Shown in pieces: positions 1 to 64,000 of a DNA stretch of 64,000 nucleotides. The stretch is from Streptomyces sp. NA02950 (GTDB lineage: Bacteria; Actinomycetota; Actinomycetes; Streptomycetales; Streptomycetaceae). How positions within the stretch are numbered: the first letter of the stretch is position 1; each line of letters opens with the position of its first letter. The stretch is from the NCBI RefSeq assembly GCF_013364155.1, contig NZ_CP054916.1, forward strand, positions 9,454,001 through 9,518,000, read 5' to 3'. A program made the position numbers and the translations under genes. The notes under the pieces are model-generated. The model saw only the letters and a program-made list of their open reading frames with translations, was not told the DNA's origin and did not search any database.

Positions 1-1405
1 AGGCGGTCGCGATGACGGCGAGCTTGTTGAGGACCACACTGTTGGAGCCCCAGCCATACTCGTGGTCCGCAAGCGGCATCCCGTACGCCTGGCCTTGTGC
101 CGTCTGGAGGTACCGGTCGGCGGCGGCCACCACCGAGGCACGGGCGGCGTTCCGGTCGCCGTCCGGCAGCGGGCTGGGCACGGTCGCCAGGTCGAGCCGG
201 CCGAGCGCGGCGACCTGCTGCCAGCCGAACCCTGAGGGCGGGAACGGGTCAGCGGTCGCATACGGCGAGGCCCGCGGTTCGTCCAGAAACGCCTGCTCGC
301 CGGTGGTGATGAACAGCTCAGCGGCTGCCCAGTAGAACTCGTCGGTGACGTCGCGGTCGTCGTACGGGCCACCGCCGGTCGTGTCGTCCTTGCTGGCGTA
401 GACCTCCCGGTGGGCCTGCGCGGCGGTACGGGCGGCGGTCAGGCAGCGCTGGGCGAAGCCGGGATCGAAGGGCACGTACAGCCGGGCGCCCTGTGCGGCG
501 GCCGCGGCCAGGTTGAGCGTCGCCGCCGTGGACGGCGGGTGCAGATGACGCGGCTGCGGATCCTGGTCCGGAGCCATCGGCAGTCCGGTCCAGCTGTCGT
601 CGTGCACTTTGTGGTGCGCCATTCCCGCGAGGGGCTGACCTGCGGGTACCTGCATGCGCAGCAGGAACTCCAGCTCCCAGCGCGCCTCGTCGAGGATGTC
701 CGGAACGCCGTTGCCGTGCTCGGGAACGCGCAGGTCGCCGTCGCCCGGCGGACCCTGGCGCCTGCGGGGCGCGGTCAGCGTCCGCTCGTACAGGCTGAGG
801 AGTTGGTAGGTGGCGATGCCGCCGTTGACCACGTACTTGCCCTCGTCCCCGGCGTCGTACCAGCCGCCGCTCACGTCCAGCTGATAATCGCCGGCACCCG
901 GCTGGCAGGGCACGCTGGTGTCGCCCTGGTTGGGGGCGACTCCGATGTGTCCGGCCGGACGTGCGTATCCGGGCGCCAGCGCGTCGGTGATGGGGATGCC
1001 ACTGCGCTGGAGGTAGAAGAAGTGCAGGGCGTCGGAGCGCAGCTGGTCATAGACGGTGGGGGAGATGTCGAACGGGTAGCTGGTCTGCCCGTCGACGATC
1101 AGCGTGTATCCGGTGCCGGCCTGCGTCACCGCGCTGAAGTCCAGCGTGTGCACCTGCTGCCCGGAGGATGTGTCCAGCCCGGCGGCCGGCGTTGTGGTGC
1201 CGGAGGTGACGGTGACGCCGGCGCTGTTGTTCACCTGCCAGGGGATCGATCCGGGCGCGTCGGTCACGACCGTCGCGTGTTTCGGTCCGAACGGCAGATA
1301 ACCGACCTGGTTGACCCGCACCGGCGGGCCGGTGTCCGGTACGTAGGGGGGCACCGGATCGCCGCCTGTGAGGGACACGCCGCCCACGCAGAACACCCAG
1401 GCCGC
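1..1405 (-). pseudogene. GH9 endoglucanase, 5'-truncated, runs off the left edge
   Basis: The frame is open without a stop from about 1405 to the left edge. It reads a cellulase Ig-like N-terminal domain ([19 protein letters not shown]) and then the start of a glycoside hydrolase family 9 catalytic barrel. DAGDEGKYV, which carries the catalytic-base aspartates, lies near 836-856, and HEYGWGSNS lies near 55-75. The first readable residues ([13 protein letters not shown]) resemble the last strand of a CBM4/9-type binding module, so the signal peptide and most of that module are missing. The sequence then changes abruptly to a TPR regulator fragment on the other strand. GH9 enzymes cut beta-1,4-glucans outside the cell; this copy has no secretion signal in the window and is probably dead. 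The catalytic acid region lies outside the window. Confidence 0.82.
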
Positions 1406-1429
1406 CCTCCGGAAGAATCCTGTGAACGC

Positions 1430-2257
1430 ATGGACTACGTGCTGGAAAACCCTGCCAATGTCGACGCTGTGGCTGTTGCAGGTATCCGTGAAAGACTCCG
1501 TCAGCTTGATGCGGCCTATGATCAATCACCCTCAACTGCACTTCTTGGGACAACGGGGCAACTCCATGGACAGGTTGCATATCTGAGAGAGCGCGCGAGG
1601 AGTTTTCCCGCCAGGCGATCCCTTTACGAAGTTGAGGATGAATCAGCGATCTTCATGGGGCAACTCGTTTGGGATGTGAGCCAACGGCGAGACACTGCTG
1701 GGCCGATGGCCTACTTCGACGAAGCTGTTCATGCGGCACGCAACTCGCGAGACCTATGCGCTGAATCCTACGCAATTCTCCGGAAGGGATACGTGGCCCT
1801 ATATGGAGAGAAGGATCCTGGAAAAGGCCTGGCCTTGCTCAGGAATCGGCCACTGTGGCAAGAGGCTGCAGCCCCTCTCTGTCTGGCCTGGCCCTCCTGC
1901 ATGTCGCGGAAGGGTGTGCCATGATGCGAGACCTCGCTCGCTGCCAAGCCGCCTTGAAAAATGCGGAGCAGCAGTTTCGTCGCATCGACGCAGATGACAT
2001 CGGCGCCGAATATCACTCCGGCGGTGAATACGATCGAATGGCTGGATCCTGCTATCTCTTCTTGGGCTTGCCGACCCGTGCGCAAAACTCTTTGGAAGCA
2101 ACCGTCGACTTTTTGGCCCGCAAGAAGAAGAGTCAAGCCCTTACTCTCGGAAGCCTGACTCTTTCCTACATACGTCAACGTAAACTTGACGAAGCTGCGG
2201 CAATGATGCACAAGACGATCGATGCCGTAGAAGTGACACGCGGCGGAGGTGGGTTGA
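1430..2257 (+). pseudogene. TPR-type transcriptional regulator remnant (XRE/BldD-like C-terminal half), frameshifted
   Basis: Two plus-strand frames join into one alpha-helical repeat protein. Residues from [20 protein letters not shown] to about 1835 are in one frame; from about 1838 the continuation (CSPSLSGLALLHVAEG ... LTLSYIRQRKLDEAAAMMHK) is in another. One base is missing near 1836, where GCCTTGCTCAGG should read into AQE. The sequence resembles the C-terminal tetratricopeptide half of Streptomyces helix-turn-helix regulators. The HTH end is absent and the 3' end stops at GGGGLN. The fragment is less GC-rich than its surroundings. It abuts the truncated GH9 gene, so one recombination event may have removed both 5' ends. 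Confidence 0.75.
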
Positions 2258-2371
2258 ATGCGACCGCCCCGCATCGGCGTCCGGTCCGGGAGCAACGGCT
2301 CGATCCGTGCCCAACTGCGCATCAGTCAACGACACATCAGGCCAACGATCCGATGATCCAAACGTTACGCC

Positions 2372-3472
2372 CTAGGTGCGCTTGAGCGTGGGCATGAGGC
2401 GGAGGGCGTTGTCACGGTTGATGCCGCGGCGTTGGCGGTTGGTGAGGACGGGGTCGGTCTCGATGGCTGGCACCGTGTAGCTGGTGATGATGTCGGCGGA
2501 GGCCGCCGGCCAGTCGGTGCCGAAGAGGATCCGGTCGGCACCGGCGGTGGCCACCAGCGTGGCCGAGGGGGCCAGCGGGCCCGCTGTGTCGTAGTAGAAG
2601 CGGTGGAGATAGTCCTGTACACGGGCAGCATCGAGGGGTGGGGTGCAGAAGCTGCCGAAGGCCTTCATGCGGGTGGCGATCTGAGGGAGGAACCCGCCGG
2701 CGTGTGGCAGGACGACTGACAGGTGCGGGTAGCGGTCGAGTGTCCTGGTACGGATCAGGTTCACGGCGGCACGCGTGGAATCCAGCAGGAAATCGCACAT
2801 GAAGTTCGGGATTCCGGGGACGGTGGGCACGCCGGGTGGTCCGCCCGGGAGGTCGAGCGGGTGGGTGAATAGGACCGTGGCGCGTTCGTCGAGTTCCGCG
2901 AGGAAGCGGTCGTAGGAGGGATCACCGAGGTAGATACCGTTGTAGTTGGCTTTCACGCTGACTCCAACGGCACCGAGCTTGTCGAAAGCGTGTTGGAGAG
3001 CCCACGTGGTCACGTCGGGATGGTCCAGGACAGCAGGGCCGAGGATCGCGAAACGGCCCGGGTGTGCGGCCACCAGCTCGGCCAGTGCCTCGAAGACGAC
3101 AGTGAGGCCTTCCCTGGCCTGCGCGGCGGAGCGGTACCGGTCCTGCATGGTCGGGTTGAGGACCGCGGTTGCGATGCCCACCCGGTCCATCAGCGCCAGA
3201 GTGGAGTCCAGATCCCAGCGCGCCCACCACGGCAGTTCCTGCCGCCGCAGCAGGCCCTCACGCTCGGCCCAGTCGACCCAGGCCGGAGCGGTGAAATGGT
3301 GGTGGACGTCAATCCTTGCCCGGCCGGCGTTGTCACCGCTCTGCGAGCCCTGCGGCACCGCTTCCTCCCTGGCCAGCGCACTGGCCCCGCCCGTCGCGGC
3401 GACGGCGGTCGCCACCGCACCACCGGTGATCAGCAGACTGCGCCGACTCATGGCCTCGGTTGATTCCGGCAT
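2372..3472 (-). CDS. Amidohydrolase-family metal-dependent hydrolase with a Tat signal
   Basis: A 366-residue TIM-barrel amidohydrolase (amidohydro_2 type, related to aminocarboxymuconate-semialdehyde decarboxylase). An N-terminal twin-arginine signal (SRRSLLITGG, followed by an Ala-rich hydrophobic stretch) points to folded export. Metal-site motifs are DVHHHF (residues 55-60), FTHP (about 202-205), LPHAGG and FGTDWP near the C-terminus. The start is placed at 3472; an in-frame ATG at 3451 (MSRRS) directly before the twin arginine is also possible, and the longer upstream extension is unlikely. It is a single gene, with the Smr gene upstream in the same orientation. The substrate cannot be read from the sequence; the reaction is a decarboxylation or hydrolysis of a small cyclic or carboxylic compound. 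Confidence 0.88.
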   Translation of the reverse strand: MPESTEAMSRRSLLITGGAVATAVAATGGASALAREEAVPQGSQSGDNAGRARIDVHHHFTAPAWVDWAEREGLLRRQELPWWARWDLDSTLALMDRVGIATAVLNPTMQDRYRSAAQAREGLTVVFEALAELVAAHPGRFAILGPAVLDHPDVTTWALQHAFDKLGAVGVSVKANYNGIYLGDPSYDRFLAELDERATVLFTHPLDLPGGPPGVPTVPGIPNFMCDFLLDSTRAAVNLIRTRTLDRYPHLSVVLPHAGGFLPQIATRMKAFGSFCTPPLDAARVQDYLHRFYYDTAGPLAPSATLVATAGADRILFGTDWPAASADIITSYTVPAIETDPVLTNRQRRGINRDNALRLMPTLKRT

Positions 3473-3800
3473 CCGGGTATCCCATCCGTAGCTCCAGCTT
3501 GCTGCACCACGATGGCCCGGCGGCGGGCCTGCGATCAGCACGGCGTGCCCTGTTCGAAGGCCGGTTACCTCGGACGGACGCGGTCCTCAGGGCGGGGCCT
3601 GGCCCGTTCCCGCCGTCGTCCGGCTTTTTTGGGACGGGGCGTCGAGTGCAGACCGCCGAGGGGAAGGCGTCGTGCCGGCATCGATACAGATTCACCCGTA
3701 CTGGTTCACGCCATGGACGGGACGGGTGATATGGCCGTAACGCATCGCGGAGGGCGCGCGCGGGGTCGGGCTGCGGCCTCACTGTTTGCCGACTCCCTTA
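3473..3800. other. Intergenic stretch without a recognisable gene
   Basis: These 328 bases lie between the amidohydrolase start and the Smr stop. Frames open on both strands show no recognisable family and no plausible ribosome binding site. It presumably holds the amidohydrolase promoter, but I cannot point to convincing -35/-10 boxes. Confidence 0.4.
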
Positions 3801-4106
3801 TCACATGCCCCAGTCATGGTCTTCCTCGTCGCCCGCGGGGGCAGCGGAGCGTGACCCGGGCGGAGCCATGCGAACGATGACTCGGCCGCTGTTGCCTGGA
3901 AGGGTTTCAACAGCGTGGTACAGCTTCTTGATGTGCTTCTGCGCAAGGAACGTCAGTACTCGCTGCTTAAGCTGCCCCGATCCTTTGCCCGGAATGAACT
4001 GAACGGCATCCTCGCCCGTATGCACCGCTTTGAAGATCGTCTGTCGCAGCGTCAGCTCGATATCACGGTTGTTCTGGAAAATCGGATGCAGATCTACAGT
4101 GATCAC
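3801..4106 (-). CDS. Smr-domain protein (MutS2 C-terminal type)
   Basis: A 101-residue stand-alone Smr domain. LDLH-type motif VDLHP is at residues 4-8, and the family signature IPGKGSGQLKQRV follows around residues 38-50. Smr domains bind or nick branched nucleic acid, or act on colliding ribosomes; stand-alone copies are common in actinomycetes and their target is unknown. The GTG start is supported by AAAGGAG about 10 bases upstream (near 4115-4121). The length is normal for the family, so the gene looks intact. Confidence 0.85.
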   Translation of the reverse strand: MITVDLHPIFQNNRDIELTLRQTIFKAVHTGEDAVQFIPGKGSGQLKQRVLTFLAQKHIKKLYHAVETLPGNSGRVIVRMAPPGSRSAAPAGDEEDHDWGM

Positions 4107-4378
4107 TCTTACCTGTCTCCTTTAGCCATGCTTAAGGGCCCATCATCCTCCGTCGGGGAAGACGGGATGATCGCGGCCGCGGTCCGAACTACCGCACGCC
4201 AACCTACCGTAGCTGGGGGAGAGTTAGCTGGTGCGGCCAGCTGAGGGGCACCCAGCGCACCGGCTACCTGGAGGGTGCCGACAGGGGTGGAGAAGTCCGG
4301 ACCCAGGCAGTTCGCTTGGGCCACGTACAGGCCGAGCGATCAGAGGCCGCGAGGATCAGAGACTTCCCAATGCCGTTG
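4107..4378. other. Non-coding stretch downstream of the IS110 transposase
   Basis: Between the Smr start and the IS110 stop. It holds the Smr ribosome binding site at its left end and no convincing gene. Part of it is probably the right-hand non-coding end of the IS110 element; I could not define the end precisely. Confidence 0.4.
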
Positions 4379-5569
4379 TCAAGCCGCTGCGACAGCCGCA
4401 GGTGCCTCTTGGTAGCACGTTCCGTCGCGGATCATGGCCCATAGGACGTTGACTCGTCGGCGGGCGAGGGACAGCAGGGCCTGCTGGTGGTTCTTGCCTT
4501 CCTTGCGCTTGCGTTCGTAGTACGTCCGCGAGGCCGGACAGACCCTGAGGCTGGCCAGTGAGGAGAGGTAGAAGGCTCTCAGGAGCCCACGGTGGAAACG
4601 GCTGGGTCGACGCATGTTGCCGTTGACGCGGCCGGAGTCGCGTGGAACAGGTGCCAGGCCGGCGAAGGTGGCCAGGCGGTCGGCGGTGCCGAAGGGCGCC
4701 AGGTCACCGCCGGTGGCGGCGATGAACTCAGCACCGAGCCGGGGCCCCATGCCGGGCAGGTTGTTGATCACCTCTGCGTGCTGGTGCTGGTGAAACCGGG
4801 CCTCGATGAGGGCGTCGACTTCGGCGATCTCCGTGTTGAGGGCAATCACCCCCTTCGCCAGGCGGGCCACGAGGCTCCCGGCCACCTTCTCACCGGGCAG
4901 GGCGGTGTGCTGGGCCTGGGCCGCTTCGACCGCTGTCCGGGCCAGTTCGGCGGCGCCTCTGACCTTGCGATTCTTCAACCAGGTCTCGATGCGCTTGGCG
5001 CCGGTGCGGCGGATCGCCGCCGGAGCCTGATAGCCGGTCAGCAGCATGACCGGCCCATGGTTGGTCAAGGTCAGGGCGCGTTCGAGTGCGGGGAAGATCT
5101 CCAGCAGCTGGGCCCGGAGCCGGTTGATCTGCCGGGTGCGGTCGCAGACCAGATCGGTGCGGCGGGCGATGAGGAGCCGCAAGTCAACGGCCACCTCGTC
5201 ACCGGGCCGCAGGATGCCGAGGTCGCGGCGCATCCGGGCCTGGTCGGCGATGACGTGTGCGTCCTTCGCGTCGGTCTTGCCCTGGCCCCGGTAGGCGGCG
5301 GAGGCGTGGTGCACGGCCAGGCCCGGCAGATAGACCATCGGCTGGCCGTGGTCGAGCAGCAGACCGATGACCAAGGCGGCGCCGCCGCGGTTAATGTCGA
5401 CTGCCCAGAGCACGTCCTCGGAGAGGGACAGGACAGCGATGATCAGCTCCAGGAGCTGGGATTCGTCGTTGAGGACCCGCCGGGAGAGGAGTCGCTCGCC
5501 CTTCTCGTCGATCACCACGCAGTGGTGATGTTCCTTGCCGATGTCTAACCCGGCCCAGATCTCGGGCAC
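4379..5569 (-). CDS. IS110-family transposase
   Basis: About 397 residues. The N-terminal RuvC-like DEDD domain is visible: GLDIGKEHHH at the start, and TDAKDAHVIADQAR in the third acidic block. The C-terminal transposase_20 region contains NNLPGMGPRLGAEFIA, a helix-hairpin-helix-like motif with the family's downstream serine region. GTG at 5569 is chosen because GGAGG lies five bases upstream; a GTG at 5575 in the same frame is the alternative, and the open frame up to 5929 has no homology. IS110 elements use a DEDD/Ser mechanism guided by a bridge RNA from a non-coding end, so the 5570-5800 stretch or the 4107-4378 stretch may hold that RNA. The gene looks intact. Confidence 0.92.
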   Translation of the reverse strand: MPEIWAGLDIGKEHHHCVVIDEKGERLLSRRVLNDESQLLELIIAVLSLSEDVLWAVDINRGGAALVIGLLLDHGQPMVYLPGLAVHHASAAYRGQGKTDAKDAHVIADQARMRRDLGILRPGDEVAVDLRLLIARRTDLVCDRTRQINRLRAQLLEIFPALERALTLTNHGPVMLLTGYQAPAAIRRTGAKRIETWLKNRKVRGAAELARTAVEAAQAQHTALPGEKVAGSLVARLAKGVIALNTEIAEVDALIEARFHQHQHAEVINNLPGMGPRLGAEFIAATGGDLAPFGTADRLATFAGLAPVPRDSGRVNGNMRRPSRFHRGLLRAFYLSSLASLRVCPASRTYYERKRKEGKNHQQALLSLARRRVNVLWAMIRDGTCYQEAPAAVAAA

Positions 5570-5808
5570 GGTCACCTCCGCCAGCTCGTCGTCACGTTCA
5601 CCCTGCAGACGACCTCGCCGGCACTGTCCTACGAAGCGATGGAGTCGCGTATCCCAATCAGCGGTCGAGTCGTCGCGGGCTCCGGGCGGCCAAGTTTCTG
5701 AAGCCATCCGACGGCGACACGCACTGAGCCATACCCGGAGCCCCGGGCCCACCGATCCTACGAATGACCGGCCCGAGCCCGCCCCTGAAACGTAGGACAC
5801 GCACTCGA
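5570..5808. other. Non-coding upstream end of the IS110 element
   Basis: No supported gene. In IS110 relatives the long non-coding end carries the bridge RNA that specifies target and donor; this stretch is a candidate because of its position upstream of the transposase. I did not fold it. Confidence 0.35.
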
Positions 5809-5822
5809 CTTGTTCTTTTTCT
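5809..5822 (+). repeat. 14-base end-like motif, copy 1
   Basis: CTTGTTCTTTTTCT. The same motif recurs as CTTGTTCTTTATCG at 7404-7417 in direct orientation and, inverted, as CTTGTTCTTTATCT at 8036-8049 (13 of 14 bases match between this copy and the last). A similar string (CTTGGTTCTTTCCT) lies at 53178, ahead of another IS701-like transposase. This suggests it is the left end of that element family. Confidence 0.55.
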
Positions 5823-5921
5823 TCCGGCCTCGAATGGTGTCTCGAACTGAGTCGCTCACCTGGGGATTCGCCGGACGTGGGGGCGGCCTTCGTCTGATCC
5901 TGTGCTCCGATCAAGGTGCAC

Positions 5922-7387
5922 GTGACCACGACGAAGGCCGTGAGGGTGAGTCTGCTGCCTGGTGCTGTCCGGAGGGAAGCGTTCGCGGAGGCGTCATGCT
6001 TCCGGGGCGAGTTCTACGAGTGTCTGACCGCCCGGCGCGACGAGTTGTTCGAGTTGGTGGACGCGGTGCTGTGTGCGGACGGTGCGGTGAAGTCCCCGGT
6101 GGACTTGACGCTGCTGCCCGAGCATCGGCGTGGGCACGGAGCGATGTACGGCGGCCTGAACCACGGCCGGATCGACCTCGGCCGGCTGCGGGCGGCGCTG
6201 GCCGGGCTCCAGCTGCCGCGTTTCGACGGCGGGCGTCTGGTCCTGGCGGTCGATGTGTCGCCGTGGCTTCGCTCGGATGCGCCGTGCTCTGCGGAGCGGC
6301 TGTTCTGCCACGTCTACGGCAGGGCGAAGACGGCGTCGCAGTTCATTCCGGGCTGGCCCTACTCCTTCGTGGCCGCGTTGGAGCCTGGCGCCACGTCCTG
6401 GACCGCGATCCTGGACGCGGTCCGGCTCGGCCCTGCGGACGACGCGACCGCGGTCACCGCCGCCCAGCTCCGAGGAGTCGTTGAACGGCTCATCGCCGCA
6501 GGCCAGTGGCAGACCGGGGACCCGCATATCGTGATCGTCAGCGACGCCGGTTACGACGTCACGCGCTTGGCCTGGGTCCTGCGTGACCTGCCGGTCGAGC
6601 TCGTCGGCCGGGTCCGCTCCGACCGCGTGATGCGTTTGCCGAAGCCACCGAGGATGCACGGCGTCAAGGCAGGCCGCCCAAGCATGGTCCGGAGTTCCGC
6701 TTCACCAGGCCGGAGACCTGGCCCGAGCCCGCGATCACCACGGTCACCGGCACCGCCAACTATGGCAAGGCTGAGACCCAGGCATGGGCCCGGGTCCATC
6801 CACGGCTCACCCACCGCTCCTCCTGGCTCGACCACGACGGTGAACTGCCGTTGGTCGAAGGGACGTTGATGCGATTGAAGGTCGAGCATCTGTCGAAGGA
6901 CCGGGATGCCCCGCCGGTGTGGTTGTGGTCCTCCAAGACCGGCGCCACCCCGGACGACGTGGACCGCTTCTGGCAGGCATTTCTCCGCCGCTTCGATCTG
7001 GAGCACACCTTCCGCTTCGCGAAGCAGACCCTGGGCTGGACCGCTCCGAAACTCCGTACTCCCGAGGCGGCGGACCGCTGGACCTGGCTCCTGATCGTCG
7101 CTCACACCCAGCTCCGGCTCGCCCGGCCGCTGGCCAGCGATCTCTGCCGGCCCTGGGAGAAACCCACCACCTCCGACCGGCTCACCCCGGCCCGAGTCCG
7201 CCGCGGGTTCAGGAACATCCGCGCTCACCTCGCCTGCCCGGCCCATGTTCCCAAACCCCGAGGCGCTGGCCCTGGACGGTCACCCGGCGCCAAGAACAAA
7301 CACCGGGCACCCCGCTACGACGTCGGCAAGACCGTCAAACGCCCCGAGACCCTCAAGGCCATCGGCAAACCCGGAAGATCTTGGTAG
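5922..7387 (+). pseudogene. IS701-like DDE transposase, full length but with one frameshift
   Basis: Reads as a DDE-superfamily (DDE_5/IS701-like) transposase common in Streptomyces. Frame 1 covers residues 1 to about 250: VLAVDVSPWLRSDA carries the first catalytic Asp, and IVIVSDAGYDVTRLAW the second. The C-terminal part is in another frame from about 6668 to 7387, and DLEHTFRFAKQTLGW holds the catalytic Glu. A single G appears lost in AAGGCAGG near 6668: restoring it rejoins GRPPKHGPEF to the rest. Start GTG at 5922 has AAGG five bases upstream; GTG 5916 is possible. Two more degraded members of the family are at 21001 and 53261. Confidence 0.85.
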
Positions 7388-7401
7388 ATCAAGCTGAGCT
7401 C

Positions 7402-7415
7402 AGCTTGTTCTTTAT
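7402..7415 (+). repeat. Left arm of a perfect 14-bp inverted repeat flanking the phosphoribosyltransferase
   Basis: AGCTTGTTCTTTAT; its exact reverse complement is at 8038-8051. It overlaps a 16-base perfect palindrome, AAGCTGAGCTCAGCTT, at 7391-7406. Confidence 0.8.
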
Positions 7416-7945
7416 CGGTACGGTGGGAGTTCTTGCGCAGTCAACAGCCCTCGAATAGTGCCGAGGGCGTTCTTCGGCGCACCGGTGAGCTGATCGACGA
7501 TGACACTGCATCCCACCCAGGTGGACCCGCACTCCTCGACCATGCTCTGGGCGGCCGCAGCCTGGCTACCGGTCTCAATCCAGTCATCAACCAGCAGCAC
7601 ACGGTCTCCCGGCCCCAGCGACGATCGCTGGAGTCGCAGCGTGTGACGAAGGCGTCGGTAGTCGGCAGACGACTGACGCACAACTTTGTCGCCTGGGAAG
7701 AGGCCCTCGCCCTTGCGGATGGGAACGAAACCGACGCCGAGCTCGACGGCCGCGGCACCGCCCAGAAGGAATCCCCGTGACTCGATCCCACAGACTGCCG
7801 TGATCTGGGCATCCCGGAACGGTTCAACGAGAGCGGCGACCACCGCGGCCAGTGCCTTGGCATCCCGAAAGATCGCCCACACATTCGCGTGACCACCGAT
7901 CCACCGGAAGTGTTCAAGCATCAGGTCACGTGCAGTCGAAGGCAT
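7412..7945 (-). CDS. Phosphoribosyltransferase (adenine-PRTase-like)
   Basis: About 177 residues with a type I phosphoribosyltransferase fold. The PRPP-binding signature VLLVDDWIETGSQ is near residue 127-139, preceded by the flexible-loop region and GIESRGFLLGG, which matches the adenine PRTase pattern. Such enzymes make a nucleotide from PRPP and a free base; the true base is not readable. The start at 7945 has a modest GGAAG about 11 bases upstream; MLEHFRW at 7921 is an alternative. The gene lies between perfect 14-bp inverted repeats and just downstream of an IS701-like transposase, convergent with it, so it may be transposon cargo rather than a resident purine-salvage gene. Confidence 0.88.
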   Translation of the reverse strand: MPSTARDLMLEHFRWIGGHANVWAIFRDAKALAAVVAALVEPFRDAQITAVCGIESRGFLLGGAAAVELGVGFVPIRKGEGLFPGDKVVRQSSADYRRLRHTLRLQRSSLGPGDRVLLVDDWIETGSQAAAAQSMVEECGSTWVGCSVIVDQLTGAPKNALGTIRGLLTAQELPPYR

Positions 7946-8037
7946 GGGCGGAAGTCTTCCGATCGCCGACCAACGCAGCAAGCCATTAACGACCACACCG
8001 GCATCCTGGCTCTCACGACATCAACTTGAGCTTGTAG

Positions 8038-8051
8038 ATAAAGAACAAGCT
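8038..8051 (-). repeat. Right arm of the perfect 14-bp inverted repeat
   Basis: ATAAAGAACAAGCT, exact reverse complement of 7402-7415. It also forms a local hairpin with AGCTTGT at 8030-8036 upstream of it. Confidence 0.8.
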
Positions 8052-8453
8052 AAGTGGATGGGCTTGGTCTCCGGCCGCAGGGTCTGTACACCGCGGCGGG
8101 GCTAGGCTATTCCGTGCGATTCTGTCCCAGAGAAATAGATATTATTATATGTCCCTCTTATGGGGGATTCTTTGGTTCTCTGGAATCCGCTTCACTTGGT
8201 CGTGAGCGCGCCATTTGGGCGCTGTGAACGACGGCGGACTTTCTATCCGGACGTGTGTGGCTGCTGTTGCCGCGTCTGTCGTGTTGGCCTCCGGATCGCG
8301 CTGCAACGCGGCCCACGCCGCCCTCCGAAGGGGCGGAGCGCGGATCAGGTATCCGTCCGCCGCGCGACGCCGCGCCCTCCGGACGAGGCCCGATCCCTTT
8401 GGGCGCCGCAACTTAACAGAAGATTTCCATGTTTTCAGCACGAGGAGGGAAAC
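8052..8453 (+). promoter_or_regulatory. Long leader with an AT-rich box upstream of the secreted beta-trefoil-like gene
   Basis: No gene is supported here. An AT-rich island at about 8128-8150 (AGATATTATTATATG) is striking in this GC-rich DNA and could be the -10 region of a promoter reading right. If so, the mRNA would have a leader of roughly 300 bases with GC-rich hairpins (for example CCGCCC/GGGCGG near 8320-8336). Confidence 0.35.
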
Positions 8454-8936
8454 GTGTCGTTCATCAAGAAAGCGGTACTCGTGTGGAGTGCAGTGGCTGC
8501 CCTCGCGGGTGCACTGGCGCCCGCAGCGCAGGCGCAGCAGACCCAGGTACTGTCTTTCTACAACCCGGCGGTACATGGAATGCTGGACGCCAACTGTTCC
8601 GGCGCCGGTCCTGTCACCTGGGCACCCGTCGGCGGGGGCTCCTGCCAGCAGTGGAGGCTCGTACCCGCCAGTCAGGGGCTCCTCCTTGTCAACGTCGGCA
8701 ACGGGATGTGTGTCCAAGCACCGGCGCAGGTCAGTGAGAACCCGGACATGGTGACCTGCGACGCGCTCGACCCCACCGAACAGTGGCTGATGGAATCGGT
8801 CGGTGACCAGGTTTTCATCGCGCAGGCTTCGGCCCCGCACCATGTTCTTGCCGCCACCCAGAATTTCGACCGCATCGAATACCAGGAGAAAACGGGTGTC
8901 GCCCAACAGCTGTGGTACACCACACCCCCAGTGTGA
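8454..8936 (+). CDS. Secreted beta-trefoil (ricin-like) small protein
   Basis: A 160-residue protein. A Sec signal peptide covers about residues 1-27 (KKAVLVWSAVAALAGALAPA, cleavage after AQA). The mature part resembles a ricin-type trefoil: repeated SCQQWRLVP, PTEQWLM and AQQLWYT segments are the QxW-like signatures, and paired cysteines are present. Such folds bind carbohydrates; no catalytic domain is attached. The GTG start at 8454 is fixed by GAGGAGG five bases upstream; the frame is open further upstream but has no such site. It has no operon partner. Confidence 0.85.
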   Translation: MSFIKKAVLVWSAVAALAGALAPAAQAQQTQVLSFYNPAVHGMLDANCSGAGPVTWAPVGGGSCQQWRLVPASQGLLLVNVGNGMCVQAPAQVSENPDMVTCDALDPTEQWLMESVGDQVFIAQASAPHHVLAATQNFDRIEYQEKTGVAQQLWYTTPPV

Positions 8937-9150
8937 AGCCTGCCTCGGCACCCACCGTTCTGGTCCAGCACAAGGGAGCCAGCTCCGCACCCCCCGGAGC
9001 TGGCTCCGCGAATGCGGCGCAGCTTCCACGCACCCGGGCCGCTGCGGTCCTGAGGGCAAGGCCTATTCCTCCCGCGCCGGGCCTTGACCCTTGATCCTGG
9101 ACACACGAGACACTGGATCCTGAGGATCTGGGAACGGACATCTCGTGGTC

Positions 9151-9450
9151 ATGAAGAACTATCCGCCGGAGTTCAAGGCGGACGCGGTCGCGCTGTACGA
9201 GTCGCGGCCCGAGGCGACGATCAGGCAGGTTGCTGCCGATCTGGGGATCAACCCCGAGACCTTGCGGAACTGGGTCCGGGCAGCTGGTGCGAGCCGACCG
9301 CGGGGACGCCGGGCGGAAGTGCCGGCCGAACCGCCGACGCCGTTGGAGGCGGAGAACGCGGCCCTGCGCAAGAAGGTCCGCGAGCTGGAGGAGGAACGCG
9401 AGATCCTGCGCAAGGCGGCGAAGTACTTCGCCGGGGAGACGCGCTGGTGA
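9151..9450 (+). CDS. IS3-family transposase OrfA
   Basis: A 99-residue OrfA: an N-terminal HTH_Tnp_1 domain (PPEFKADAVALY, AADLGINPETLRNWV) and a C-terminal leucine-zipper coiled coil (LRKKVRELEEEREILRKAAK). Start at the ATG at 9151. OrfB would begin at the GTG at 9447 (GTGA overlap) but is cut after about 20 residues, so this is an orphan OrfA. Confidence 0.85.
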   Translation: MKNYPPEFKADAVALYESRPEATIRQVAADLGINPETLRNWVRAAGASRPRGRRAEVPAEPPTPLEAENAALRKKVRELEEEREILRKAAKYFAGETRW

Positions 9451-9580
9451 ACCGCTTCCAGTTCGTCGCCGACCACCACCGCCGCTACGGCGTGAAGCGG
9501 CTGTGCGCTACGAGAAGACCGCCACCGTCTACCGGGCCGGGCTCCTCGTCGCAGGCATCTTCCTCTGGTCCGCACGATGA
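9447..9580 (+). pseudogene. Hybrid remnant: IS3 OrfB N-terminus joined to an IS5-type transposase C-terminus
   Basis: The first 20 codons (VNRFQFVADHHRRYGVKRLC) are a normal IS3 OrfB start. At about 9506 the sequence switches, in another frame, to RYEKTATVYRAGLLVAGIFL, which resembles the last residues of an IS5-type DDE transposase and ends at the stop at 9578-9580. The junction is a deletion scar. Confidence 0.7.
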
Positions 9581-9744
9581 TCCGAAAGAAACGGCCTCAG
9601 AAGCCATCCGCTTACCGCTCGGCAGGCTTGATCAGTCGAACACGGTTTTTGTTCGGGTGATCTCTCGGCAGTCGGGACATAGCGGCAGGGCCTCCTGGTA
9701 GCTCGGGGTTGCGATCCCAACCGAGCAGCACCAGGAGGCACCCT

Positions 9745-10686
9745 GTGTCGCAGTCTTTCGTGCTGGCGTCTTTGGAGTCCAACGCGCCGTCTCTGGCGTG
9801 TGACTGTCTCGCGCACAGGTTCGGCAACGCGGCGGACGGGCCGGACCGCGTGCGGTGTTACGGCTCCGGCCTGACGGAGGCGGAGTGGCAGGTCATCCGG
9901 CCGCTGCTGCCGGTCCCCGCGTGGTTTCAGGGGCGGGGTGGGCGGCCGGAGGGCTATTGCCACCGCGTGATGTCGGATGCGGTCCGCTATGTAGTCGACA
10001 ACGGCGTCAAGTGGGTCGACCTGCCCTGTGACTTCCCGCCGTACCGGCGGGTGCACGCGTTCGCCCGCCGCTGGCAGGTGACGGGCTTGCTTGCCGAGCT
10101 CCACGACCGGCTGCGCGACAAGGTGCGCCAGAAGGAAGGCCGTTCGCCGGACCCGACGGCCGCCATCGTGGACTCGCAGTCACTGCGGGCAGCGGCGAAC
10201 ATTCCGCGCTCGACGTCCGGGTGGGACGGCGGGAAGAAGGTGGGCGGCCGCAAGCGGCACCTGGTGGTGGACTGCCTCGGCCTGGTCTTGGCCGTCGTGG
10301 TGAGCGCGGCGAGCGTGCAGGACCGCCACGCCGCACTGCCCTTGCTGGAGCGGCTGCGCACCATGTACGTCTCCATCCGCCTCGTCTGGGCGGACGGTGG
10401 CTATGCGGGTCGGCTCGTCGACTGGGCGGCCGACAAGCTCCAGATCACCCTTGAGATCGTCAAACGCACCGACGACACCAGCGGGTTCGTGGTGCTGCCG
10501 CGCAGGTGGGTGGTGGAAAGAACGCTGAGCTGGCTGATGCGCTCGCGCCGCCTGGTGCGCGACTACGAGACGCTGCCCGCCATGCACGAGGCCATGGTGC
10601 TGTGGTCCATGACCATGCTCATGAGGAGCCGCCTGGCCGGGCGCCGGCCGGGCGCCTTCAGTCGGCCGGCGCCCCGAGCGGGGTGA
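9745..10686 (+). CDS. IS5-family DDE transposase
   Basis: A 313-residue transposase. An N-terminal DUF4096-type helical domain (LTEAEWQVIRPLLP) is followed by an RNase-H-like domain: AAIVDSQS (first Asp), VWADGGYAG (second Asp) and RRWVVERTLSWL (Glu). GTG at 9745 is chosen because AGGAGG lies six bases upstream; the open frame begins earlier without homology. The 3' end overlaps the convergent accessory gene by 29 bases. It looks intact. Confidence 0.92.
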   Translation: MSQSFVLASLESNAPSLACDCLAHRFGNAADGPDRVRCYGSGLTEAEWQVIRPLLPVPAWFQGRGGRPEGYCHRVMSDAVRYVVDNGVKWVDLPCDFPPYRRVHAFARRWQVTGLLAELHDRLRDKVRQKEGRSPDPTAAIVDSQSLRAAANIPRSTSGWDGGKKVGGRKRHLVVDCLGLVLAVVVSAASVQDRHAALPLLERLRTMYVSIRLVWADGGYAGRLVDWAADKLQITLEIVKRTDDTSGFVVLPRRWVVERTLSWLMRSRRLVRDYETLPAMHEAMVLWSMTMLMRSRLAGRRPGAFSRPAPRAG

Positions 10687-11128
10687 ACACCCCCGCCCGC
10701 ACCTGGAGTGCCCACCCCCGCTCCACCAGGCGTTTCGTCTTCGACCGCAGCCCCTCGACCTTCGCTGGAACCGCCTGAAGGCCCAGGGCTGCGGCCAGCT
10801 GCTGGCACCGCATACCCTCCCGGGCCGCATCCGGCTCCAGCACGGACATGATCCGCTGGTAGTCCGGAGGCAGGGCCGTCGCTGTCATGCCCTCGACCCG
10901 TCTGGGCACCACCGACCCCGCCACCGCACTCACCACCGGCTCCGCGACCGCGACAGGCGGCTCCGCCAGCACCTCGGCCACCGTCACCCGGGCATCCGCC
11001 AGACGCTGAAGTGCCCGCTCCGCCTCGCCGAGCGCAGACTGCACCCGCTCGGCCTCCTCCCGCAGCCGTGCCACCTCTTCCCGGACCTTCTTCTCCCGGG
11101 CCTCCAGCAGACCGAGCACCGACGGCAC
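10658..11128 (-). CDS. IS-associated accessory protein: coiled coil plus winged-helix-like domain
   Basis: A 156-residue protein of no recognised name. Residues about 5-50 form a charged coiled coil (REEVARLREEAERVQSALGE), then comes an Ala/Val/Pro-rich linker. Residues about 90-150 look like a winged helix: CQQLAAALGLQAVPAKVEGL, then KRLVERGW and a wing GVFTP. The GTG start at 11128 has GGAGG about seven bases upstream. It converges on, and overlaps, the IS5 transposase. A homologue with the same domains sits in the same position in the second IS5 element (51592-52129). A role as regulator or DNA-binding partner of the transposase is inferred only. Confidence 0.75.
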   Translation of the reverse strand: MPSVLGLLEAREKKVREEVARLREEAERVQSALGEAERALQRLADARVTVAEVLAEPPVAVAEPVVSAVAGSVVPRRVEGMTATALPPDYQRIMSVLEPDAAREGMRCQQLAAALGLQAVPAKVEGLRSKTKRLVERGWALQVRAGVFTPLGAPAD

Positions 11129-11251
11129 GAGCCACCTCCACAAGCAAGACGAACGGACGAACCACGCCCATCTCTGTCGCCGCCAGCCGGAGTTCATGCC
11201 CACCCAGCCCGAACCAAACGATCACGTTCGGAAAGCGGATGGCGTCTGAGG

Positions 11252-11634
11252 TAGTCCTGTGACCTGCGGTTATGTGAACACCTCTGACTTCATCATGCTG
11301 TTGATCTGGGATGCGGCAGTTCAGATGGGAAGTGTTGCAACTCAACTGGTAATTCTTTTGAGTTCGGTGTGATCGAGGTGGGCAGTGTGGCATGTCCATA
11401 AAAAGAGCCTCGGGGTGGGGTCGAGGTGCAGCGTGTTGTGTATCGGGGTGGCGGCGGTGGTGTCTGCCAGCCCGTTTGTCGTGAGTGTCCGCGCCGATGA
11501 GATCGACACAGGTAGATAGATTGGGGGTTCCGGGGTCTCCGGACTGTGTCCCTGACAGGCGCGGTCGGGCAGGCCCCGGTCTGCTGTAGGTCAGCCGTCG
11601 GTGATGGTCAGCGGGAGGCTGGGGCAGATTTGAA
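11252..11634. other. AT-richer intergenic stretch with a possible minus-strand terminator
   Basis: No gene is supported. On the minus strand about 11428-11400 reads CCTCG, a 9-base loop, CGAGG, then CTCTTTTT: a short stem with a U-tract that could end transcription coming from the ketosynthase operon, although it lies about 380 bases past the last stop. The local GC is clearly lower than on either side. Confidence 0.35.
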
Positions 11635-11780
11635 CAACCCTCGGCTCGGATGCCTTGGCGAGTCCAGAAGAGCGCCTTCACCATGCCGCGCTGGCAGGTG
11701 TGCCGGAGCTCTTCGAGAAGCACGGCATCTCCCGTCCGCGCGGCAAGGCCATTGAGGACGTCGTCCAGTCCGCGCACTGA
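11635..11780 (+). pseudogene. C-terminal gene remnant, unidentified
   Basis: A 48-codon open stretch ends in FEKHGISRPRGKAIEDVVQS and a stop at 11778-11780. It reads like the tail of a real protein (charged helices, normal composition) but begins after an in-frame TGA near 11627-11631 and has no start site. I do not recognise the family. It converges on the phosphoramidate operon. Confidence 0.35.
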
Positions 11781-11807
11781 GCCGGATGCGGTGACCCGGT
11801 GGGGCCC

Positions 11808-13928
11808 TCACCCGCTCGCGTCGGCGAGCTGGTATCCGAACCGGCTCGCGACCGTGACGAGTTCCGGGTGCCGGAACCGTGCGGCGAGCGTTTCGTCGCC
11901 GTACCACTCCCGCCACTCGCCGACCTTGCCGCGCCGCATGATGCGCGGCGGGCACCCGGCTGATCCACGGTCCTGGACGCCCTGCGCGGCAACGCGGTCC
12001 TCGTGCGCCCGCATCCGCACGTAGTCACTGCGTTCCACCGCCCGCGCGACCGCCTCCGGCGACCGCGTCAGGCCGAAGGCGCTCAGCAGTCGCAGTGTGA
12101 CCGCCGTCGGATCCGCCTTCAGATCCTCGAACCGTACGACCGCGGACCGGCGCAGTCCCGGCAGGGCGTCGTGCCAGGACCGGTAGAGGTCGACCCAGCC
12201 CTGAATGGGCGGCTCATCGTTGATGCCGAGACCGTCGAGGAACTCTTCGAAGGCTCCCTTTCCCTTGTCGCTGCCCGGCAGCCACATCGAGACGAAGCTG
12301 CGGAACCAGTGGTAGGAGGAGTGGATCGCGTCACGCGGATCACGCACCAGCAGGACCGCCCCGGCAAGCGGTACGTCGGTGAAATCCTGAGGTGGCAGGT
12401 GATTCTTGCAGAACCGCAGTTCGCCGGCCTTCGGCCGGACGCTGTTCGTCCGACGGTCATGGGCGTCCACGGCCGACAGCCTGCGGCGGTAGTCCACCGT
12501 TTCGGTGATGACCTGTGCGTCACCGCTCTCGGCGACCCGTTCGGTGTAGGGGTCGAGGTGGGCGAAGCCGAGTTCCATCAGGATGTTGCCGAGCAGCGCG
12601 TTCCCAGAGCCGGGGTAGGCGGCGACCACCACGTCCTGCTCTCCCAGCATCCTGACATTTTCCTTGTGTAGCTTCACGGGGTCGGGCATGGGCCCATGGG
12701 CTGTTGTCACGGATGTTCCTTGTCCCTTGTCGCGGCGTTCCATCGGCACGCCGTGCGGCCGGTTCTGCGCCTCCGCCCAGACGGCCGTCGCTATGTTTCC
12801 GCCGAATCCAAGGGCCAGCTGGGCGGTGACGCCGCCCTTGTGTGGTCCGGGCCGCGGCGCGAGCTGCGCATGCGGCTGCGTCAGCGGTGTGACGGCGGGC
12901 AGAAAGCCCTCGCGGTATGCGTTGGCGGTGATGACGGCCTCCAGCATCGGCGCGGTGCCCATGGTGTGGCCGAGCAGGGGCTTGAAGCCGAAGGCGACGG
13001 CTTGGTCGCCCAGATGGGCCAGGGCGGCCCGGTCCGTGTTGTCACATTCCCGGGTGCCCGTGGCGTGTGCCGCGTAGTAGCCGGCATCCCCCGGGGAGAC
13101 GTCGGCCATGCGCAGGGACGCGTCCAAGGCCCGCAGCACATGGGTGAAGGACGGCTCGATGCTGGTCGGGTGATAGGCGTCATTACTCATGGCGGTGCCC
13201 AGCAGCCGTGCATACGCCTCTTTGGAGGAGCGTGCGGACCGGGACAGGACCAGCGCGCCGGCTCCTTCCCCCATGACGAATCCGCTGGTTCCCGACTGCA
13301 GGGGACGGCAGACGTCGTCCGGAGACTTGTCGTACACGAGCGCCCCGAGCTCGGAGAACAGACGTATCTCCTCGCCGTCGGCACCGATGTCAGCGGAGAC
13401 GACCACCGCGTCCGTGGCGTCCCCCATGAGCAGCAGCCGGTGTGCGACGGCCAGTGCGTGCAAGCCGGAGGAACACGCGGTGCTTACGATGACGAAGGGG
13501 CCGTGGTAGCCGTGGCGCCGCATCACCTCGCTGCCGCTCGTCGTCCACGTCTGCTCGACGAACATGCGCCGGGCGCTGCCCTCTCCCCAAGCCAGGTACC
13601 GCGCGCGCAAGCGCTCCCGGTCGGCCCCTGTGGTGGCGTGCACCACCGCCACCCGCTCGCCCGGGCGCCATCCCCTGGCGAGCGCGTCGACGATAGCTTC
13701 ATCGGCGGCGGCGGTCACGGCCCGCGTGTAGCGGGTACCCGCCGGCTCCGGGGCGGCGTGTTCGGGTACGCGCGCGATCCAGCACGGATCGGGAAAACGA
13801 CCACCCAGTCCGGTGTGCGGCCGCGCGCTGGTCCGGCCGGAGAGCAGTCCGGCCCACAGCGGGTCCATCCCCCAGCCGTAGCCCGTGACCGCGCCGACGC
13901 CGAGGACGTCCACGGCCCGGGCGGTCAT
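11808..13928 (-). CDS. Ketosynthase-sulfotransferase fusion protein (putative phosphoramidate transferase)
   Basis: A 706-residue two-domain protein. Residues 1 to about 390 are a beta-ketoacyl synthase with a full catalytic triad: Cys152 in STACSSGLHAL, His288 in HATGT and His321 in GHTMG. Residues about 430-706 are a sulfotransferase fold: the 5'-phosphosulfate loop is AAYPGSGNALL (436-446), the 3'-phosphate motif is VRDPRDAIHSSYH (528-540), and RRGKVGEW is at 665-672. No acyl carrier protein is visible nearby. It is the last gene of the operon and its ATG overlaps the methyltransferase stop (ATGA). Because the operon seems to build a 3'-phospho-CDP-phosphoramidate, a PAPS look-alike, I infer that the sulfotransferase domain transfers a phosphoramidate, or possibly sulfate, to a ketosynthase-linked product. 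Confidence 0.93.
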   Translation of the reverse strand: MTARAVDVLGVGAVTGYGWGMDPLWAGLLSGRTSARPHTGLGGRFPDPCWIARVPEHAAPEPAGTRYTRAVTAAADEAIVDALARGWRPGERVAVVHATTGADRERLRARYLAWGEGSARRMFVEQTWTTSGSEVMRRHGYHGPFVIVSTACSSGLHALAVAHRLLLMGDATDAVVVSADIGADGEEIRLFSELGALVYDKSPDDVCRPLQSGTSGFVMGEGAGALVLSRSARSSKEAYARLLGTAMSNDAYHPTSIEPSFTHVLRALDASLRMADVSPGDAGYYAAHATGTRECDNTDRAALAHLGDQAVAFGFKPLLGHTMGTAPMLEAVITANAYREGFLPAVTPLTQPHAQLAPRPGPHKGGVTAQLALGFGGNIATAVWAEAQNRPHGVPMERRDKGQGTSVTTAHGPMPDPVKLHKENVRMLGEQDVVVAAYPGSGNALLGNILMELGFAHLDPYTERVAESGDAQVITETVDYRRRLSAVDAHDRRTNSVRPKAGELRFCKNHLPPQDFTDVPLAGAVLLVRDPRDAIHSSYHWFRSFVSMWLPGSDKGKGAFEEFLDGLGINDEPPIQGWVDLYRSWHDALPGLRRSAVVRFEDLKADPTAVTLRLLSAFGLTRSPEAVARAVERSDYVRMRAHEDRVAAQGVQDRGSAGCPPRIMRRGKVGEWREWYGDETLAARFRHPELVTVASRFGYQLADASG

Positions 13929-14998
13929 GAGCGGTCCTCCGCCTTGCGGGCGACGAGCAGGCCGCTGGCCGCTGACGGAACGGGCTGATCCAGCGGCAAC
14001 CGCTCCGTGAACGTGAACCCGGCACCGGCCAGCATGGACTCGTACTCGGCGCGCGTGTGGTTACCGCCCCCGACCGTGTCCACCAGCATGTTGAGGCACA
14101 TCAGCGCGGCATCCGCGGGGCCCGTCCCGTCGTCCTCGACGAACGCCTCCACGATGATCAGAGTTCCTCCACCGTCCAGCGCGGCATGGCACTTGCGGAG
14201 GATCCGCTCGTTAGTGTCCCGGTCGAACATGTGGAGGACGTTGCTCAAGGTGATCACGTCATAGCCGCCGGGAAGGGTCTCGTCGGCGATCAGGTCGCCG
14301 GGGTGTACGGCGATGCGGTCGTCCAGTCCGGCCTGCTTGAGGGTGCCGGCCGTGAGGGCACACACCGGTGGCAGGTCGAAGACCGTGGCGCGCAGGGCGG
14401 GGTGGAGTCGGCACAGCCGCACGGCCAGTTCTCCGGGGCCGCCGCCGACGTCGAGCAGGCCGCGATGGGGAGCGAAGTCGAAAGACCGTGCGACCGTGTC
14501 GGCGACGGGCCTCGACAATGAGCGCATCGCCTTCCAGAACAACTCGATCTCGTCGACGCCCGCGGTGGCGAACTTGGCGGACCTCTCGCGTACGCTCCAC
14601 ACGGTCGGCCGGTTCTCGCGCAGAGCGGTGAACAGTTCGCCCCACGCGGGGTACTGCTGTTCCTCGATCAGCCTGACGAAGCCGCCCAGCCAGAAGGGCT
14701 CCGAGGAGACCAAGTACCTGGAGCTGATAGGGCTGTTGCCGAACCGCTCGCCGTCCTCCTCGGGGATCAGTAACCCAAGCGAGACGCACGCCGTCACCAG
14801 CATGAGCGCGGGTCGCTTCCGAAGGACGAGAGCGGCTCCCAGCTCCTTGGCACTCATCGGCCCGCGTTGGGCCAGCACATCGAACAGACCTAGCCGTACC
14901 GCTGTGGCCAGCACCATCGTGCGCCGGAAACCGTCGAGCATGGACAGCAGTGGCTTGGCCGTGGTCGTCGCATGCGATGCTGATCTCACTTTGCTCAT
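13925..14998 (-). CDS. SAM-dependent O-methyltransferase (acetylserotonin/hydroxyneurospori type)
   Basis: A 357-residue methyltransferase. The N-terminal winged-helix dimerisation domain (LGLFDVLAQRGPMSAKELG) is followed by a Rossmann domain with SAM motif I LLDVGGGPGELAVRL, then FDLPPV and the late LSNVLHMFDRD segment. Such enzymes methylate hydroxyls on aromatic, polyketide or phospho-type products. The ATG at 14998 has GGAG immediately before it, too close to serve it; the GTG at 14989 is nine bases from that GGAG and may be the true start. It lies 86 bases after the kinase gene and overlaps the ketosynthase gene by 4 bases. It may O-methylate the phosphoramidate, or the scaffold. Confidence 0.92.
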   Translation of the reverse strand: MSKVRSASHATTTAKPLLSMLDGFRRTMVLATAVRLGLFDVLAQRGPMSAKELGAALVLRKRPALMLVTACVSLGLLIPEEDGERFGNSPISSRYLVSSEPFWLGGFVRLIEEQQYPAWGELFTALRENRPTVWSVRERSAKFATAGVDEIELFWKAMRSLSRPVADTVARSFDFAPHRGLLDVGGGPGELAVRLCRLHPALRATVFDLPPVCALTAGTLKQAGLDDRIAVHPGDLIADETLPGGYDVITLSNVLHMFDRDTNERILRKCHAALDGGGTLIIVEAFVEDDGTGPADAALMCLNMLVDTVGGGNHTRAEYESMLAGAGFTFTERLPLDQPVPSAASGLLVARKAEDRS

Positions 14999-15084
14999 CT
15001 CCAACTCGGTTTTGTGTCGGTGTACTCGGCATGGGGCATGCCGCTCGGGGCGTCCGCCCGGCCTGGCGGGCGGACGCCGGGGTT

Positions 15085-15639
15085 TCATCGCTCGGCGGGG
15101 TGCGCACCGCGTGCGGTGAGGACTTCGACGATTCGGTCGGCCGCCAGATCTGCGGTGGTCGCTCCGTGGTTGTCGATCACCAAGTCGGAGCTGCGGGGGA
15201 ACTCGGCCGTGGTGTGCACGCCCACTACGTGCGGCAGTGCGCGTCGTCCTGTGGTGGGATCCGGGTAGAAGTCCGCCTTCCCGGCCCTGCCCCTCAGTTC
15301 CTCGATCGGAGCCCGCATCCATACCTCGAGGTAGCCCGGAATGTTGGCACGGTTCCACCCATGCACCTCGTGGAACAGGGACACCGTGGCGCACAGCACG
15401 AGATGTCCCTGGGTGACCAGTTCATGGGTGAGCTGGGCATAGAACCGCGCCATGCGCAGCCGATCCCGTGGCTCGTAGCCCATGGGCACGGGCACGATCG
15501 CACGCAACCGGTCGCCGTCGAGCAGGATGGGGCACCGTCCCATGGCGGTGAGACGGTCCGCCACCAAGCGGGCCACCGTGCTCTTTCCCACACCGGACAT
15601 ACCCGTGATCCATACGGCCCCGCAATGGGCTTCGGTCAC
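15085..15639 (-). CDS. APS-kinase-like protein; probable CDP-phosphoramidate 3'-kinase
   Basis: A 184-residue P-loop kinase of the adenylylsulfate kinase family: Walker A GMSGVGKST (13-21), LLDGDRLR in place of the usual DGDNVR, and VVGVHTTAEFPRSSDLVID near the end. In sulfate assimilation this fold phosphorylates the 3'-OH of APS. In Campylobacter jejuni the homologue Cj1415 phosphorylates the 3'-OH of CDP-phosphoramidate. Two points favour the second role: no ATP sulfurylase is present, and the three genes just upstream match the other steps of that pathway. The GTG at 15639 is preferred because it overlaps the previous stop as GTGA; ATG 15648 is the alternative. Confidence 0.9.
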   Translation of the reverse strand: MTEAHCGAVWITGMSGVGKSTVARLVADRLTAMGRCPILLDGDRLRAIVPVPMGYEPRDRLRMARFYAQLTHELVTQGHLVLCATVSLFHEVHGWNRANIPGYLEVWMRAPIEELRGRAGKADFYPDPTTGRRALPHVVGVHTTAEFPRSSDLVIDNHGATTADLAADRIVEVLTARGAHPAER

Positions 15640-16445
15640 CGGCTCCATCTCCCCTCTTCCAGCGCGTCGCTTCCGATGCGTTCCCTGCGGTGAGCGGGGA
15701 GCGGCAGGCGGGACGCGGCATCGAGCCGACCGATGACCTCCAGGCCGGTTTCGGCGTCCGACGGGTGGTCGAACTCGTACCAGGGCCCTTCGACGGCCAC
15801 CGTCGCCACCGGCAGCAGGCGTCGTCGTACGAGGTGACGCAGCAGGCCCGTCATGTCCAGCCCCCGCACCGCCGGGTCGGCGTCGCGAGCCCGGCTCATC
15901 ACAGCCCACCCCACCGGACTGATCCGCAGCAGGCCCATGTACTGGCCCTGGACCTCCGCGGTGGTGGCGGGCCGGTCGCCTATGTCCACCAGCGCACCGG
16001 TCGCGTCACGAACGAAGGTCTCGGCGTCGTCGAGGGGGTCGGCGAACCGCCGGCTCCACAAGGCCTGCCAGTCGGGCTCATAGGCGATCGCGAGGTCGGC
16101 GTGGCACTCGCGGAGACGGCGCACGGTGGCGGGGGAGAACACGATGTCGCCGTAGACGACGAGTACCGTGCCGCGGGACAGCCATGGCTCAGCCGCCGCG
16201 AGCGACTCGACCATCGTCGTCTCGGCCCAGCGGTCGTTGCGGAAGACCGGCAGACCGATCTCGGCGAACGCCTCGGCTCGCCAGCCCGCGACTACGGACG
16301 TATCCACGACACCGGCTTCGCGCAGTGCCGCCACCTGACGCTCCAGCAGCGTCCGACCCCTGATCTCCATCAGACACTTCGGCCGGTCGGCGGTGGCCGG
16401 GCCCATGCGGGAGCCGCGGCCCGCAGCGAGCACCACCGCCCTCAT
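15636..16445 (-). CDS. Nucleotidyltransferase; probable CTP:phosphoglutamine cytidylyltransferase
   Basis: A 269-residue NTP_transferase-fold enzyme. The N-terminal signature is LAAGRGSRMGPATADRPKCL, with the nucleotide-binding glycine loop and the catalytic Lys; VVYGDIVFS holds a metal-binding Asp. The family includes phosphocholine and phosphonate cytidylyltransferases. In the C. jejuni phosphoramidate pathway Cj1416 joins CMP from CTP to phospho-glutamine. Its start overlaps the upstream hydrolase stop by 4 bases (ATGA) and its stop overlaps the kinase start by 4 bases (GTGA), so the three proteins are probably made in fixed ratio. The function is inferred from fold and neighbours; CTP specificity is not visible directly. 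Confidence 0.9.
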   Translation of the reverse strand: MRAVVLAAGRGSRMGPATADRPKCLMEIRGRTLLERQVAALREAGVVDTSVVAGWRAEAFAEIGLPVFRNDRWAETTMVESLAAAEPWLSRGTVLVVYGDIVFSPATVRRLRECHADLAIAYEPDWQALWSRRFADPLDDAETFVRDATGALVDIGDRPATTAEVQGQYMGLLRISPVGWAVMSRARDADPAVRGLDMTGLLRHLVRRRLLPVATVAVEGPWYEFDHPSDAETGLEVIGRLDAASRLPLPAHRRERIGSDALEEGRWSR

Positions 16446-17062
16446 CGGTCTTCACCCCGCAGGAGCCGCCGCACGGCGCAGACGTCGTCGGGGGCGAAGG
16501 GCTCCTCCCGCTCGGGATGCCACATGATTCCCTCGACTGGTGCCCTTTGGTGATGAACGGCTTCGATCACCGGCCCGCAGCGGGCAGTGGGAGCCAGTGG
16601 TGCCGGAGCCACGTACGCCGCCCAACGGTGGTAGCTGTTGACGGTCCGTGGGCCGCCGTCTGCGACACGGACCTCATGGCGGGTGGCGACGTGTCCATCG
16701 ACCCGGGCCAGCTGGCCGCCGAAGGCGTGCACCATGAGCTGCATGCCCCGGCACACACCCAGCACGGGGTGGCCCGTACGCAGGGCCCAGCTCAGAAGAG
16801 CCAGTTCGGTCCTGTCCCGGTCGGGTGAGGGACCGCCGTACGCGGCCAGGTCGTCGCCGCCGGTGAGCACGAGTCCGTCGAGTCCGAAGCCGACGGTAGT
16901 GCGCGCGGCCAGAACCGCGGAGTTGGGCAGCGGCACGGGCACGACCCCGCACCGCTCCAGGAAGGGGAACCAGCGGGCGTCGAGCGCATAGCGGTGTTCG
17001 CCGAACTCGTTGGCGGGCAGGCTGCGTTGAGTGACGCCCACCAGGGGCATGGTCCTGGTCAC
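16442..17062 (-). CDS. Class I glutamine amidotransferase-like hydrolase; probable gamma-glutamyl-CDP-amidate hydrolase
   Basis: A 206-residue peptidase-C26 fold. The nucleophile is Cys104 in LGVCRGMQLM, and the His-Glu pair is in MWHPEREE (His182, Glu184). The oxyanion segment VLTGGDD lies near 65-71. There is no synthetase partner, so it is a stand-alone hydrolase. In C. jejuni the equivalent Cj1417 removes the glutamyl group from glutamine-CDP-phosphoramidate and leaves CDP-phosphoramidate. The GTG start at 17062 overlaps the glutamine-kinase stop by 4 bases (GTGA); the longer frame to 17122 is rejected. Its 3' end overlaps the nucleotidyltransferase start by 4 bases. Confidence 0.9.
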   Translation of the reverse strand: MTRTMPLVGVTQRSLPANEFGEHRYALDARWFPFLERCGVVPVPLPNSAVLAARTTVGFGLDGLVLTGGDDLAAYGGPSPDRDRTELALLSWALRTGHPVLGVCRGMQLMVHAFGGQLARVDGHVATRHEVRVADGGPRTVNSYHRWAAYVAPAPLAPTARCGPVIEAVHHQRAPVEGIMWHPEREEPFAPDDVCAVRRLLRGEDR

Positions 17063-19416
17063 GGCAGTACCCTCACCAGACCGGCCGCCGCGTCGATCTC
17101 CAGAGCCCGCGCCCGCGACCACTGCCGGAACAGAGCCTCCCCGGCGCCGATCACGGCGGGAATGCCCAGTTCCAGGGCACGGATGGCCATGTGGGAGTTG
17201 GCCCCGCCGAACGCGGTCACCAGACCGACTATGCCCCGAGTGAACACCCAGTCATACCCCGGGTCGGCGCTGGCGATCGCGGCAATCGAGCCGTCCGGCA
17301 GGGCTCCTGCGTCGAGGTCGGCGACGGGCGCGGTCACGCGGCCCCGGGTGACGAAGTTGGGTTGGGTCTGCGGGATCTCGAAGCTCCACACGTCCTGCTC
17401 TCCGGTGAGCAGCGGGGGGAGCGTGAGGGAGCGGGTCACGTCATACTCCGCATGACCGCGAGCCACCGCCTCGTGCAGGACGCCGGCGTCCCGCTCCGGA
17501 CGGCCGGACAGGCTGGCGACGGTCTCGAGGGGGACGTGCGACATGTCGTCCGCGTCGCAGCCGTACCGCTCGCCGAGCAGCTTCACACCGGTGAGAACGT
17601 CGCTGAGAGGCGAGGTGAACTCGAACTTGCACCGCTCGCGGCCCCGGATGGCGGCGGATATAAAATCCAGCAGCCTGGCGGCGTCGAAGGTGAAGCCCTC
17701 ACGTGTGATGATCTCGTCCAGTCGTCTCATCTGCCGTGGGCCCATCCGGAACGGCTCGGTCTCCACCGGCTCACCGCCCGTCGGGGGCGGCGCCGACCAG
17801 TCGAAGTAGACCTCCGGCACCTCGTCGTAGCGCGGTGACAGGATGTCGTAGGTACCCGGCCGCAGATGGCCGTAGCGTTTGAGGAAGGCGTCCCGGCCCA
17901 AGTGGGTGAAGTCCCGGCGCAGCTCGCTGGTGACCAGGGCGAGGCCACTGACGTAGGCGGCGCGGTCGTTGGCCGAGAGGACGCCCTCGGCCACCAAATC
18001 GTTCAGCATGTCCATGGCGACGAAGGCGGCACGCGCGAGCGCGGCGAACGGGTACGTGCCGTACTCCCGGCACCTCTGCAGCTGGTCGGACAGGGCCGGT
18101 CCGCAGCAGCCGGGTACGGCCCCGCCGCAGCCCGGCGCATGGACACGTGCGACGCCCCCGGAGCGGAGCCGATCCAGACGGGCCAGGTCCTCCTCCCACA
18201 GGGGACCCTTCACCATTCGGTCGGTGAGCCGCCTCAGGCTGTCGGCCAGCAGGTCCCGCTCCGCCCGGCCGATTCCCGCGTCGGCCAGCTCGGCCAGCCG
18301 TTCGCGTGTGCGGAAGCAGTGGGCGGACACGACGATCCGCGATTCCAGTTTGTCGTGCAGATGGGGCTGCGCGACGAGGCGTTCGAGCCTGTGCTCGACC
18401 AGCCGCCGGGCGAGAGGGCATGGTACGTCACGCGGGACGAAGGACGTCACACTCGCCGCGACGTCCACGTAGGGAAGCCCCGAGAAGTCCACGAGCAGCG
18501 GGACCCCGCGCACATCCCGGTAGCCGTACCGCGCTCGCGCCCTGGCCCAGACCTGATCGGTGATCAGGTAACGGTACAGGGAGAGGGACAGCGCCCGGGG
18601 ACGCAGCCCGATCAACTCGGCTGGGTTCCAGTCGGGCATCACGCCGAACACCGCGCGGCCCGAGAGCAGCCTGGGGCGGTCGGTGGCCGATTGAGCGACC
18701 AGCCGCGCCGTCTCGGCCAAGACGGTGCGGTGCCGGTCCGCGCCTACCGGCGTGGCGACCGAGGTCAGCCGCCGCACCTGGAGCAGGACCAGGACACCCG
18801 TCGCGGACACCGCGAACTCCGCTTCGAGGAAATCCTCGCCCGTCAGGTCGATCAGCTCGTCCAGCAGCCGCCACACCGACCCCACGAGGGGCGACGGCGC
18901 CAGCGCGGGCGGCACCGAGGCTGAGCCGTACGCGATGCGCAGTCCGTTCTCCCGGCCGCCGGTCACGGCGTCGACGCGGTCGCTCTCGCTCCAGTTCACC
19001 ACACGGTACGGGGCGCCGCTGCTGGCGTCGCACGAGAACGCCACCCCGCTGGCGTGGACGTCCGTCAACTGCGGCTGGATCAGCACCTGATCGAGTTCGC
19101 GTTCCTCGTCGTACGACGCGAACACCTCCTCGACAGCCGCTGCTACGGCCCGTCGACCCCGCCGTCCGGGCAGGGAACGGAACCGCCCGGCCTGCGATCC
19201 CGTCGCGCTGTCCTCCGTCACCGCGCTGCTGCGTACGATCACCGGGTCCGCGCCCCAGTCCTGCTCGGCCAGCTCGTCCAGCAGCCGTTCCGGATCGGCA
19301 CGCCAGTCGCGCAGCGACGCGTACAGCAGGGGCAGGATCCGGCCCGTGGTGAGAAGTGGTGTCATGCGTGCGAGTGACTCAGCCTTGGTGCCGAGGCGGA
19401 CGCGGGTCTGGCTCAT
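17059..19416 (-). CDS. PEP-synthase-like kinase; probable L-glutamine (amide) kinase
   Basis: A 785-residue homologue of the Cj1418 type. The N-terminal ATP-grasp part carries VIVRSSAVTEDSATGSQAG (59-77). A middle domain has PDWNPAELIG (261-270) and RYLITDQVW, characteristic of the group found in surface-glycan phosphoramidate loci. The C-terminal swivelling domain carries the phospho-accepting His742 in GGANSHMAIRA. Unlike PEP synthase it lacks the PEP-binding barrel. Such enzymes move the beta-phosphate of ATP via phosphohistidine to the side-chain nitrogen of glutamine, making the P-N bond. The ATG at 19416 overlaps the methyltransferase stop by 4 bases (ATGA); the frame to 19488 is not used. 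Confidence 0.9.
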   Translation of the reverse strand: MSQTRVRLGTKAESLARMTPLLTTGRILPLLYASLRDWRADPERLLDELAEQDWGADPVIVRSSAVTEDSATGSQAGRFRSLPGRRGRRAVAAAVEEVFASYDEERELDQVLIQPQLTDVHASGVAFSCDASSGAPYRVVNWSESDRVDAVTGGRENGLRIAYGSASVPPALAPSPLVGSVWRLLDELIDLTGEDFLEAEFAVSATGVLVLLQVRRLTSVATPVGADRHRTVLAETARLVAQSATDRPRLLSGRAVFGVMPDWNPAELIGLRPRALSLSLYRYLITDQVWARARARYGYRDVRGVPLLVDFSGLPYVDVAASVTSFVPRDVPCPLARRLVEHRLERLVAQPHLHDKLESRIVVSAHCFRTRERLAELADAGIGRAERDLLADSLRRLTDRMVKGPLWEEDLARLDRLRSGGVARVHAPGCGGAVPGCCGPALSDQLQRCREYGTYPFAALARAAFVAMDMLNDLVAEGVLSANDRAAYVSGLALVTSELRRDFTHLGRDAFLKRYGHLRPGTYDILSPRYDEVPEVYFDWSAPPPTGGEPVETEPFRMGPRQMRRLDEIITREGFTFDAARLLDFISAAIRGRERCKFEFTSPLSDVLTGVKLLGERYGCDADDMSHVPLETVASLSGRPERDAGVLHEAVARGHAEYDVTRSLTLPPLLTGEQDVWSFEIPQTQPNFVTRGRVTAPVADLDAGALPDGSIAAIASADPGYDWVFTRGIVGLVTAFGGANSHMAIRALELGIPAVIGAGEALFRQWSRARALEIDAAAGLVRVLP

Positions 19417-20258
19417 CGCGGGGCCTTCCCGCCCGGCGCTTTCCGCTGCGCGATCCACGCCCGCGTCACATAAGGTACGTCGATCCACGTGCCGGCCTCC
19501 TTGCGCACCAACTCACGGATGGCGTCCAGCACGTCGCCGAAGCCGGCTCCGGCCTGCTGGCCCAGGGTGGCGTGGGAGGTCCAGGCCTCGCACCAGGCTT
19601 CGGCGGGCAGCCGAAAGACCTGCTCGCCTGTGATCGTCACCGGTGTCTCGAACAGACCGCTCGCCACGATGAGGCCGGTCTGGTCGGTGCGCCGGATCCC
19701 GTACGTGAAACCCGGCACCCTCTCATGGATCTCTTCCTCGATCCGTGCCTGCAGCGGGTCCTCCAGGTTCCGGTGGTTCCACAGACAGGCGAAGTGGCCG
19801 GAGGGTTCGAGGATGCGTGCGGTCTCGCGCAGCGCGGCGGGACGGTCCGTGCGGTCGAACGACGAGCCGAAGGTCACCAGGGGGTAGACCCCCGCAGGAC
19901 GTGCGGACTCCTCCCCGGTGCCCTCGTACCAGGACACGTCGGCGTAGCCTTCGGTGCGCGACTGTCCCACCGCGCGCATGGAGGCGGTCGGCTCGACTGC
20001 GTCGACCCGGAGTTCGGCTTCGAGCAGCGGAACGGTCAGGTGTCCCGAGCCGGCGCCGATGTCGCACACCAGGTCGCCCGGCCCCACCCCGGCGGTGCGC
20101 AGCACGCTGGTGACGACGGCGGGCACGTAGTCGGCGCGCTGCCGGTAGCTCGTCGCGTAGGGCGAGTAGTCGAAACGGGTCCCGTCCACGTCCGTCGCCA
20201 CCGCGGCCGGTACGTTCCGCGGGCGGTCGGACGGCGACATCGCGAGGTCTTGGGTCAC
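19413..20258 (-). CDS. Class I SAM methyltransferase, first gene of the phosphoramidate operon
   Basis: A 281-residue Rossmann methyltransferase. SAM motif I is VCDIGAGSGHLTVPLLE (about 63-79), the acidic motif II ends DAVEPT, and PLVTFGSSFDRTD marks motif IV. It resembles methyltransferases linked to phosphoramidate loci (Cj1419/Cj1420), which are thought to make the O-methyl ester. GTG at 20258 is supported by AGGAG six bases upstream. It opens the operon: all genes down to 15085 overlap by 4 bases. The exact acceptor is unknown. Confidence 0.88.
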   Translation of the reverse strand: MTQDLAMSPSDRPRNVPAAVATDVDGTRFDYSPYATSYRQRADYVPAVVTSVLRTAGVGPGDLVCDIGAGSGHLTVPLLEAELRVDAVEPTASMRAVGQSRTEGYADVSWYEGTGEESARPAGVYPLVTFGSSFDRTDRPAALRETARILEPSGHFACLWNHRNLEDPLQARIEEEIHERVPGFTYGIRRTDQTGLIVASGLFETPVTITGEQVFRLPAEAWCEAWTSHATLGQQAGAGFGDVLDAIRELVRKEAGTWIDVPYVTRAWIAQRKAPGGKAPR

Positions 20259-21000
20259 ATCAGTCTCCTGAAGGCGGGTGTACAGATGTTTCAGGGCAGA
20301 GGTGGGACGGTCGCTGGTCTTGTGAATCCCCGGATCTGGCGTCGGCAGCGGACGGGCGGGAAACAGCGCCCCATCGGTACCCTCTGCCGGGCCACTCCCT
20401 CACCGGTATCCTTCCGGCCGCCGGGCCCTGGTTGCCCACGCCGTCCACGAGCAGCCTGGAAGCACTGTCGTGCCGACGGCTCGCCGACTCAGCCGAAGGC
20501 GTCTTCAGCGCGTGTCGGCCGCTTCGCCCGCGTTGCGCGGTGTCGATGGGCGTACGGCGACCAAGGCAACGGAGCTGCAGGCCTTGTCGAAGGCCGTGGA
20601 CATGACCGACGGTTCGGCGTTCTCGGCGCCGAGCAGTCCGAGGAAGGGCGTCGATCCGGCCGAGCTTCAGCCGCGCTGCCCGACGGCCCCACGGGTAACG
20701 CTCGGCTCCCTGTGTCATATGTGTCTCCATGGGCTCGAGTCGCGGGAACGCAGTACGGGTGCTCCCGCCGCCCTGAATCACCGGGAACAATGGTGGAGTT
20801 GAGTTCTTCAGTGCTGCGAGTCGCCACGCATGACACCAGCATGAGGACGCGCCTTGTGTGCGGCTTGACACATGCCTTGTTCCGATGACGGAACCACGAC
20901 TTAGTACTCCAGTCGCAGTTCGCTATCGCCGCTGGTCAGGGGTCTGTTTCCGGGTGTAGCGAGCTGACTTTCCGTCATGTGATGGAAGTTTGTGACCGGC
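20259..21000 (-). promoter_or_regulatory. Upstream region of the operon with a perfect palindrome
   Basis: About 740 bases without a supported gene. GTTCCG-ATGA-CGGAAC at 20879-20894 is a perfect 6+6 inverted repeat and a candidate operator. A weak minus-strand frame (ATG near 20718 with GGAG upstream) has no recognised homology and may be the leader or a gene remnant. The operon promoter is probably here, but no clear -35/-10 pair stands out. Confidence 0.4.
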
Positions 21001-21975
21001 GATGCGTGGCAGAGCTGACGGTCGCCAGGTGGGCGAGTTCTACTCCTCCCTCACCGCTCGTTCGGACGCGCTGCTCGAGCCGGCTGATGCTGTCCTGTGC
21101 GGCGACGGGTGAGATCACTGGCTGAACTGTCGCTGGTGGGCGAACGCCGCCGCGGCCACGGAGGGCTCTACGGGGCGGTGGCTCGCGGAGGTACCGACAC
21201 CGGCCGGCTCCGGCGGGCCTTGGCCGCGGTGCCCTTGCCGCGAGCCGCAGACGGCCGGCTGGTCCTCGCCGTCGACGTCACCTGCTGGCTCCGGCCCGAC
21301 GCCCACACCTCACCACAGCGGATCCTGTGCCCCACCTACGGGCGGGGCAAGGACCAGCACATCCCCGTCCCCGGCTGGCCTTACGCGATCATCTGCGCGC
21401 TCGAGCCCGGCCGCAGCTCGTGGACCACGCCACTGGACGCGCTCCGCCTCACGCCCGGGGACGATACCGCGACTGCCACCGCCCGGCAGCTGCGCGATCT
21501 GCTTGAGCGGCTGATCATCGCCGGGCAGTGGCAGGCGGCGACCCGGACATCCTCGTCATCGCGGATGCCGGGTACGACGCACCCCGCCTCGCCTGCCTCC
21601 TGGGCGACCAGCCCGTGCAGGTGCTCGCCCGGATGCGTTCCGACCGCGTCCTGCGCAGGGCCGTCCCGCCCCGCCAACCCGGGACCCTGGGCCGCCCGCC
21701 CCGGCACGGCGGCGAGTTCGTCTTCAGCCAGCCCGACACCTCGGGCACCTCGGACACCGAGACCGTCACCGACACTCGCCTCTACGGCAGCACCGCCACC
21801 GCCCGTTCCTGGGACCGGCTCCATCCCAAACTGACCCATCGCTTTTCCTGGGCCGCGGCCGACGGCACTCTCCCGATCATCGAGGGGACGGTGATCCGCC
21901 TGGCCACCTGCCCAGCGGTGCCAGCCCCAAGCCGGTCTGGCTGTGGTGGTCCGACACCGACGCCACGGGGGTGTC
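21001..21975 (+). pseudogene. IS701-like transposase remnant, copy 2
   Basis: Pieces in three frames rebuild the same transposase as at 5922: VGEFYSSLTARSDALLEPAD (21027-), then RRRGHGGLYGAV and VLAVDVTCWLRPDA, then ILVIADAGYDAPRLA up to SWAAADGTLPIIEGTVIRL. There are frameshifts near 21110 and 21535. The C-terminal part with the catalytic Glu is missing: the sequence is cut near 21975 where the Tn7-like remnant begins. Confidence 0.8.
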
Positions 21976-21989
21976 TTCAGCGGTGCGGT

Positions 21990-23622
21990 ACGGCTGATCA
22001 GGCGCTGCTCGCCGGGGCTGGCGGTGCCGGTGTGGGCGCCGCGCATGAGCTGGTCGAGGGCGTCGGCGAGGTCGGCTTCGTGGGCGTCGCGGTCGCCGTG
22101 GCGGGCGGTGACGGTCTTGAGGTGCTCCCAGGTGGCGCTGTTGAACGGCTTGTGGATGTGGTCGCGGTGGATCCACGGGATCTCTGCCAGGTGGCCGTCG
22201 GGCAGGCGGATCCAGACCTGGCGGGCGTCGTGGGGGTTGGTGTGGATCTCCCACTTGCCGCCGCGGGAGCCTGCAGCTGGGCGACGCTGAAACAGGCCTC
22301 AGTTTCGGCGCCCGGCCCGCGGCGGGTGACGTCCGAGCCGGTGTAGCCGGGCAGGTGCTGGCACAGCAGCGCGTTGATGGTGCCGAAGGTGCGCTCCACG
22401 ATGCCTTTGGCGGCGGGGGCGTGGGGCGGGGTGGGCTGGACGCTGATGCCGAGGGTTTCGCAGGCGGCGGTGAACGCCGCGGACAGGTAGACCTTGCCCC
22501 GGTCCACGACGATCGTCTCGGGCACGACCTCTGGCCGGGCCGCCGCGCCCTCGAGCCGTTCGTCCAGGGTCAGCAGCCGTTGAAGCTGGGGGAGTTGGGC
22601 GTGGGCCAGTCGCAGGGCGTCGGGCCAGGTGGGGCGGGCCGGGTGGGGGACGGCCACCTCCGCCAGCAGCAGGGCCGCATCCACGGTCTTGGTGCCGGCC
22701 GGGCGCAGGACGGCGGCGAGGATGGCGCGGGTGGCGACATCTACGGCGATCGTGAGTTCGGGGCGGCCGGTGGTGCCGTCGTCGAAGACGCCCAGGACAT
22801 CCAGGCGGGTGGTGTCGACCTGTACCTGTTCGCCGGGGCGCAGCGCCACGGTCGGGGTGAATGCCCGCCCGTCGGCGGGGGAGGGCAGGGTGCGGGCGGG
22901 GCGGTGGGGATGTTCGGCGGGGTCGGCGAGCTGGTGGACGAGCCGGTAGAAGGTGGCCTGGGACGGTACAGGCACCGTGCCGCGCCCGTACCTGTCCTCC
23001 AGGATCTGCGTGACCAGGGGCTTCAGGCCTTTGATGGTGCCCTTGGAGCGGCCGCGCTGGCGGCGCAGGACTTCCTCGACAGCGGCGATGACGCGTTCGT
23101 CGGTGCGCCCGGTAGGGCTGGGGCGGCGGGTGGTGCGGCGGTCGACCAGGCCCCACAGCCCCTGTTCGCGGTAGGCCAGGCGCATGCGCTGCACCGTCGT
23201 GCGGGAGACCGGTCCGAACCCGATCGCGGTCAGCTCGGCGGCCTTGGCCTCCTCACGCTGCGCGAGCGTGAACCGCCCGGGGTCGTATTCCGCCCGGGCA
23301 CCCCGCCGTTGCCGGGCCCCTCGGGCAGGCCGGACTCCACCTCGCGGATGTGCCGCTGCCACGCCAGCGCCTTGCGGCGCGCGCTCTCGGGTGCGGTCTC
23401 GAACAGCCCCCACTGCGTGACCGCCTGGGGCATCTCGGCACCCGCCAGGGCGAAGGACCGATCGGCGAACAGATGCCCGGCCACGACCGTCTCGTCCGTT
23501 TTCGTCTCACCGGCCAGGTGGATCTGCTGCCCTGCCAGAGCGATGCCCTGCCAGGTGCTCTCACGGAAGCGGACATGGGCTCCGACCTTCAGCACCGGCC
23601 GCCCGCCACGCCGCCCGCTCAC
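21990..23622 (-). pseudogene. TnsB/Mu-type DDE transposase of a Tn7-like element, frameshifted and 3'-truncated
   Basis: Starts at a GTG at 23622 that overlaps the TnsA stop (GTGA). The N-terminal part (LKVGAHVRFRESTWQGIALA) and the central part are in different frames, joined near 23300. The rve/Mu catalytic core is clear: QVDTTRLDVLGVFDD (Asp), IVVDRGKVYLSAAF (Asp) and AAKGIVERTFGTIN (Glu). A further shift near 22280 moves the C-terminal Mu-type region to another frame, which ends abruptly near 21990. No TnsC ATPase remains. Confidence 0.8.
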
Positions 23623-24010
23623 CGCCCGCCCTCGTTGCCCGGGCCACCGGCACTGCCACGGTGGCCGTCCGCACCGCCTGTCCCGGGGCTGACGAGGACC
23701 CATTCGTTGAGCGGGACATCCAGAGGCGCAAAGAGCTGTCCGTGCCACAGGGCATGGAAGACGGCGGGGATCACCTCGCTCGGGTCGCCGACCGCTTCGG
23801 TGCCCTCGATCAGCGGCCGCGCAAACGCCTCGCGCACGGAGGCCGAGAGGCCGGGACGGCCCTGGTGGCGGGGGTGGCGGTAGCCGGCCAGCCACTTCAG
23901 GTTCGCCGCCCGCACCTTCTCCAGCGCCTCAAGACGCCGGTAGCTGAAGCCAGCCTGCGCACACGCCGCCTCAAGAACCGGCGCAGCCCGCCGGGCCCGT
24001 TCGCCGCCCG
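23619..24010 (-). pseudogene. TnsA-like endonuclease, C-terminal remnant
   Basis: About 130 readable residues: RAANLKWLAGYRHPRHQGRP, EVIPAVFHALWHGQLFAPLD. These match the C-terminal part of actinobacterial TnsA-like transposase endonuclease subunits. The stop overlaps the TnsB start by 4 bases. The N-terminal nuclease part is lost where IS5 sequence starts (about 24050-24140). Confidence 0.7.
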
Positions 24011-24129
24011 CACCCCGACGGCTGGGGGCAGTCAGCCAAGCAGGCCCGTACCGTCGCTGTAGCGGGCGAACAGCCGCGGCACCTCGACACGGACACCAGC
24101 GCCCTCGTGCTGCGCCCCGACTCGGCAGC

Positions 24130-24745
24130 ATGGGCGACCCAGATGGCCGGGGCGGTAGGCCGGAGGAGTACTGCCACCGGGACATACTCGACGCGATCCA
24201 ATATGTGGTGGACAACGGCGTGAAGTGGCCCGCGCTGCCTGGGGACTACCCGCCGTGGAAGGCGGTGTACCGGTTCTTCACCCGCTGGCGGAAGCAGGGG
24301 CTGATCGGCGAGTTCCACGACCGGCTCCGCGCCGCGATGCGTGAAGCCCAGGGCCGGGATACGGAGCCGACGGCCGGGGTGATCGACTCACAGTCCGCGA
24401 AAGGCACTTCGACGGTCGAGGCCGCGACCAGCGGCTATGACAGCGGGAAGAAGATCAAGGGCCGAAAGCGGCACATCATGGTGGACACCCTCGGCCTGAT
24501 CCTGGCGGTCATGGTCACCCCCGCCTCGACAGCAGACCGCGACGCCGCCCAGGACCTCCTCTCCCGGGCCGCCAGGCGGCATCATCGGCTCAAGCGCGTG
24601 TGGGCGGACAGCGGATACACCGGCATGCTGGTCATCTGGTGCGCGAGGGCCTTGAACCTGATACTGACCATCATCCGCCGCAGCGACGGCCACAAGGGCT
24701 TCGTCGTGCTGCCCAAACGGGAGCTCGTTCGGGTACTTACGTGGT
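24130..24745 (+). pseudogene. IS5-family transposase, truncated at both ends
   Basis: Starts inside the transposase at GRGGRPEEYCHRDILDAI and carries GVIDSQSAKG (Asp) and VWADSGYTG (Asp). It ends at FVVLPKRE just before the catalytic Glu motif, where unrelated sequence follows. It is homologous to the transposases at 9745 and 52086. No accessory gene remains next to it. Confidence 0.82.
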
Positions 24746-24811
24746 GCTGGCACTGCTCGTGGTTCTCCTTCGCGCCAGGATCATAAGCCTGGCTTCAGGG
24801 ACTCCACGAAA

Positions 24812-25158
24812 CCGGGGTCACTCGCTCTTGGATATCCCTGTGTCCGCGCCGAGGGCTTTTGACCAGGTCGTCGACTGACCGTGTGGACACGCCGTGGTCG
24901 TAGGCCTCCATGATGACGGCGTACAGGGCCTGGTCGATGCGGCGACGTCGCTCCAGCAGCGCGGGGAAGAAGCTCCCCGACCGCAGCTTGGGGATCGCCA
25001 GGTCCAGGTCGCCGGCCTGGGTGCTGAGCGTCTTGTCGCGGTGGCCGCTGCGAAGCGCGGTGCGCGTCTGGGTGTGCTCGTTCCACTCCGCGCCGATCCG
25101 GGCCGTGGCCTCGGCCTCGATCAGCTCCTGGAGCATCCGCTCGGCGACACCGCGGACG
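24812..25158 (-). pseudogene. IS256-family (Mutator) transposase N-terminal fragment
   Basis: Readable as ERMLQELIEAEATARIGAEW and DLDLAIPKLRSGSFFPALLE, the usual N-terminal helices of IS256 transposases. An extra A in AAAA near 24868 shifts the frame after DDLVK. The catalytic DDE part is missing. Another IS256 fragment with a different sequence lies at 41561. Confidence 0.78.
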
Positions 25159-25395
25159 AGTTAGGGCCCGTCCGCCGAACGTAGTGACTCAAGCGGCCGG
25201 AGTAGGTCATGCTGGGACAGGGCCGCCCTGCACCTCCCACGTTGAACTGACCGTTCACAACGGAGAGTTGCACGGTGGGGCGTTCCTGCGGGCAGAGAGC
25301 GAAAGCCACATCGGCACACGCCCCCCGGCGCACCCCCTCACCTTGATCGGCTACACCACGACAAGCGACGCCTCCTGCGCCGCAGCCTCACCTCG

Positions 25396-25608
25396 CTCCG
25401 CGACGCCACGTTGCGCTGGCTGCCGGGCCACTCGGACACAGTGGTCTTCGGCCGGGGGCCAGGCTTCGTGTGGGCCGTGACCTTCACCAACGCACCTGTC
25501 GCCGCACCGGTTCCCCGAAAACCACTGCTGTCCAGCCTCCCTTGCGATGACGGTAAACTCGCCGCCAGCAGCGCGGCCTGGTGGCTCGTGGACCGCCTCC
25601 CGGACTGA
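25396..25608 (+). pseudogene. GH13 alpha-glucosidase C-terminal remnant
   Basis: A frame ending in TGA at 25606-25608 reads LRDATLRWLPGHSDTVVFGR, then GPGFVWAVTFTNAP. This pattern matches the C-terminal beta-sandwich of family-13 alpha-glucosidases of Streptomyces. The catalytic barrel is absent. Identification is by pattern memory over about 70 residues. Confidence 0.5.
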
Positions 25609-25611
25609 CTG

Positions 25612-26230
25612 TTCGCTCCCGCTGGGCGGCCAGCCAGGCGCGGGCACGGTGCAGGAAGGCGATCGCGGTGATGGCCTTCTCGTCAGGCAGTGCTTCGGTG
25701 TAGGTGAGACGGCTTGTACCCGTCTATGGCCGAGTGCAGATAGACGTAGCCACCACGCTCAGTCTTCTTTCTCCGGTTGACGGCTTTGGCCTGGTCACTG
25801 CCGCCTCCGTGTGCGCACCAGCCTCCGCTGTCAGGGATGCGGCCCACCTACTTCACATCGACGTGGATCATGTGGCCGGGCCGTCGGGCATGGATCTTCC
25901 GAGGCTGGCGGTTGGACTCGCCATTGGGGTCGATGAACCGGCGCCGGTTGATGCTCGTATCAGCCAAGTGCCTGTTCACGGTCCTTCGACTGATTGGTGT
26001 TCCGGCCTGGGCCAGCTCGAAGGTGATCCTGGCAGCGGGACGACCTTGTGGATCCGGCGCAGCTCTTCTACGAGTGCGAGGACTTCGGACGGTGTCGCGG
26101 TCGGCTGGTGGTGCGGTGTGGACGAGCGGTCTTCCAGTTCGAGTTCGCCGTGGCTCAGATATCGATTGACCCACTTCGAAGCGCATGCCCGGGACACCCT
26201 CATCTCGGCTGCGACATGTGCAATCAAGGG
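25612..26230 (-). pseudogene. IS481-family transposase, multiple frameshifts
   Basis: N-terminal HTH (IAHVAAEMRVSRACASKWVN), then in another frame ISRRTVNRHLADTSINRRRF and MIHVDVK (first catalytic Asp). A tail in a third frame reads TEALPDEKAITAIAFLHRAR. The order and spacing match IS481 transposases, but at least two shifts and a missing C-terminus make it inactive. Confidence 0.72.
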
Positions 26231-26242
26231 CGGGTGGGGCGG

Positions 26243-26596
26243 TCAGTCCGCCGACAGGCGGACGGCGAGCCGGGCGAACGGCCGGATGGGGACCCAGGCG
26301 AAGGCCCGGACCAGCTCGTGTTCCACCGCGGCGCCAGCGAACTGAGGGGACGTGGCCACGGCTTCAGTCGGCAGGGTGGCCGTCACCGAGCGGAAGTCGT
26401 AGACCACGAACCGGCCCCCGGGCCTCAGCACCCGGGCCACCTCGCTGACGGCGCCGGGGACGTCGTTCCAGTGGTGCAGGCTGAGGGTCGTGACGACCAG
26501 GTTCATCGTGCGGTCTTCCAACGGCAGGTGCGCCGCGTCGCCGAGATGCACGGTGACGGGGTGTCTCCGGTGCGTGGTGGCGGTGAAGGGAGGCCG
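26243..26596 (-). pseudogene. SAM methyltransferase, C-terminal fragment
   Basis: Readable from HPVTVHLGDAAHLPLEDR through LVVTTLSLHHWNDVPGAVSE and VARVLRPGGRFVVYDF to a stop at 26243. It is the second half of a class I methyltransferase; SAM motif I is missing. The gene starts abruptly near 26596, just downstream of the MFS transporter, so it may once have followed it. Confidence 0.7.
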
Positions 26597-26647
26597 TCGT
26601 GCGGCCTCTCCTCACCTGTGGGCAACGGTCGGTTTTCCGAAAGGGGT

Positions 26648-28132
26648 TCAGGCGGTGGAGGGCTCGGCCTCGGTGTTCGTCTTCTCCTGGGCGGGAGTCG
26701 GCCCGACGCGGGGCATCAGGACCAGCAGCAGTAGCAGCAGCACGGCCAGCGGCACACCCCAGACGAACACGTCCGGAATCGCTTCGGCGGTGGCGGCGGG
26801 GGAGACCGGGCTATTGCCGACCTCGCGGGCCAGCAGGTTCCCGAAGAGCGCCACGCCCACGGCCATGCCGAGTCCCCGGATGGAGAGGTTGGCCGCCGTG
26901 GTCGCCGCGAGGTCGGGCGGTGCGGCCGCGTTCTGTGATACCACCACGAAGTTCTGCATCAGCAGCCCGAATCCGGCACCGAGAACCACCATGGCCCCCG
27001 CCGCGTAGAGGTAGTCCCGGTCCGGGTCGATCATGGCCAGCAGCACGAACGCCCCGATCAGCACCACCGCGCCGGCCAGCAGGTACGGCTTGAACCGCCC
27101 GCTCTTGCCGGCCTTGCCGCCCGCGATCGCCGACACGACGATGAACGGGATGAAGTACGGGATCAGGGCGAGCCCGGCTCGGGTGGCACTCCAGTCGTAC
27201 GCGGTCTGCAGGAAAGTCGGCATGAACACCACCGACCCGTACAGCAGCATGCCGAGGACGGCCGTGGCGGGCAGGATCAGGCGCAGCGCGGGATTGGCGA
27301 ACAGCCGCATCGGCAGCAGCGGGTTGGCGGCACGCTTCTCCCACTGGACGAACGCTGTGAACAGCGCGACGCACGCCACAGCGAGACCGATGATCTGGAC
27401 GGAGGCCCAGTCGTACTCGCGACCGCCCCACTCGGTGACCAGCAGCAGACTGACCACGGCGGCGACCACCAGGACCGCTCCGGGGTAGTCGACACGGTCT
27501 GTGGCGCCGGCCCGCGGCAGCCGCAGCGCGATGGCGCACAGCGCGACGGACAGTACGCCGATGGGTACGTTGACGTAGAAAATCCAGCGCCAGCCGGACC
27601 CGTCGGTGATGGCGCCGCCGACCAGCGGCCCGCCGATGCTGGCGAGCGCGAACACCGCGCCCGTGAGCCCCTGGACCTTACCGCGCAGATGCTGCGGGTA
27701 CAGCTCCGACAGGGTGACGGTGGGGATCACGAACAGCGCGCCGGCGCCGATTCCCTGAACCACGCGGGCGGCGATCAGTTGCGGCATCGACTGCGCCACG
27801 CCGCACAGCAGCGAGGAGACGGTGAACAGCACGACGGCGGCGATGAACACCTCACGCCGTCCGTAGCGGTCGCTGATCCGGCCGTAGAAGGTGCCGGTCG
27901 CTGTGGACGCCAGCACGTACGCGGTGACAACCCAGCTGAAGCTTCCGGCACCGCCGATGTCAGCGGTGATCTCCGGCAGCGCGATGGCCACGACGGTCTG
28001 GTCGAGCACGGACAGCAGCATGCCGAGGACCAGGGCGATCGAGGCGAGCGGTACGTTGCTGCGGTGGGTCTGTTCCTGGCCGGAGGTGTCGCGGGTGGAC
28101 TCTTCCGGCCCAGCGGGAATGCTCTCGGTCAT
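26648..28132 (-). CDS. MFS drug efflux transporter, DHA2 (EmrB/QacA) family
   Basis: A 494-residue proton-coupled exporter with about 14 transmembrane segments. Family signatures are LDQTVVAIALPEI in TM1, GRISDRYGRREVF in loop 2-3 and the antiporter motif C-like GPLVGGAITDGSGWRWIFYV. It probably exports an organic compound. It lies six bases after the thioredoxin-reductase-like gene and is co-transcribed with it; both are opposite the MerR gene, suggesting MerR-controlled efflux with redox modification of the substrate. Confidence 0.93.
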   Translation of the reverse strand: MTESIPAGPEESTRDTSGQEQTHRSNVPLASIALVLGMLLSVLDQTVVAIALPEITADIGGAGSFSWVVTAYVLASTATGTFYGRISDRYGRREVFIAAVVLFTVSSLLCGVAQSMPQLIAARVVQGIGAGALFVIPTVTLSELYPQHLRGKVQGLTGAVFALASIGGPLVGGAITDGSGWRWIFYVNVPIGVLSVALCAIALRLPRAGATDRVDYPGAVLVVAAVVSLLLVTEWGGREYDWASVQIIGLAVACVALFTAFVQWEKRAANPLLPMRLFANPALRLILPATAVLGMLLYGSVVFMPTFLQTAYDWSATRAGLALIPYFIPFIVVSAIAGGKAGKSGRFKPYLLAGAVVLIGAFVLLAMIDPDRDYLYAAGAMVVLGAGFGLLMQNFVVVSQNAAAPPDLAATTAANLSIRGLGMAVGVALFGNLLAREVGNSPVSPAATAEAIPDVFVWGVPLAVLLLLLLVLMPRVGPTPAQEKTNTEAEPSTA

Positions 28133-28138
28133 GCGCTC

Positions 28139-29101
28139 TCACACCCTCCCGGACACGAACGGGTTGGGCAGCTTGAACTCGGCGCTGAGCAGGTCTTGGT
28201 CGATGATCGCTCCGGCCACGGTGCCGCTGGCGGCCGCCGCGATCACCGCGGCCATGGGCGCGGGTACCGTTGCGCGGCGCGCCATGTCGCCGGCGGCGTA
28301 GACGCCGGGCACGCTCGTCTGGGCGAACTCGTTCACCTCGACGCTGGCGTCGGGGAACATGGCACAGCCCAGGAGCTGGGCGAAGGGGGCACGCTGGTGC
28401 AGCACGGTCTTGATGAAGACGGCGTCCCGCTCCAGCGTTGCGCCGCCCTCGAAGGCGATGTGGCGCAGTTGGCCCGTCTCACTGACCAGCTCGGTCACCG
28501 GCTCCGGCCGTACCGTGACGTCATTGGTCTCCAGCACGTTCTGGAGCGTCGGCTCCAGCGGCTCGCCGCCTGTGCACAGCACCGTGTCGGTGGCGAAGCG
28601 GCTGAGTTGGAGGGCGAGCCTGACTCGTTCTCCGCCGGTGCCGAGCACCGCGACGTTCTTACCCGTGACCTCGTATCCATGGCAGTACGGGCAGTGGAAG
28701 GCCGACTTGCCCCACAGCTCGGCGGCACCGGACACGGGGGGCATCTCGTCCCGCAGCCCGGTGGCGAGCAGCAGCCGGCGGGACTCCACCACGGTGCCGT
28801 CGGCCAAGGTCGCCTCGAAGTGCTCATCGGTCAGTCGGCGCACGGAGTCCACCATCACGGAGCGCACTTCCACGTGTGGATAGGCGGTCAGGTTCTCCCG
28901 GCCCAGTTCACGCAGGGCGGCGGGCGAAGTGCCCTCGTGGGTAAGGAAGTTGTGCATCGCCTCGGCCGGAGCGTTGCGTCCGTCATCACTGTCGGCCAGC
29001 AACACCGTGTGATGAGTCCGGCCCAGGGTCAATGCCGCCGACATCCCGGCAGGGCCTCCGCCGATAATGATGACATTCTTCATGTCCATGCCCATGTCCA
29101 T
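28139..29101 (-). CDS. FAD-dependent oxidoreductase, thioredoxin-reductase-like
   Basis: About 320 residues. FAD motif IIIGGGPAGMSAALTLGR is at 11-28, redox-active CPYC at 137-140, the NAD(P)H loop VLGTGGE near 152-158, and the FAD-closing motif GVYAAGDMARR near the C-terminus. No thioredoxin gene is adjacent, so it may act on a small disulfide (compare HlmI/GliT-type dithiol oxidases, which use the same fold and CxxC). The start lies in repeats of ATG GAC ATG; 29101 or 29083 fit. It is divergent from the MerR regulator and in operon with the MFS exporter. Confidence 0.9.
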   Translation of the reverse strand: MDMGMDMKNVIIIGGGPAGMSAALTLGRTHHTVLLADSDDGRNAPAEAMHNFLTHEGTSPAALRELGRENLTAYPHVEVRSVMVDSVRRLTDEHFEATLADGTVVESRRLLLATGLRDEMPPVSGAAELWGKSAFHCPYCHGYEVTGKNVAVLGTGGERVRLALQLSRFATDTVLCTGGEPLEPTLQNVLETNDVTVRPEPVTELVSETGQLRHIAFEGGATLERDAVFIKTVLHQRAPFAQLLGCAMFPDASVEVNEFAQTSVPGVYAAGDMARRATVPAPMAAVIAAAASGTVAGAIIDQDLLSAEFKLPNPFVSGRV

Positions 29102-29146
29102 GTCCTGTGTCCGCTCCCGTCGTGTCGTGTGACGTGTCTGATCGGC

Positions 29147-29176
29147 TTGACCTGGGCCCAACTCTGCAAGTTAATG
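29147..29176 (+). promoter_or_regulatory. Promoter-operator between the redox/efflux operon and merR
   Basis: Reading right, TTGACC (29147-29152), 18 bases, TTAATG (29171-29176) could be the -35/-10 for the MerR gene, whose ATG at 29182 would then be leaderless. An inverted repeat AACT-CTGCA-AGTT (29160-29172) sits inside the spacer, as in MerR-type operators. Reading left, TTGACA (29180-29175) could be the activated promoter of the oxidoreductase. Confidence 0.55.
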
Positions 29177-29181
29177 TCAAC

Positions 29182-29637
29182 ATGAAGTCAAGTGACGCGG
29201 AGCCGACGATGACCATCGGTGAACTCGCCGAACGGTTCGATCTGCGCACCCACGTGCTGAGGCACTGGGAGTCCAGCGGGCTGCTGTCCCCCGCTGAGCG
29301 GGTGAACGGCAGGCGCCGGTACACCAAGCGCCATATCGCCCGTGTCGCCATGATCGTTCGGGGCAAGGCCGCGGGCTTCAGCCTCGAACAGCTTCGCGAC
29401 GTCCTCGACGCACGGAACGCTGACGCCCGCCAGGCCCTGCTGCGCGCCCACTACGAGGATCTGGAGCGGCGCATTCGGGAGATCGAGGAGTCGCGCACGC
29501 TGATCGAGCACGCGATGAGCTGCCGCGCGCACGACTTCACCGAGTGCCCCGGCTTCAGCCGGCTGGTGGAGTCGCTGAACGGGGGAACGGAGGCCGCGAA
29601 GGTCCACTCGGTGGAACTGCGCGGGCACGCCCACTGA
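29182..29637 (+). CDS. MerR-family transcriptional regulator
   Basis: A 151-residue MerR protein: N-terminal winged HTH (TIGELAERFDLRTHVLRHWE, then RRYTKRHIARVAMI) and a long coiled coil (LLRAHYEDLERRIREIEESR). The C-terminal CRAHDFTECPGF with two Cys could bind an effector or metal. Divergently transcribed from the oxidoreductase-MFS operon, which it probably controls. A perfect hairpin follows the stop. Confidence 0.9.
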   Translation: MKSSDAEPTMTIGELAERFDLRTHVLRHWESSGLLSPAERVNGRRRYTKRHIARVAMIVRGKAAGFSLEQLRDVLDARNADARQALLRAHYEDLERRIREIEESRTLIEHAMSCRAHDFTECPGFSRLVESLNGGTEAAKVHSVELRGHAH

Positions 29638-29638
29638 C

Positions 29639-29660
29639 GTCAGCCGCCGCGGCGGCTGAC
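29639..29660. terminator. Hairpin after merR
   Basis: GTCAGCCGCCGCGGCGGCTGAC is a perfect 11-bp palindrome two bases after the MerR stop, followed by GCGAGGGGTTTTCC. It is a typical GC-rich actinomycete terminator. Confidence 0.75.
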
Positions 29661-30213
29661 GCGAGGGGTTTTCCTGCTCGCGGGGTTTCACCGAGCGCCT
29701 GCCCGGTCTCCGCGGCCCGGGCCGCTTCCACAGACACCGGGATGTCAGGCCTTACCGGACCCCCGAGAACGACACCCGCATCCATTCCGGGCCCCGGAGG
29801 ATCACGTGCGGGCGGTACTCCAGGGACTCCGTCACCACCTGCGGGTTCTCCACCGGGGAGAAGAACGCCTGCAGCGCGAGGGCCGCCACCAGCTTGCCCT
29901 GGTCCCCTCCAGTCGGTGCGGGCTGTGGCGGGCGGTGTCTGCCCGACCCTCTGCCGTCTGGGCGAAGGCCTGCCGCCCGTGGCCTCGCGCGTGCGCGGCC
30001 ATTGAGGACCGGCTTGTCCCGGTCACGGCACCAGGGGTTGCGGACGTCACCGGCTCCTGCGGGGCGGTGGGCTCCGCATCGTGCGGTGGACGGTCGCATC
30101 CGCGCGGATGGCGGCCGTCCTCTCGCCATGCCCGCTCCGTCTCCCGTTCATGAGCTGCCGTCCGTCCCGCGCGGACCGGGGGAGGGTTGTTGCGGCCACG
30201 GTGCTGTGTGCGG
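29661..30213. other. Region with one unidentified gene tail
   Basis: On the minus strand 29905-29752 reads LVAALALQAFFSPVENPQVV, then YRPHVILRGPEWMRVSF and a stop. It looks like the tail of a real protein of unknown family. Nothing else is recognisable between the MerR terminator and the permease stop. Confidence 0.35.
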
Positions 30214-32703
30214 CTATTCGCGGGTGCCGACGAGCCGCACCGTCCTGGCGCGCAGTGCCGTGCTGACGGGCAGCACGGTCCCGGCCACGGCGAGCAGCGT
30301 CGACATGACGGTGATGCCGGTGATCGTCGCGTATGGCACCGTGATGGGTGCTGTGCCGAACAGCTGATGCAGTGCGCCCCACAGGCCGATGAGGTTGAGC
30401 GAGGTCGCGATCAGTGCCAGTGCCACCCCGATGGCGGCCACCAGGAGGGATTCGGTGATGAAGAACCCCATGACCTGTTTCGGGGTTGCTCCGGCCATCC
30501 GCAGCACCGCCAGATCACGTCGCCGGTCGGCGGTCGCCATCAGCAGGGTGTTGAGGATCGCGATGAAGCAGAACATCACGATGATCACGGTGACGGAGCG
30601 CTGCCGCACCTCGGTCAGGTGGTGTGCGTACGCGCTCTCCGAGGCGACCAGCTGGTCCCTGGTGATGAGGCGTGCTCCGGTTCCGGCGACCGCCTTGCGG
30701 ATTGCCGTGGTCGCGGTGGCGCGGTGGGTGCCGGGCGTCAGTGCGATGTAGGCGTGTCGCGCGAGTCCGTCACGGGCGTAGACGGCGGTCTTGGCGAACC
30801 GCTGGGGCAAGTAGGCGACGTCTTCGCCGCGTTGCGCATGGTAGGTGGCCGCGATGCGCAGGTTCACCTCTTCGCCGTCGGCCATCGAGACCTTGAGCGT
30901 CGAGCCGGCGTCCATGCCCCACAGATCCGCCACGACCGTGCTGTTGTCGTCCAGGGCGTCCAACGAGCCGTCGACCACCGTCAGGTGCATCATCCGCTTC
31001 AGCGCGGCACTGTCCACGACGAGCCCGTCGTTCACTTCCAGCCGGTCCTCGTCGTGGGTGTAGATGGTGGTGGGGATGGGGGCCGCGACCTGCACGCCGT
31101 CGATACGGGTGACCTGCTCGACGACCTGCGGGCTGATGCCCGGCGTGCCATCGGGGGTGAGCGCATAGTCCGATCTCACCTGCTCGTGCGATCCGTTCTC
31201 GCGTGCCGCACCGAGTGTGTCGGTGGTGGCCAGCAGCGAGAATGTCAGGCCGATGGTGAGCAGGACCGGCGCGGCCGTAGCAGCGGTGCGCCGCCGCGAG
31301 GTCAGCACGCTCTCCCGTACGAGTATGGCGGTGGGTCCCGGGCAGCGGCGCAGTGGCCACATCAGCAGCCGGGTGAACGGTCCGACGGCGAGGGGCGCGA
31401 GTACGGCGGCGGCCAGTACCGGAACCAGCAGCGAGAGAGCGTAGGCGCTGGGCGAGAGGACCATGGCCGGGTCGCCGAGCGCGATCCAGACAGTCAGCCC
31501 GACTCCGCACACCAGGCCCATGGCACCGAGCAGCAGTCGCCCCGGGGTCATCCCGGAGTGATCGACCGCCGCCTCGCGCAGCGCCTCGATGGGACGGATG
31601 TTGCCTGCCCGCCGTGCGGAGACGGCCACGCCGCAGAGAGCCACCAGGATGCCGACCAGAAAGGCGGCCGCGAGTGGCGCCAGCACTGTCCAGTGCAGCG
31701 ACGGTTCGATACGGAACCAGGGCGGGGAGACACCCATCCCGATCAGCATCTCGGCGAGCAACTGGGCACCGAACAGGCCGAGTACCGCACCCACGGCCGA
31801 CGCGAAGCCACTGACCAGTAGCGCCTCGTTCCGTATCATCCGGCGCACCTGTCGGGGGGTGGCACCCACAGTGCGGAGCAGGGCGACCTCGCGGCGGCGC
31901 TGGATCACTGCGAAGGCGAAGGTGGAGGCTACCACGAACACCGCGGTGGTGCCTGCCACACTGGCCATCACCGGCACCAGGGTGATGGTGTTGTCCACCG
32001 CCTCGCGGTCGCGGTCCTCGCTGGTGTCGGCCTTGTGCCGGTCCTGCCCGGTGAGTACCTCGGCGTCCTCACCGACAGCCTCGCGCACCTTGTCGGTCGC
32101 GCCGAGTGCCACCAGAGCCTGGATCCGTGGGGCGAGGCGGGCCGCTTCGGCGTCGGTGAAGAAGACCGCGTCCTCCCAGTCGACCGGAGAGACGGTGCCG
32201 CTGACCGTGTACGATCCGACGCCCGCGGCGGTCAGCACGGTCACCTTGTCGCCGGTTTGTGCCCGGCCGGAGGCGATGACGATCTCCTTGTCGGAGGCGG
32301 GTGCACGACCGTCCTTCACCGTGTACCCGCCGAACCGTGCCACCGGCCAGGGATGCCCGATCTGCTCCCGGGGGCCGCCCTCGAGCTGGGCGTAGAAGGC
32401 CCGGTCCACCACGGTGCCGCCGGTGCCGGAGACCTTCCGCAGCAGATCCTGTGATACGCCCCTGGCCTCCGGCAACGAGCGGACGCCGAGGTCGCGGTGG
32501 GCGGGATCCCACGTCGGGTCGGAGGGCATCACGACGGCCGGGGCCTTGGCGAACCGCTCCACGGGCCGGTCCGGCAGATCGAGCAGGGTCATCAGCAGGA
32601 GGCCCATGGCCGCGACCTGGGCGACCCCGAGTACCAACGCCACCGCGGTGCCGAGGAACGACACCCAGCGACCCCGCAGGGTCTGGAGAGCCACTCCTAG
32701 CAC
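30214..32703 (-). CDS. ABC transporter permease, FtsX-like (two MacB-type units)
   Basis: An 829-residue permease with two FtsX domains: [18 protein letters not shown] near the middle and [18 protein letters not shown] near the end, each followed by transmembrane helices, plus a large extracytoplasmic loop after TM1. Such permeases move substrates out of the membrane or drive extracellular hydrolases. The GTG at 32703 overlaps the ATPase stop by 7 bases; an internal GTG at 32694 after AGGA is an alternative start. It is controlled with the ATPase, probably by the divergent TetR. Confidence 0.9.
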
Positions 32704-33443
32704 TTCGGCGCCCCCAGCTCGGTCATCCGCGCGGCGACCGCTTCGGGCGCGGGAGAGATCAGTTCGCCGACCAGGCTGCTGTCGGCGAGGAACAGCACCC
32801 GGTCCGCAAACGAGGCCACGTTCGGATCGTGCGTGACCATCACCACTGTGGTCGGTCCGTCGCCTGCCGGACCGTCGACCAGTTTCCGCAGTACATCCAG
32901 CAGTTCACGTCCTGCGGTGAGGTCGAGTGCACCGGTGGGTTCGTCGGCGAAGAGCACAGTAGGGCGGGTCACCAGAGCGCGGGCGATGGCGACGCGCTGC
33001 TGCTGGCCGCCGGAGAGCTGACTGGGACGGTTCCCCGCCTTCTTCTCCAGCCCCACCCGGGCGAGCGCCTCCTTGACCGTCCACCGATCGGGCTTGCGCC
33101 CGGCCAGCCGTACCGGCAGCGCCACATTCTGCTCGGCAGTCAGCGAGGGCAGCAGGTTGAACGCCTGGAACACAAAGCCGGTCGACTCCCGCCGGAACGT
33201 GGTGAGTTGGGTCTCGCCCAGCCCCGTGATATCCGTCCCGTTGATGAACACCCGGCCCGACGAGGGCCGGTCCAGGGCAGCGGCACAATGCAGTAGCGTT
33301 GACTTTCCTGAGCCCGAAGGCCCCATGACGGCGGTGAAGCTCCCCTTCGGAAAGGAGGCGTGGATATCGCGAAGTGCGGTCACCGTGCCGTCGCCTGATC
33401 CGTAGGTCTTGGCCAGCGACTCAAGCCGTACTGCATCGTCCAT
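32697..33443 (-). CDS. ABC transporter ATPase, MacB/LolD type
   Basis: A 248-residue ATPase: Walker [14 protein letters not shown], signature [15 protein letters not shown], Walker [13 protein letters not shown] and H-loop VTHDPN. It powers the FtsX-type permease that follows. ATG 33443 is preferred: AGGA lies five to seven bases upstream. The frame is open to 33560, but that part has no homology. Confidence 0.93.
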
Positions 33444-33564
33444 GGATTCCTCGTCATCGAAGGGTGATGGTCGGTCCGCTGTCGGTCTGCTGTCGGTCCG
33501 CGCAGTGCTGCGGGACGGCTGATCAGGCCGCTCAATGCCACTTGTGTGCGATGTCCACATTGAT

Positions 33565-33579
33565 GCGCCATGATGGCGC
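33565..33579. promoter_or_regulatory. Palindrome in the ABC/TetR intergenic region
   Basis: GCGCCAT-G-ATGGCGC, a perfect 7+7 inverted repeat between the two divergent start sites. It is a candidate operator for the TetR regulator. Confidence 0.45.
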
Positions 33580-33620
33580 CAGCATGGGGCGTGCGGGTGT
33601 TCCGTAGGCTACACAGAGAT

Positions 33621-33637
33621 GTGGACGCCGTCCACAA
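33621..33637. promoter_or_regulatory. Palindrome just upstream of tetR
   Basis: TGTGGACG-C-CGTCCACA, a perfect 8+8 inverted repeat 11 bases before the TetR start. A half site (TGTCCACA) recurs at 33552-33559. It is the better candidate for autoregulation. Confidence 0.55.
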
Positions 33638-33648
33638 AAGGAGTGGCG

Positions 33649-34287
33649 ATGACTTCCAGGGCCGGCGCAGGGAAGCGCGACACCTACCGGCACGGCAATC
33701 TGCGGAACGCGCTGATCGAGGCCGGCCTCGAACTGGTCCGCGACGGCGGGCCGGACGCGGTGGTCCTGCGCGAAGCCACCCGGCGGGTGGGCGTGGCCCC
33801 CAACGCCGCCTACCGCCACTTCGCCGACCGCAACGCCCTTCTGCGTGCCATCCGCCAGGCCGCGCTGGCCCAACTGGCCACCGCCATGGAGACGGAGCTG
33901 GCGGCCCTGCCGCCGGCCAACAACCCGGTCGAGTCCGCCCGCGGCCGGATCCGCACCCTCGCCACCAGCTATCTGGCCTTCGCCCAGGCCGAACCGGGGC
34001 TGTTTCGCGCGGCGTTCTCCACCACCGACATGGACGACACCGAGAACGAATCCGCCAACGGCCCCGGCGGCCTGACCGCGTTCCAGCTTCTGAGCGCGGC
34101 TCTGGATGACCTCGTCGAGACCGGTGCCCTGCCCCCCGACCGTCGCCCCGGCGCCGAATACTTCGTCTGGTCCGCCGTGCACGGCCTGGCCGTACTCCTC
34201 ATCGACGGCCCCCTGCGCGGCCTGCTTCCCGTACAAGCCCACGAAGCCGGACAACGGCTCATGGACTCGATTGAACGAGGCATCTGA
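33649..34287 (+). CDS. TetR-family transcriptional regulator
   Basis: A 212-residue TetR: HTH covering TRRVGVAPNAAYRHFADRNA (about residues 43-62) and a C-terminal ligand domain of the TetR_C_33/WHG-like type (YLAFAQAEPGLFRAAF). Start at ATG 33649 with AGGAG five bases upstream. Divergent from the ABC exporter, which it likely represses. Confidence 0.92.
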   Translation: MTSRAGAGKRDTYRHGNLRNALIEAGLELVRDGGPDAVVLREATRRVGVAPNAAYRHFADRNALLRAIRQAALAQLATAMETELAALPPANNPVESARGRIRTLATSYLAFAQAEPGLFRAAFSTTDMDDTENESANGPGGLTAFQLLSAALDDLVETGALPPDRRPGAEYFVWSAVHGLAVLLIDGPLRGLLPVQAHEAGQRLMDSIERGI

Positions 34288-34458
34288 TCCGGACCCGCCA
34301 CCCTCGCCGACGGCCTCCGACCCTCGGCCGCCACTAACCTCGCGCTTTCACGGGGCAGGGCGTCCGGTGGATGATCAGAAACGCGGAGAGTGCTCCTGAC
34401 CTGCAACGATGGGACCTGTCTCGGGTCCAGGTCGTCGCGTGGAAGAAGCACTTTCCAG

Positions 34459-34683
34459 GTGAAGAAGCGTATCGGGTCCTACCCGCGTGTTCGTACCGAA
34501 GGCGGTGGCCGCGGGGTGGTCTCCCGGGCCGGCGGTGTGCTGCTGGTGGAGACGGTCCGCAAGACCGGTCTGGATCAGGCGATCTCGGCGGCGTTGGCGC
34601 CGTGGCGCAAGCCGCGGGCGGTGCATGATCCGGGCAAGGTGCTGCTGGATGTGGCGCCCGCCCGCCCTCGCGCTGGGCGGAGA
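34459..34683 (+). pseudogene. IS1380-like transposase N-terminal fragment
   Basis: VKKRIGSYPRVRTEGGGRGV, then GVLLVETVRKTGLDQAISAA and AVHDPGKVLLD match the N-terminal domain of IS1380-type transposases. It is cut at 34684 exactly where an IS3 element begins. Confidence 0.7.
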
Positions 34684-34732
34684 CTGAACCGCCCCGGGTG
34701 AGGTGGAGACTCGATTTCATGTAAGGATTGAG

Positions 34733-35690
<958 letters not shown>

Positions 35691-35755
35691 TGAAACCCAC
35701 AAAACCGCAGGTCATAACCACAAACTGAGATCTCTACCGAACCCGGGGCGGTTCA

Positions 35756-35839
35756 ACCTGCCGACGACCAGCACGAGCATCCCGATACCCACGCACACCA
35801 CCCCCGTAACCAGCAACTTCAGCTTGCACACCTCTCAAT
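35756..35839 (-). repeat. 82-bp inverted repeat, left copy
   Basis: Matches 36829-36913 in opposite orientation with about three mismatches. Read on the minus strand it encodes KLLVTGVVCVGIGMLVLVVG, a single hydrophobic segment preceded by a GAGAGG ribosome-binding-like site. Confidence 0.8.
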
Positions 35840-36110
35840 GGTTGGTCGAGAGCGCGCTCGGGCTGGAACCGGCATGCGAGGACGAACAGCCCGCCAAACG
35901 CACCCAGGGCGACAAGTGGGCGATTAACCTGGCCGCGGCCCGGCAGTTCCATGCCCGTGAGGGCCACCTGAGGGTGCCCCGCAAGCACGTCGAACACGCG
36001 AACGGGACAGAGTCAAACTCGGCAGCTGGCTCGACAACACCCGCCGACGCGCAGCCGAGCTGAGCGCGGAGCGCCGCGCCCACCTCGACGAGTTGGGCAT
36101 GCGCTGGTAA
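35832..36110 (+). pseudogene. Helicase-associated (HA) domain fragment
   Basis: LAAARQFHAREGHLRVPRKH then, in another frame, VKLGSWLDNTRRRAAELSAE and LDELGMRW with a stop near 36110. This is the last helicase-associated repeat of large Streptomyces helicases; the helicase core is missing and a shift lies near 36005. Confidence 0.7.
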
Positions 36111-36274
36111 ACGACGGCCGAAGAATGCTGATGTACCCCGCACTCCGCAGTGCGGGGCACAGCGCGTCTTGCAGGGGCCGTGCTGTCCCCGGCTGGGGTC
36201 GTGCGGCCGGTGAAAGGCCCGGCGCTCCACCCCCGACCATGGTCCCGACCACCGCAGGTCAGAGTGGGTTGGCC

Positions 36275-36625
36275 TCAGATTGCCCGGAGGAGGTAACTGG
36301 TGCTCAGTCCGCTGGTGGAGCAGACGATGGTGCTCGAGGTTGCGGTGTACGTGAAGCCCCGTGGGACGGTACAGGCCCACAGGCCTGTCCTGGGCTGCAC
36401 CACGTTATAGAGCGGGGCAAAACCGCTGGTGGAGCAGGTCGTGGTGTTCGTAACCGAGGTGTAGGTGTAGCCGGGCGGAACCGTACAGGACAAGTAGGCG
36501 GGGGACACGTCCGACGAAGGCCAAGCCGGCACTCCAGCCGCCGTAGCGGGTGCCTGGGCGGTGCCCAGCATGACGGCCACGGTGCCTAAGCCGAGCAGCA
36601 GTAACCGGCGTTTCGCTCGCAGCAT
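36275..36625 (-). CDS. Small secreted protein with a duplicated Cys motif
   Basis: A 116-residue protein: a Sec signal peptide (residues 1-30, RRLLLLGLGTVAVMLGTAQA), then two repeats, each CTVP(P/R)G(Y/F)TYT...CSTSG, about 33 residues apart. The paired Cys probably form one disulfide per repeat. AGGAG lies nine bases before the ATG. I do not recognise the family. It lies alone between IS debris. Confidence 0.78.
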   Translation of the reverse strand: MLRAKRRLLLLGLGTVAVMLGTAQAPATAAGVPAWPSSDVSPAYLSCTVPPGYTYTSVTNTTTCSTSGFAPLYNVVQPRTGLWACTVPRGFTYTATSSTIVCSTSGLSTSYLLRAI

Positions 36626-36828
36626 GGGATTCCACTCCTGATGGGTGGTCGTCCACGGGACAGAACCGGTGCGTGGGGCCTGGGCCGGGGTCTATACCGT
36701 GCCCCTGCCGCCACACAGCGTACGGCGGGAGTCTCACAGCGCCATCGCGGACGGGCAAGGGCTCCGCGCGCCGCACCGTTCGGAACCAGCCGTGCCGCAG
36801 GCACTCGCCGACCGGCCGGGTCACGGCA

Positions 36829-36913
36829 GTGAGAGGAGTGCAAGCTGAAGTTGCTGGTTACGGGGGTGGTGTGCGTGGGTATCGGGATGCTCGTGCTGGT
36901 CGCCGGCAGGTGA
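36829..36913 (+). repeat. 82-bp inverted repeat, right copy
   Basis: Reverse-complement partner of 35756-35839. Here the plus strand reads KLLVTGVVCVGIGMLVLVAG and then TGA, after a GAGAGGAG site, so it may be a 20-odd-residue membrane peptide or the truncated start of a membrane protein. Confidence 0.8.
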
Positions 36914-36932
36914 CTTTGGTGAAGATCGTCGG

Positions 36933-37085
36933 TCATCGGGCGACTTCGCGGTTCGTGAGGACCAGCAAGGCCCTGACCAGGGCGGTCGCCCAGGCGGGGT
37001 CGGTGCGTACCTTGCCGAGGACGCGCCAGTTCTTGAGGTGGGCGAAGCCGTGCTCGACGGGTGCCCGGACGGCCCGCGAGTGCGC
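36933..37085 (-). pseudogene. IS5-type transposase C-terminal fragment
   Basis: RAPVEHGFAHLKNWRVLGKV and WATALVRALLVLTNREVAR followed by TGA. This is the tail of a DDE_Tnp_4-type transposase, with the catalytic Glu in VEHGFAHLK. The rest is missing. Confidence 0.75.
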
Positions 37086-37262
37086 CCAGGACGAATGCCT
37101 GGTCCGCGTCGCCCGCTACACTTCTTTCAAGGAGATGCTCGACACCGAAGGGCCCGAGAACGTCAACCCCGACTCCCCGCGCGAGCAGCAGCTGACGAAC
37201 ATCCGCCGCATCTACGGCCCCGAGAAGGAAGCCCTGGGCGTCCTCGCCATCGCTGTGTGTGA
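37083..37262 (+). pseudogene. ASCH-domain protein fragment
   Basis: About 60 residues: VRVARYTSFKEMLDTEGPEN, then QLTNIRRIYGPEKEALGVLA. It resembles the core of small ASCH (RNA/nucleotide-binding) proteins. Both ends are replaced by IS sequence. The identification is moderate. Confidence 0.5.
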
Positions 37263-37839
37263 TGCAGCCCGGTTGCAGGCCGCCGCGGCCGTGAGCCATC
37301 CGCAGCGCGTCGACCACGAGCTCGGCGCGGTGGTGGTCGGCCATCGCGTAGCCGACGACCTCGCGGGTAGCCGGATCCAGCCAGCAGGCCAGATACAATC
37401 AGCCTTCCCTAGTGGGCAGGTAAGTGATGTCCCCGACCAGCCGCGTGCCCGGCCGGTCGGCGGTGAAGTCGCGGCCGATCAGGTCCGGGGCCGGCCGTGC
37501 CTGCTTGTCGGGGCGGGTCGGCGCGCGGCGTCTTCGGCGCGTGACGCCGGCGATGCCGCGTTTCCGCATGATCCGCTCCACCCGCTTGCGGTTGACCGCC
37601 CGTCCCAGTCGCCGCAGTTCGGCGTGCACGCGCGGGACACCGTAGGCGCCCTTCGAAGCCAGATGGATCACGGTGATCTCGTGGGCCAGAGCCTCATCGG
37701 CCCGCTCTCGCGCCGACCGGGCCTGCTCGGCCTCCAGCCAGGCGGAGAACGAGGAGCGGACCACGCCCAGGACGCGGCACAGCAGGGCCACCGGGTGGAC
37801 GGCCTTCTCCGCGGCGACGAACCGGTAGACCTCGTTCAC
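37263..37839 (-). pseudogene. IS3 OrfB, nonsense mutation and 3' truncation
   Basis: Starts at 37839: VYRFVAAEKAVHPVALLCRV, ERIMRKRGIAGVTRRRRRA and GTRLVGDITYLPTREG (first catalytic Asp). A TGA near 37399 replaces the Trp codon expected before LYLACWLDPATREVVGYAMA. The frame then ends at ITHSDG near 37265, where ASCH sequence begins. Confidence 0.85.
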
Positions 37840-37854
37840 CGGTCGCTGTCCTTG

Positions 37855-38134
37855 GCGAAGAAGGCCGCGGCTTTTTCAGAATCTCGATTGTCTTCTGCTG
37901 CTCGGCGTTCTGCCTGCGCAGCTGCCTGAGCTCCTCGCGCTCGGCGCTGGTCAGCTCGCCTGCCCCGCCCTGCCCGCGGTCGATCCGGTCACGCTCGACC
38001 CAGCCGCGCAGGCTCTCCGCACTCACGCCCGGATCCCGCGCGACCTCCGTGATCGTCTTGTCGGAGGAGCGGGCCAACGCGATCGCGTCCCGCTTGAACT
38101 CCTCCGAATACCGCTTCGAGTACTGACGACCCAC
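37855..38134 (-). CDS. IS3-family OrfA
   Basis: HTH_Tnp_1 protein: KRYSEEFKRDAIALARSSDK, SAESLRGWVERDRID and zipper ELRQLRRQNAEQQKTIEILK. Its frame runs on past CTGAAAAAGCC near 37870, an A-rich slippery-type site where a shift would give ILKKAAAFFAKDSDR and a stop before OrfB. The IS end (TGTCACTGGACACCTGGAGA on the minus strand) lies near 38188. Confidence 0.8.
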
Positions 38135-38263
38135 CTGGCACTACTTCCTCTGGAACCTCACGTTCCAGTCTCCAGGTGTCCAGTGACAAGGGGAAGCTTC
38201 AGTTGGCCCTTTCCCCGCTTGGGGGACATGCTGTCCTGCGCCGAGGGGCTCGGACGAAGCGGC

Positions 38264-38905
38264 TCAGATGAGCCCGTGCTCGCGGGCGTACAGGGCGGCC
38301 TGGGTGCGGTCGCGCAGGCCCAGTCGGCTGAGCACGCGGGAGATGTGGTTCTTGACGGTGCCCTCGCTCAGGTAGAGGCGGGCGGCGATCTCCTTGTTCG
38401 TGGAGCCTGCGGAAATGAGCCGGAGCACCTCCGTCTCACGGGGTGTCAGCAGGTCGGGCGCGGGGATGCCGGCCGCCAGCGCGGCCACGACCCCCTGGTC
38501 GAACTGGGCGACGCCCGCGTGCGCCAGACGTACCGCCTGGGCGAGTTCCGCCGCGGGCAGGTTCTTCAGCAGGTAGCCGACCGCACCGGCCTTCAGCGCC
38601 TGTCCCACGTACTCGTCGTCGTTGAAGGTCGTCAGCATCACGATCCGGCACTGGGGCAGTCGGCAGCGGAGCAGCCCCGCGGCGGCTATGCCGTCCATGC
38701 CGGGCATCCGGATGTCCATCAGCACCACGTCGGGGCGGCACTGCTGGGCCTCCTGCACGGCCTCGGCACCGTCGCGTGCACTGCCCACCACCTCGATGCC
38801 GGGCTGGATGCCGAGCAACGCGGCGATGCCCTCGCGGACGAGGTCCTGGTCGTCGACCACGAGGACGCGTACCTCCGGCGCCTCCTGCGCGACGGGCCCG
38901 TTCAC
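38264..38905 (-). CDS. Two-component response regulator, NarL/FixJ family
   Basis: A 213-residue regulator: receiver domain with VLVVDDQDLV, phospho-acceptor Asp in VVLMDIRMPGMDG, Thr in MLTTFNDDEYV and Lys in YLLKNLP; C-terminal LuxR HTH LTPRETEVLRLISAGSTNKE. The GTG at 38905 overlaps the kinase stop by 4 bases (GTGA). Targets are unknown; the nearest candidate is the divergent secreted esterase. Confidence 0.95.
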   Translation of the reverse strand: MNGPVAQEAPEVRVLVVDDQDLVREGIAALLGIQPGIEVVGSARDGAEAVQEAQQCRPDVVLMDIRMPGMDGIAAAGLLRCRLPQCRIVMLTTFNDDEYVGQALKAGAVGYLLKNLPAAELAQAVRLAHAGVAQFDQGVVAALAAGIPAPDLLTPRETEVLRLISAGSTNKEIAARLYLSEGTVKNHISRVLSRLGLRDRTQAALYAREHGLI

Positions 38906-39987
38906 CACGGCACCTCCACCGTAAGGGTGGTGCCCCGGTCTGAACTGCGCAGGTCCACCGCCCCGCCGGCCAGGCGGACCCGCTCTCGCAGCCCGGTCAG
39001 ACCGAAGCCCTCCTCGGCTTTGCCCAGTCCGTTGCCGTTGTCCGTGACGCACAGGCGCGCGCCCTGGTCGTCGTAGCGGACCGTCACAGCGATCTCGGTT
39101 GCGCCGGAATGCCGGCAGGCGTTGGTGAGGCCCTCCTGTGCCGCCCGGTACAGCACCAGCAGCGGCCGCCGCTCGGTGCCCGACACATCCAGGGAGATCC
39201 GGCCGCCGCCGACGTCCAGGTGATGGACGAGGTCGGCCAGCGCCCAGGAGAGGCCGACCGGCTCGGACTCCGCCTCGGGGCCCAGGGTCCGCACGGAGGC
39301 CCGTACCTCGTCCAGCGCCCGGTTCGCGGACCAGCGGGCGTGTGACACGGCCTGTGCGGAGCCTGCCGGATCGAGCGCGGCGAACGCCTCTGCCTTCTCC
39401 AACTGGATGCCGATCGCCGTCAGATGGTGCCCGAGACTGTCGTGGATCTCGCGGGCCAGCCGGTTGCGCTCGCGGGCCGCCGACAGTTGCGCCACCTGCG
39501 CGAGGGTGCCCTCCAGCCGGTCGCGGGCCTGCTGCTCCCGCACGACCACCGCCGCCGTCGCCAGCGCGAGGACGACGCCCAGGGCGAACATCAGCAGGTC
39601 CGAGATGTACTCGACGCGTACCTGCCAGCCCGGCACCCACAGGGTGAACGCGCCCGCCAACAGGACCACACAGCCCGCCCCCAGCGCGATCCCGGCGGTC
39701 GGCCCGAACGCGAAGAACCCCAGGAACGGGATCAGCACGAACAGCACCCGCGACAGCCCAGAGGTGTCGAAAGCCGCCACCGCGCAGAGCAGCGCAGTCC
39801 TGAGGGCGAACACGACGCCCGCCGGCATCCGCCACTCCCGCCCGTCGAGGGCCGCCAGCGCGCCCAGCAGCGCCGCGAACGCGGCCGTGCGCGCGTCGAA
39901 GCCAGGACCGATCGCGGCGTAGTAGAGCCCCCCTGCGAACACCACCCCGTACAGGACGGCGGGTATCCAGGGCGCGGGACGCGGCAT
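38902..39987 (-). CDS. Sensor histidine kinase, HisKA_3 family
   Basis: A 361-residue kinase: about five or six N-terminal membrane helices (residues 10-150), phospho-acceptor His in AREIHDSLGHHLTAIGIQLE, and a HATPase_c domain with LTNACRHSG (N box) and VTDNGNGL (G1). Paired with the overlapping response regulator. Its start lies 210 bases from the divergent esterase gene. Confidence 0.95.
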   Translation of the reverse strand: MPRPAPWIPAVLYGVVFAGGLYYAAIGPGFDARTAAFAALLGALAALDGREWRMPAGVVFALRTALLCAVAAFDTSGLSRVLFVLIPFLGFFAFGPTAGIALGAGCVVLLAGAFTLWVPGWQVRVEYISDLLMFALGVVLALATAAVVVREQQARDRLEGTLAQVAQLSAARERNRLAREIHDSLGHHLTAIGIQLEKAEAFAALDPAGSAQAVSHARWSANRALDEVRASVRTLGPEAESEPVGLSWALADLVHHLDVGGGRISLDVSGTERRPLLVLYRAAQEGLTNACRHSGATEIAVTVRYDDQGARLCVTDNGNGLGKAEEGFGLTGLRERVRLAGGAVDLRSSDRGTTLTVEVPW

Positions 39988-40196
39988 CGGGCCTCCTCGG
40001 CAATCCCATGCGCACGCACGGTCCCAGCAGCGTACGCGGGCGCGCGACGTATCTGCACCAGGCGGCCGGCCGGCTTACGAAGTGTGGCCGAAGGTCATGT
40101 GCCCTCCGGTCCCGCCGCCCCTGCCTTTTCGTACTTACCCCCGATGACCTGTCATTCCTAGATTTCTCAGCGTCACCACGTACGAGATGAGGACCC

Positions 40197-41474
40197 ATGT
40201 ACCTACGTTCCGTGGCCATCGCACCCCTGCTGATGGCAACCGTCCTGGCCGTCCCGGCGGCCGGCCGGACCGGCCCCGCCGACATACGGGTACCCGGGGC
40301 CGAGTACACCGTCTCCGCCCGCCTCGCCGATCTGACCACCACGGGCACAAAGCTCACCGGGCACACCGATCCCGCCGACTGGGCGGGCCTGGAAGCCCCC
40401 GGGACCACGACCCCATCCGGAGTCCCCGGCGTCCAGATCGACGGCTACTTCCCCGACAGCTCCAAGACCAACACCAACCACGGCTGGAAACACGACAGCC
40501 AGTTCGTCATCCGGCTGCCTGACCAGTGGAACGGCGGGCTCGTCGTCGCAGGGCCGCCGGGGCTGCGTGAGCAGTACGCCAACGACCGAATCATCAGTGA
40601 CCAGATCCTCGCGAAGGGCTACGCCTACGCGGCCACCGACAAGGGGAACACCGGCCCCGAGATCTACAAGGACGGGGACCGCCCCGGCGACGCCATCATG
40701 GAATGGCACCGCAGGGTCACCGAACTCACCCTCGCCGCCAAGCAGGTGACGGGCCAGCACTACGGCCGTACTCCGCGCCACACCTACGCCGCCGGCCTCT
40801 CCGCGGGCGGCTACCTCGTGCGCTGGCAGCTCGAACACCGGCCCGGCCTCTACACCGGCGGCCTCGACTGGAACTCCCTCACCTTCACCACCGACGGAGG
40901 TCTGCTCGCCACCCTCCCCCCGGCCCTGCGCGCCTACCCCCGTTCCAAGGAGGGTGACCGCTCCGCCCACGCCGAAATGCTCGCCGCCGGCTATCCCGAG
41001 GGCTCCGAGCGTCAGTGGGAATGGCACCACAAGAATCAATGGGACCTCCTCCAGCGGGTGGTCCGCGAGGAGCTCGACCCCGACTACGACGGGCCCGCCC
41101 AGGCAGGCACCCCGTTCTGCCCCGAAGGAACCGGTGCCGGCTGCGACACCGACTACGACTTCGCGTCCCGCCCGCGGGCGGTGCACAAGGCCGTGAAACG
41201 GATCGCGCTCACCGGCAGCATCCGGCGCCCGCTCATCAGCATCCAGGGCAGCCTCGACGCCCTTACCCCGCCGGCCGCCTTCGGCGACGTCTACCACCGC
41301 ATGGTCGCCCACGCGGGACGCGCCGGCCTGCACCGCTGCGTCATGGTCCCCGGCGGTGCGCACACCGACGGCCTAGTTGCGCTCGACCAGGACCACCTGC
41401 GCCCGATGCTCGGCAACTTCACAGCGGCCCTGAATGATCTCGAGGCATGGACGCGGCCCTCCTCAACCTCCTGA
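40197..41474 (+). CDS. Secreted alpha/beta-hydrolase (tannase/feruloyl-esterase-like)
   Basis: A 425-residue protein: an N-terminal signal (VAIAPLLMATVLAVPAAG), then an alpha/beta-hydrolase with the nucleophile elbow AGLSAGGYLV (Ser near 202), an Asp in QGSLDALTPP and a His in VPGGAHTDG. An internal lid carries two Cys (TPFCPEGTGAGCDTDYDF) that may bind Ca2+ as in tannases. It is an extracellular esterase; the substrate is not known. The start is at 40197, and the gene is divergent from the histidine kinase. Confidence 0.85.
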   Translation: MYLRSVAIAPLLMATVLAVPAAGRTGPADIRVPGAEYTVSARLADLTTTGTKLTGHTDPADWAGLEAPGTTTPSGVPGVQIDGYFPDSSKTNTNHGWKHDSQFVIRLPDQWNGGLVVAGPPGLREQYANDRIISDQILAKGYAYAATDKGNTGPEIYKDGDRPGDAIMEWHRRVTELTLAAKQVTGQHYGRTPRHTYAAGLSAGGYLVRWQLEHRPGLYTGGLDWNSLTFTTDGGLLATLPPALRAYPRSKEGDRSAHAEMLAAGYPEGSERQWEWHHKNQWDLLQRVVREELDPDYDGPAQAGTPFCPEGTGAGCDTDYDFASRPRAVHKAVKRIALTGSIRRPLISIQGSLDALTPPAAFGDVYHRMVAHAGRAGLHRCVMVPGGAHTDGLVALDQDHLRPMLGNFTAALNDLEAWTRPSSTS

Positions 41475-41560
41475 CGACCTCACCCCTGAAACTGCCTCAG
41501 CAAGGGGACCCATGGGGAGTGTCCAAGAGACGGCGGATCCGATGATCAAGGAGGCGCCTG

Positions 41561-41912
41561 ATGAGCGAGGCCATCACCGAGCACGAGGTTGTGGACGAGC
41601 CGATCGCCGAGTCGGCTGCGGAGGCCGTGTCGGACGAGCGGTTGATCGCGATGCTGGTCGACCGCGCCTGTACTGACGGGCTGCAGTTGACCGGGGCGGG
41701 TGGGCTGCTGCAGCAGCTGGCCAAGCGGGTCCTGGAGTCCGCCCTGGAGGGCGAGATCACCGGCCACCTCGGCTGTGACAAGCACGACGTGGCGGGCCGG
41801 AGCAGCGGCAACTCCCGTAACGGCACCCGCTCGAAGACCGTGCTGACCGACGTCGGCCCGGTCGAGGTGAAGGGTGCCCCGCGATGTGGCCGGCGCCTTC
41901 GAGCCGCAGATC
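41561..41912 (+). pseudogene. IS256-family transposase N-terminal fragment
   Basis: AAGGAGG precedes ATG 41561. It reads LLQQLAKRVLESALEGEITG and LTDVGPVEVKGA, then shifts frame near 41880 to PRDVAGAFEPQIV. It is cut at 41912 and followed directly by a DUF5131 fragment in the same frame. Confidence 0.82.
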
Positions 41913-42065
41913 GTCGGGCCCTTGGACGGGCTGGACCTGACGGGCATTCACTGGGTGATCGCCGGAGGCGAGTCCGGCCCCCGCTTCCGCCCCATGGAGC
42001 AGGAGTGGGTCACGGGGATCCGGGACGCCTGCCTGCAGGCCGACGTGGCCTTCTTCTTCAAACTT
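41913..42065 (+). pseudogene. DUF5131 fragment A (middle C-terminal part)
   Basis: GPLDGLDLTGIHWVIAGGES, then RFRPMEQEWVTGIRDACLQA and DVAFFFK. It matches the late part of DUF5131 (compare LSGIDWVIVGGESGSAHRPL in the intact gene). It stops after FFFK, where unrelated sequence starts. The missing tail (QWGGRTPKASGRHLQGRTWD) is found at 50036. Confidence 0.8.
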
Positions 42066-42109
42066 CTCTGCACCAAGCCGATGGGCACGGTCGCTGTCGG
42101 TGGTGCGCG

Positions 42110-42985
42110 GTGAGTACCGGAACGGCTATCGAGTGGACCGAGGTCACCTGGAATCCGGCGACCGGGTGCGATCGCATCTCGCCGGGCTGCGATCACTGCT
42201 ATGCGCTGACCCTGGCGAAGCGGCTGAAGGCAATGGGCCAGGAAAAATACCAGCGCGACGGTGATCCGCGGACCAGCGGCCCTGGGTTCGGGGTCACGGT
42301 GCACGAGGACTCCTTGTTCGATCCGCTGCGGTGGCGTCGGCCGCGCAAGGTGTTTGTGAACTCCATGAGCGATATCGGCCACGCTCGTGTCCCCAGGGAA
42401 TTCGTGGCCAGGATCTTCGCGACGATGGCGCTGGCGCCGCAGCACCAGTTCCAGGTGCTCACCAAGAGGCCACGGCGTCTGCGTTACCTGCTGGAATCGC
42501 AGAAGTTCGTGGACGCGGTCTGGGTCGAGATGGAGCGATTGTCGACGGACGGTGCTGTTCCGCTGCCGAGGCCCGTGCGTGAGGACGTGCGCAAGCGTGT
42601 CGCCAATTGGGGCGCCTTGAGTCCGTGGCCGTTGTCCAACGTGTGGGTTGGCACCTCGATCGAGTCGGATGAGTACTGCTGGCGGGCTGACGAGCTGCGG
42701 GGTATCCCGGCTGCTGTCCGGTTCTTGTCGCTGGAGCCGTTGCTGGGGCCGGTGCCGTCCCTGGAGCTGTCGGGGATCGACTGGGTGATCGTCGGCGGCG
42801 AGAGCGGCTCGGCTCACCGGCCGCTGGACTTGGCCTGGGTCCGCGACATTCGAGACCGGTGTGTCGAGCTTCGGGTGGCTCTGTTCTTCAAGCAGGTCGG
42901 TGGGCTGACGCCGAAGGCCGGCGGTCGTCTGCTCGATGGCCGGACCTGGGATGAGTATCCCGCCGCGGCGGCCGTGGTGGGGTGA
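42110..42985 (+). CDS. DUF5131 protein (phage Gp37/Gp68-like, three-Cys motif)
   Basis: A 291-residue protein. The three-Cys motif is Cys20, Cys27 and Cys30 (GCDRISPGCDHCYA), similar in shape to a radical-SAM cluster site; other conserved parts are KVFVNSMSDIGHA, VLTKRPRRL, WVGTSIES and WDEYP. The family is paired with TcmP proteins, and a TcmP gene lies at 50110. The biochemical role is unknown; a mobile or defence-type role has been suggested for such pairs. Start GTG 42110 directly follows the inserted DNA behind fragment A. It is intact and of normal length. Confidence 0.9.
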   Translation: MSTGTAIEWTEVTWNPATGCDRISPGCDHCYALTLAKRLKAMGQEKYQRDGDPRTSGPGFGVTVHEDSLFDPLRWRRPRKVFVNSMSDIGHARVPREFVARIFATMALAPQHQFQVLTKRPRRLRYLLESQKFVDAVWVEMERLSTDGAVPLPRPVREDVRKRVANWGALSPWPLSNVWVGTSIESDEYCWRADELRGIPAAVRFLSLEPLLGPVPSLELSGIDWVIVGGESGSAHRPLDLAWVRDIRDRCVELRVALFFKQVGGLTPKAGGRLLDGRTWDEYPAAAAVVG

Positions 42986-43068
42986 CCCGGATGTGGCGCT
43001 GAGTGACTCTCGGGCCTTGCCCTTCGTGATATGCCGACGGTACAGCGGTTATCGGCAAGGTTGATCTT

Positions 43069-44418
43069 GAAGGCGGAGGGCCCGCAGCACATGGCGGTTT
43101 CTAGGGGTCGTTGTAACACGTGGTCGTGTTGATCAGGCCGCGAGCAGTTTATGCAGGCGCTCGGCTGGGGTTTCCCAGCCGAGCGTTTTGCGTGGGCGGC
43201 GGTTGAGCTGGTCGGCGACGGCGGCCAGGTGCTCGGGGCCGTGGGCGGACAGGTCGGTGCCCTTGGGGAAGTACTGACGGAGCAGTCCGTTGGTGTTCTC
43301 GTTCGAGCCGCGCTGCCAGGGGCTGGCGGGGTCGCAGAAGTAGACCGGGATGTCGGTGGCGAGGGTGAACTCGCCGTGGCGGGCCATCTCGCTGCCCTGG
43401 TCCCAGGTCAGGGACCGTTTCAGCTGGGCGGGCAGGGTCTGGACTGTGGTTGTCAGCGCTCCCAGGACGGCCTCGGCGCCGTGGTCGCCGGGCAGATGCA
43501 GGAGCATGGCGTAGCGGGTCGCGCGTTCCACCAGGGTGCCGATCGCGGACTTCCCGTCCTTGCCGATGATCAGGTCGCCTTCCCAGTGGCCGGGCAGGGC
43601 CCGGTCCTCGGCCTCGGCGGGCCGTTCGCTGATCATCACCATCGGGGTGGTGAACCGCGGCTGGCGGCAGTTGGCCTGCTTCTGCGGCTTGCGGCGGGCC
43701 CGCCCCGAGCGCAGGGTGCCGGCGAGCTCGCGCCGTAGCCGGCCTCTGCCCTGGACGTAAAGGGCCTGGTAGACGGTCTCGTGGACCACGTGCATCTCCG
43801 GCCGGTCGGGGAACTGTGCCCGCAGAGCGTGGCATACCTGCTCCGGGCTCCACTTCTCGTCCAGCATCGCCTGGACGGCGGCCCGCAGCTCGGGGTTCTC
43901 GCTGATCTTCCGGCGCTTGGGGCGGGGCCGGCGGGCATCCGCGCGGGCCTGGGCCGCGTAGGGCCGGTACTGACCGCTGCCCGGGTGCCGGTTGCGGCGG
44001 ATCTCCCGGCTGATCGTGGACGGACTGCGGCCCAGCTCGGCCGCGATCGCCCGGACCGTCGCCTTCTCACGCAGCCGGTCGGCGATGTGGATCCGGTCGG
44101 CCTCGCACAGGTACCGCGACGGCGCAGAAGGCGGCCCCACCGAGTTGATCGGTGGGGCCGCCTTGTTGCTGCCGGACACGCCGCGTCCGTAGCGCCAGCG
44201 TTTCCCGGTCCGCCGGTTGATCCCGACAATCCGGCACGCTTCCGTGTTGCTCACGCCCTGCTGCATGAGCCGGAAGTATGCCTCCCGCTCACGAGTGAGC
44301 TTCCTGGGTCCCTGCGGCTGCCGGTCCTCACGGATCTCGAAGTCCATGCCACCCCTTGAGCTGGGGTGTTGCAACGACTCCTAGAACCCAAGCATGGGCT
44401 GGGGCCCTCTCTGTTCAA
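43069..44418. mobile_element. IS30-family insertion sequence
   Basis: An intact transposase between long imperfect inverted ends. The core TTCTAGG(G/A)GTCGTTG(T/C)AACAC is at 43099 and reverse-complemented at 44387; similarity continues outward through GAGGGCCC, so the outer limits are approximate. Confidence 0.8.
43133..44347 (-). CDS. IS30-family transposase
   Basis: A 404-residue transposase: HTH_38 (IAAELGRSPSTISREIRRNR), then an rve-type core with GHWEGDLIIG (Asp), LTWDQGSEMA (Asp) and GSNENTNGLLRQYFPKG (Glu). ATG at 44347 is chosen because the reading before it (to 44374) lies in the terminal repeat. It looks intact. Confidence 0.95.
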   Translation of the reverse strand: MDFEIREDRQPQGPRKLTREREAYFRLMQQGVSNTEACRIVGINRRTGKRWRYGRGVSGSNKAAPPINSVGPPSAPSRYLCEADRIHIADRLREKATVRAIAAELGRSPSTISREIRRNRHPGSGQYRPYAAQARADARRPRPKRRKISENPELRAAVQAMLDEKWSPEQVCHALRAQFPDRPEMHVVHETVYQALYVQGRGRLRRELAGTLRSGRARRKPQKQANCRQPRFTTPMVMISERPAEAEDRALPGHWEGDLIIGKDGKSAIGTLVERATRYAMLLHLPGDHGAEAVLGALTTTVQTLPAQLKRSLTWDQGSEMARHGEFTLATDIPVYFCDPASPWQRGSNENTNGLLRQYFPKGTDLSAHGPEHLAAVADQLNRRPRKTLGWETPAERLHKLLAA

Positions 44419-44437
44419 GGGAACGAAGTCACTCAAC

Positions 44438-44974
44438 TCAGCACATGGTGACCGTGGCCGTGGCATCCGCGATGCGCGCGGACTGGTACCCGGGCCTGGC
44501 GTAGGAGTTCCCGTTCTTGTCCGTCACGTAGAGCGTGGCTTGGGCGCCGCTGGTGCGGAAGGTGTACTCGCCGTAGCCCTGGCAGGTGAAGCGGAATGGA
44601 CGTGAGGTGACTACCCCGTCCAAAGGAACATCGAGGAAGAACGGCCCCGACTTGATGACGTCGCCCCCCTTGAGGATCTCGAATTGGCCTGAGATCCAAC
44701 ACGGGCTCGCGCTCCAGCCGATCGTCTGGCCAGCCCAGCACTTCGCGTCAGCTTCGCCGTTGGGGCCCCCGTAGTTGCCCACACAGATTTTCCATTCGGC
44801 CGCTGTCCAATTGTCTGAACTACGGTTGTCGGTCTTCTGGCTGCATCCCTCTGCTGCGAGACGGGAACTGGCGGCGGCCTGAGCAGGGACAGGGCCTGCC
44901 ACGAGCACGAAGAGACCTGCCAGCAGAACGCTGGCCAGTGCGGCTGAGAGCCGTCTTCCTTCGAGAAGTGTCAT
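44438..44974 (-). CDS. Secreted Cys-rich protein of unknown function
   Basis: A 178-residue protein: Sec signal peptide 1-34 (LLAGLFVLVAGPVPAQA), then a beta-rich mature part with six Cys (GCSQ, KICVGN, AKCWAG, SPCWISG, FTCQGYGEY, TVTMC) that could form three disulfides. I do not recognise a family. It lies directly beside the IS30 end, whose insertion may have changed its downstream flank. Confidence 0.78.
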   Translation of the reverse strand: MTLLEGRRLSAALASVLLAGLFVLVAGPVPAQAAASSRLAAEGCSQKTDNRSSDNWTAAEWKICVGNYGGPNGEADAKCWAGQTIGWSASPCWISGQFEILKGGDVIKSGPFFLDVPLDGVVTSRPFRFTCQGYGEYTFRTSGAQATLYVTDKNGNSYARPGYQSARIADATATVTMC

Positions 44975-45358
44975 GTCTCATGGATAGTGGCCGACAGCCG
45001 ATCCGCGGTGACCTAACTGCATCAAACCCCCTGGAAGGGCGATATTTAGCTGCATCACGCCCCTGAGAAACGCCTGGCCGTCCGGGAGGAGCAGGCCCCG
45101 CCTACCTTCGGTTGGTAGGGCCGGCCCGGCGGGAGGCACGGACCAGCGCTCGTGTCGATCCCCTCAGGGTGGGACAGCGCTTCCGGTCAAAGCGCTGGCG
45201 GCCGAGGCGCTCCGGCCTCCGTCTCTGCAACGAGATAGGAGACTAAACGCGTATGTACTGACTTATTTGATGTCAAGACAGATGTTCGCGTGCATTATCG
45301 CTCATCCCGGTGGGGAGGACGGCAGCCACTACCGGTTCGAGAAAGGGGTGCACTCGGC
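44975..45358. other. Intergenic region between divergent secreted-protein and tectonin genes
   Basis: No gene is supported. It contains two similar 14-base strings (CTGCATCAAACCCC near 45018 and CTGCATCACGCCCC near 45051), GC-rich hairpins near 45185-45225, and an AT-rich part at 45240-45300 that may hold the promoter of the tectonin-like gene. Confidence 0.35.
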
Positions 45359-46070
45359 ATGGCGGATTGGGTGAAGGTCGCGGGCAGTCTCAGCGCCATC
45401 TCCGCGGGGTCCAGGACGACGGTGTGGGGCGTCGACCGGGCGAGCGCTGTCCACCGGTACACCAACTACGACGCCGGTCCTTTCATCAACATCCCCGGGG
45501 GGGCTGAGTGACATCGGTGCCGCGGCAGACGGCACCGTGTGGGGAGTCAACGGCAGCAACCAGATCTACCGGTACACCGGAGACCAGGGGACCACGAACT
45601 GGGTGGGCATCAACGGGAGCCTGGTCCGCATCGACGCGGGCTCCCGGACGAACGTGTGGGGAGTGGACACCGCCGGCGCCATCTACCGGTACACCAACAA
45701 CGACGCCAACCCGTGGCTCAAGATCTCTGGCGTCGCCACCGACATCGGCGCAGGAGCCGACGGCACCGTGTGGCACGTCAACGCCGGCAACCAGATCTAC
45801 CGGTACATCGGGGACCAGGACAGCTCGACCACGTGGAAGAGCGTCCCCGGCAGCCTCAAGCGCATCGCGGTGGGCTCCAGGACGAACGTGTGGGGCGTCG
45901 ATCCCGCCGGCAGCATCTACCGGTACACCAACAACGACTCCAGCGGCGGCAACCCGTGGGTCAAGATCCCCGGATCCGCCACCGACATCGCCGCGGGCGC
46001 CGACGGCACCGTGTGGCACGTCACCAGCGCCGGCGAGATCTACCGGTACACCGGCGACCAGCCGAGCTGA
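45359..46070 (+). pseudogene. Tectonin-like beta-propeller protein, split by a 7-G homopolymer
   Basis: About 235 residues of tandem propeller blades, each with GS(R)TNVWGVD...IYRYT or DGTVWHVN...IYRYTGDQ; seven blade motifs are readable. The first part (ATG 45359, VKVAGSLSAISAGSRTTVWG) stops at a TGA after the G run at 45497-45503. With six Gs instead of seven the frame continues as LSDIGAAADGTVWGVN and stays open to 46070. Tectonins bind lipopolysaccharide or glycans. There is no signal peptide. The lesion may be phase variation, a sequencing error or decay. Confidence 0.8.
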
Positions 46071-46084
46071 TTCCGGCTCCGTGC

Positions 46085-46113
46085 GCGCCCCGGGCCGGGA
46101 TGGGCCGGGGCGC
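46085..46113. terminator. Hairpin after the tectonin-like gene
   Basis: GCGCCCCGG - 11-base loop - CCGGGGCGC, a perfect 9-bp stem 15 bases after the stop. Confidence 0.65.
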
Positions 46114-46172
46114 CCACGGATTACTTGGTCGGCCCTCCGCGTCGTCCCTCGCGCTTGGCCAGGCTCTCCCAG

Positions 46173-46223
46173 CCCGGCGTCCCTCCCGGACAACGATCTA
46201 GCCTTCGGGAGGGACGCCGGGCC
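46173..46223. terminator. 17-bp perfect hairpin between convergent genes
   Basis: Arms at 46173-46189 and 46207-46223 (GCCCGGCGTCCCTCCCG and its exact complement), loop 17 bases. It lies between the tectonin-like gene and the 3' end of the large recombinase, so it can act as a bidirectional terminator; an element-end role is possible. Confidence 0.6.
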
Positions 46224-46348
46224 CGTGCCTATGCCTTCGAACCGGCCCTCTCCTGCTGCTACCCCTGCTCCACCCAGAACTGGCCCTTCATGAGCCGCGC
46301 GTGCTGCTGATCTGGGAGCCGCCGGAGTCATACGCCGCAGCTGGAGTG

Positions 46349-48763
46349 CTACCGGGTCAGGGCGGGCATGCCTAGGTCCACCCTGCTCATCACGGAGCTC
46401 CGGTGCGCCTGCGCGCGCTTGCTGCGCAGGAACCTCAGGGTGAGGTCGAGTCCTTCTACCTCACCGCGCCAGCCTTCGTCAGTCGCACGTTGGCGGCGGG
46501 CCAGCAGATCGGCCTCCAGCTCGTCCAGGCGGGGCAGCATCTTGGGGTTGATCGACAGCATCGGGCAGCGGATGCAGGCGTGCTCGTGCGCGCAGGGGGT
46601 CCCGTAGGGGCGTCCGCAGGAGCCGAGCTCGACCTTGCGCTTGTCAAAATGCTCCTGGAAGTCGCTCCACTCCCCATCGGTCGGCCGGCGGTACTCCGTC
46701 GGCGGCCGCTTGGCCCGTCGACGGTCGAGGAATTCGGTGTAGTGGGCGATGACGTCGTCGTCGAAGACGGCAACATAGCCGCGGGTGGTCTGGATATCGA
46801 GGTGGCCTAGCAGGGCCGCGCCGATGTGAATGGGCAAACCGTTGTTGACCAGGTCGGTGGCGAACAGCCTTCGGAAGTCGTGCGGGGCGAATCGGATCTC
46901 GGCGAACTCCGGGTGTGTGGGGATCAGGGCCTTGGCGGCGTTAAGGACAATCTGGCGCACCCCGCTGACCGACAGCGCCCGCGGGGTGCCGCTTTGCACC
47001 CGCTGGAAGAGGTAGGGCAGCGGTTCGCACCAGGTGCGTTCACTCTGGTCGTAGCGGGGGCAGACCGGGACGGTCCCGTGCTCCTCACGGTGCCGACGGA
47101 TGATCTGCGCGGTGACGTGGAACAACTCCGCAGACATGGGGATGACGCGCTCGCGATCGCTCTTGGACGGGCTGATCACCAGCAGGGCGACGACCTCGCC
47201 GTTAGGGCGCTGGTATTGACGGACGCTCAGGTGGGTCAGCTCGACGAGTTCCTCGCGACGCAGGCCGGCCAGGCGCAGGGTCTCCACCACGGCCCATTGC
47301 CAGAAAGCGCTGTTCTCCTCGTAGGCCAGGCGTATCAGTTCGCCGGTGTCCCTGTTGATCACCCGGATCGGTTCGGAGCCGAGAAGTTCGGGCTGGCGCG
47401 CGGTGGCCTTGCTGGCGGCGCGCTGCCAGGTAACGCCGTCGACGACGAACTGCTCCCCCAGCCCGGCTTGCTTCGCCGCGTCCAACAGAGTCCGCAGGCG
47501 CTGCCATTCGGTGGTGACGTGCTCGGAAAGGATCGCCAGTAGCGGCTGACGCTCGCGGGTGCGGTTGGCCATCCGCTCCTGCAGGCGGCGCCGGCGGATG
47601 TGGAACCAGCGCAGATCGGCGTCCCGGATCGGGCAGGGAGCCACCCAGCGGCTCCAGCGTTCGGGCTCGGCCGCCGACCAGGTCTGCAGGTCCAGGTAGA
47701 AGGCGCGGACAGCGAGGAACGGGCCGTCGATGTGCTGGCGGGGCTTGCCGTCCTGGCGGACGAGCAGTCGCTCCTTCCAGGCTTGGACGATCTCTTCGCT
47801 CAGCCGCAGGTCGGCCTGGTCCGGGTTGATCTCTTCCACGCTCTTCCAGAAGTACCGGACCAGGTTGCGCACCAGGTTGTCCAGCGTGCCGTAGTCGACC
47901 TCGACGGCACGGCGGCGAATGTAGTCAACCAGCAGGTCGCGGACTTCGCGGTTGCGTAGCTGGTGGCGGTCGACCAGGTCATCGACGGACTGGCGGCCGC
48001 GGATCCTGGCGTCCTGCAAAGTCTGCGGAACCCAGGCCGGCAGAACACCCATGTCGCGCAACACCGGCCAGGCGGCGGCGATCCGGCATCCGGGGCGGGC
48101 GTCGGCGTAGTGCACGAGCGCGCCCGGGGTCAGATCGGCCAGGACGACCCCGTAGACGGTCAGCGCCCTGCACAGATGCCGGATCGCGCTCTTGCGTCCG
48201 TCGGCGCTGACCGGGCGCCGTTGCATCCGAGTGCGGAACTCCTCCAGGAGCGGATCACGGCTGATGGCCAGGAACTTCTCGGTGTACTGCGGAGGGTTGG
48301 TCGCCCGGAATGCGTCCTCGGTTGGCTGGATCAGCCGCATGGCGAAGGCGATCCCGGCAGCCCGAGTGAGCCGGCTGCGCCACTTGGGGTCGCCGTCGGC
48401 GAGGTCGGCGACGGCCCGGCCGGGCTGGTTGCGACCGGCCGCCTCCCATCGTTCCTGCCAGGTCTGCCCCGGCTCGGCGGTCAGCAGGTGCAGCAGGCGG
48501 CGCATCCCGTGCTTGTAGTCGGCCCGGGCGTTGCGGCTGACGTCGGTGAACTCATCGGCGACGAGGACCACGATCTGGTCGATCGTGGCGGACGACAGCT
48601 CCCCGAGCGGCCGTGGAGGCCGGTCCGGGACCGGCGGCGGTTCCGGCGCGATCTGGGGGAGATGCCCGTCCGGCAGCGACGTGCCGGGCTCGGCAGCATG
48701 ACGGCGGATCCGGTTCGAGGTCAGGTGCGGGCGCATGTTCGGCCCGACAGCGCTATCGGTCAC
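46349..48763 (-). CDS. Large tyrosine recombinase (TnpB-like)
   Basis: An 804-residue protein. The C-terminal half has a tyrosine-recombinase catalytic core: Arg in AGLRREELVELTH, HDFRRLFATDLV, LLGHLDIQTTRGY with the nucleophile Tyr. It ends with a Cys-rich tail (CGRPYGTPCAHEHACIRCPM) that probably binds zinc. The N-terminal half is a long helical region with no clear match. GTG 48763 overlaps the previous recombinase by 11 bases. The pair of overlapping recombinases resembles Tn554-type TnpA/TnpB. Confidence 0.88.
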   Translation of the reverse strand: MTDSAVGPNMRPHLTSNRIRRHAAEPGTSLPDGHLPQIAPEPPPVPDRPPRPLGELSSATIDQIVVLVADEFTDVSRNARADYKHGMRRLLHLLTAEPGQTWQERWEAAGRNQPGRAVADLADGDPKWRSRLTRAAGIAFAMRLIQPTEDAFRATNPPQYTEKFLAISRDPLLEEFRTRMQRRPVSADGRKSAIRHLCRALTVYGVVLADLTPGALVHYADARPGCRIAAAWPVLRDMGVLPAWVPQTLQDARIRGRQSVDDLVDRHQLRNREVRDLLVDYIRRRAVEVDYGTLDNLVRNLVRYFWKSVEEINPDQADLRLSEEIVQAWKERLLVRQDGKPRQHIDGPFLAVRAFYLDLQTWSAAEPERWSRWVAPCPIRDADLRWFHIRRRRLQERMANRTRERQPLLAILSEHVTTEWQRLRTLLDAAKQAGLGEQFVVDGVTWQRAASKATARQPELLGSEPIRVINRDTGELIRLAYEENSAFWQWAVVETLRLAGLRREELVELTHLSVRQYQRPNGEVVALLVISPSKSDRERVIPMSAELFHVTAQIIRRHREEHGTVPVCPRYDQSERTWCEPLPYLFQRVQSGTPRALSVSGVRQIVLNAAKALIPTHPEFAEIRFAPHDFRRLFATDLVNNGLPIHIGAALLGHLDIQTTRGYVAVFDDDVIAHYTEFLDRRRAKRPPTEYRRPTDGEWSDFQEHFDKRKVELGSCGRPYGTPCAHEHACIRCPMLSINPKMLPRLDELEADLLARRQRATDEGWRGEVEGLDLTLRFLRSKRAQAHRSSVMSRVDLGMPALTR

Positions 48764-50021
48764 CGAATACCGCCGCAATATCGTCGGCGTCGTACTTCGC
48801 TGACCACCGGACCGGCTCTGTCGGCCGCTGGTAGTGCTCGGCAAGCTGATCGAGCAGGTCGTCCAGGCGCACTGCCGTGTAGAGGGCCGTGGTGCTGATA
48901 TGCGCGTGCCGCAAGATGGTCTGCACCTCCACCAGCGTCAGCGCCGGGTCACGTGCCATCCGTGTCGCCGCGGTGTGCCGAAGATCGTGCAGCGTCCAGT
49001 TCGTGCCCAGCTGTTCGTCGGCGCGCTGAAGGATCCGTCGCGTCGCCCAGTAGCTCAACGGCCTCGGCTCGCCTCGCCGGGTACGCCAGACGGGATCGCC
49101 ACCCGCGGGCAGGCCCGCTTCCTCGAGGTAGCCGGCCAGGTAGGCCAGGGCTTCCGGGGAGACGGGGACCGCCTGCCGCAGCCGGGTCCCCTTGGAGATC
49201 ACCCACAGCTGGCCCTTGGTCCATTCGACGTCGCTGAGCTGGACACCCAGAAGTTCCGAGGCCCGGGCACCGGAAGAGACGTAGCACGCCAGCAGGGCCC
49301 GGTCACGGCTACAGCGCATCGCGGCGAACAACTCCTCCCACTGCGAGTCGGGGATCGCCCGCGGCTGACGGGCCGGGACCTTCGGCCGCAGCCGTGCCCG
49401 CCGATGCGGCCTGGCGGACTCGATCGGCGACACGTGCGCCAAGGCCCGTCGGCGGGATCTGCTGTCCGGCACCGGATTGACGACAGGTCCCCGCCCGAAG
49501 TGCAGGTGGAAGGAGTAGAAGCCGTGCACCACCGACAAGTTGTGCGCAATAGTGCGCGGCGCATACCCGGACCCCAGATTCGGCTTGCCGGTCTTCGGAT
49601 TGACCGTCCCCGCTGCCAAGGCATCCACGCGGCGGCGTTGCCGCTGCGGGTTCGGCGCCGACCGCAGCCACCCCACCAGCGTGGCGGTCTCGGCCTCGGT
49701 GGCCTGCTCCCACCCGACGTCGACCGCCCACAGCAACCGGAACCACCGCAGCAGGTCGTGACCGTAGCTCCGACAGGTCAGCGGTCTCACATCGCCCAGC
49801 AGCAGATCCCGCAGGTACCGGCTGACCGGCTCGATCTCCCGACTCGCTCCATCGACCACCACGTACGGCAGCGACGTCACCGTGCCTTCAACCACGGCGC
49901 CGACCCGCGGCAGATCCGTCCGGCCGTCCATCAAATCCCGATGCGCACCAGTGAACTCAGCATTCCCAAACATAAGGACAGATGCTTCATGCCCGTGCCA
50001 ACTGATCGCCAGCAGATCCAC
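48753..50021 (-). CDS. Tyrosine recombinase (TnpA-like)
   Basis: A 422-residue integrase: SAM-like N-terminal domain (about 100-210), then the catalytic domain with SSGARASELLGVQLSD (Arg), ISKGTRLRQAVPV (Lys), LHDLRHTAATRMARD (His, Arg) and ILRHAHISTTALYTAV (His, Tyr). It is complete. The true start may be the ATG at 49973 (MFGNAEFTGAHRD), because 49974-50021 contains no clear ribosome site. The gene begins only 16-65 bases from the point where DUF5131 sequence resumes, as expected for an element's terminal gene. Confidence 0.92.
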   Translation of the reverse strand: MDLLAISWHGHEASVLMFGNAEFTGAHRDLMDGRTDLPRVGAVVEGTVTSLPYVVVDGASREIEPVSRYLRDLLLGDVRPLTCRSYGHDLLRWFRLLWAVDVGWEQATEAETATLVGWLRSAPNPQRQRRRVDALAAGTVNPKTGKPNLGSGYAPRTIAHNLSVVHGFYSFHLHFGRGPVVNPVPDSRSRRRALAHVSPIESARPHRRARLRPKVPARQPRAIPDSQWEELFAAMRCSRDRALLACYVSSGARASELLGVQLSDVEWTKGQLWVISKGTRLRQAVPVSPEALAYLAGYLEEAGLPAGGDPVWRTRRGEPRPLSYWATRRILQRADEQLGTNWTLHDLRHTAATRMARDPALTLVEVQTILRHAHISTTALYTAVRLDDLLDQLAEHYQRPTEPVRWSAKYDADDIAAVFGDR

Positions 50022-50035
50022 CAGAAAGTGCAGTC

Positions 50036-50138
50036 AACGGAGCAGTGGGGCGGTCGGACCCCGAAGGCATCCGGTCGGCACCTTCAGGGCCGCACCTGGG
50101 ACCAGATGCCTATGCCCGAACCTGTGCCTGCAGGCTGA
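50036..50138 (+). pseudogene. DUF5131 fragment B (C-terminus)
   Basis: QWGGRTPKASGRHLQGRTWD followed by QMPMPEPVPAG and TGA. It matches the tail of DUF5131 (KQVGGLTPKAGGRLLDGRTW in the intact gene at 42110) and continues exactly from the end of fragment A. It overlaps the convergent TcmP gene by 29 bases. Confidence 0.75.
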
Positions 50139-51231
50139 TCCGGCTTTTCGTCGTGAGCTTGCCCGGCGACTGGACGGCGATCACGCCGTCCTGCCGCATC
50201 TGCCGGGCCGCCTTCAAGGCATGCTTCGGCATCCAGCGGGCGGTCTCCGTCAGCAGCCACTCGCCGATTGCCTCCACGGTGGTGGCCCCGGCGCTCAAGC
50301 GCTGGGCGACCAGTTCGGCCAGCTCGTCGTCGATCAGACCCGCCGCCTGGAACAGGTCGAGCTGGCCGTCTGCTTTGGCACCTCGGGTACGGGGGTCGCG
50401 AAAGCTCTCGCCATCGAGGTCGTCGACCTTCCACATGGCGTCCTTCATCGCTTTCAGGCCCGCGGTGCTGCCGGTGCCGAAAACGAGGTAGAGGGGCTGC
50501 CCGGTGCGAGGGACGAGTTCGAACTGCAGCTGGTAGCCGAATCCGGCCCGGCGCAGCGCGTCCCGGTAGGTGCGCAGCCACACGAGCCACTTCTCGTCGG
50601 GTCCCAGCTCGTCGGCGGCCGCGGTCCAGAAGCCGCGGCCGCCGAAGACCGTGTCGAGGATGTCGGCGTTGAGCTCCTCGCGGCGGCTGAACCAGTTGGG
50701 TCCGAAGGTGGTGATGACGTCGCTGGAGCGGTTGCGGGCGATGCTGGACATCACGTGCAACGGCACGTTGACGCTGCCCCAGCTGTCGAAGATCCCCAGG
50801 ATTGGGTGGCCCCAGGCTCCGAGCTCGTCGAGAACTGCGGGGCTGTCGCGGCCCGCTTCACCGCGCCGGACCTCCACCCGTACCGGCAGATCCTTGAGCG
50901 GCCCGAAGCGGGAGACGAGTTCCGTCACGAGGTGCTCGTGGCGCGCGCGGTCCTTCTCGATGAATATCAAATGCACCCGCCTGGGGCTGAGGTGCATGCG
51001 GTCGACCGGGTGATGACCGAGCAGGCGGTCCAGGATGAACACCGGCGAGCCCGGCTCGCCGTCCTCGTAGCGGCCCGGGCCGGCGAACGCGTCCAGGAGC
51101 GTGACCCGGGGCCGGGAGTAGCCGGTGCTCTGGGAAGTCTGCAGCAAAATCGGCCACCAGGCGTCCAGGTATCGCTGGTACAACCGGTGCTTGGCCGCGG
51201 TCGCCGGCTCCAGCTTCCATAAGACGCCCAT
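50110..51231 (-). CDS. tcmP: Three-Cys-motif partner protein TcmP
   Basis: A 373-residue TcmP. Typical parts are HRLYQRYLDAWWPILLQ, VTLLDAFAGPGRYEDGEPGS (a SAM-binding-like loop), RVHLIFIEKDRARHEHL, FDSWGSVNVP and PNWFSRREEL. TcmP is a partner of DUF5131-type three-Cys-motif proteins; its fold resembles a methyltransferase, and the function is unknown. ATG 51231 has AGGGGG about seven bases upstream. The neighbouring DUF5131 is broken here (fragment B); an intact one lies 7 kb away, so the pair may still function together. Confidence 0.88.
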   Translation of the reverse strand: MGVLWKLEPATAAKHRLYQRYLDAWWPILLQTSQSTGYSRPRVTLLDAFAGPGRYEDGEPGSPVFILDRLLGHHPVDRMHLSPRRVHLIFIEKDRARHEHLVTELVSRFGPLKDLPVRVEVRRGEAGRDSPAVLDELGAWGHPILGIFDSWGSVNVPLHVMSSIARNRSSDVITTFGPNWFSRREELNADILDTVFGGRGFWTAAADELGPDEKWLVWLRTYRDALRRAGFGYQLQFELVPRTGQPLYLVFGTGSTAGLKAMKDAMWKVDDLDGESFRDPRTRGAKADGQLDLFQAAGLIDDELAELVAQRLSAGATTVEAIGEWLLTETARWMPKHALKAARQMRQDGVIAVQSPGKLTTKSRISLQAQVRA

Positions 51232-51287
51232 CCGTGCCCCCTGTTCAGGATCGCCACGGTCGGCGGCTGGCCGCGTGAAGATCGCTC

Positions 51288-51479
51288 CCAGGGCACTTGA
51301 TGCCGTCCTTATCAAAGAGGCAGTCCACCACTTCACAGACTTGGAGAAGACGCTCAACGGGCTCGCCGGGCTCCTGGCACCCGGGGGGAGGCTGCTCATC
51401 GTCACTCTGCCGCCGAAGATTGACTATCCGCTCTTCCCAGCCGCGATTGACCGTTTCGCCGAGGGGCAACCTGACCTAA
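51288..51479 (+). pseudogene. SAM methyltransferase fragment interrupted by an IS
   Basis: LDAVLIKEAVHHFTDLEKTL, NGLAGLLAPGGRLLIVTLPP, then FPAAIDRFAEGQPD. It is the motif V-VI part of a class I methyltransferase; the 5' part is missing. It is cut at 51479, the target site of the IS5 element. Removing the IS and one TAA would join GACCTAAGCTTGGCG in an open frame, though the continuation is not obviously methyltransferase. Confidence 0.6.
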
Positions 51480-51591
51480 GTGGCTGTTGTCGTTCCGAAT
51501 CTGAGGGCTGCGTTTTCGCTGGTCAGGCATAGCGTGGGTGACTCGGTGGGAGTGGTGGCGTGTCATGTCGTCGTTCCCCGGGAGGTTGCGG

Positions 51592-52129
51592 ATGCCGTCG
51601 GTCGTCGGACTGCTGGAACAGCACGAACTCGCCGCTCGCCGTCGAGTCGACGGGTTGCGTGAGGAAGCCGATCGCATCCAGGCCGAGCTGGCCCAGGCCG
51701 AGCAGGAATGGCAGGAGTGGGCGATCGCCCGCAGACGAGTGGGCACCGTCCTGGCTCCGGACGACGGCAACATCGCTGATGAGGAGGCCGCCCCCGGGCT
51801 CACGGGACGCGGACACGCGCTCGGCGCCCAGACAGGCGGCGAAACCGAAGTCGCGGGTGCCGGTGTGGTGTGAGGGGCTGGCGTGGTCGGTGCTGTCGGT
51901 GGACTATCAGCGTATCCTCGAGGCCCTCGCGAACCGGCACCGGCTCCATCAAGGGCCGCTGACCTGCCAGGAATTGGCCGTGATGTTCGGTCTGGACGCG
52001 GTGCCGACCAAGGTGGAGGCGCTGCGGTCGAAGGCGAAGCGCCTGGTCGCGCGGGGCTGGCTGGCCGAGCGGCAGCCGGGCCGGTTCACCCTGGCCCAGG
52101 GCCCGGCTGGACAAGTCGGCGCGTCATGA
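51592..52129 (+). pseudogene. IS-associated accessory protein (coiled coil, winged helix), frameshifted
   Basis: Homologous to the protein at 10658. The N-terminal part reads PSVVGLLEQHELAARRRVDG and REEADRIQAELAQAEQEWQE; from about 51790-51870 it must shift frame to reach LSVDYQRILEALANRHRLHQ, VPTKVEALRSKAKRLVARGW and GRFTLAQGP. GGGAGG lies seven bases before ATG 51592. The stop overlaps the convergent transposase by 44 bases. Confidence 0.75.
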
Positions 52130-53003
52130 GCAGGGTCATCGACCAGTAGACCATCGCCTCGGCGCTGGTGGTGCGGCGTTCGAAGTCGCGCACCAGACGG
52201 CGGGTGCGCATCAGGTGGGCGAAGAACCGCTCGACGATCCACCGCTTGGGCAGCACCACGAAGCCGCGCATGTCGTCGCTGCGTTTCACGATCGCCAGGA
52301 CCAGCGAGAACGCGGCGAGGCAGTGCTCGACGAGGCTGCCGGTGTAGCCGCCGTCGGCCCAGACCAGTTCCAGCCGGTGGTGTATGTCGGCGACCTGCCC
52401 GAGCAGCACGTGAGCGGCGGTGCGGTCGCCGGTGTCCGCGGCAGTGACCATCACGCCCAGCAGCAGGCCGAGCGTGTCGACCACGACGTGCCGCTTGCGC
52501 CCGTTGACCAGTTTGCCGCCGTCGAAGCCACGGCTGTCGGCGCCGACGACGGCGTCTGCCTTGACCGACTGCGAGTCGATCACACCGGCCGTCGGTGCCG
52601 TGTCGCGGCCCAGCGTTGCGCGGACCTGTCCGCGCAGCCGGTCGTGGAACTCCTTGACCAGACCATGGTCACGCCAGCGGCGGAAGAACGCATACACCCG
52701 GTCCCACGGCGGGAAGTCCACTGGCATCGCCCGCCACTTGATCCCGTTGTCCACGAGATACCGGATCGCGTCCAGCATCGCGCGGTGGCAGTACGCCTCC
52801 GGCTGCCCGCCCCGGCCGCGCAGCCAGGCCGGCACCGGCAGCAGCGGCCGGACCCGGGCCCACTCCGCGTCCGTCATGTCCGACGGATACCGCCGAACAC
52901 GTTCTGGATGATCGGCGGCATTCCCGAACCGGTGAGCGACACAATCACACGTCGGTGCAACCGAGTTGAACTTCACCGGCGCGAGCACGTACAACTGCGG
53001 CAA
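52086..53003 (-). CDS. IS5-family DDE transposase
   Basis: A 305-residue transposase related to that at 9745: GVIDSQSVKAD, VWADGGYTGSL and KRWIVERFFAHLMRTRRLV. It starts at a TTG at 53003, with AGGAG six bases upstream; the aligned copy 1 uses GTG in the same place, which supports this rare start. It looks intact. Confidence 0.92.
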   Translation of the reverse strand: MPQLYVLAPVKFNSVAPTCDCVAHRFGNAADHPERVRRYPSDMTDAEWARVRPLLPVPAWLRGRGGQPEAYCHRAMLDAIRYLVDNGIKWRAMPVDFPPWDRVYAFFRRWRDHGLVKEFHDRLRGQVRATLGRDTAPTAGVIDSQSVKADAVVGADSRGFDGGKLVNGRKRHVVVDTLGLLLGVMVTAADTGDRTAAHVLLGQVADIHHRLELVWADGGYTGSLVEHCLAAFSLVLAIVKRSDDMRGFVVLPKRWIVERFFAHLMRTRRLVRDFERRTTSAEAMVYWSMTLLMTRRLVQPGPGPG

Positions 53004-53260
53004 CAGGGTCTCCTGGATCTCGGTTGGCTTCGCAACCCCGAGCTACCAAGAGGCCCTGCCCCGTGGCCAGCGGCGATCACCCGATCGAGACTCCCGTTCG
53101 ACGCACCCCTCAAGATCGGAACGACAACAGCCACTAAGCTTGGCGTTTAACCTCGACCGTTCACCTGACTTGCTGATCTTGGTTCTTTCCTGGGACAGCA
53201 GGGCGGCCGTTCTTCACACTTCGAGGTGTCGAGCAACGTCGCGTGAAGGAACGGCCGCTG

Positions 53261-53905
53261 ATGAAGAGTCTCGCCGCTGAACAGTCCGCTGACGCCGCGT
53301 TGGGTGTCCTGTCCCACTTTCGTGTCGAGTTCTACGACTGCCTCTACACCCGGGCGGATGCGCTCTTCGAGCTCACCGACCGGTGCTGTGCTCCGATGGG
53401 CCGGTGACGTCGCTGGCCGAGTTGACGCTCACGCCCGAGCACCGGCGTGGGCACGGGGCAATGTACGACGCAGTCAATCACGGCTGGCTGGAGCCGCGCC
53501 GCCTGCGCAGGCTGCTGGCCGCCACGCCGCTGCCACGTGCCGCCGACGGGCGGATCGTGCTCGCGGTGGATGTGAGCAACTGGCTGCGCCCCGACGCCCC
53601 ACCAGTCCTGGCTTGCTGTTCTGCCACGTCTACGGGCGGGGCGGCAGCGCCGATCAGTTCATCCCCGGCTGGCCCTACTCCTTCGTCGCCGCGCTGGAGA
53701 CGGGACGCACGTGGACAGCCGTGCTGGACGCGATCCGGCTCGGGCCGTCCGACGACGCCACCGCGGTGACCGCCACCCAGATGCGCGAGGTGGTCACCCG
53801 ACTGGTGCACGCCGGGCAGTGGCGGCCGGGCGACGCGGACATCCTCGTCGTCATGGACACCGGCTACGACGTCACCCGCCTCGCCTACGTCCTCGCCGCC
53901 CGCCT
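53261..53905 (+). pseudogene. IS701-like transposase remnant, copy 3
   Basis: ATG 53261 (GAAGGAACGG upstream) reads VLSHFRVEFYDCLYTRADAL. There are then frame changes near 53390 and 53615: PEHRRGHGAMYDAVNHG, VLAVDVSNWLRPDA, FIPGWPYSFVAALETGRTW and ILVVMDTGYDVTRLAYVLA. It ends near 53905, where other sequence follows. A left-end-like string lies at 53178. Confidence 0.8.
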
Positions 53906-54023
53906 CGCCCAGGCCGACCCGGCCGCCACCACCGCGCTCGCCATCTGGCTGGACCGCGTCCTCGTTCCCACCGAGCCACCGGCGGAAGCGGAAGCGAAAG
54001 CGGGCGAGGACGGCGCGCGGTGA
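53906..54023 (+). pseudogene. Gene tail upstream of the Cys-rich protein
   Basis: RLAQADPAATTALAIWLDRV, then EAEAKAGEDGAR and a stop at 54023. It is fused in frame to the IS701-like remnant. Its stop overlaps the next start by 4 bases, so it is probably the real tail of the gene that once preceded 54020. The family is unknown. Confidence 0.4.
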
Positions 54024-54283
54024 GCGCGGCCGACGACACGGTGATGGCCACCTGGAGCGAGCACAGTGACATCGGGCACCACTACGAGGACCTGCTCGCC
54101 ACCGGCCGGGTCATCTCCTGGACCGAGCCGCCGTTCGGCGGGACGGCCCACCCCGACGACCCCGACTACAACCCGATCTGCCGCTGCCCGCTCACCCCGC
54201 AGCAGTTCTGTATGGAGTGCGCCGGTTGCGCAGCATGCGGGCAGTGCACGGGTCCGCGCGTCTGGCCGCCGCTCCGGAACTGA
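54020..54283 (+). CDS. Small Cys-rich, probably zinc-binding protein
   Basis: An 87-residue protein. The C-terminal half has seven Cys in CRCPLTPQQFCMECAGCAAC plus GQC, which suggests one or two zinc sites. The GTG start overlaps the upstream stop (GTGA). I do not recognise the family. A hairpin follows at 54297. Confidence 0.6.
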   Translation: MSAADDTVMATWSEHSDIGHHYEDLLATGRVISWTEPPFGGTAHPDDPDYNPICRCPLTPQQFCMECAGCAACGQCTGPRVWPPLRN

Positions 54284-54296
54284 TCACCGAGGGCAA

Positions 54297-54336
54297 TCCC
54301 CCAGTCTCCCAGCACTCCTGTGAGGCGGCTGGGGGC
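54297..54336 (+). terminator. Hairpin after the Cys-rich gene
   Basis: CCCCCAG ... CTGGGGG arms, with a nested CCCAGC/GCTGGG pair, 14 bases after the stop. Confidence 0.5.
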
Positions 54337-54394
54337 TTAAGACGCAGCTGATGGCCACCTCCGCACGCAGCAGCGCGGCACCGCGCATCCGCGG

Positions 54395-54439
54395 TTCCTC
54401 TTCCTCCGTGTCGCCGATGGCGACACGGAGGAAGAGGAA
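54395..54439. terminator. 21-bp perfect hairpin with a 3-base loop
   Basis: Arms 54395-54415 and 54419-54439 are exact reverse complements; the loop is GAT. One arm is pyrimidine-rich (TTCCTCTTCCTCC). It lies between convergent genes, so it could be a bidirectional terminator; the stem is unusually long for that. Confidence 0.7.
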
Positions 54440-54542
54440 GAAGACCGCTTCCGGTGGCGCGGCGGTCCGGGCTCCGGAGAAAATCACCTGGACGTGAGGA
54501 TGACGCGCCGAGCCTGATCGGACTGCAAGCCCTACGGGACGA

Positions 54543-55061
54543 CTACTGGCCGCCGGAAAATTCCCACTTGTTACTGCTGACAGCATCCCCCCAGCTACCC
54601 GGGGTGGAAGTGGTTCCCAGGGTGTAGTCGAACCAGTCCGGCTCGAGCCACGCCCGGGCCTCCAGATACCGGCCGGTGGCCCTGTTCGTCACCTGCCCGC
54701 TCGAATGGTAGTCCCATTTCTGGTAGCTGCCACCATTGCACTCCGTGTAGTACACCTCGCCATCCTCGTTGCTGTCGAGGCACTGATTCGTGTCAATCAA
54801 CTTGATGTTGTCCCCTCGCCGGTCCCACAGCTGACTCCGCGCACCATCACTGCAGTAGCGTGCATCCGCCGCCCACCTGCCAGGGGAGAGCTCTAAGTTG
54901 ATGGCGGAGACACACACATGATCGCCCGAAATCTCCTCCGTCGTCCTGATCCAGGTGTTTTCGGCGGCACTCGCGCTCGGCGCGAGTAGTGCCGCATTGA
55001 CGACTGAGGCGGCGACCGCCGCTAGCGCGACGAAAGATGTCCGCTTGAATTTCTGGTTCAC
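54543..55061 (-). CDS. Secreted ricin-type beta-trefoil protein
   Basis: A 172-residue protein: Sec signal (SFVALAAVAASVVNAALLAP, cleaved after ASA), then a trefoil with RSQLWDRRGDNI, NQCLDSNEDGEVYYTEC and SYQKWDYHSSGQV, the QxW and Cys-loop pattern of ricin-B lectin domains. It probably binds a glycan outside the cell. GTG 55061 has AAGGGG six bases upstream; the longer frame to 55133 is rejected. Confidence 0.82.
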   Translation of the reverse strand: MNQKFKRTSFVALAAVAASVVNAALLAPSASAAENTWIRTTEEISGDHVCVSAINLELSPGRWAADARYCSDGARSQLWDRRGDNIKLIDTNQCLDSNEDGEVYYTECNGGSYQKWDYHSSGQVTNRATGRYLEARAWLEPDWFDYTLGTTSTPGSWGDAVSSNKWEFSGGQ

Positions 55062-55328
55062 GTGTGACCCCTTTGCTCGGTGGTTGGGCAGTTCGGTCCG
55101 GCCGTTTCTGCTCCGGCCGTTTACATCGCTCATGAGTGCGCGTCAGTCACCGTCGGAGGCAGAGACGCAGCCCCGAAGTACAGGGCGTCTCCGCCGGTAC
55201 CCCCGTCCGCGCTGCGTCCGGAGCGGGTGTCCCGGACGCGTGTCCATGCTCCCCGCTGCCGCACCGCGGTCGCATCGGCGAAAATCGCCTATACCTCCCG
55301 GCATCCCGGGCGCTCAATGGTTGAGGGG

Positions 55329-58112
55329 TCAGGGGAGCGGCAGTGTCCGAAGCTGGCGGCGGGAGGTGATGCCGAGCTTGCGGAAGATGTTGCGCAGATG
55401 TGCGTCGATGGTGCGCGGGCTCAAGTAGAGCTGCGCGCCGACCTCCTTGGAGGTGGCCCCGGTGGCCACCAGCCGTGCGACGTGCAACTCGTGGGCGGTG
55501 AGCGCATCGGTCGGCTCGGCCGTCCGCTTGCGTGGCCGCTCGCCGGTGGCGCGCAGCTCGCGGGCGGCGCGGGCGGCGAATGCCTCCGCGCCTATGCCGG
55601 ACAGCATTTCGTGGGCGGTGCGAAGCTGCTCGCGCGCGGCCTGCCGCCGACGTTCGCGGCGCAGCCACTCCCCGTAGACCAGGTGGGTGCGGGCGAGATG
55701 GACCGCCATTCGGCAGCGGCCGAGCCGATCGATCGCCTCGCGATAGAGCGCCTCGGCCGCCGGCCCGGTACTGGCCAGCGCCCGCGAACGCGCCGCCAGC
55801 CCGAGCGCCCACGAGGTGCCGCTGGCGCGGGCTCGCGAACTGAGCCGCTCCAGCGCGGGAGCCGCGCGGGCCGGCTGGCCGGCGCGGACGGCCGCCTCGA
55901 TGAGCTCGGGCAGGGCCAGGTTGCCGTGCTCCAACTCGTCGGAATCGCACGGGCCCGCTGCGGCGGCGAGCGCGGCGTCGTAACTGCCCATGCCGTTGAA
56001 CAGCACGGCCATCGCGTACTGGGTCAGGGTGACCACCGCGCCCTCGCCCCGCTCGGTCGCGTCCTGGACCATCGTCGCGTACAGCTCAGAGGTTTCGGCC
56101 TGCCGGCCACGCCAGGCGGCGAGCAGGATCCTGGTCACCGGTGCCTGCCTGATCGCGGTGGCCTCGGCGGTCAGCTCGGCAGCGTGGGCGAGCTCGCCGG
56201 TGTGCACAAGCACGGCCGCGAGGTAGTCAAGCGCGACGGGCAGCTCGGCCAGTGCGCCGACTTCGCGGGCGAGGCGGACACGGCGGCTGGCCAGCTCGTA
56301 CACCGACTCGTCGTCGAACAGCGCCACCGCGACACGGCTGCCCAGCCACAGCCAACGGCTGCTGTCGTCGTCAGCGCGGGGCTCATGGCCACGGAGCGCA
56401 TCCAAGGCCCGCCGCAGAGTGGGCAGGCTCACCTCGTACCCATGTATGGACCTGGTCACCAGCCCGGCGAGCAGCAGGTCCGCCACCCCTGGCGGGTGTG
56501 GCGGTTCGGGCGCGGCCTGGGCGGCTTCGGCCACCTTGAGCACTCGGCGACCACGGCCGAGGGGAACAGCGACGATGGCCGCCTCAAGGGCTTGCAGGTA
56601 GGTCTGGCGGGCCAGCGGGGCATCCAGCGGGGCGAGCGCCTTGGCCGCCTCCAGCAGCATTGCGGGCACGTCGTTGCCTCTTGTGGCGTGGAACGCGATC
56701 TGGGCGCGCAGCAGCTCCGCCCGGGCGCGTTGCAGCGCGTCCAGCGGTCCGGCCGCCGCGAGGGTCAGCAGCTCAAAGGCAGCGTCGGGCACGCCGGCCT
56801 GGTGCTTGGCGTGCGCCGCGGCCAGCGCCCGGCGCGCCCGGTCGGCAGGCTCGGGCGTCAGCACCACCGCCCGTTCCAAGAACGCGGCCGCGGCGGCCAG
56901 CCCGCCGCGGGCCCGTGCCCGACTGGCGGAGCGCTCCAGCTCCACCGCGACCGTCTCCTCGGCCCCGAGCACGGCCTGCGCGCGGTGCCAGGCGCGGTGG
57001 TCGGGGCCGGCCTGCGGGTCGGTCGCAGCGGCCAGCGCGCCGTGCACCCGGCGCCGGTCGGGCAGGGCGGCGGCCCGGTAGACCGCCGAGCGCACCAGCG
57101 GATGCAAGAACCGCACCCTGACGCCGATCTCCAGCAACCCCCCCGCCTCCGCCGGTACGGCCGCCTCGGCGCCGATGCCCAGATGCTCGGCCGCACCCCA
57201 CAGCAGCGTCACATCGCCGAGCGGCTCTGCCGCTGCGACCAGCAGCAGCAACTGCGTCTCGGGCGGCAGGCTGGCCGACCGGCGCTGGAAGCTCTCCTCG
57301 ATCCTGCGCGGCACGCTCAGTGCGTCCGGCAGCCCAAATCCACCCGCCAGCTTCGCCTGCTCTGCGCTTCGGGGCAGCTCCAGCAGCGCCAGCGGGTTGC
57401 CGCGCGCTTCGGCGAGGATCCGGTCGCGTACCCGCTCATCCAGCGGCGTCCCGACCCCTCTGGCGAGCAACACCTGCGCGTCCACCTCACCGAGCCCTTC
57501 CAAGCCCAGCCCCGGCAGCCCAGCGAACGGATGAGCGTCGCTCGGGCCGGAGCCCGGGTCGCGCAGCGCGAACACCAGCGCCACCCGCTCCGCGTCCACC
57601 CGAAGCGCCACGAAGGCAAGAGTCTGCGCAGATGCTTCGTCCAGCCACTGCGCATCGTCCACCAGACACAACAGCGGCCGTTCCTCGGCGACCTCGGCCA
57701 GCAGACTCAACACGGCTAACCCGACGAGGAACCGATCCGGCGGATCCCCAGCACGCAGCCCGAACGCCACACCCAAAGCGGCCTGCTGCGGATCAGGGAG
57801 CGCACCCATGTGGTCCACCAGCGGCGCGCATAACTGGTGCAAGCCCGCGAACGCGAACTCCATCTCGGACTCCACACCGACCGCCCGCTCCACCCGGAAC
57901 CCCCACGCGGCGCCGCGGGCAGCCTCCAACAGCGCGGTCTTACCGATGCCGGCCTCACCAACAACCACCAGAACGCCGCTGCGCCCCGCCCGTGCCTGTG
58001 CGAGCAGCCCTTCGATCGCCTGACGCTCGGCCTGCCGGCCCAGCAGCACCGCTTGATTCTCCCGTGGGCGCCGGCTGACGCCCGGCCGGGCTGATGCCTC
58101 TTCTGCGTCCAT
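55329..58112 (-). CDS. LAL-family LuxR transcriptional regulator (AAA ATPase)
   Basis: A 927-residue regulator. The N-terminal AAA_16 ATPase has Walker A VVGEAGIGKTALLEA (near residue 44-58) and Walker B LLCLVDDAQWLDE; the middle is a long TPR-like helical region. The C-terminal LuxR HTH is LTAHELHVARLVATGATSKE and LYLSPRTIDAHLRNI. LAL proteins often activate natural-product clusters, but none is adjacent. The start is placed at 58112 (GGGAG just before it); the longer frame to 58250 is unlikely. Confidence 0.9.
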   Translation of the reverse strand: MDAEEASARPGVSRRPRENQAVLLGRQAERQAIEGLLAQARAGRSGVLVVVGEAGIGKTALLEAARGAAWGFRVERAVGVESEMEFAFAGLHQLCAPLVDHMGALPDPQQAALGVAFGLRAGDPPDRFLVGLAVLSLLAEVAEERPLLCLVDDAQWLDEASAQTLAFVALRVDAERVALVFALRDPGSGPSDAHPFAGLPGLGLEGLGEVDAQVLLARGVGTPLDERVRDRILAEARGNPLALLELPRSAEQAKLAGGFGLPDALSVPRRIEESFQRRSASLPPETQLLLLVAAAEPLGDVTLLWGAAEHLGIGAEAAVPAEAGGLLEIGVRVRFLHPLVRSAVYRAAALPDRRRVHGALAAATDPQAGPDHRAWHRAQAVLGAEETVAVELERSASRARARGGLAAAAAFLERAVVLTPEPADRARRALAAAHAKHQAGVPDAAFELLTLAAAGPLDALQRARAELLRAQIAFHATRGNDVPAMLLEAAKALAPLDAPLARQTYLQALEAAIVAVPLGRGRRVLKVAEAAQAAPEPPHPPGVADLLLAGLVTRSIHGYEVSLPTLRRALDALRGHEPRADDDSSRWLWLGSRVAVALFDDESVYELASRRVRLAREVGALAELPVALDYLAAVLVHTGELAHAAELTAEATAIRQAPVTRILLAAWRGRQAETSELYATMVQDATERGEGAVVTLTQYAMAVLFNGMGSYDAALAAAAGPCDSDELEHGNLALPELIEAAVRAGQPARAAPALERLSSRARASGTSWALGLAARSRALASTGPAAEALYREAIDRLGRCRMAVHLARTHLVYGEWLRRERRRQAAREQLRTAHEMLSGIGAEAFAARAARELRATGERPRKRTAEPTDALTAHELHVARLVATGATSKEVGAQLYLSPRTIDAHLRNIFRKLGITSRRQLRTLPLP

Positions 58113-58295
58113 CTCCCGCTCGGCCTCCAAAGAAGGACTACGCGACTCCCGTTCCCCTAGGTGATTGTCGCCTGCATCGGGTGGCCGCGCCGGGCCGGGC
58201 TGGCGTCGCGGACTACCGCGCACGCCGCTGACTTGCACATGCGCCGTCACAGACTGGTGCCCCCGGCGCGGCTCTGACGGCGCCTACAGGAAGAC

Positions 58296-58905
58296 GTGCC
58301 CCCCGTGAGCTGGTCGTATCTGCGGCCGTTCCTGCCGGTCAGTGACGGGCGTTGTGGCCGGTGGCGGCATCACCGGCAGGTGATCGACGGGATCTTGCAC
58401 CGGGTGCGGACCGGAGTACGGTGGCGGGACCTGCCTGAACGGTTCGGTCCGCGGAAGACGGTCTACGAACGCCACCGGCTGTCGTCGGCTGACGGCATCT
58501 GGGAACGCCTGCTGCAGCAGGTCCAGGCCGCTGCCGACGCGGCCGGTGGGGCCGGGCAGACGCGCAAGAAGCCCGACAGCCTGGCCGCGGACAAGGCGTA
58601 CAGCAACGGTCCGTGCCGCCAGTACCTGCGTCGGCGCGGCATCCGCCACGTCATCCCCGAGAAGACTGACAGCCAGGCCGCCTACGCAAAGGCTCACGCG
58701 GCGGACGGCCACCCGGCTTCGACAAGGAGCGGTACAAGAAGCACAACACCGTCGAGCGGGCGATCCACAAACTGAAACAGTCCCGAGCCGTGGCCAGCCG
58801 ATACGACAAGCGCGGCTATGTCTGTCTCGGCACCATCACCGCCGCAGCCACCCACCGTCATCCGGCTGGCTCCGCACATGATCGCCCGGACAGCTCCTAG
58901 CCGCC
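58296..58905 (+). pseudogene. IS5-type transposase with the catalytic core deleted
   Basis: The N-terminal part (VSWSYLRPFLPVSDGRCGRW, GVRWRDLPERFGPRKTVYER) joins directly to KKPDSLAADKAYSNGPCRQY and IRHVIPEKTDSQAAY. The stretch with the first catalytic Asp is missing. After another shift, NTVERAIHKLKQSRAVASRY ends it. It is dead. Confidence 0.75.
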
Positions 58906-59147
58906 GGACGCGGGTCGCGGTGTGGCTGGGCTTCCTGCTGGGGATCGCGGTCTCGCTGGCGGCCAATTTCGCCGCTGCCCCCGTCGCTGGACTGGCAACC
59001 GATCGTGGTGGCGGGCTGGCCGCCGGTCGCACTGATGCTCTCGGTGGAACTGCTCACTCATCGTCAGCGTTCGCGTGAGGCTGCCGAGAGTCGGCCGGAG
59101 GTCTCGGAGGGACGTCTCGGCGCGGGCGCGAGGCCCGACAACGAGAA
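58906..59147 (+). pseudogene. DUF2637 / SpdB-like membrane protein remnant
   Basis: RTRVAVWLGFLLGIAVSLAA then, in another frame, VVAGWPPVALMLSVELLTHR. This matches the membrane part of DUF2637 proteins found in Streptomyces integrative and conjugative elements, where Spd proteins aid DNA spread. A shift lies near 58985. Confidence 0.55.
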
Positions 59148-59221
59148 GGTGATCACTCTCGCCCAGAAATCGGGACTCCCGTTCGATCGACAAGTCTCAA
59201 GATCGATACGACAACAGCTAC
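59148..59221. repeat. Solo end of the copy-2-type IS5 element
   Basis: The reverse complement from 59221 reads GTAGCTGTTGTCGTATCGAT then CTTGAG, close to the right end of the element at 53134 (GTGGCTGTTGTCGTTCCGAT then CTTGAG). The upstream GACTCCCGTTCGA also matches. It is bordered by TGA (59222-59224), a TNA-type site. The rest of the element is gone. Confidence 0.8.
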
Positions 59222-62200
59222 TGAGGTGAGGTAGCGGGCGGTTTCGGGATCGTAGTAGCGGAAGTGGTTGTAGTTTAGGCCGGTTTCGGGGTCGGCGTAT
59301 TGGCCGGGGAAGCGTAGGGGGCAGTCGACGCTCCCCTCACCGACGGGTGGGGCGGGGAGGGGGGTGCCCCAGAGGGTGGTGCGGTGTTGCCAGGCCAAAC
59401 GGCCGTCGGGGGTGAGGAGTTCGGTGGGTGTGCCGACTGTGTCGGTGACGACGGCGTAGTGGCGGGTGGTGCCCAGGTCGCGGTGAGTTTGGGTCAGAGG
59501 GCTGTGGCTGTCGGGGCTGTAGTTCCAGGTGGTGGTGGCACCATCGCGGGTGGCCTGCTCGGCGAGGCGGGTGCCGTCCCAGGTGAAGGTCAGGGGTGTT
59601 CCGTCCGGGCTGGTTTTCGTGAGGCGGCGCCCCAGGGGGTCGTAGGTGTACGTCCACTCCTCGCCGAGCGGAGTGGTGGTCTTGGTGAGCTGGTCCTGTG
59701 CGTTCCAGGTGTAGGTCCAGGAGCGAGTTTGACCGCTGGGGAGTTTGCGGGCTTTGCGGATGAGGCGACCGGCGGCGTCGTGTTCGTAGGTGGTGCGGCC
59801 CGCACGGCGGATGAGGGTGCCGCTGTATGCCCGGTCGCCCTCTGAGTGATGTGCTGGGGCTGTGGCGTGGGTTTGGTTGCCGGCTGTGTCGTAGGTGTAG
59901 GTCTCGGACCATCCGTGAGCTTGCACGCCGGTGACGCGACCTGTCGGTCCGAGGGCGAAGTGCCGGGTGCCGGTGGTCAGCTCGCGAATCTTGGTGACGT
60001 AGCCGTCGGGACGGTAGGTGTAGGTGCGGTGTTGGAGAAGGTGATCCGGGGAGGAGATTGACTGGGCCGCCAGGCGTTCCGTTGAATCCCACGCCTGGGT
60101 GAGGGTGGCAGCTCCCATGGCCCGCTGAGTTTCGCGGCCCGCCGCGTCGTGGGTGAAGGTGAGGGTGTTGTCGGCGGTGGTGAGGGTTGCGGGGCGGCCT
60201 GTGGGGTCGTAGGTCCAAGTGGAGATCAGGCCGGAGGGCATGGAACGGTGGGTCTGGTGGCCCGCCGCGTCGTAGCCGTAGGTCGTGGTGCGGCCGTTCA
60301 CGGTCTCCGCGATCAGGCGGCCCAACTGGTCGCGTTCCACTACCAGTTCGGCATCCGCGTTTGTGGCGCGGATGAGGGCGCCGTGGGCGTCGTAGGCGTA
60401 GGTCGTTTCTTCACCGGTGGTCTCGTCCCGCTGGGTGATGGGCTGTCCCGCTGAGTCGAGGGTGTAGCGGATGGTTTGGCCGAGTGGGTTGGATTGGGCT
60501 GTGAGGTGGCCCGCGGCGTCGTGTTCGTAGGTGCGGGTGCAACCGTTGAAGTCGGTTTCGGAGGTGAGCCGTCCGGCCCCGTCGTAGGTGTAGGTCCAGG
60601 TCAGGCCCTGAGGGTTGGTGACGGTGGTCAGCCGCAGTTCGGTGTCGTAGCCAAAGGCGTACTGCGCGCCGTCGGGGCCGGTATGGGTGGCGGGCCGGTC
60701 GAAGTGGGTGTGGGTGTAGGTGGTGGTGTGTCCTGCCTGGTCGGTGTGGCGGGCGAGGTTGCCTTCGGTGTCCCACTTCCACACCTCGCGGCTGCCGTCC
60801 GGCCCCTCGTGCCAGGCGGGCTCGCCCTCGACGGTCCAGCCGTGCCGGGTGGTGTTGCCCAGGGGGTCGGTGACGGCGGTGACCAGCCCGTGTGGGCCTC
60901 TGCGGACGCGGGTGGTGTTGCCCAAGGGGTCGGTAACGGCCATGGGGAGGCCAGCGGCGTTGGTGGTGACCTGGGTGGTGTGGCCGAGAGCGTCGGTGAT
61001 CTCTGACAGGTGCCCGGACTCGTTGTCGCTGTAGTGGGTGGTGGCGCCGGTGGGATCGGTAACGGAAGTGCAGCCCCCACGGTCGTTGTAGGTGTAGCGC
61101 CAGGTCGCACCGCCGGGCTCGCGGATCTCCGCGGGGAGGTCCTGGCCGCCGTAGGCGGCCTCCGTCACGGTGCCGTCGGGGCGTTCGACGGCGATCAGGC
61201 GGTCGAGGTCGTCGTAACGGTAGCGGGTGGTGTGCCCCAACGGGTCGGTGACCGCGACGCGATGGCGGTTGTTGGCGTCCCACTCGGTGTGGGTGGTGTT
61301 GCCCAGCGGGTCGGTCTCCGCGATGACCCGGTATGCCTCGTTGCAGACATAGGTGGTCGTATTACCGAGGGAGTCGGTGTAGCGGTTGGTGCGGCTATGG
61401 GGGTCGTAGTGCATACGGCCGGAGAGGATGCCGTCCGGGCCGATGCCCCGCAGGACACGGCCGCGATGGTCGTAGACATACGCATAGGTCGTGCCGTTGC
61501 GGTCCGTCCACGAGGTGATGCGACGCGCGTCGTCGTACTGGAAACGCAGCGGAAGTCCGGTGGAGTTGATGACCTCGCTCAGGTCTCCGGCCTCGCTGTA
61601 GCCGTATGAGATCAGCGTGGTGCTGCGCTGATGCTCTGCACCATGGAGCAACCGTAGGGCGGTGATGCGCAGCAGCTGCGGGTCGGTGTCGATGGCGATG
61701 CGGTAGCCGCCGGAGTGGTTGATCTCCGTCGGCGCGCCCTGCTCGTCGTAGGTGATGGTGATGCGGTCGCCGTCGCCGGTGCGGTCGGTGATCGCCGTGA
61801 GGGCGAGCTCGCGGCCGGCTGCCGGGAGTGGTGCGAAGTGGAGACTGCGGTTGTGCTCGGGGGCGGTGATGGTGAACGTGCCGTCCGGTTTCCCGTCCCA
61901 GCACAGCGGCCAGCGAGGACCGGCGACGGGAAGGGTGGGGACGTCGGGCTCGGGGACCGGGTAGGCCAGGATCATGCCGTCGTCGGTGATGTAGACGACG
62001 CCCTCGTCGTCGATCTCCAGGCGCTGGTCGAGGGTGCCCGCCCAGGTGCGGCCGAACCAGCCGCCACACGGGTGCCCGGAAACGTAGTGCCGCTCCAGCA
62101 CCAGAGGCAGCACACCGGGCAGGGTGACGTCAGTGGCGGACATGACCATCTCGCCGGTGGCCACATCGATCGGCTCACCCTTCTTGGGCCGCTCGCCGTT

Positions 62201-63205
62201 GGGGTTGTTCTTGTCGTCCGGGTCGCTGTTCTTCCGCTTGCGGGCGCTGCCGTCGCGGCCGAGGGCGCGTTCACGGTTGAGGAGGCGTTGTGCGGCGGTC
62301 TTTGCCACTTTGCTGCCGTACCGGAAGGTGCCGGTGGCGCCGCCGGTGGCCAGCGCCAGCAGCAGCCCGGCCGTGAGCTGTCCGGAGGCGCGGGCGGGGT
62401 TGCGCTGCCATTCCTCCCAGTCGAGGGCGGCCTTGGCGAACTCCTTGGGATGGGCGGCGGCGTAGGCGGCCCCATCAACAGTGTTGGCCAGCTGCAGCCC
62501 CGCGCCTCCGACGCCATCGTGCAGGAGGTCGTCGAGGCCTTCGTACCGGTCGTAGAGGAAGTCGCCGGCTCCGTCGCCGAAATCCCCGAGCTTTTGCTTG
62601 AACCAGTCCAGGCCCTCGGGGGCCGGGGGCTTGTCCGGGGCCTTCTCCTTGGCGGTGTCGAGTTTGCGCTTGGCCGCGTCGACGACGAGCTTGAGCTCCG
62701 CCTCCAGCTTGTCCAGGCGCTTGTAGCAGCCCTCCAGCGCAGCCATCCCCGGATCGTCCTCCGGTGGCTTCTCCGGCAGGGGATCGTCCTTACGGTCTGA
62801 CGCCTCGCTGTAATCCTTCCAACTCTGCCAGTGGCGCTTCGACGCCGCCCGCGCATCATCAGCGTCGTCGATGATCGGCTTGACGCGCTTCTGCACCGAC
62901 CGCAGCTTCGCCGCGTAGGAGTCCAGCGCACTCGCGGCGGAGGTGAAGTACTTCTTGGCCGAGCCCAGTTCTTTGGGCAGCTTCTCCGTCGCACCCTGGA
63001 AGTTCTCCGACGCCGCGCCGGTCCAGTTCATCAGGGACAGGACATCGAGCTGATCCACCCCGTCCTGGAACGCGCCCGCATAGGCGCGGAGTTTGACCGC
63101 CAAGTCCTCGACTTTGCGAGGGCTGCCGGGGATGACGTCGGAGGGTTTGGCGTTGAGGGGTATGCGCTCGGTCGTGCCGCCCTCGGTCGCGTCCTTCTGG
63201 GTCAC
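59153..63205 (-). CDS. RHS-repeat polymorphic toxin core, C-terminal toxin replaced by an IS end
   Basis: A 1350-residue protein. The N-terminal helical WXG/LXG-like part (LDVLSLMNWTGAASENFQGA) is followed by a DUF6531 domain (KGEPIDVATGEMVMSATDVT) and about 25 YD repeats (TTTYTHTHFDRPATHTGPDG, LTFTWDGTRLAEQATRDG). The RHS core closes at DPETGLNYNHFRYYDPETAR. Native sequence ends at YLT (59225); the last 24 residues come from the IS remnant. The toxin tip and immunity gene are missing. GTG 63205 overlaps the partner's stop by 4 bases. It was probably secreted through an ESX/type VII-like route. Confidence 0.9.
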   Translation of the reverse strand: MTQKDATEGGTTERIPLNAKPSDVIPGSPRKVEDLAVKLRAYAGAFQDGVDQLDVLSLMNWTGAASENFQGATEKLPKELGSAKKYFTSAASALDSYAAKLRSVQKRVKPIIDDADDARAASKRHWQSWKDYSEASDRKDDPLPEKPPEDDPGMAALEGCYKRLDKLEAELKLVVDAAKRKLDTAKEKAPDKPPAPEGLDWFKQKLGDFGDGAGDFLYDRYEGLDDLLHDGVGGAGLQLANTVDGAAYAAAHPKEFAKAALDWEEWQRNPARASGQLTAGLLLALATGGATGTFRYGSKVAKTAAQRLLNRERALGRDGSARKRKNSDPDDKNNPNGERPKKGEPIDVATGEMVMSATDVTLPGVLPLVLERHYVSGHPCGGWFGRTWAGTLDQRLEIDDEGVVYITDDGMILAYPVPEPDVPTLPVAGPRWPLCWDGKPDGTFTITAPEHNRSLHFAPLPAAGRELALTAITDRTGDGDRITITYDEQGAPTEINHSGGYRIAIDTDPQLLRITALRLLHGAEHQRSTTLISYGYSEAGDLSEVINSTGLPLRFQYDDARRITSWTDRNGTTYAYVYDHRGRVLRGIGPDGILSGRMHYDPHSRTNRYTDSLGNTTTYVCNEAYRVIAETDPLGNTTHTEWDANNRHRVAVTDPLGHTTRYRYDDLDRLIAVERPDGTVTEAAYGGQDLPAEIREPGGATWRYTYNDRGGCTSVTDPTGATTHYSDNESGHLSEITDALGHTTQVTTNAAGLPMAVTDPLGNTTRVRRGPHGLVTAVTDPLGNTTRHGWTVEGEPAWHEGPDGSREVWKWDTEGNLARHTDQAGHTTTYTHTHFDRPATHTGPDGAQYAFGYDTELRLTTVTNPQGLTWTYTYDGAGRLTSETDFNGCTRTYEHDAAGHLTAQSNPLGQTIRYTLDSAGQPITQRDETTGEETTYAYDAHGALIRATNADAELVVERDQLGRLIAETVNGRTTTYGYDAAGHQTHRSMPSGLISTWTYDPTGRPATLTTADNTLTFTHDAAGRETQRAMGAATLTQAWDSTERLAAQSISSPDHLLQHRTYTYRPDGYVTKIRELTTGTRHFALGPTGRVTGVQAHGWSETYTYDTAGNQTHATAPAHHSEGDRAYSGTLIRRAGRTTYEHDAAGRLIRKARKLPSGQTRSWTYTWNAQDQLTKTTTPLGEEWTYTYDPLGRRLTKTSPDGTPLTFTWDGTRLAEQATRDGATTTWNYSPDSHSPLTQTHRDLGTTRHYAVVTDTVGTPTELLTPDGRLAWQHRTTLWGTPLPAPPVGEGSVDCPLRFPGQYADPETGLNYNHFRYYDPETARYLTSVAVVVSILRLVDRTGVPISGRE

Positions 63206-63759
63206 GCGGTCACTCCCTTGGATCCGCCGTCGACTTCCCAGCCGCCGTCGTAGCGCAGCCGCGGGTTGGTGGGCACGTCTCCGGTGTAGGTGCCGTCGTC
63301 ATCGTCGTCGAGCCACGGCTCCTTGTAGATCTCCGGTGGCGGGTCGAACTTGGGCCGGTAGCCGTCCTTCCATGCCTTCATGCCCCTTTCACCGAAGGGG
63401 AGTTTGGCCATGTTGTCCTCGGTCGGCGCGAAGTCCTTGATACGCAGCAGGTCGGCCAGCATGTAGGCGGCGATCACCTGCCGGAGGGTCTGCACCACAG
63501 TGTCCGCGTGTTCGGCCACCCGGCCCATACCGAAGCCCCAGGAATGGAGCATCTTCTCCGAGGAGTCACAGATGTCGAAGTCGGCCGAGTTCCCGATGCC
63601 ATCGGCCAGTGCCATCCAATCCTTCTTGATCTTCCGCGCGGCGACGACCGACTCCTCCAGCGGCGCCAGCACCTTACGCACCGAAGCGATCTCAACCCGA
63701 TAGCCTTCACCCGGCTTCGGACCATCCGCCCCCGAACCACCCTTGTCATGCCCCGACAT
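63202..63759 (-). CDS. ESX-like partner of the RHS protein
   Basis: A 185-residue, mostly helical protein: VEIASVRKVLAPLEESVVAA, then DWMALADGIGNSADFDICDS and a C-terminal acidic, Pro-rich tail. It resembles WXG100-like partners encoded just before RHS toxins in Streptomyces. ATG 63759; the upstream gene overlaps by 14 bases and the RHS start overlaps its stop (GTGA). Confidence 0.75.
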   Translation of the reverse strand: MSGHDKGGSGADGPKPGEGYRVEIASVRKVLAPLEESVVAARKIKKDWMALADGIGNSADFDICDSSEKMLHSWGFGMGRVAEHADTVVQTLRQVIAAYMLADLLRIKDFAPTEDNMAKLPFGERGMKAWKDGYRPKFDPPPEIYKEPWLDDDDDGTYTGDVPTNPRLRYDGGWEVDGGSKGVTA

Positions 63760-63853
63760 CGGATTGCTCCCCCCGCTCCCCGTTCACCCGCAAGAACTCC
63801 ACATCCAGGACGAACGTCCGCGGCCCCAGCGGATCCACCACCGCCCGCGTCCC
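63746..63853 (-). pseudogene. C-terminal tail of a gene upstream of the ESX partner
   Basis: VVDPLGPRTFVLDVEFLRVN, then GERGEQSDVGA and TGA at 63748-63746. It was probably the first gene of the ESX/RHS operon; its 5' part was removed by the IS5 end at about 63853. The family is unknown. Confidence 0.5.
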
Positions 63854-63866
63854 CTTAGACGCCGTT

Positions 63867-64000
63867 TCAGTTGGTGAGGCGGCGGTAGCCGATCAGAGCT
63901 GCGGCTATGCCGACGAAGGCCAGGAAGTGCTCGGCCTTGCGCTCGTAGCGGCGGTGCAGGCGACGGCATCCAGCGAGCCAGGACACTGTCCTTTCAACAA
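63867..64000 (-). CDS. IS5-family transposase C-terminus, runs off the right edge
   Basis: VERTVSWLAGCRRLHRRYER, then KAEHFLAFVGIAAALIGYRR and LTN with TGA at 63869-63867. It is the catalytic-Glu end of a DDE transposase; the rest lies outside the window. The IS end lies near 63853. Confidence 0.85.
   Translation of the reverse strand, partial: VERTVSWLAGCRRLHRRYERKAEHFLAFVGIAAALIGYRRLTN

Follow-up and report, generated by a model that had tools for sequence, protein, structure and literature searches.

Phosphorus-nitrogen (P-N) bonds are uncommon in living systems, and an actinomycete operon whose genes resemble those for the phosphoramidate donor of Campylobacter jejuni raises the question of what product it serves. 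The operon lies in a window of 64,000 nucleotides (the whole stretch of DNA that was analysed, G000:C1:9454001-9518000), which stops roughly 100 kb short of the end of a 9.62-Mb Streptomyces contig. Its seven genes, all open and found where the initial annotation had placed them, are closely spaced on the minus strand (20258-11808) in the 5' to 3' order MT1, GK, GATase, NTP, APSK, OMT and KS-ST fusion, with insertion sequences flanking them:

20259..21096, minus strand: leader 5' of the operon, without a convincing gene
19413..20258, minus strand: MT1, SAM-dependent methyltransferase, 281 aa (PF13649)
17059..19416, minus strand: glutamine kinase (GK), 785 aa (NF004508/PRK05849, PF01326, PF00391)
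16442..17062, minus strand: class-I GATase, gamma-glutamyl-CDP-amidate hydrolase-like (NF045546 best NCBIfam, PF07722)
15636..16445, minus strand: nucleotidyltransferase (NTP), 269 aa, proposed phosphoglutamine cytidylyltransferase (PF12804)
15085..15648, minus strand: APS-kinase-like kinase (APSK), 187 aa, proposed CDP-phosphoramidate 3'-kinase (PF01583)
13925..14998, minus strand: O-methyltransferase (OMT) with dimerisation domain, 357 aa (PF00891, PF08100)
12759..13928, minus strand: ketosynthase (KS) part of the fusion, approximately residues 1-390 (PF00109, PF02801)
11808..12728, minus strand: sulfotransferase-fold (ST) part of the fusion, residues 401-706 (PF00685)

The coordinates give overlaps of 4 bases at the MT1/GK, GAT/NTP and OMT/KS-ST junctions and of 13 bases at NTP/APSK, with one gap of 86 bases between APSK and OMT; because of this close spacing the seven genes are likely a single transcription unit. 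Refined starts lie at ATG 19416 for GK, 15648 for APSK and 14998 for OMT. The families initially named for each gene agree with Pfam and NCBIfam, the NCBIfam matches other than that of GK scoring under their curated cut-offs. A defence system was considered and rejected; the only PADLOC matches are those of both methyltransferases to part of mad2 (E 8.5e-13 and 2.9e-9), which are taken as reflecting the common methyltransferase fold.

Probable donor-making enzymes

GK matches NF004508/PRK05849 over residues 26-808 of its 809-aa ORF with 770 bits, the curated cut-off being 501; the model carries the NCBI label 'hypothetical protein' and presumably includes Cj1418 as a member. At E 0.001 the only Pfam domains in GK are PF01326 (PPDK_N ATP domain) and PF00391 (the C-terminal swivelling-His domain), with no PEP-binding barrel, and the swivelling His is His742 of 785 aa, within GGANSH. 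Plain PEP synthase, GMP synthase and APS kinase were rejected as identities because GK lacks the PEP barrel and lies far over the cut-off of its own model, and because the genes are linked across several phyla.

The best NCBIfam match of the GATase is NF045546 (gamma-glutamyl-CDP-amidate hydrolase), but its 93.9 bits fall short of the equivalog cut-off of 250, and the protein is therefore classed as hydrolase-like. The Cys/His/Glu set of class-I GATases is present as Cys124/His202/Glu204 of a 226-aa ORF open from 17122; the residues first reported, Cys104/His182/Glu184, are right when counted from an inferred GTG start at 17062. His742, as first reported for GK, is right too. NTP has a nucleotidyltransferase fold encoded alongside GK (PF12804, E 6.9e-24); CTP:phosphocholine cytidylyltransferase (E 2.2e-9) is one of its matches in the PDB, and no model specific to phosphoglutamine cytidylyltransferase is among the 25 NCBIfam matches listed. 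APSK has the APS-kinase family fold (PF01583, E 1.2e-20, 74.5 bits against a cut-off of 21.1) and remains under the APS-kinase cut-offs of NCBIfam (apsK, 75.9 against 138.7; PRK05541, 124 against 127). Among the 120 GKs listed, a manual count gives 34 that carry a fused PF01583 domain.

As described in passages of one report (PMC11800397), C. jejuni uses Cj1415-Cj1418 to convert glutamine, ATP and CTP into CDP-phosphoramidate 3'-phosphate. The four Streptomyces enzymes are assigned to these Campylobacter families by sequence, and as families, architecture, residues and gene linkage over several phyla all agree, the operon very probably makes CDP-phosphoramidate 3'-phosphate from the same three substrates, in keeping with the donor-making role initially proposed.

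The sulfotransferase-fold domain and its partners

The ST part of the fusion matches PF00685 (E 1.7e-15), and its model (pLDDT 88) has PAP-bound sulfotransferases as structural matches. It has the fold, the 3'-phosphonucleotide motif and the catalytic His of the PAPS-dependent cytosolic sulfotransferases of PF00685; unlike them, it lacks the 5'-loop Lys, a residue that matters for PAPS chemistry. In 85/85 aligned members of the ST family this site (Gly440 here) is Gly (73), Ala (9) or Ser (3), none of them having Lys or Arg at positions 438-442, whereas estrogen sulfotransferase has Lys at the site aligned to Gly440. The 3'-phosphonucleotide motif is kept (Arg529 in 85/85, Ser537 in 84/85), as is a base-like His510 (79/85); the Arg, Ser and His expected of a PAPS-dependent sulfotransferase are thus present and the 5'-phosphosulfate-loop Lys (or Arg) is absent. 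The donor expected from APSK is proposed to be a 3'-phosphonucleotide resembling PAPS, and the operon contains no other candidate transferase; because these two points coincide with the lost Lys and the retained 3'-motif, ST is somewhat more probably a phosphoramidate transferase than a sulfotransferase. The ketosynthase-sulfotransferase fusion of the initial annotation therefore stands in fold and families, while its sulfotransferase function probably does not.

No Lys or Arg was found in the 5'-loop of the distant STs of L019, L022, L023 and L039, nor in that of the ST of L034. Among 16 distant STs (P0128, P0213 and P0225 being excluded from the comparison) the Lys is kept in 10, and the six without it are of the L019 type; only one of these six, P0217, which is identical to the L019 gene, was placed in a P-N locus. 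Loss of the Lys is by itself no proof of a new donor.

HMMs of the window's genes, applied to 35 GK loci and then to two more, gave a co-occurrence table of 36 rows (35 loci and the window) once the truncated L010 and the duplicate L038 had been dropped. APSK is present in 19/36. MT1 accompanies it in 14/19 rows against 0/17 rows without APSK (Fisher 3e-6, kinship ignored), being found at 13 other GK loci, every one with APSK, and ST is found in 7/19 against 0/17 (Fisher 0.008, kinship ignored). On the GK tree the co-occurrence is clustered, and no significant sign test is possible because there are only 2 well-supported independent pairs, none of them in the opposite direction. NTP homologues occur in 29 of the 35 loci. 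The upstream methyltransferase had been regarded as an addition to the donor genes; its presence is confirmed, but in view of these counts it appears to belong to a conserved module. The donor genes are linked at loci in several phyla. L032 and L033 are the Streptomyces loci whose GKs are nearest to the window's by tree path, and these GKs are adjoined by only GAT and NTP.

Linkage and fusions point in the same direction. Protein P0122 is an ST-MT1 fusion with 57% and 76% identity to the ST and MT1 of the window, and has Ala at the Lys site with Arg one position before; its longest contig (47437 bases) is as long as that of the GK P0003. For 18/84 close ST homologues the longest contig is as long as that of one of the 120 listed GKs. 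The same six enzymes together with MFS genes are found in two other actinomycetes: in L034 of Streptomyces G544, GK-APSK-MT1-GAT-NTP is joined by an MFS gene and ST, and neither KS nor OMT was matched; in L062 of G1280, GK-GAT-NTP-APSK is accompanied by a divergent MT1-ST pair (48% and 39% identical to those of the window), after which come an MFS gene, an ORF resembling a regulator and another ORF with an MFS domain. MT1 and ST are accordingly placed, newly here, as probable parts of the phosphoramidate module, and MT1 is proposed to O-methylate the phosphoramidate. The MFS transporter genes of these two related operons make the small-molecule use suggested at the outset plausible.

Several loci depart from this pattern. 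L006, L013, L024, L043 and L046 have APSK and no clear ST in the part scanned, a PF04464 protein adjoining APSK in L013; the missing ST of L014 and L020 is uninformative because both loci end directly after MT1. A 413-aa family encoded 5' of GK in L014, L015, L016 and L018 has sulfotransferase-like motifs; PF06990 matches two of its four members (E 1.1e-4 and 1.1e-3), reaches E 0.46 with a third and gives no match with the last, and the PDB has a match in heparan sulfate 2-O-sulfotransferase (E 0.007). The family was kept outside the ST counts because its model is poor (pLDDT 47). Also outside these counts are a weak PF13469 match in L005 and a PF00685 gene about 3 kb 5' of the L009 block, and weak MT1-like matches in L009 and L063 and an APSK-like one in L044 were left uncounted. 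Loci without APSK, which were checked for ST by three HMMs and in part by Pfam, include some with a neighbour gene for a CDP-alcohol phosphatidyltransferase (in Agrobacterium vitis) or one resembling CDP-glycerol glycerophosphotransferase (in Vibrio), which would suit direct use of CDP-phosphoramidate. L013 is the exception, as it combines APSK with its PF04464 protein.

Proposed pathway and competing readings

Taken together, the operon is read as directing the biosynthesis of a small molecule bearing O-methyl-phosphoramidate, with a probability of roughly 0.62. GK would phosphorylate the amide nitrogen of L-glutamine, the nucleotidyltransferase would couple the phosphoglutamine to CMP from CTP, the GATase-like hydrolase would remove glutamate to leave CDP-phosphoramidate, and the APS-kinase-like enzyme would append the 3'-phosphate. 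With this PAPS look-alike as donor, the ST domain would place the phosphoramidate on an acceptor hydroxyl and MT1 would methylate the phosphoramidate oxygen, while KS and the PF00891 OMT would supply, load or tailor the acceptor. The first four steps are based on homology to characterised Campylobacter enzymes, and the last two on linkage, fusions and residues. The broader proposal, that an ST-fold family of actinomycetes, with more distant members in other phyla, came to transfer phosphoramidate in place of sulfate and with MT1 completes a six-enzyme methyl-phosphoramidate module, fused here to a KS and leading to an undescribed P-N product, stands at even odds. Counting against the main reading are the scores of GATase and APSK below curated cut-offs, the APSK loci without clear ST, and the nearest GKs (L032, L033) with only GAT and NTP.

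The main rival makes ST a genuine PAPS-dependent sulfotransferase with nitrogen as its target, the product then being a phosphosulfamate of the type of sulphostin or of phaseolotoxin (Pseudomonas). Sulphostin bears a phosphosulfamate and is made by Streptomyces, as stated in excerpts of PMC11968843, nothing was known of its biosynthesis according to part of a 2021 review (PMC9113183), and the sulfotransferase fold of ST is clear. These compounds are P-N natural products as well, but they also need a sulfo group, and the Lys site is lost in all 85 aligned ST family members. A sulfotransferase would moreover leave the activated donor without a transferase and the 3'-kinase without a use, there is no ornithine-handling or lactam gene among the seven, and the sulphostin structure as given in the same excerpts (PMC11968843) does not call for two methyltransferases. 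This reading is accordingly considered unlikely.

Slightly less probable still is a role like that in Campylobacter, in which the module would attach methyl phosphoramidate to a surface glycan or other polymer; passages of a 2019 review (PMC6429109) place the only O-methyl phosphoramidate on sugars known so far in Campylobacter. Some relatives' loci do adjoin glycosyltransferase or polysaccharide genes. In the operon and the 19 flanking ORFs scanned with Pfam (of 59 picked in the window; 2/19 gave no Pfam match), however, no capsule or glycan gene was found, so that the earlier statement to this effect holds over that range; the KS fusion and OMT resemble natural-product genes, L034 and L062 carry MFS genes, and adenylation and condensation domains adjoin the GK of L035. 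That the operon is a degenerate or silent leftover, lying amid insertion sequences close to the chromosome end, is quite improbable. Transposase or integrase genes do lie on both sides, and no sigma-70-type site was found in the leader (20259..21096); yet the scan used covers Streptomyces promoters poorly, all seven frames are open, and the catalytic residues of GK, GATase and KS are kept.

The preferred reading of a methylated small-molecule phosphoramidate has its closest known counterpart in the MeOPN system of C. jejuni (Cj1415-Cj1418, Cj1421/Cj1422), which shares the four donor-making enzyme types and likely the methylated phosphoramidate outcome; unlike that system, the Streptomyces operon shows no capsule genes in the range scanned and unites MT1 with a putative ST-fold transferase. 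In passages of PMC11800397 it is gene deletions that identify the C. jejuni transferases, Cj1419/Cj1420 are without assignment, and no enzyme reaction is demonstrated for transfer and O-methylation, two steps for which the operon now offers candidates. These candidate proteins can be produced and assayed. Phosmidosine, a Streptomyces product, carries an O-methyl group. It and (S)-cinnamoylphosphoramide are small-molecule P-N compounds of Streptomyces (excerpts of PMC6429109 and PMC6212887), the latter described as inhibiting BChE (PMC6212887); the literature search returned reviews only and no gene cluster for either, and a link to the operon is only a lead. Neither an actinomycete gene set like this one nor a sulfotransferase-like phosphoramidate transferase was recognisable by title or abstract in openly licensed PMC literature. 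GK, APSK, MT1 and a Lys-less ST together provide a genome-mining handle for undiscovered phosphoramidate natural products of actinomycetes.

Possible acceptor-side genes and distribution

KS appears catalytic, as the full triad Cys152, His288 and His321 is present. Its nearest curated NCBIfam model is AmcF of cispentacin biosynthesis, a type II PKS-like KS (135 bits, under the cut-off of 325), described in part of PMC10698177 as carrying out, together with AmcG, a single C2 elongation on a carrier protein; unlike AmcF, the KS here is fused to ST, and genes for AmcG, an ACP and a ligase are missing from the operon. As a guess, it may build, load or acylate the acceptor. No tblastn homologue of KS or OMT was found in the related loci compared (all but the plasmid loci and L062), and no second KS-ST fusion is among the 8 matches listed. 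A nearby PKS as the system to which KS belongs was rejected; KS homologues lie at G000:C1:9413502-9421658, >44 kb off, and nothing ties them to the operon. Plasmid relatives of KS were also set aside, with at most 38% identity among the best 8 of 835 (Mycolicibacterium) and uninformative neighbours. A PKS-like ORF recognised by eye (L065) ends about 28 kb from the operon, again with nothing tying the two together.

GK is rare and patchy in distribution. Of 7992 candidates scored in the protein search, 1777 were relatives, 120 of which were listed, and whole-genome searches at E 1e-40 found GK in 7/392 genomes of the genus, 1/396 of the phylum and 2/394 of the class, the window's own genome being among the matches in each sample; a second genus draw gave matches identical to the first and adds little. 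At the same E threshold, GK was also found in 2/200 genomes of the family of G888. Relatives of GK occur in 14 plasmid records, and one faecal phage record carries a relative at 30%.

Glutamine kinase loci with other neighbouring genes

Several loci around homologues of the glutamine kinase (GK) hold further genes beside those proposed to make the P-N donor. In a Streptomyces genome (G732; L035:1929-5044), GK, the GATase-like hydrolase (GAT) and the cytidylyltransferase have two NRPS-like neighbours, of which one is an AMP-binding enzyme and the other a carrier-condensation protein; the gene set lacks the APS-kinase-like kinase (APSK), and the locus is a candidate further P-N natural-product locus. 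A second candidate P-N locus, compact and also without APSK, lies on an Agrobacterium vitis plasmid (L041:8908-13997), where genes for a LysE exporter and a CDP-alcohol phosphatidyltransferase come after GK-GAT-cytidylyltransferase; a Rhizobium GK (L008) is near-identical to that of the plasmid.

In Acidobacteriota and Myxococcota MAGs (L014:1710-4360, L016:7254-9905, L015 and L018), two further genes are found upstream of the P-N block. One is of the B12-binding radical SAM type, by a Pfam match in all four loci; the other encodes a 413-aa sulfotransferase-like protein without a clear Pfam family. These loci possibly represent another P-N product line.

Further glutamine kinases

A second nucleotidyltransferase-like stretch was also matched inside the GK-containing frames of L007, L009, L021, L042 and L044, suggesting from sequence a fused extra domain of that type. 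No GAT, cytidylyltransferase or APSK neighbours of GK were detected in the stretches examined of L012, L017, L036, L040, L045 and L063, and the kinase of these loci is perhaps put to a different use. A GK relative (29.6%) is also present at MT837632.1:676-3006, in a 9.5-kb record from human faeces labelled Bacteriophage sp.

Surroundings of the operon

Outside the window, at 9411000-9454000 of the same contig (L064 and L065), large ORFs were judged by eye to be PKS/NRPS-like; a FabF-type ketosynthase in this region, at 9420468, has 33% identity to the ketosynthase part of the operon's ketosynthase-sulfotransferase fusion. Other features of the window are as follows:

41561-42985, single ORF with a DUF5131 domain and a short Mutator-transposase match
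46349-50021, two adjacent ORFs with phage-integrase domains
59153-63205, RHS-repeat protein carrying a putative T7SS signal domain

The 185-aa ORF adjoining the RHS-repeat protein had no Pfam match, and the two phage-integrase ORFs suggest that a mobile element has integrated at their site.
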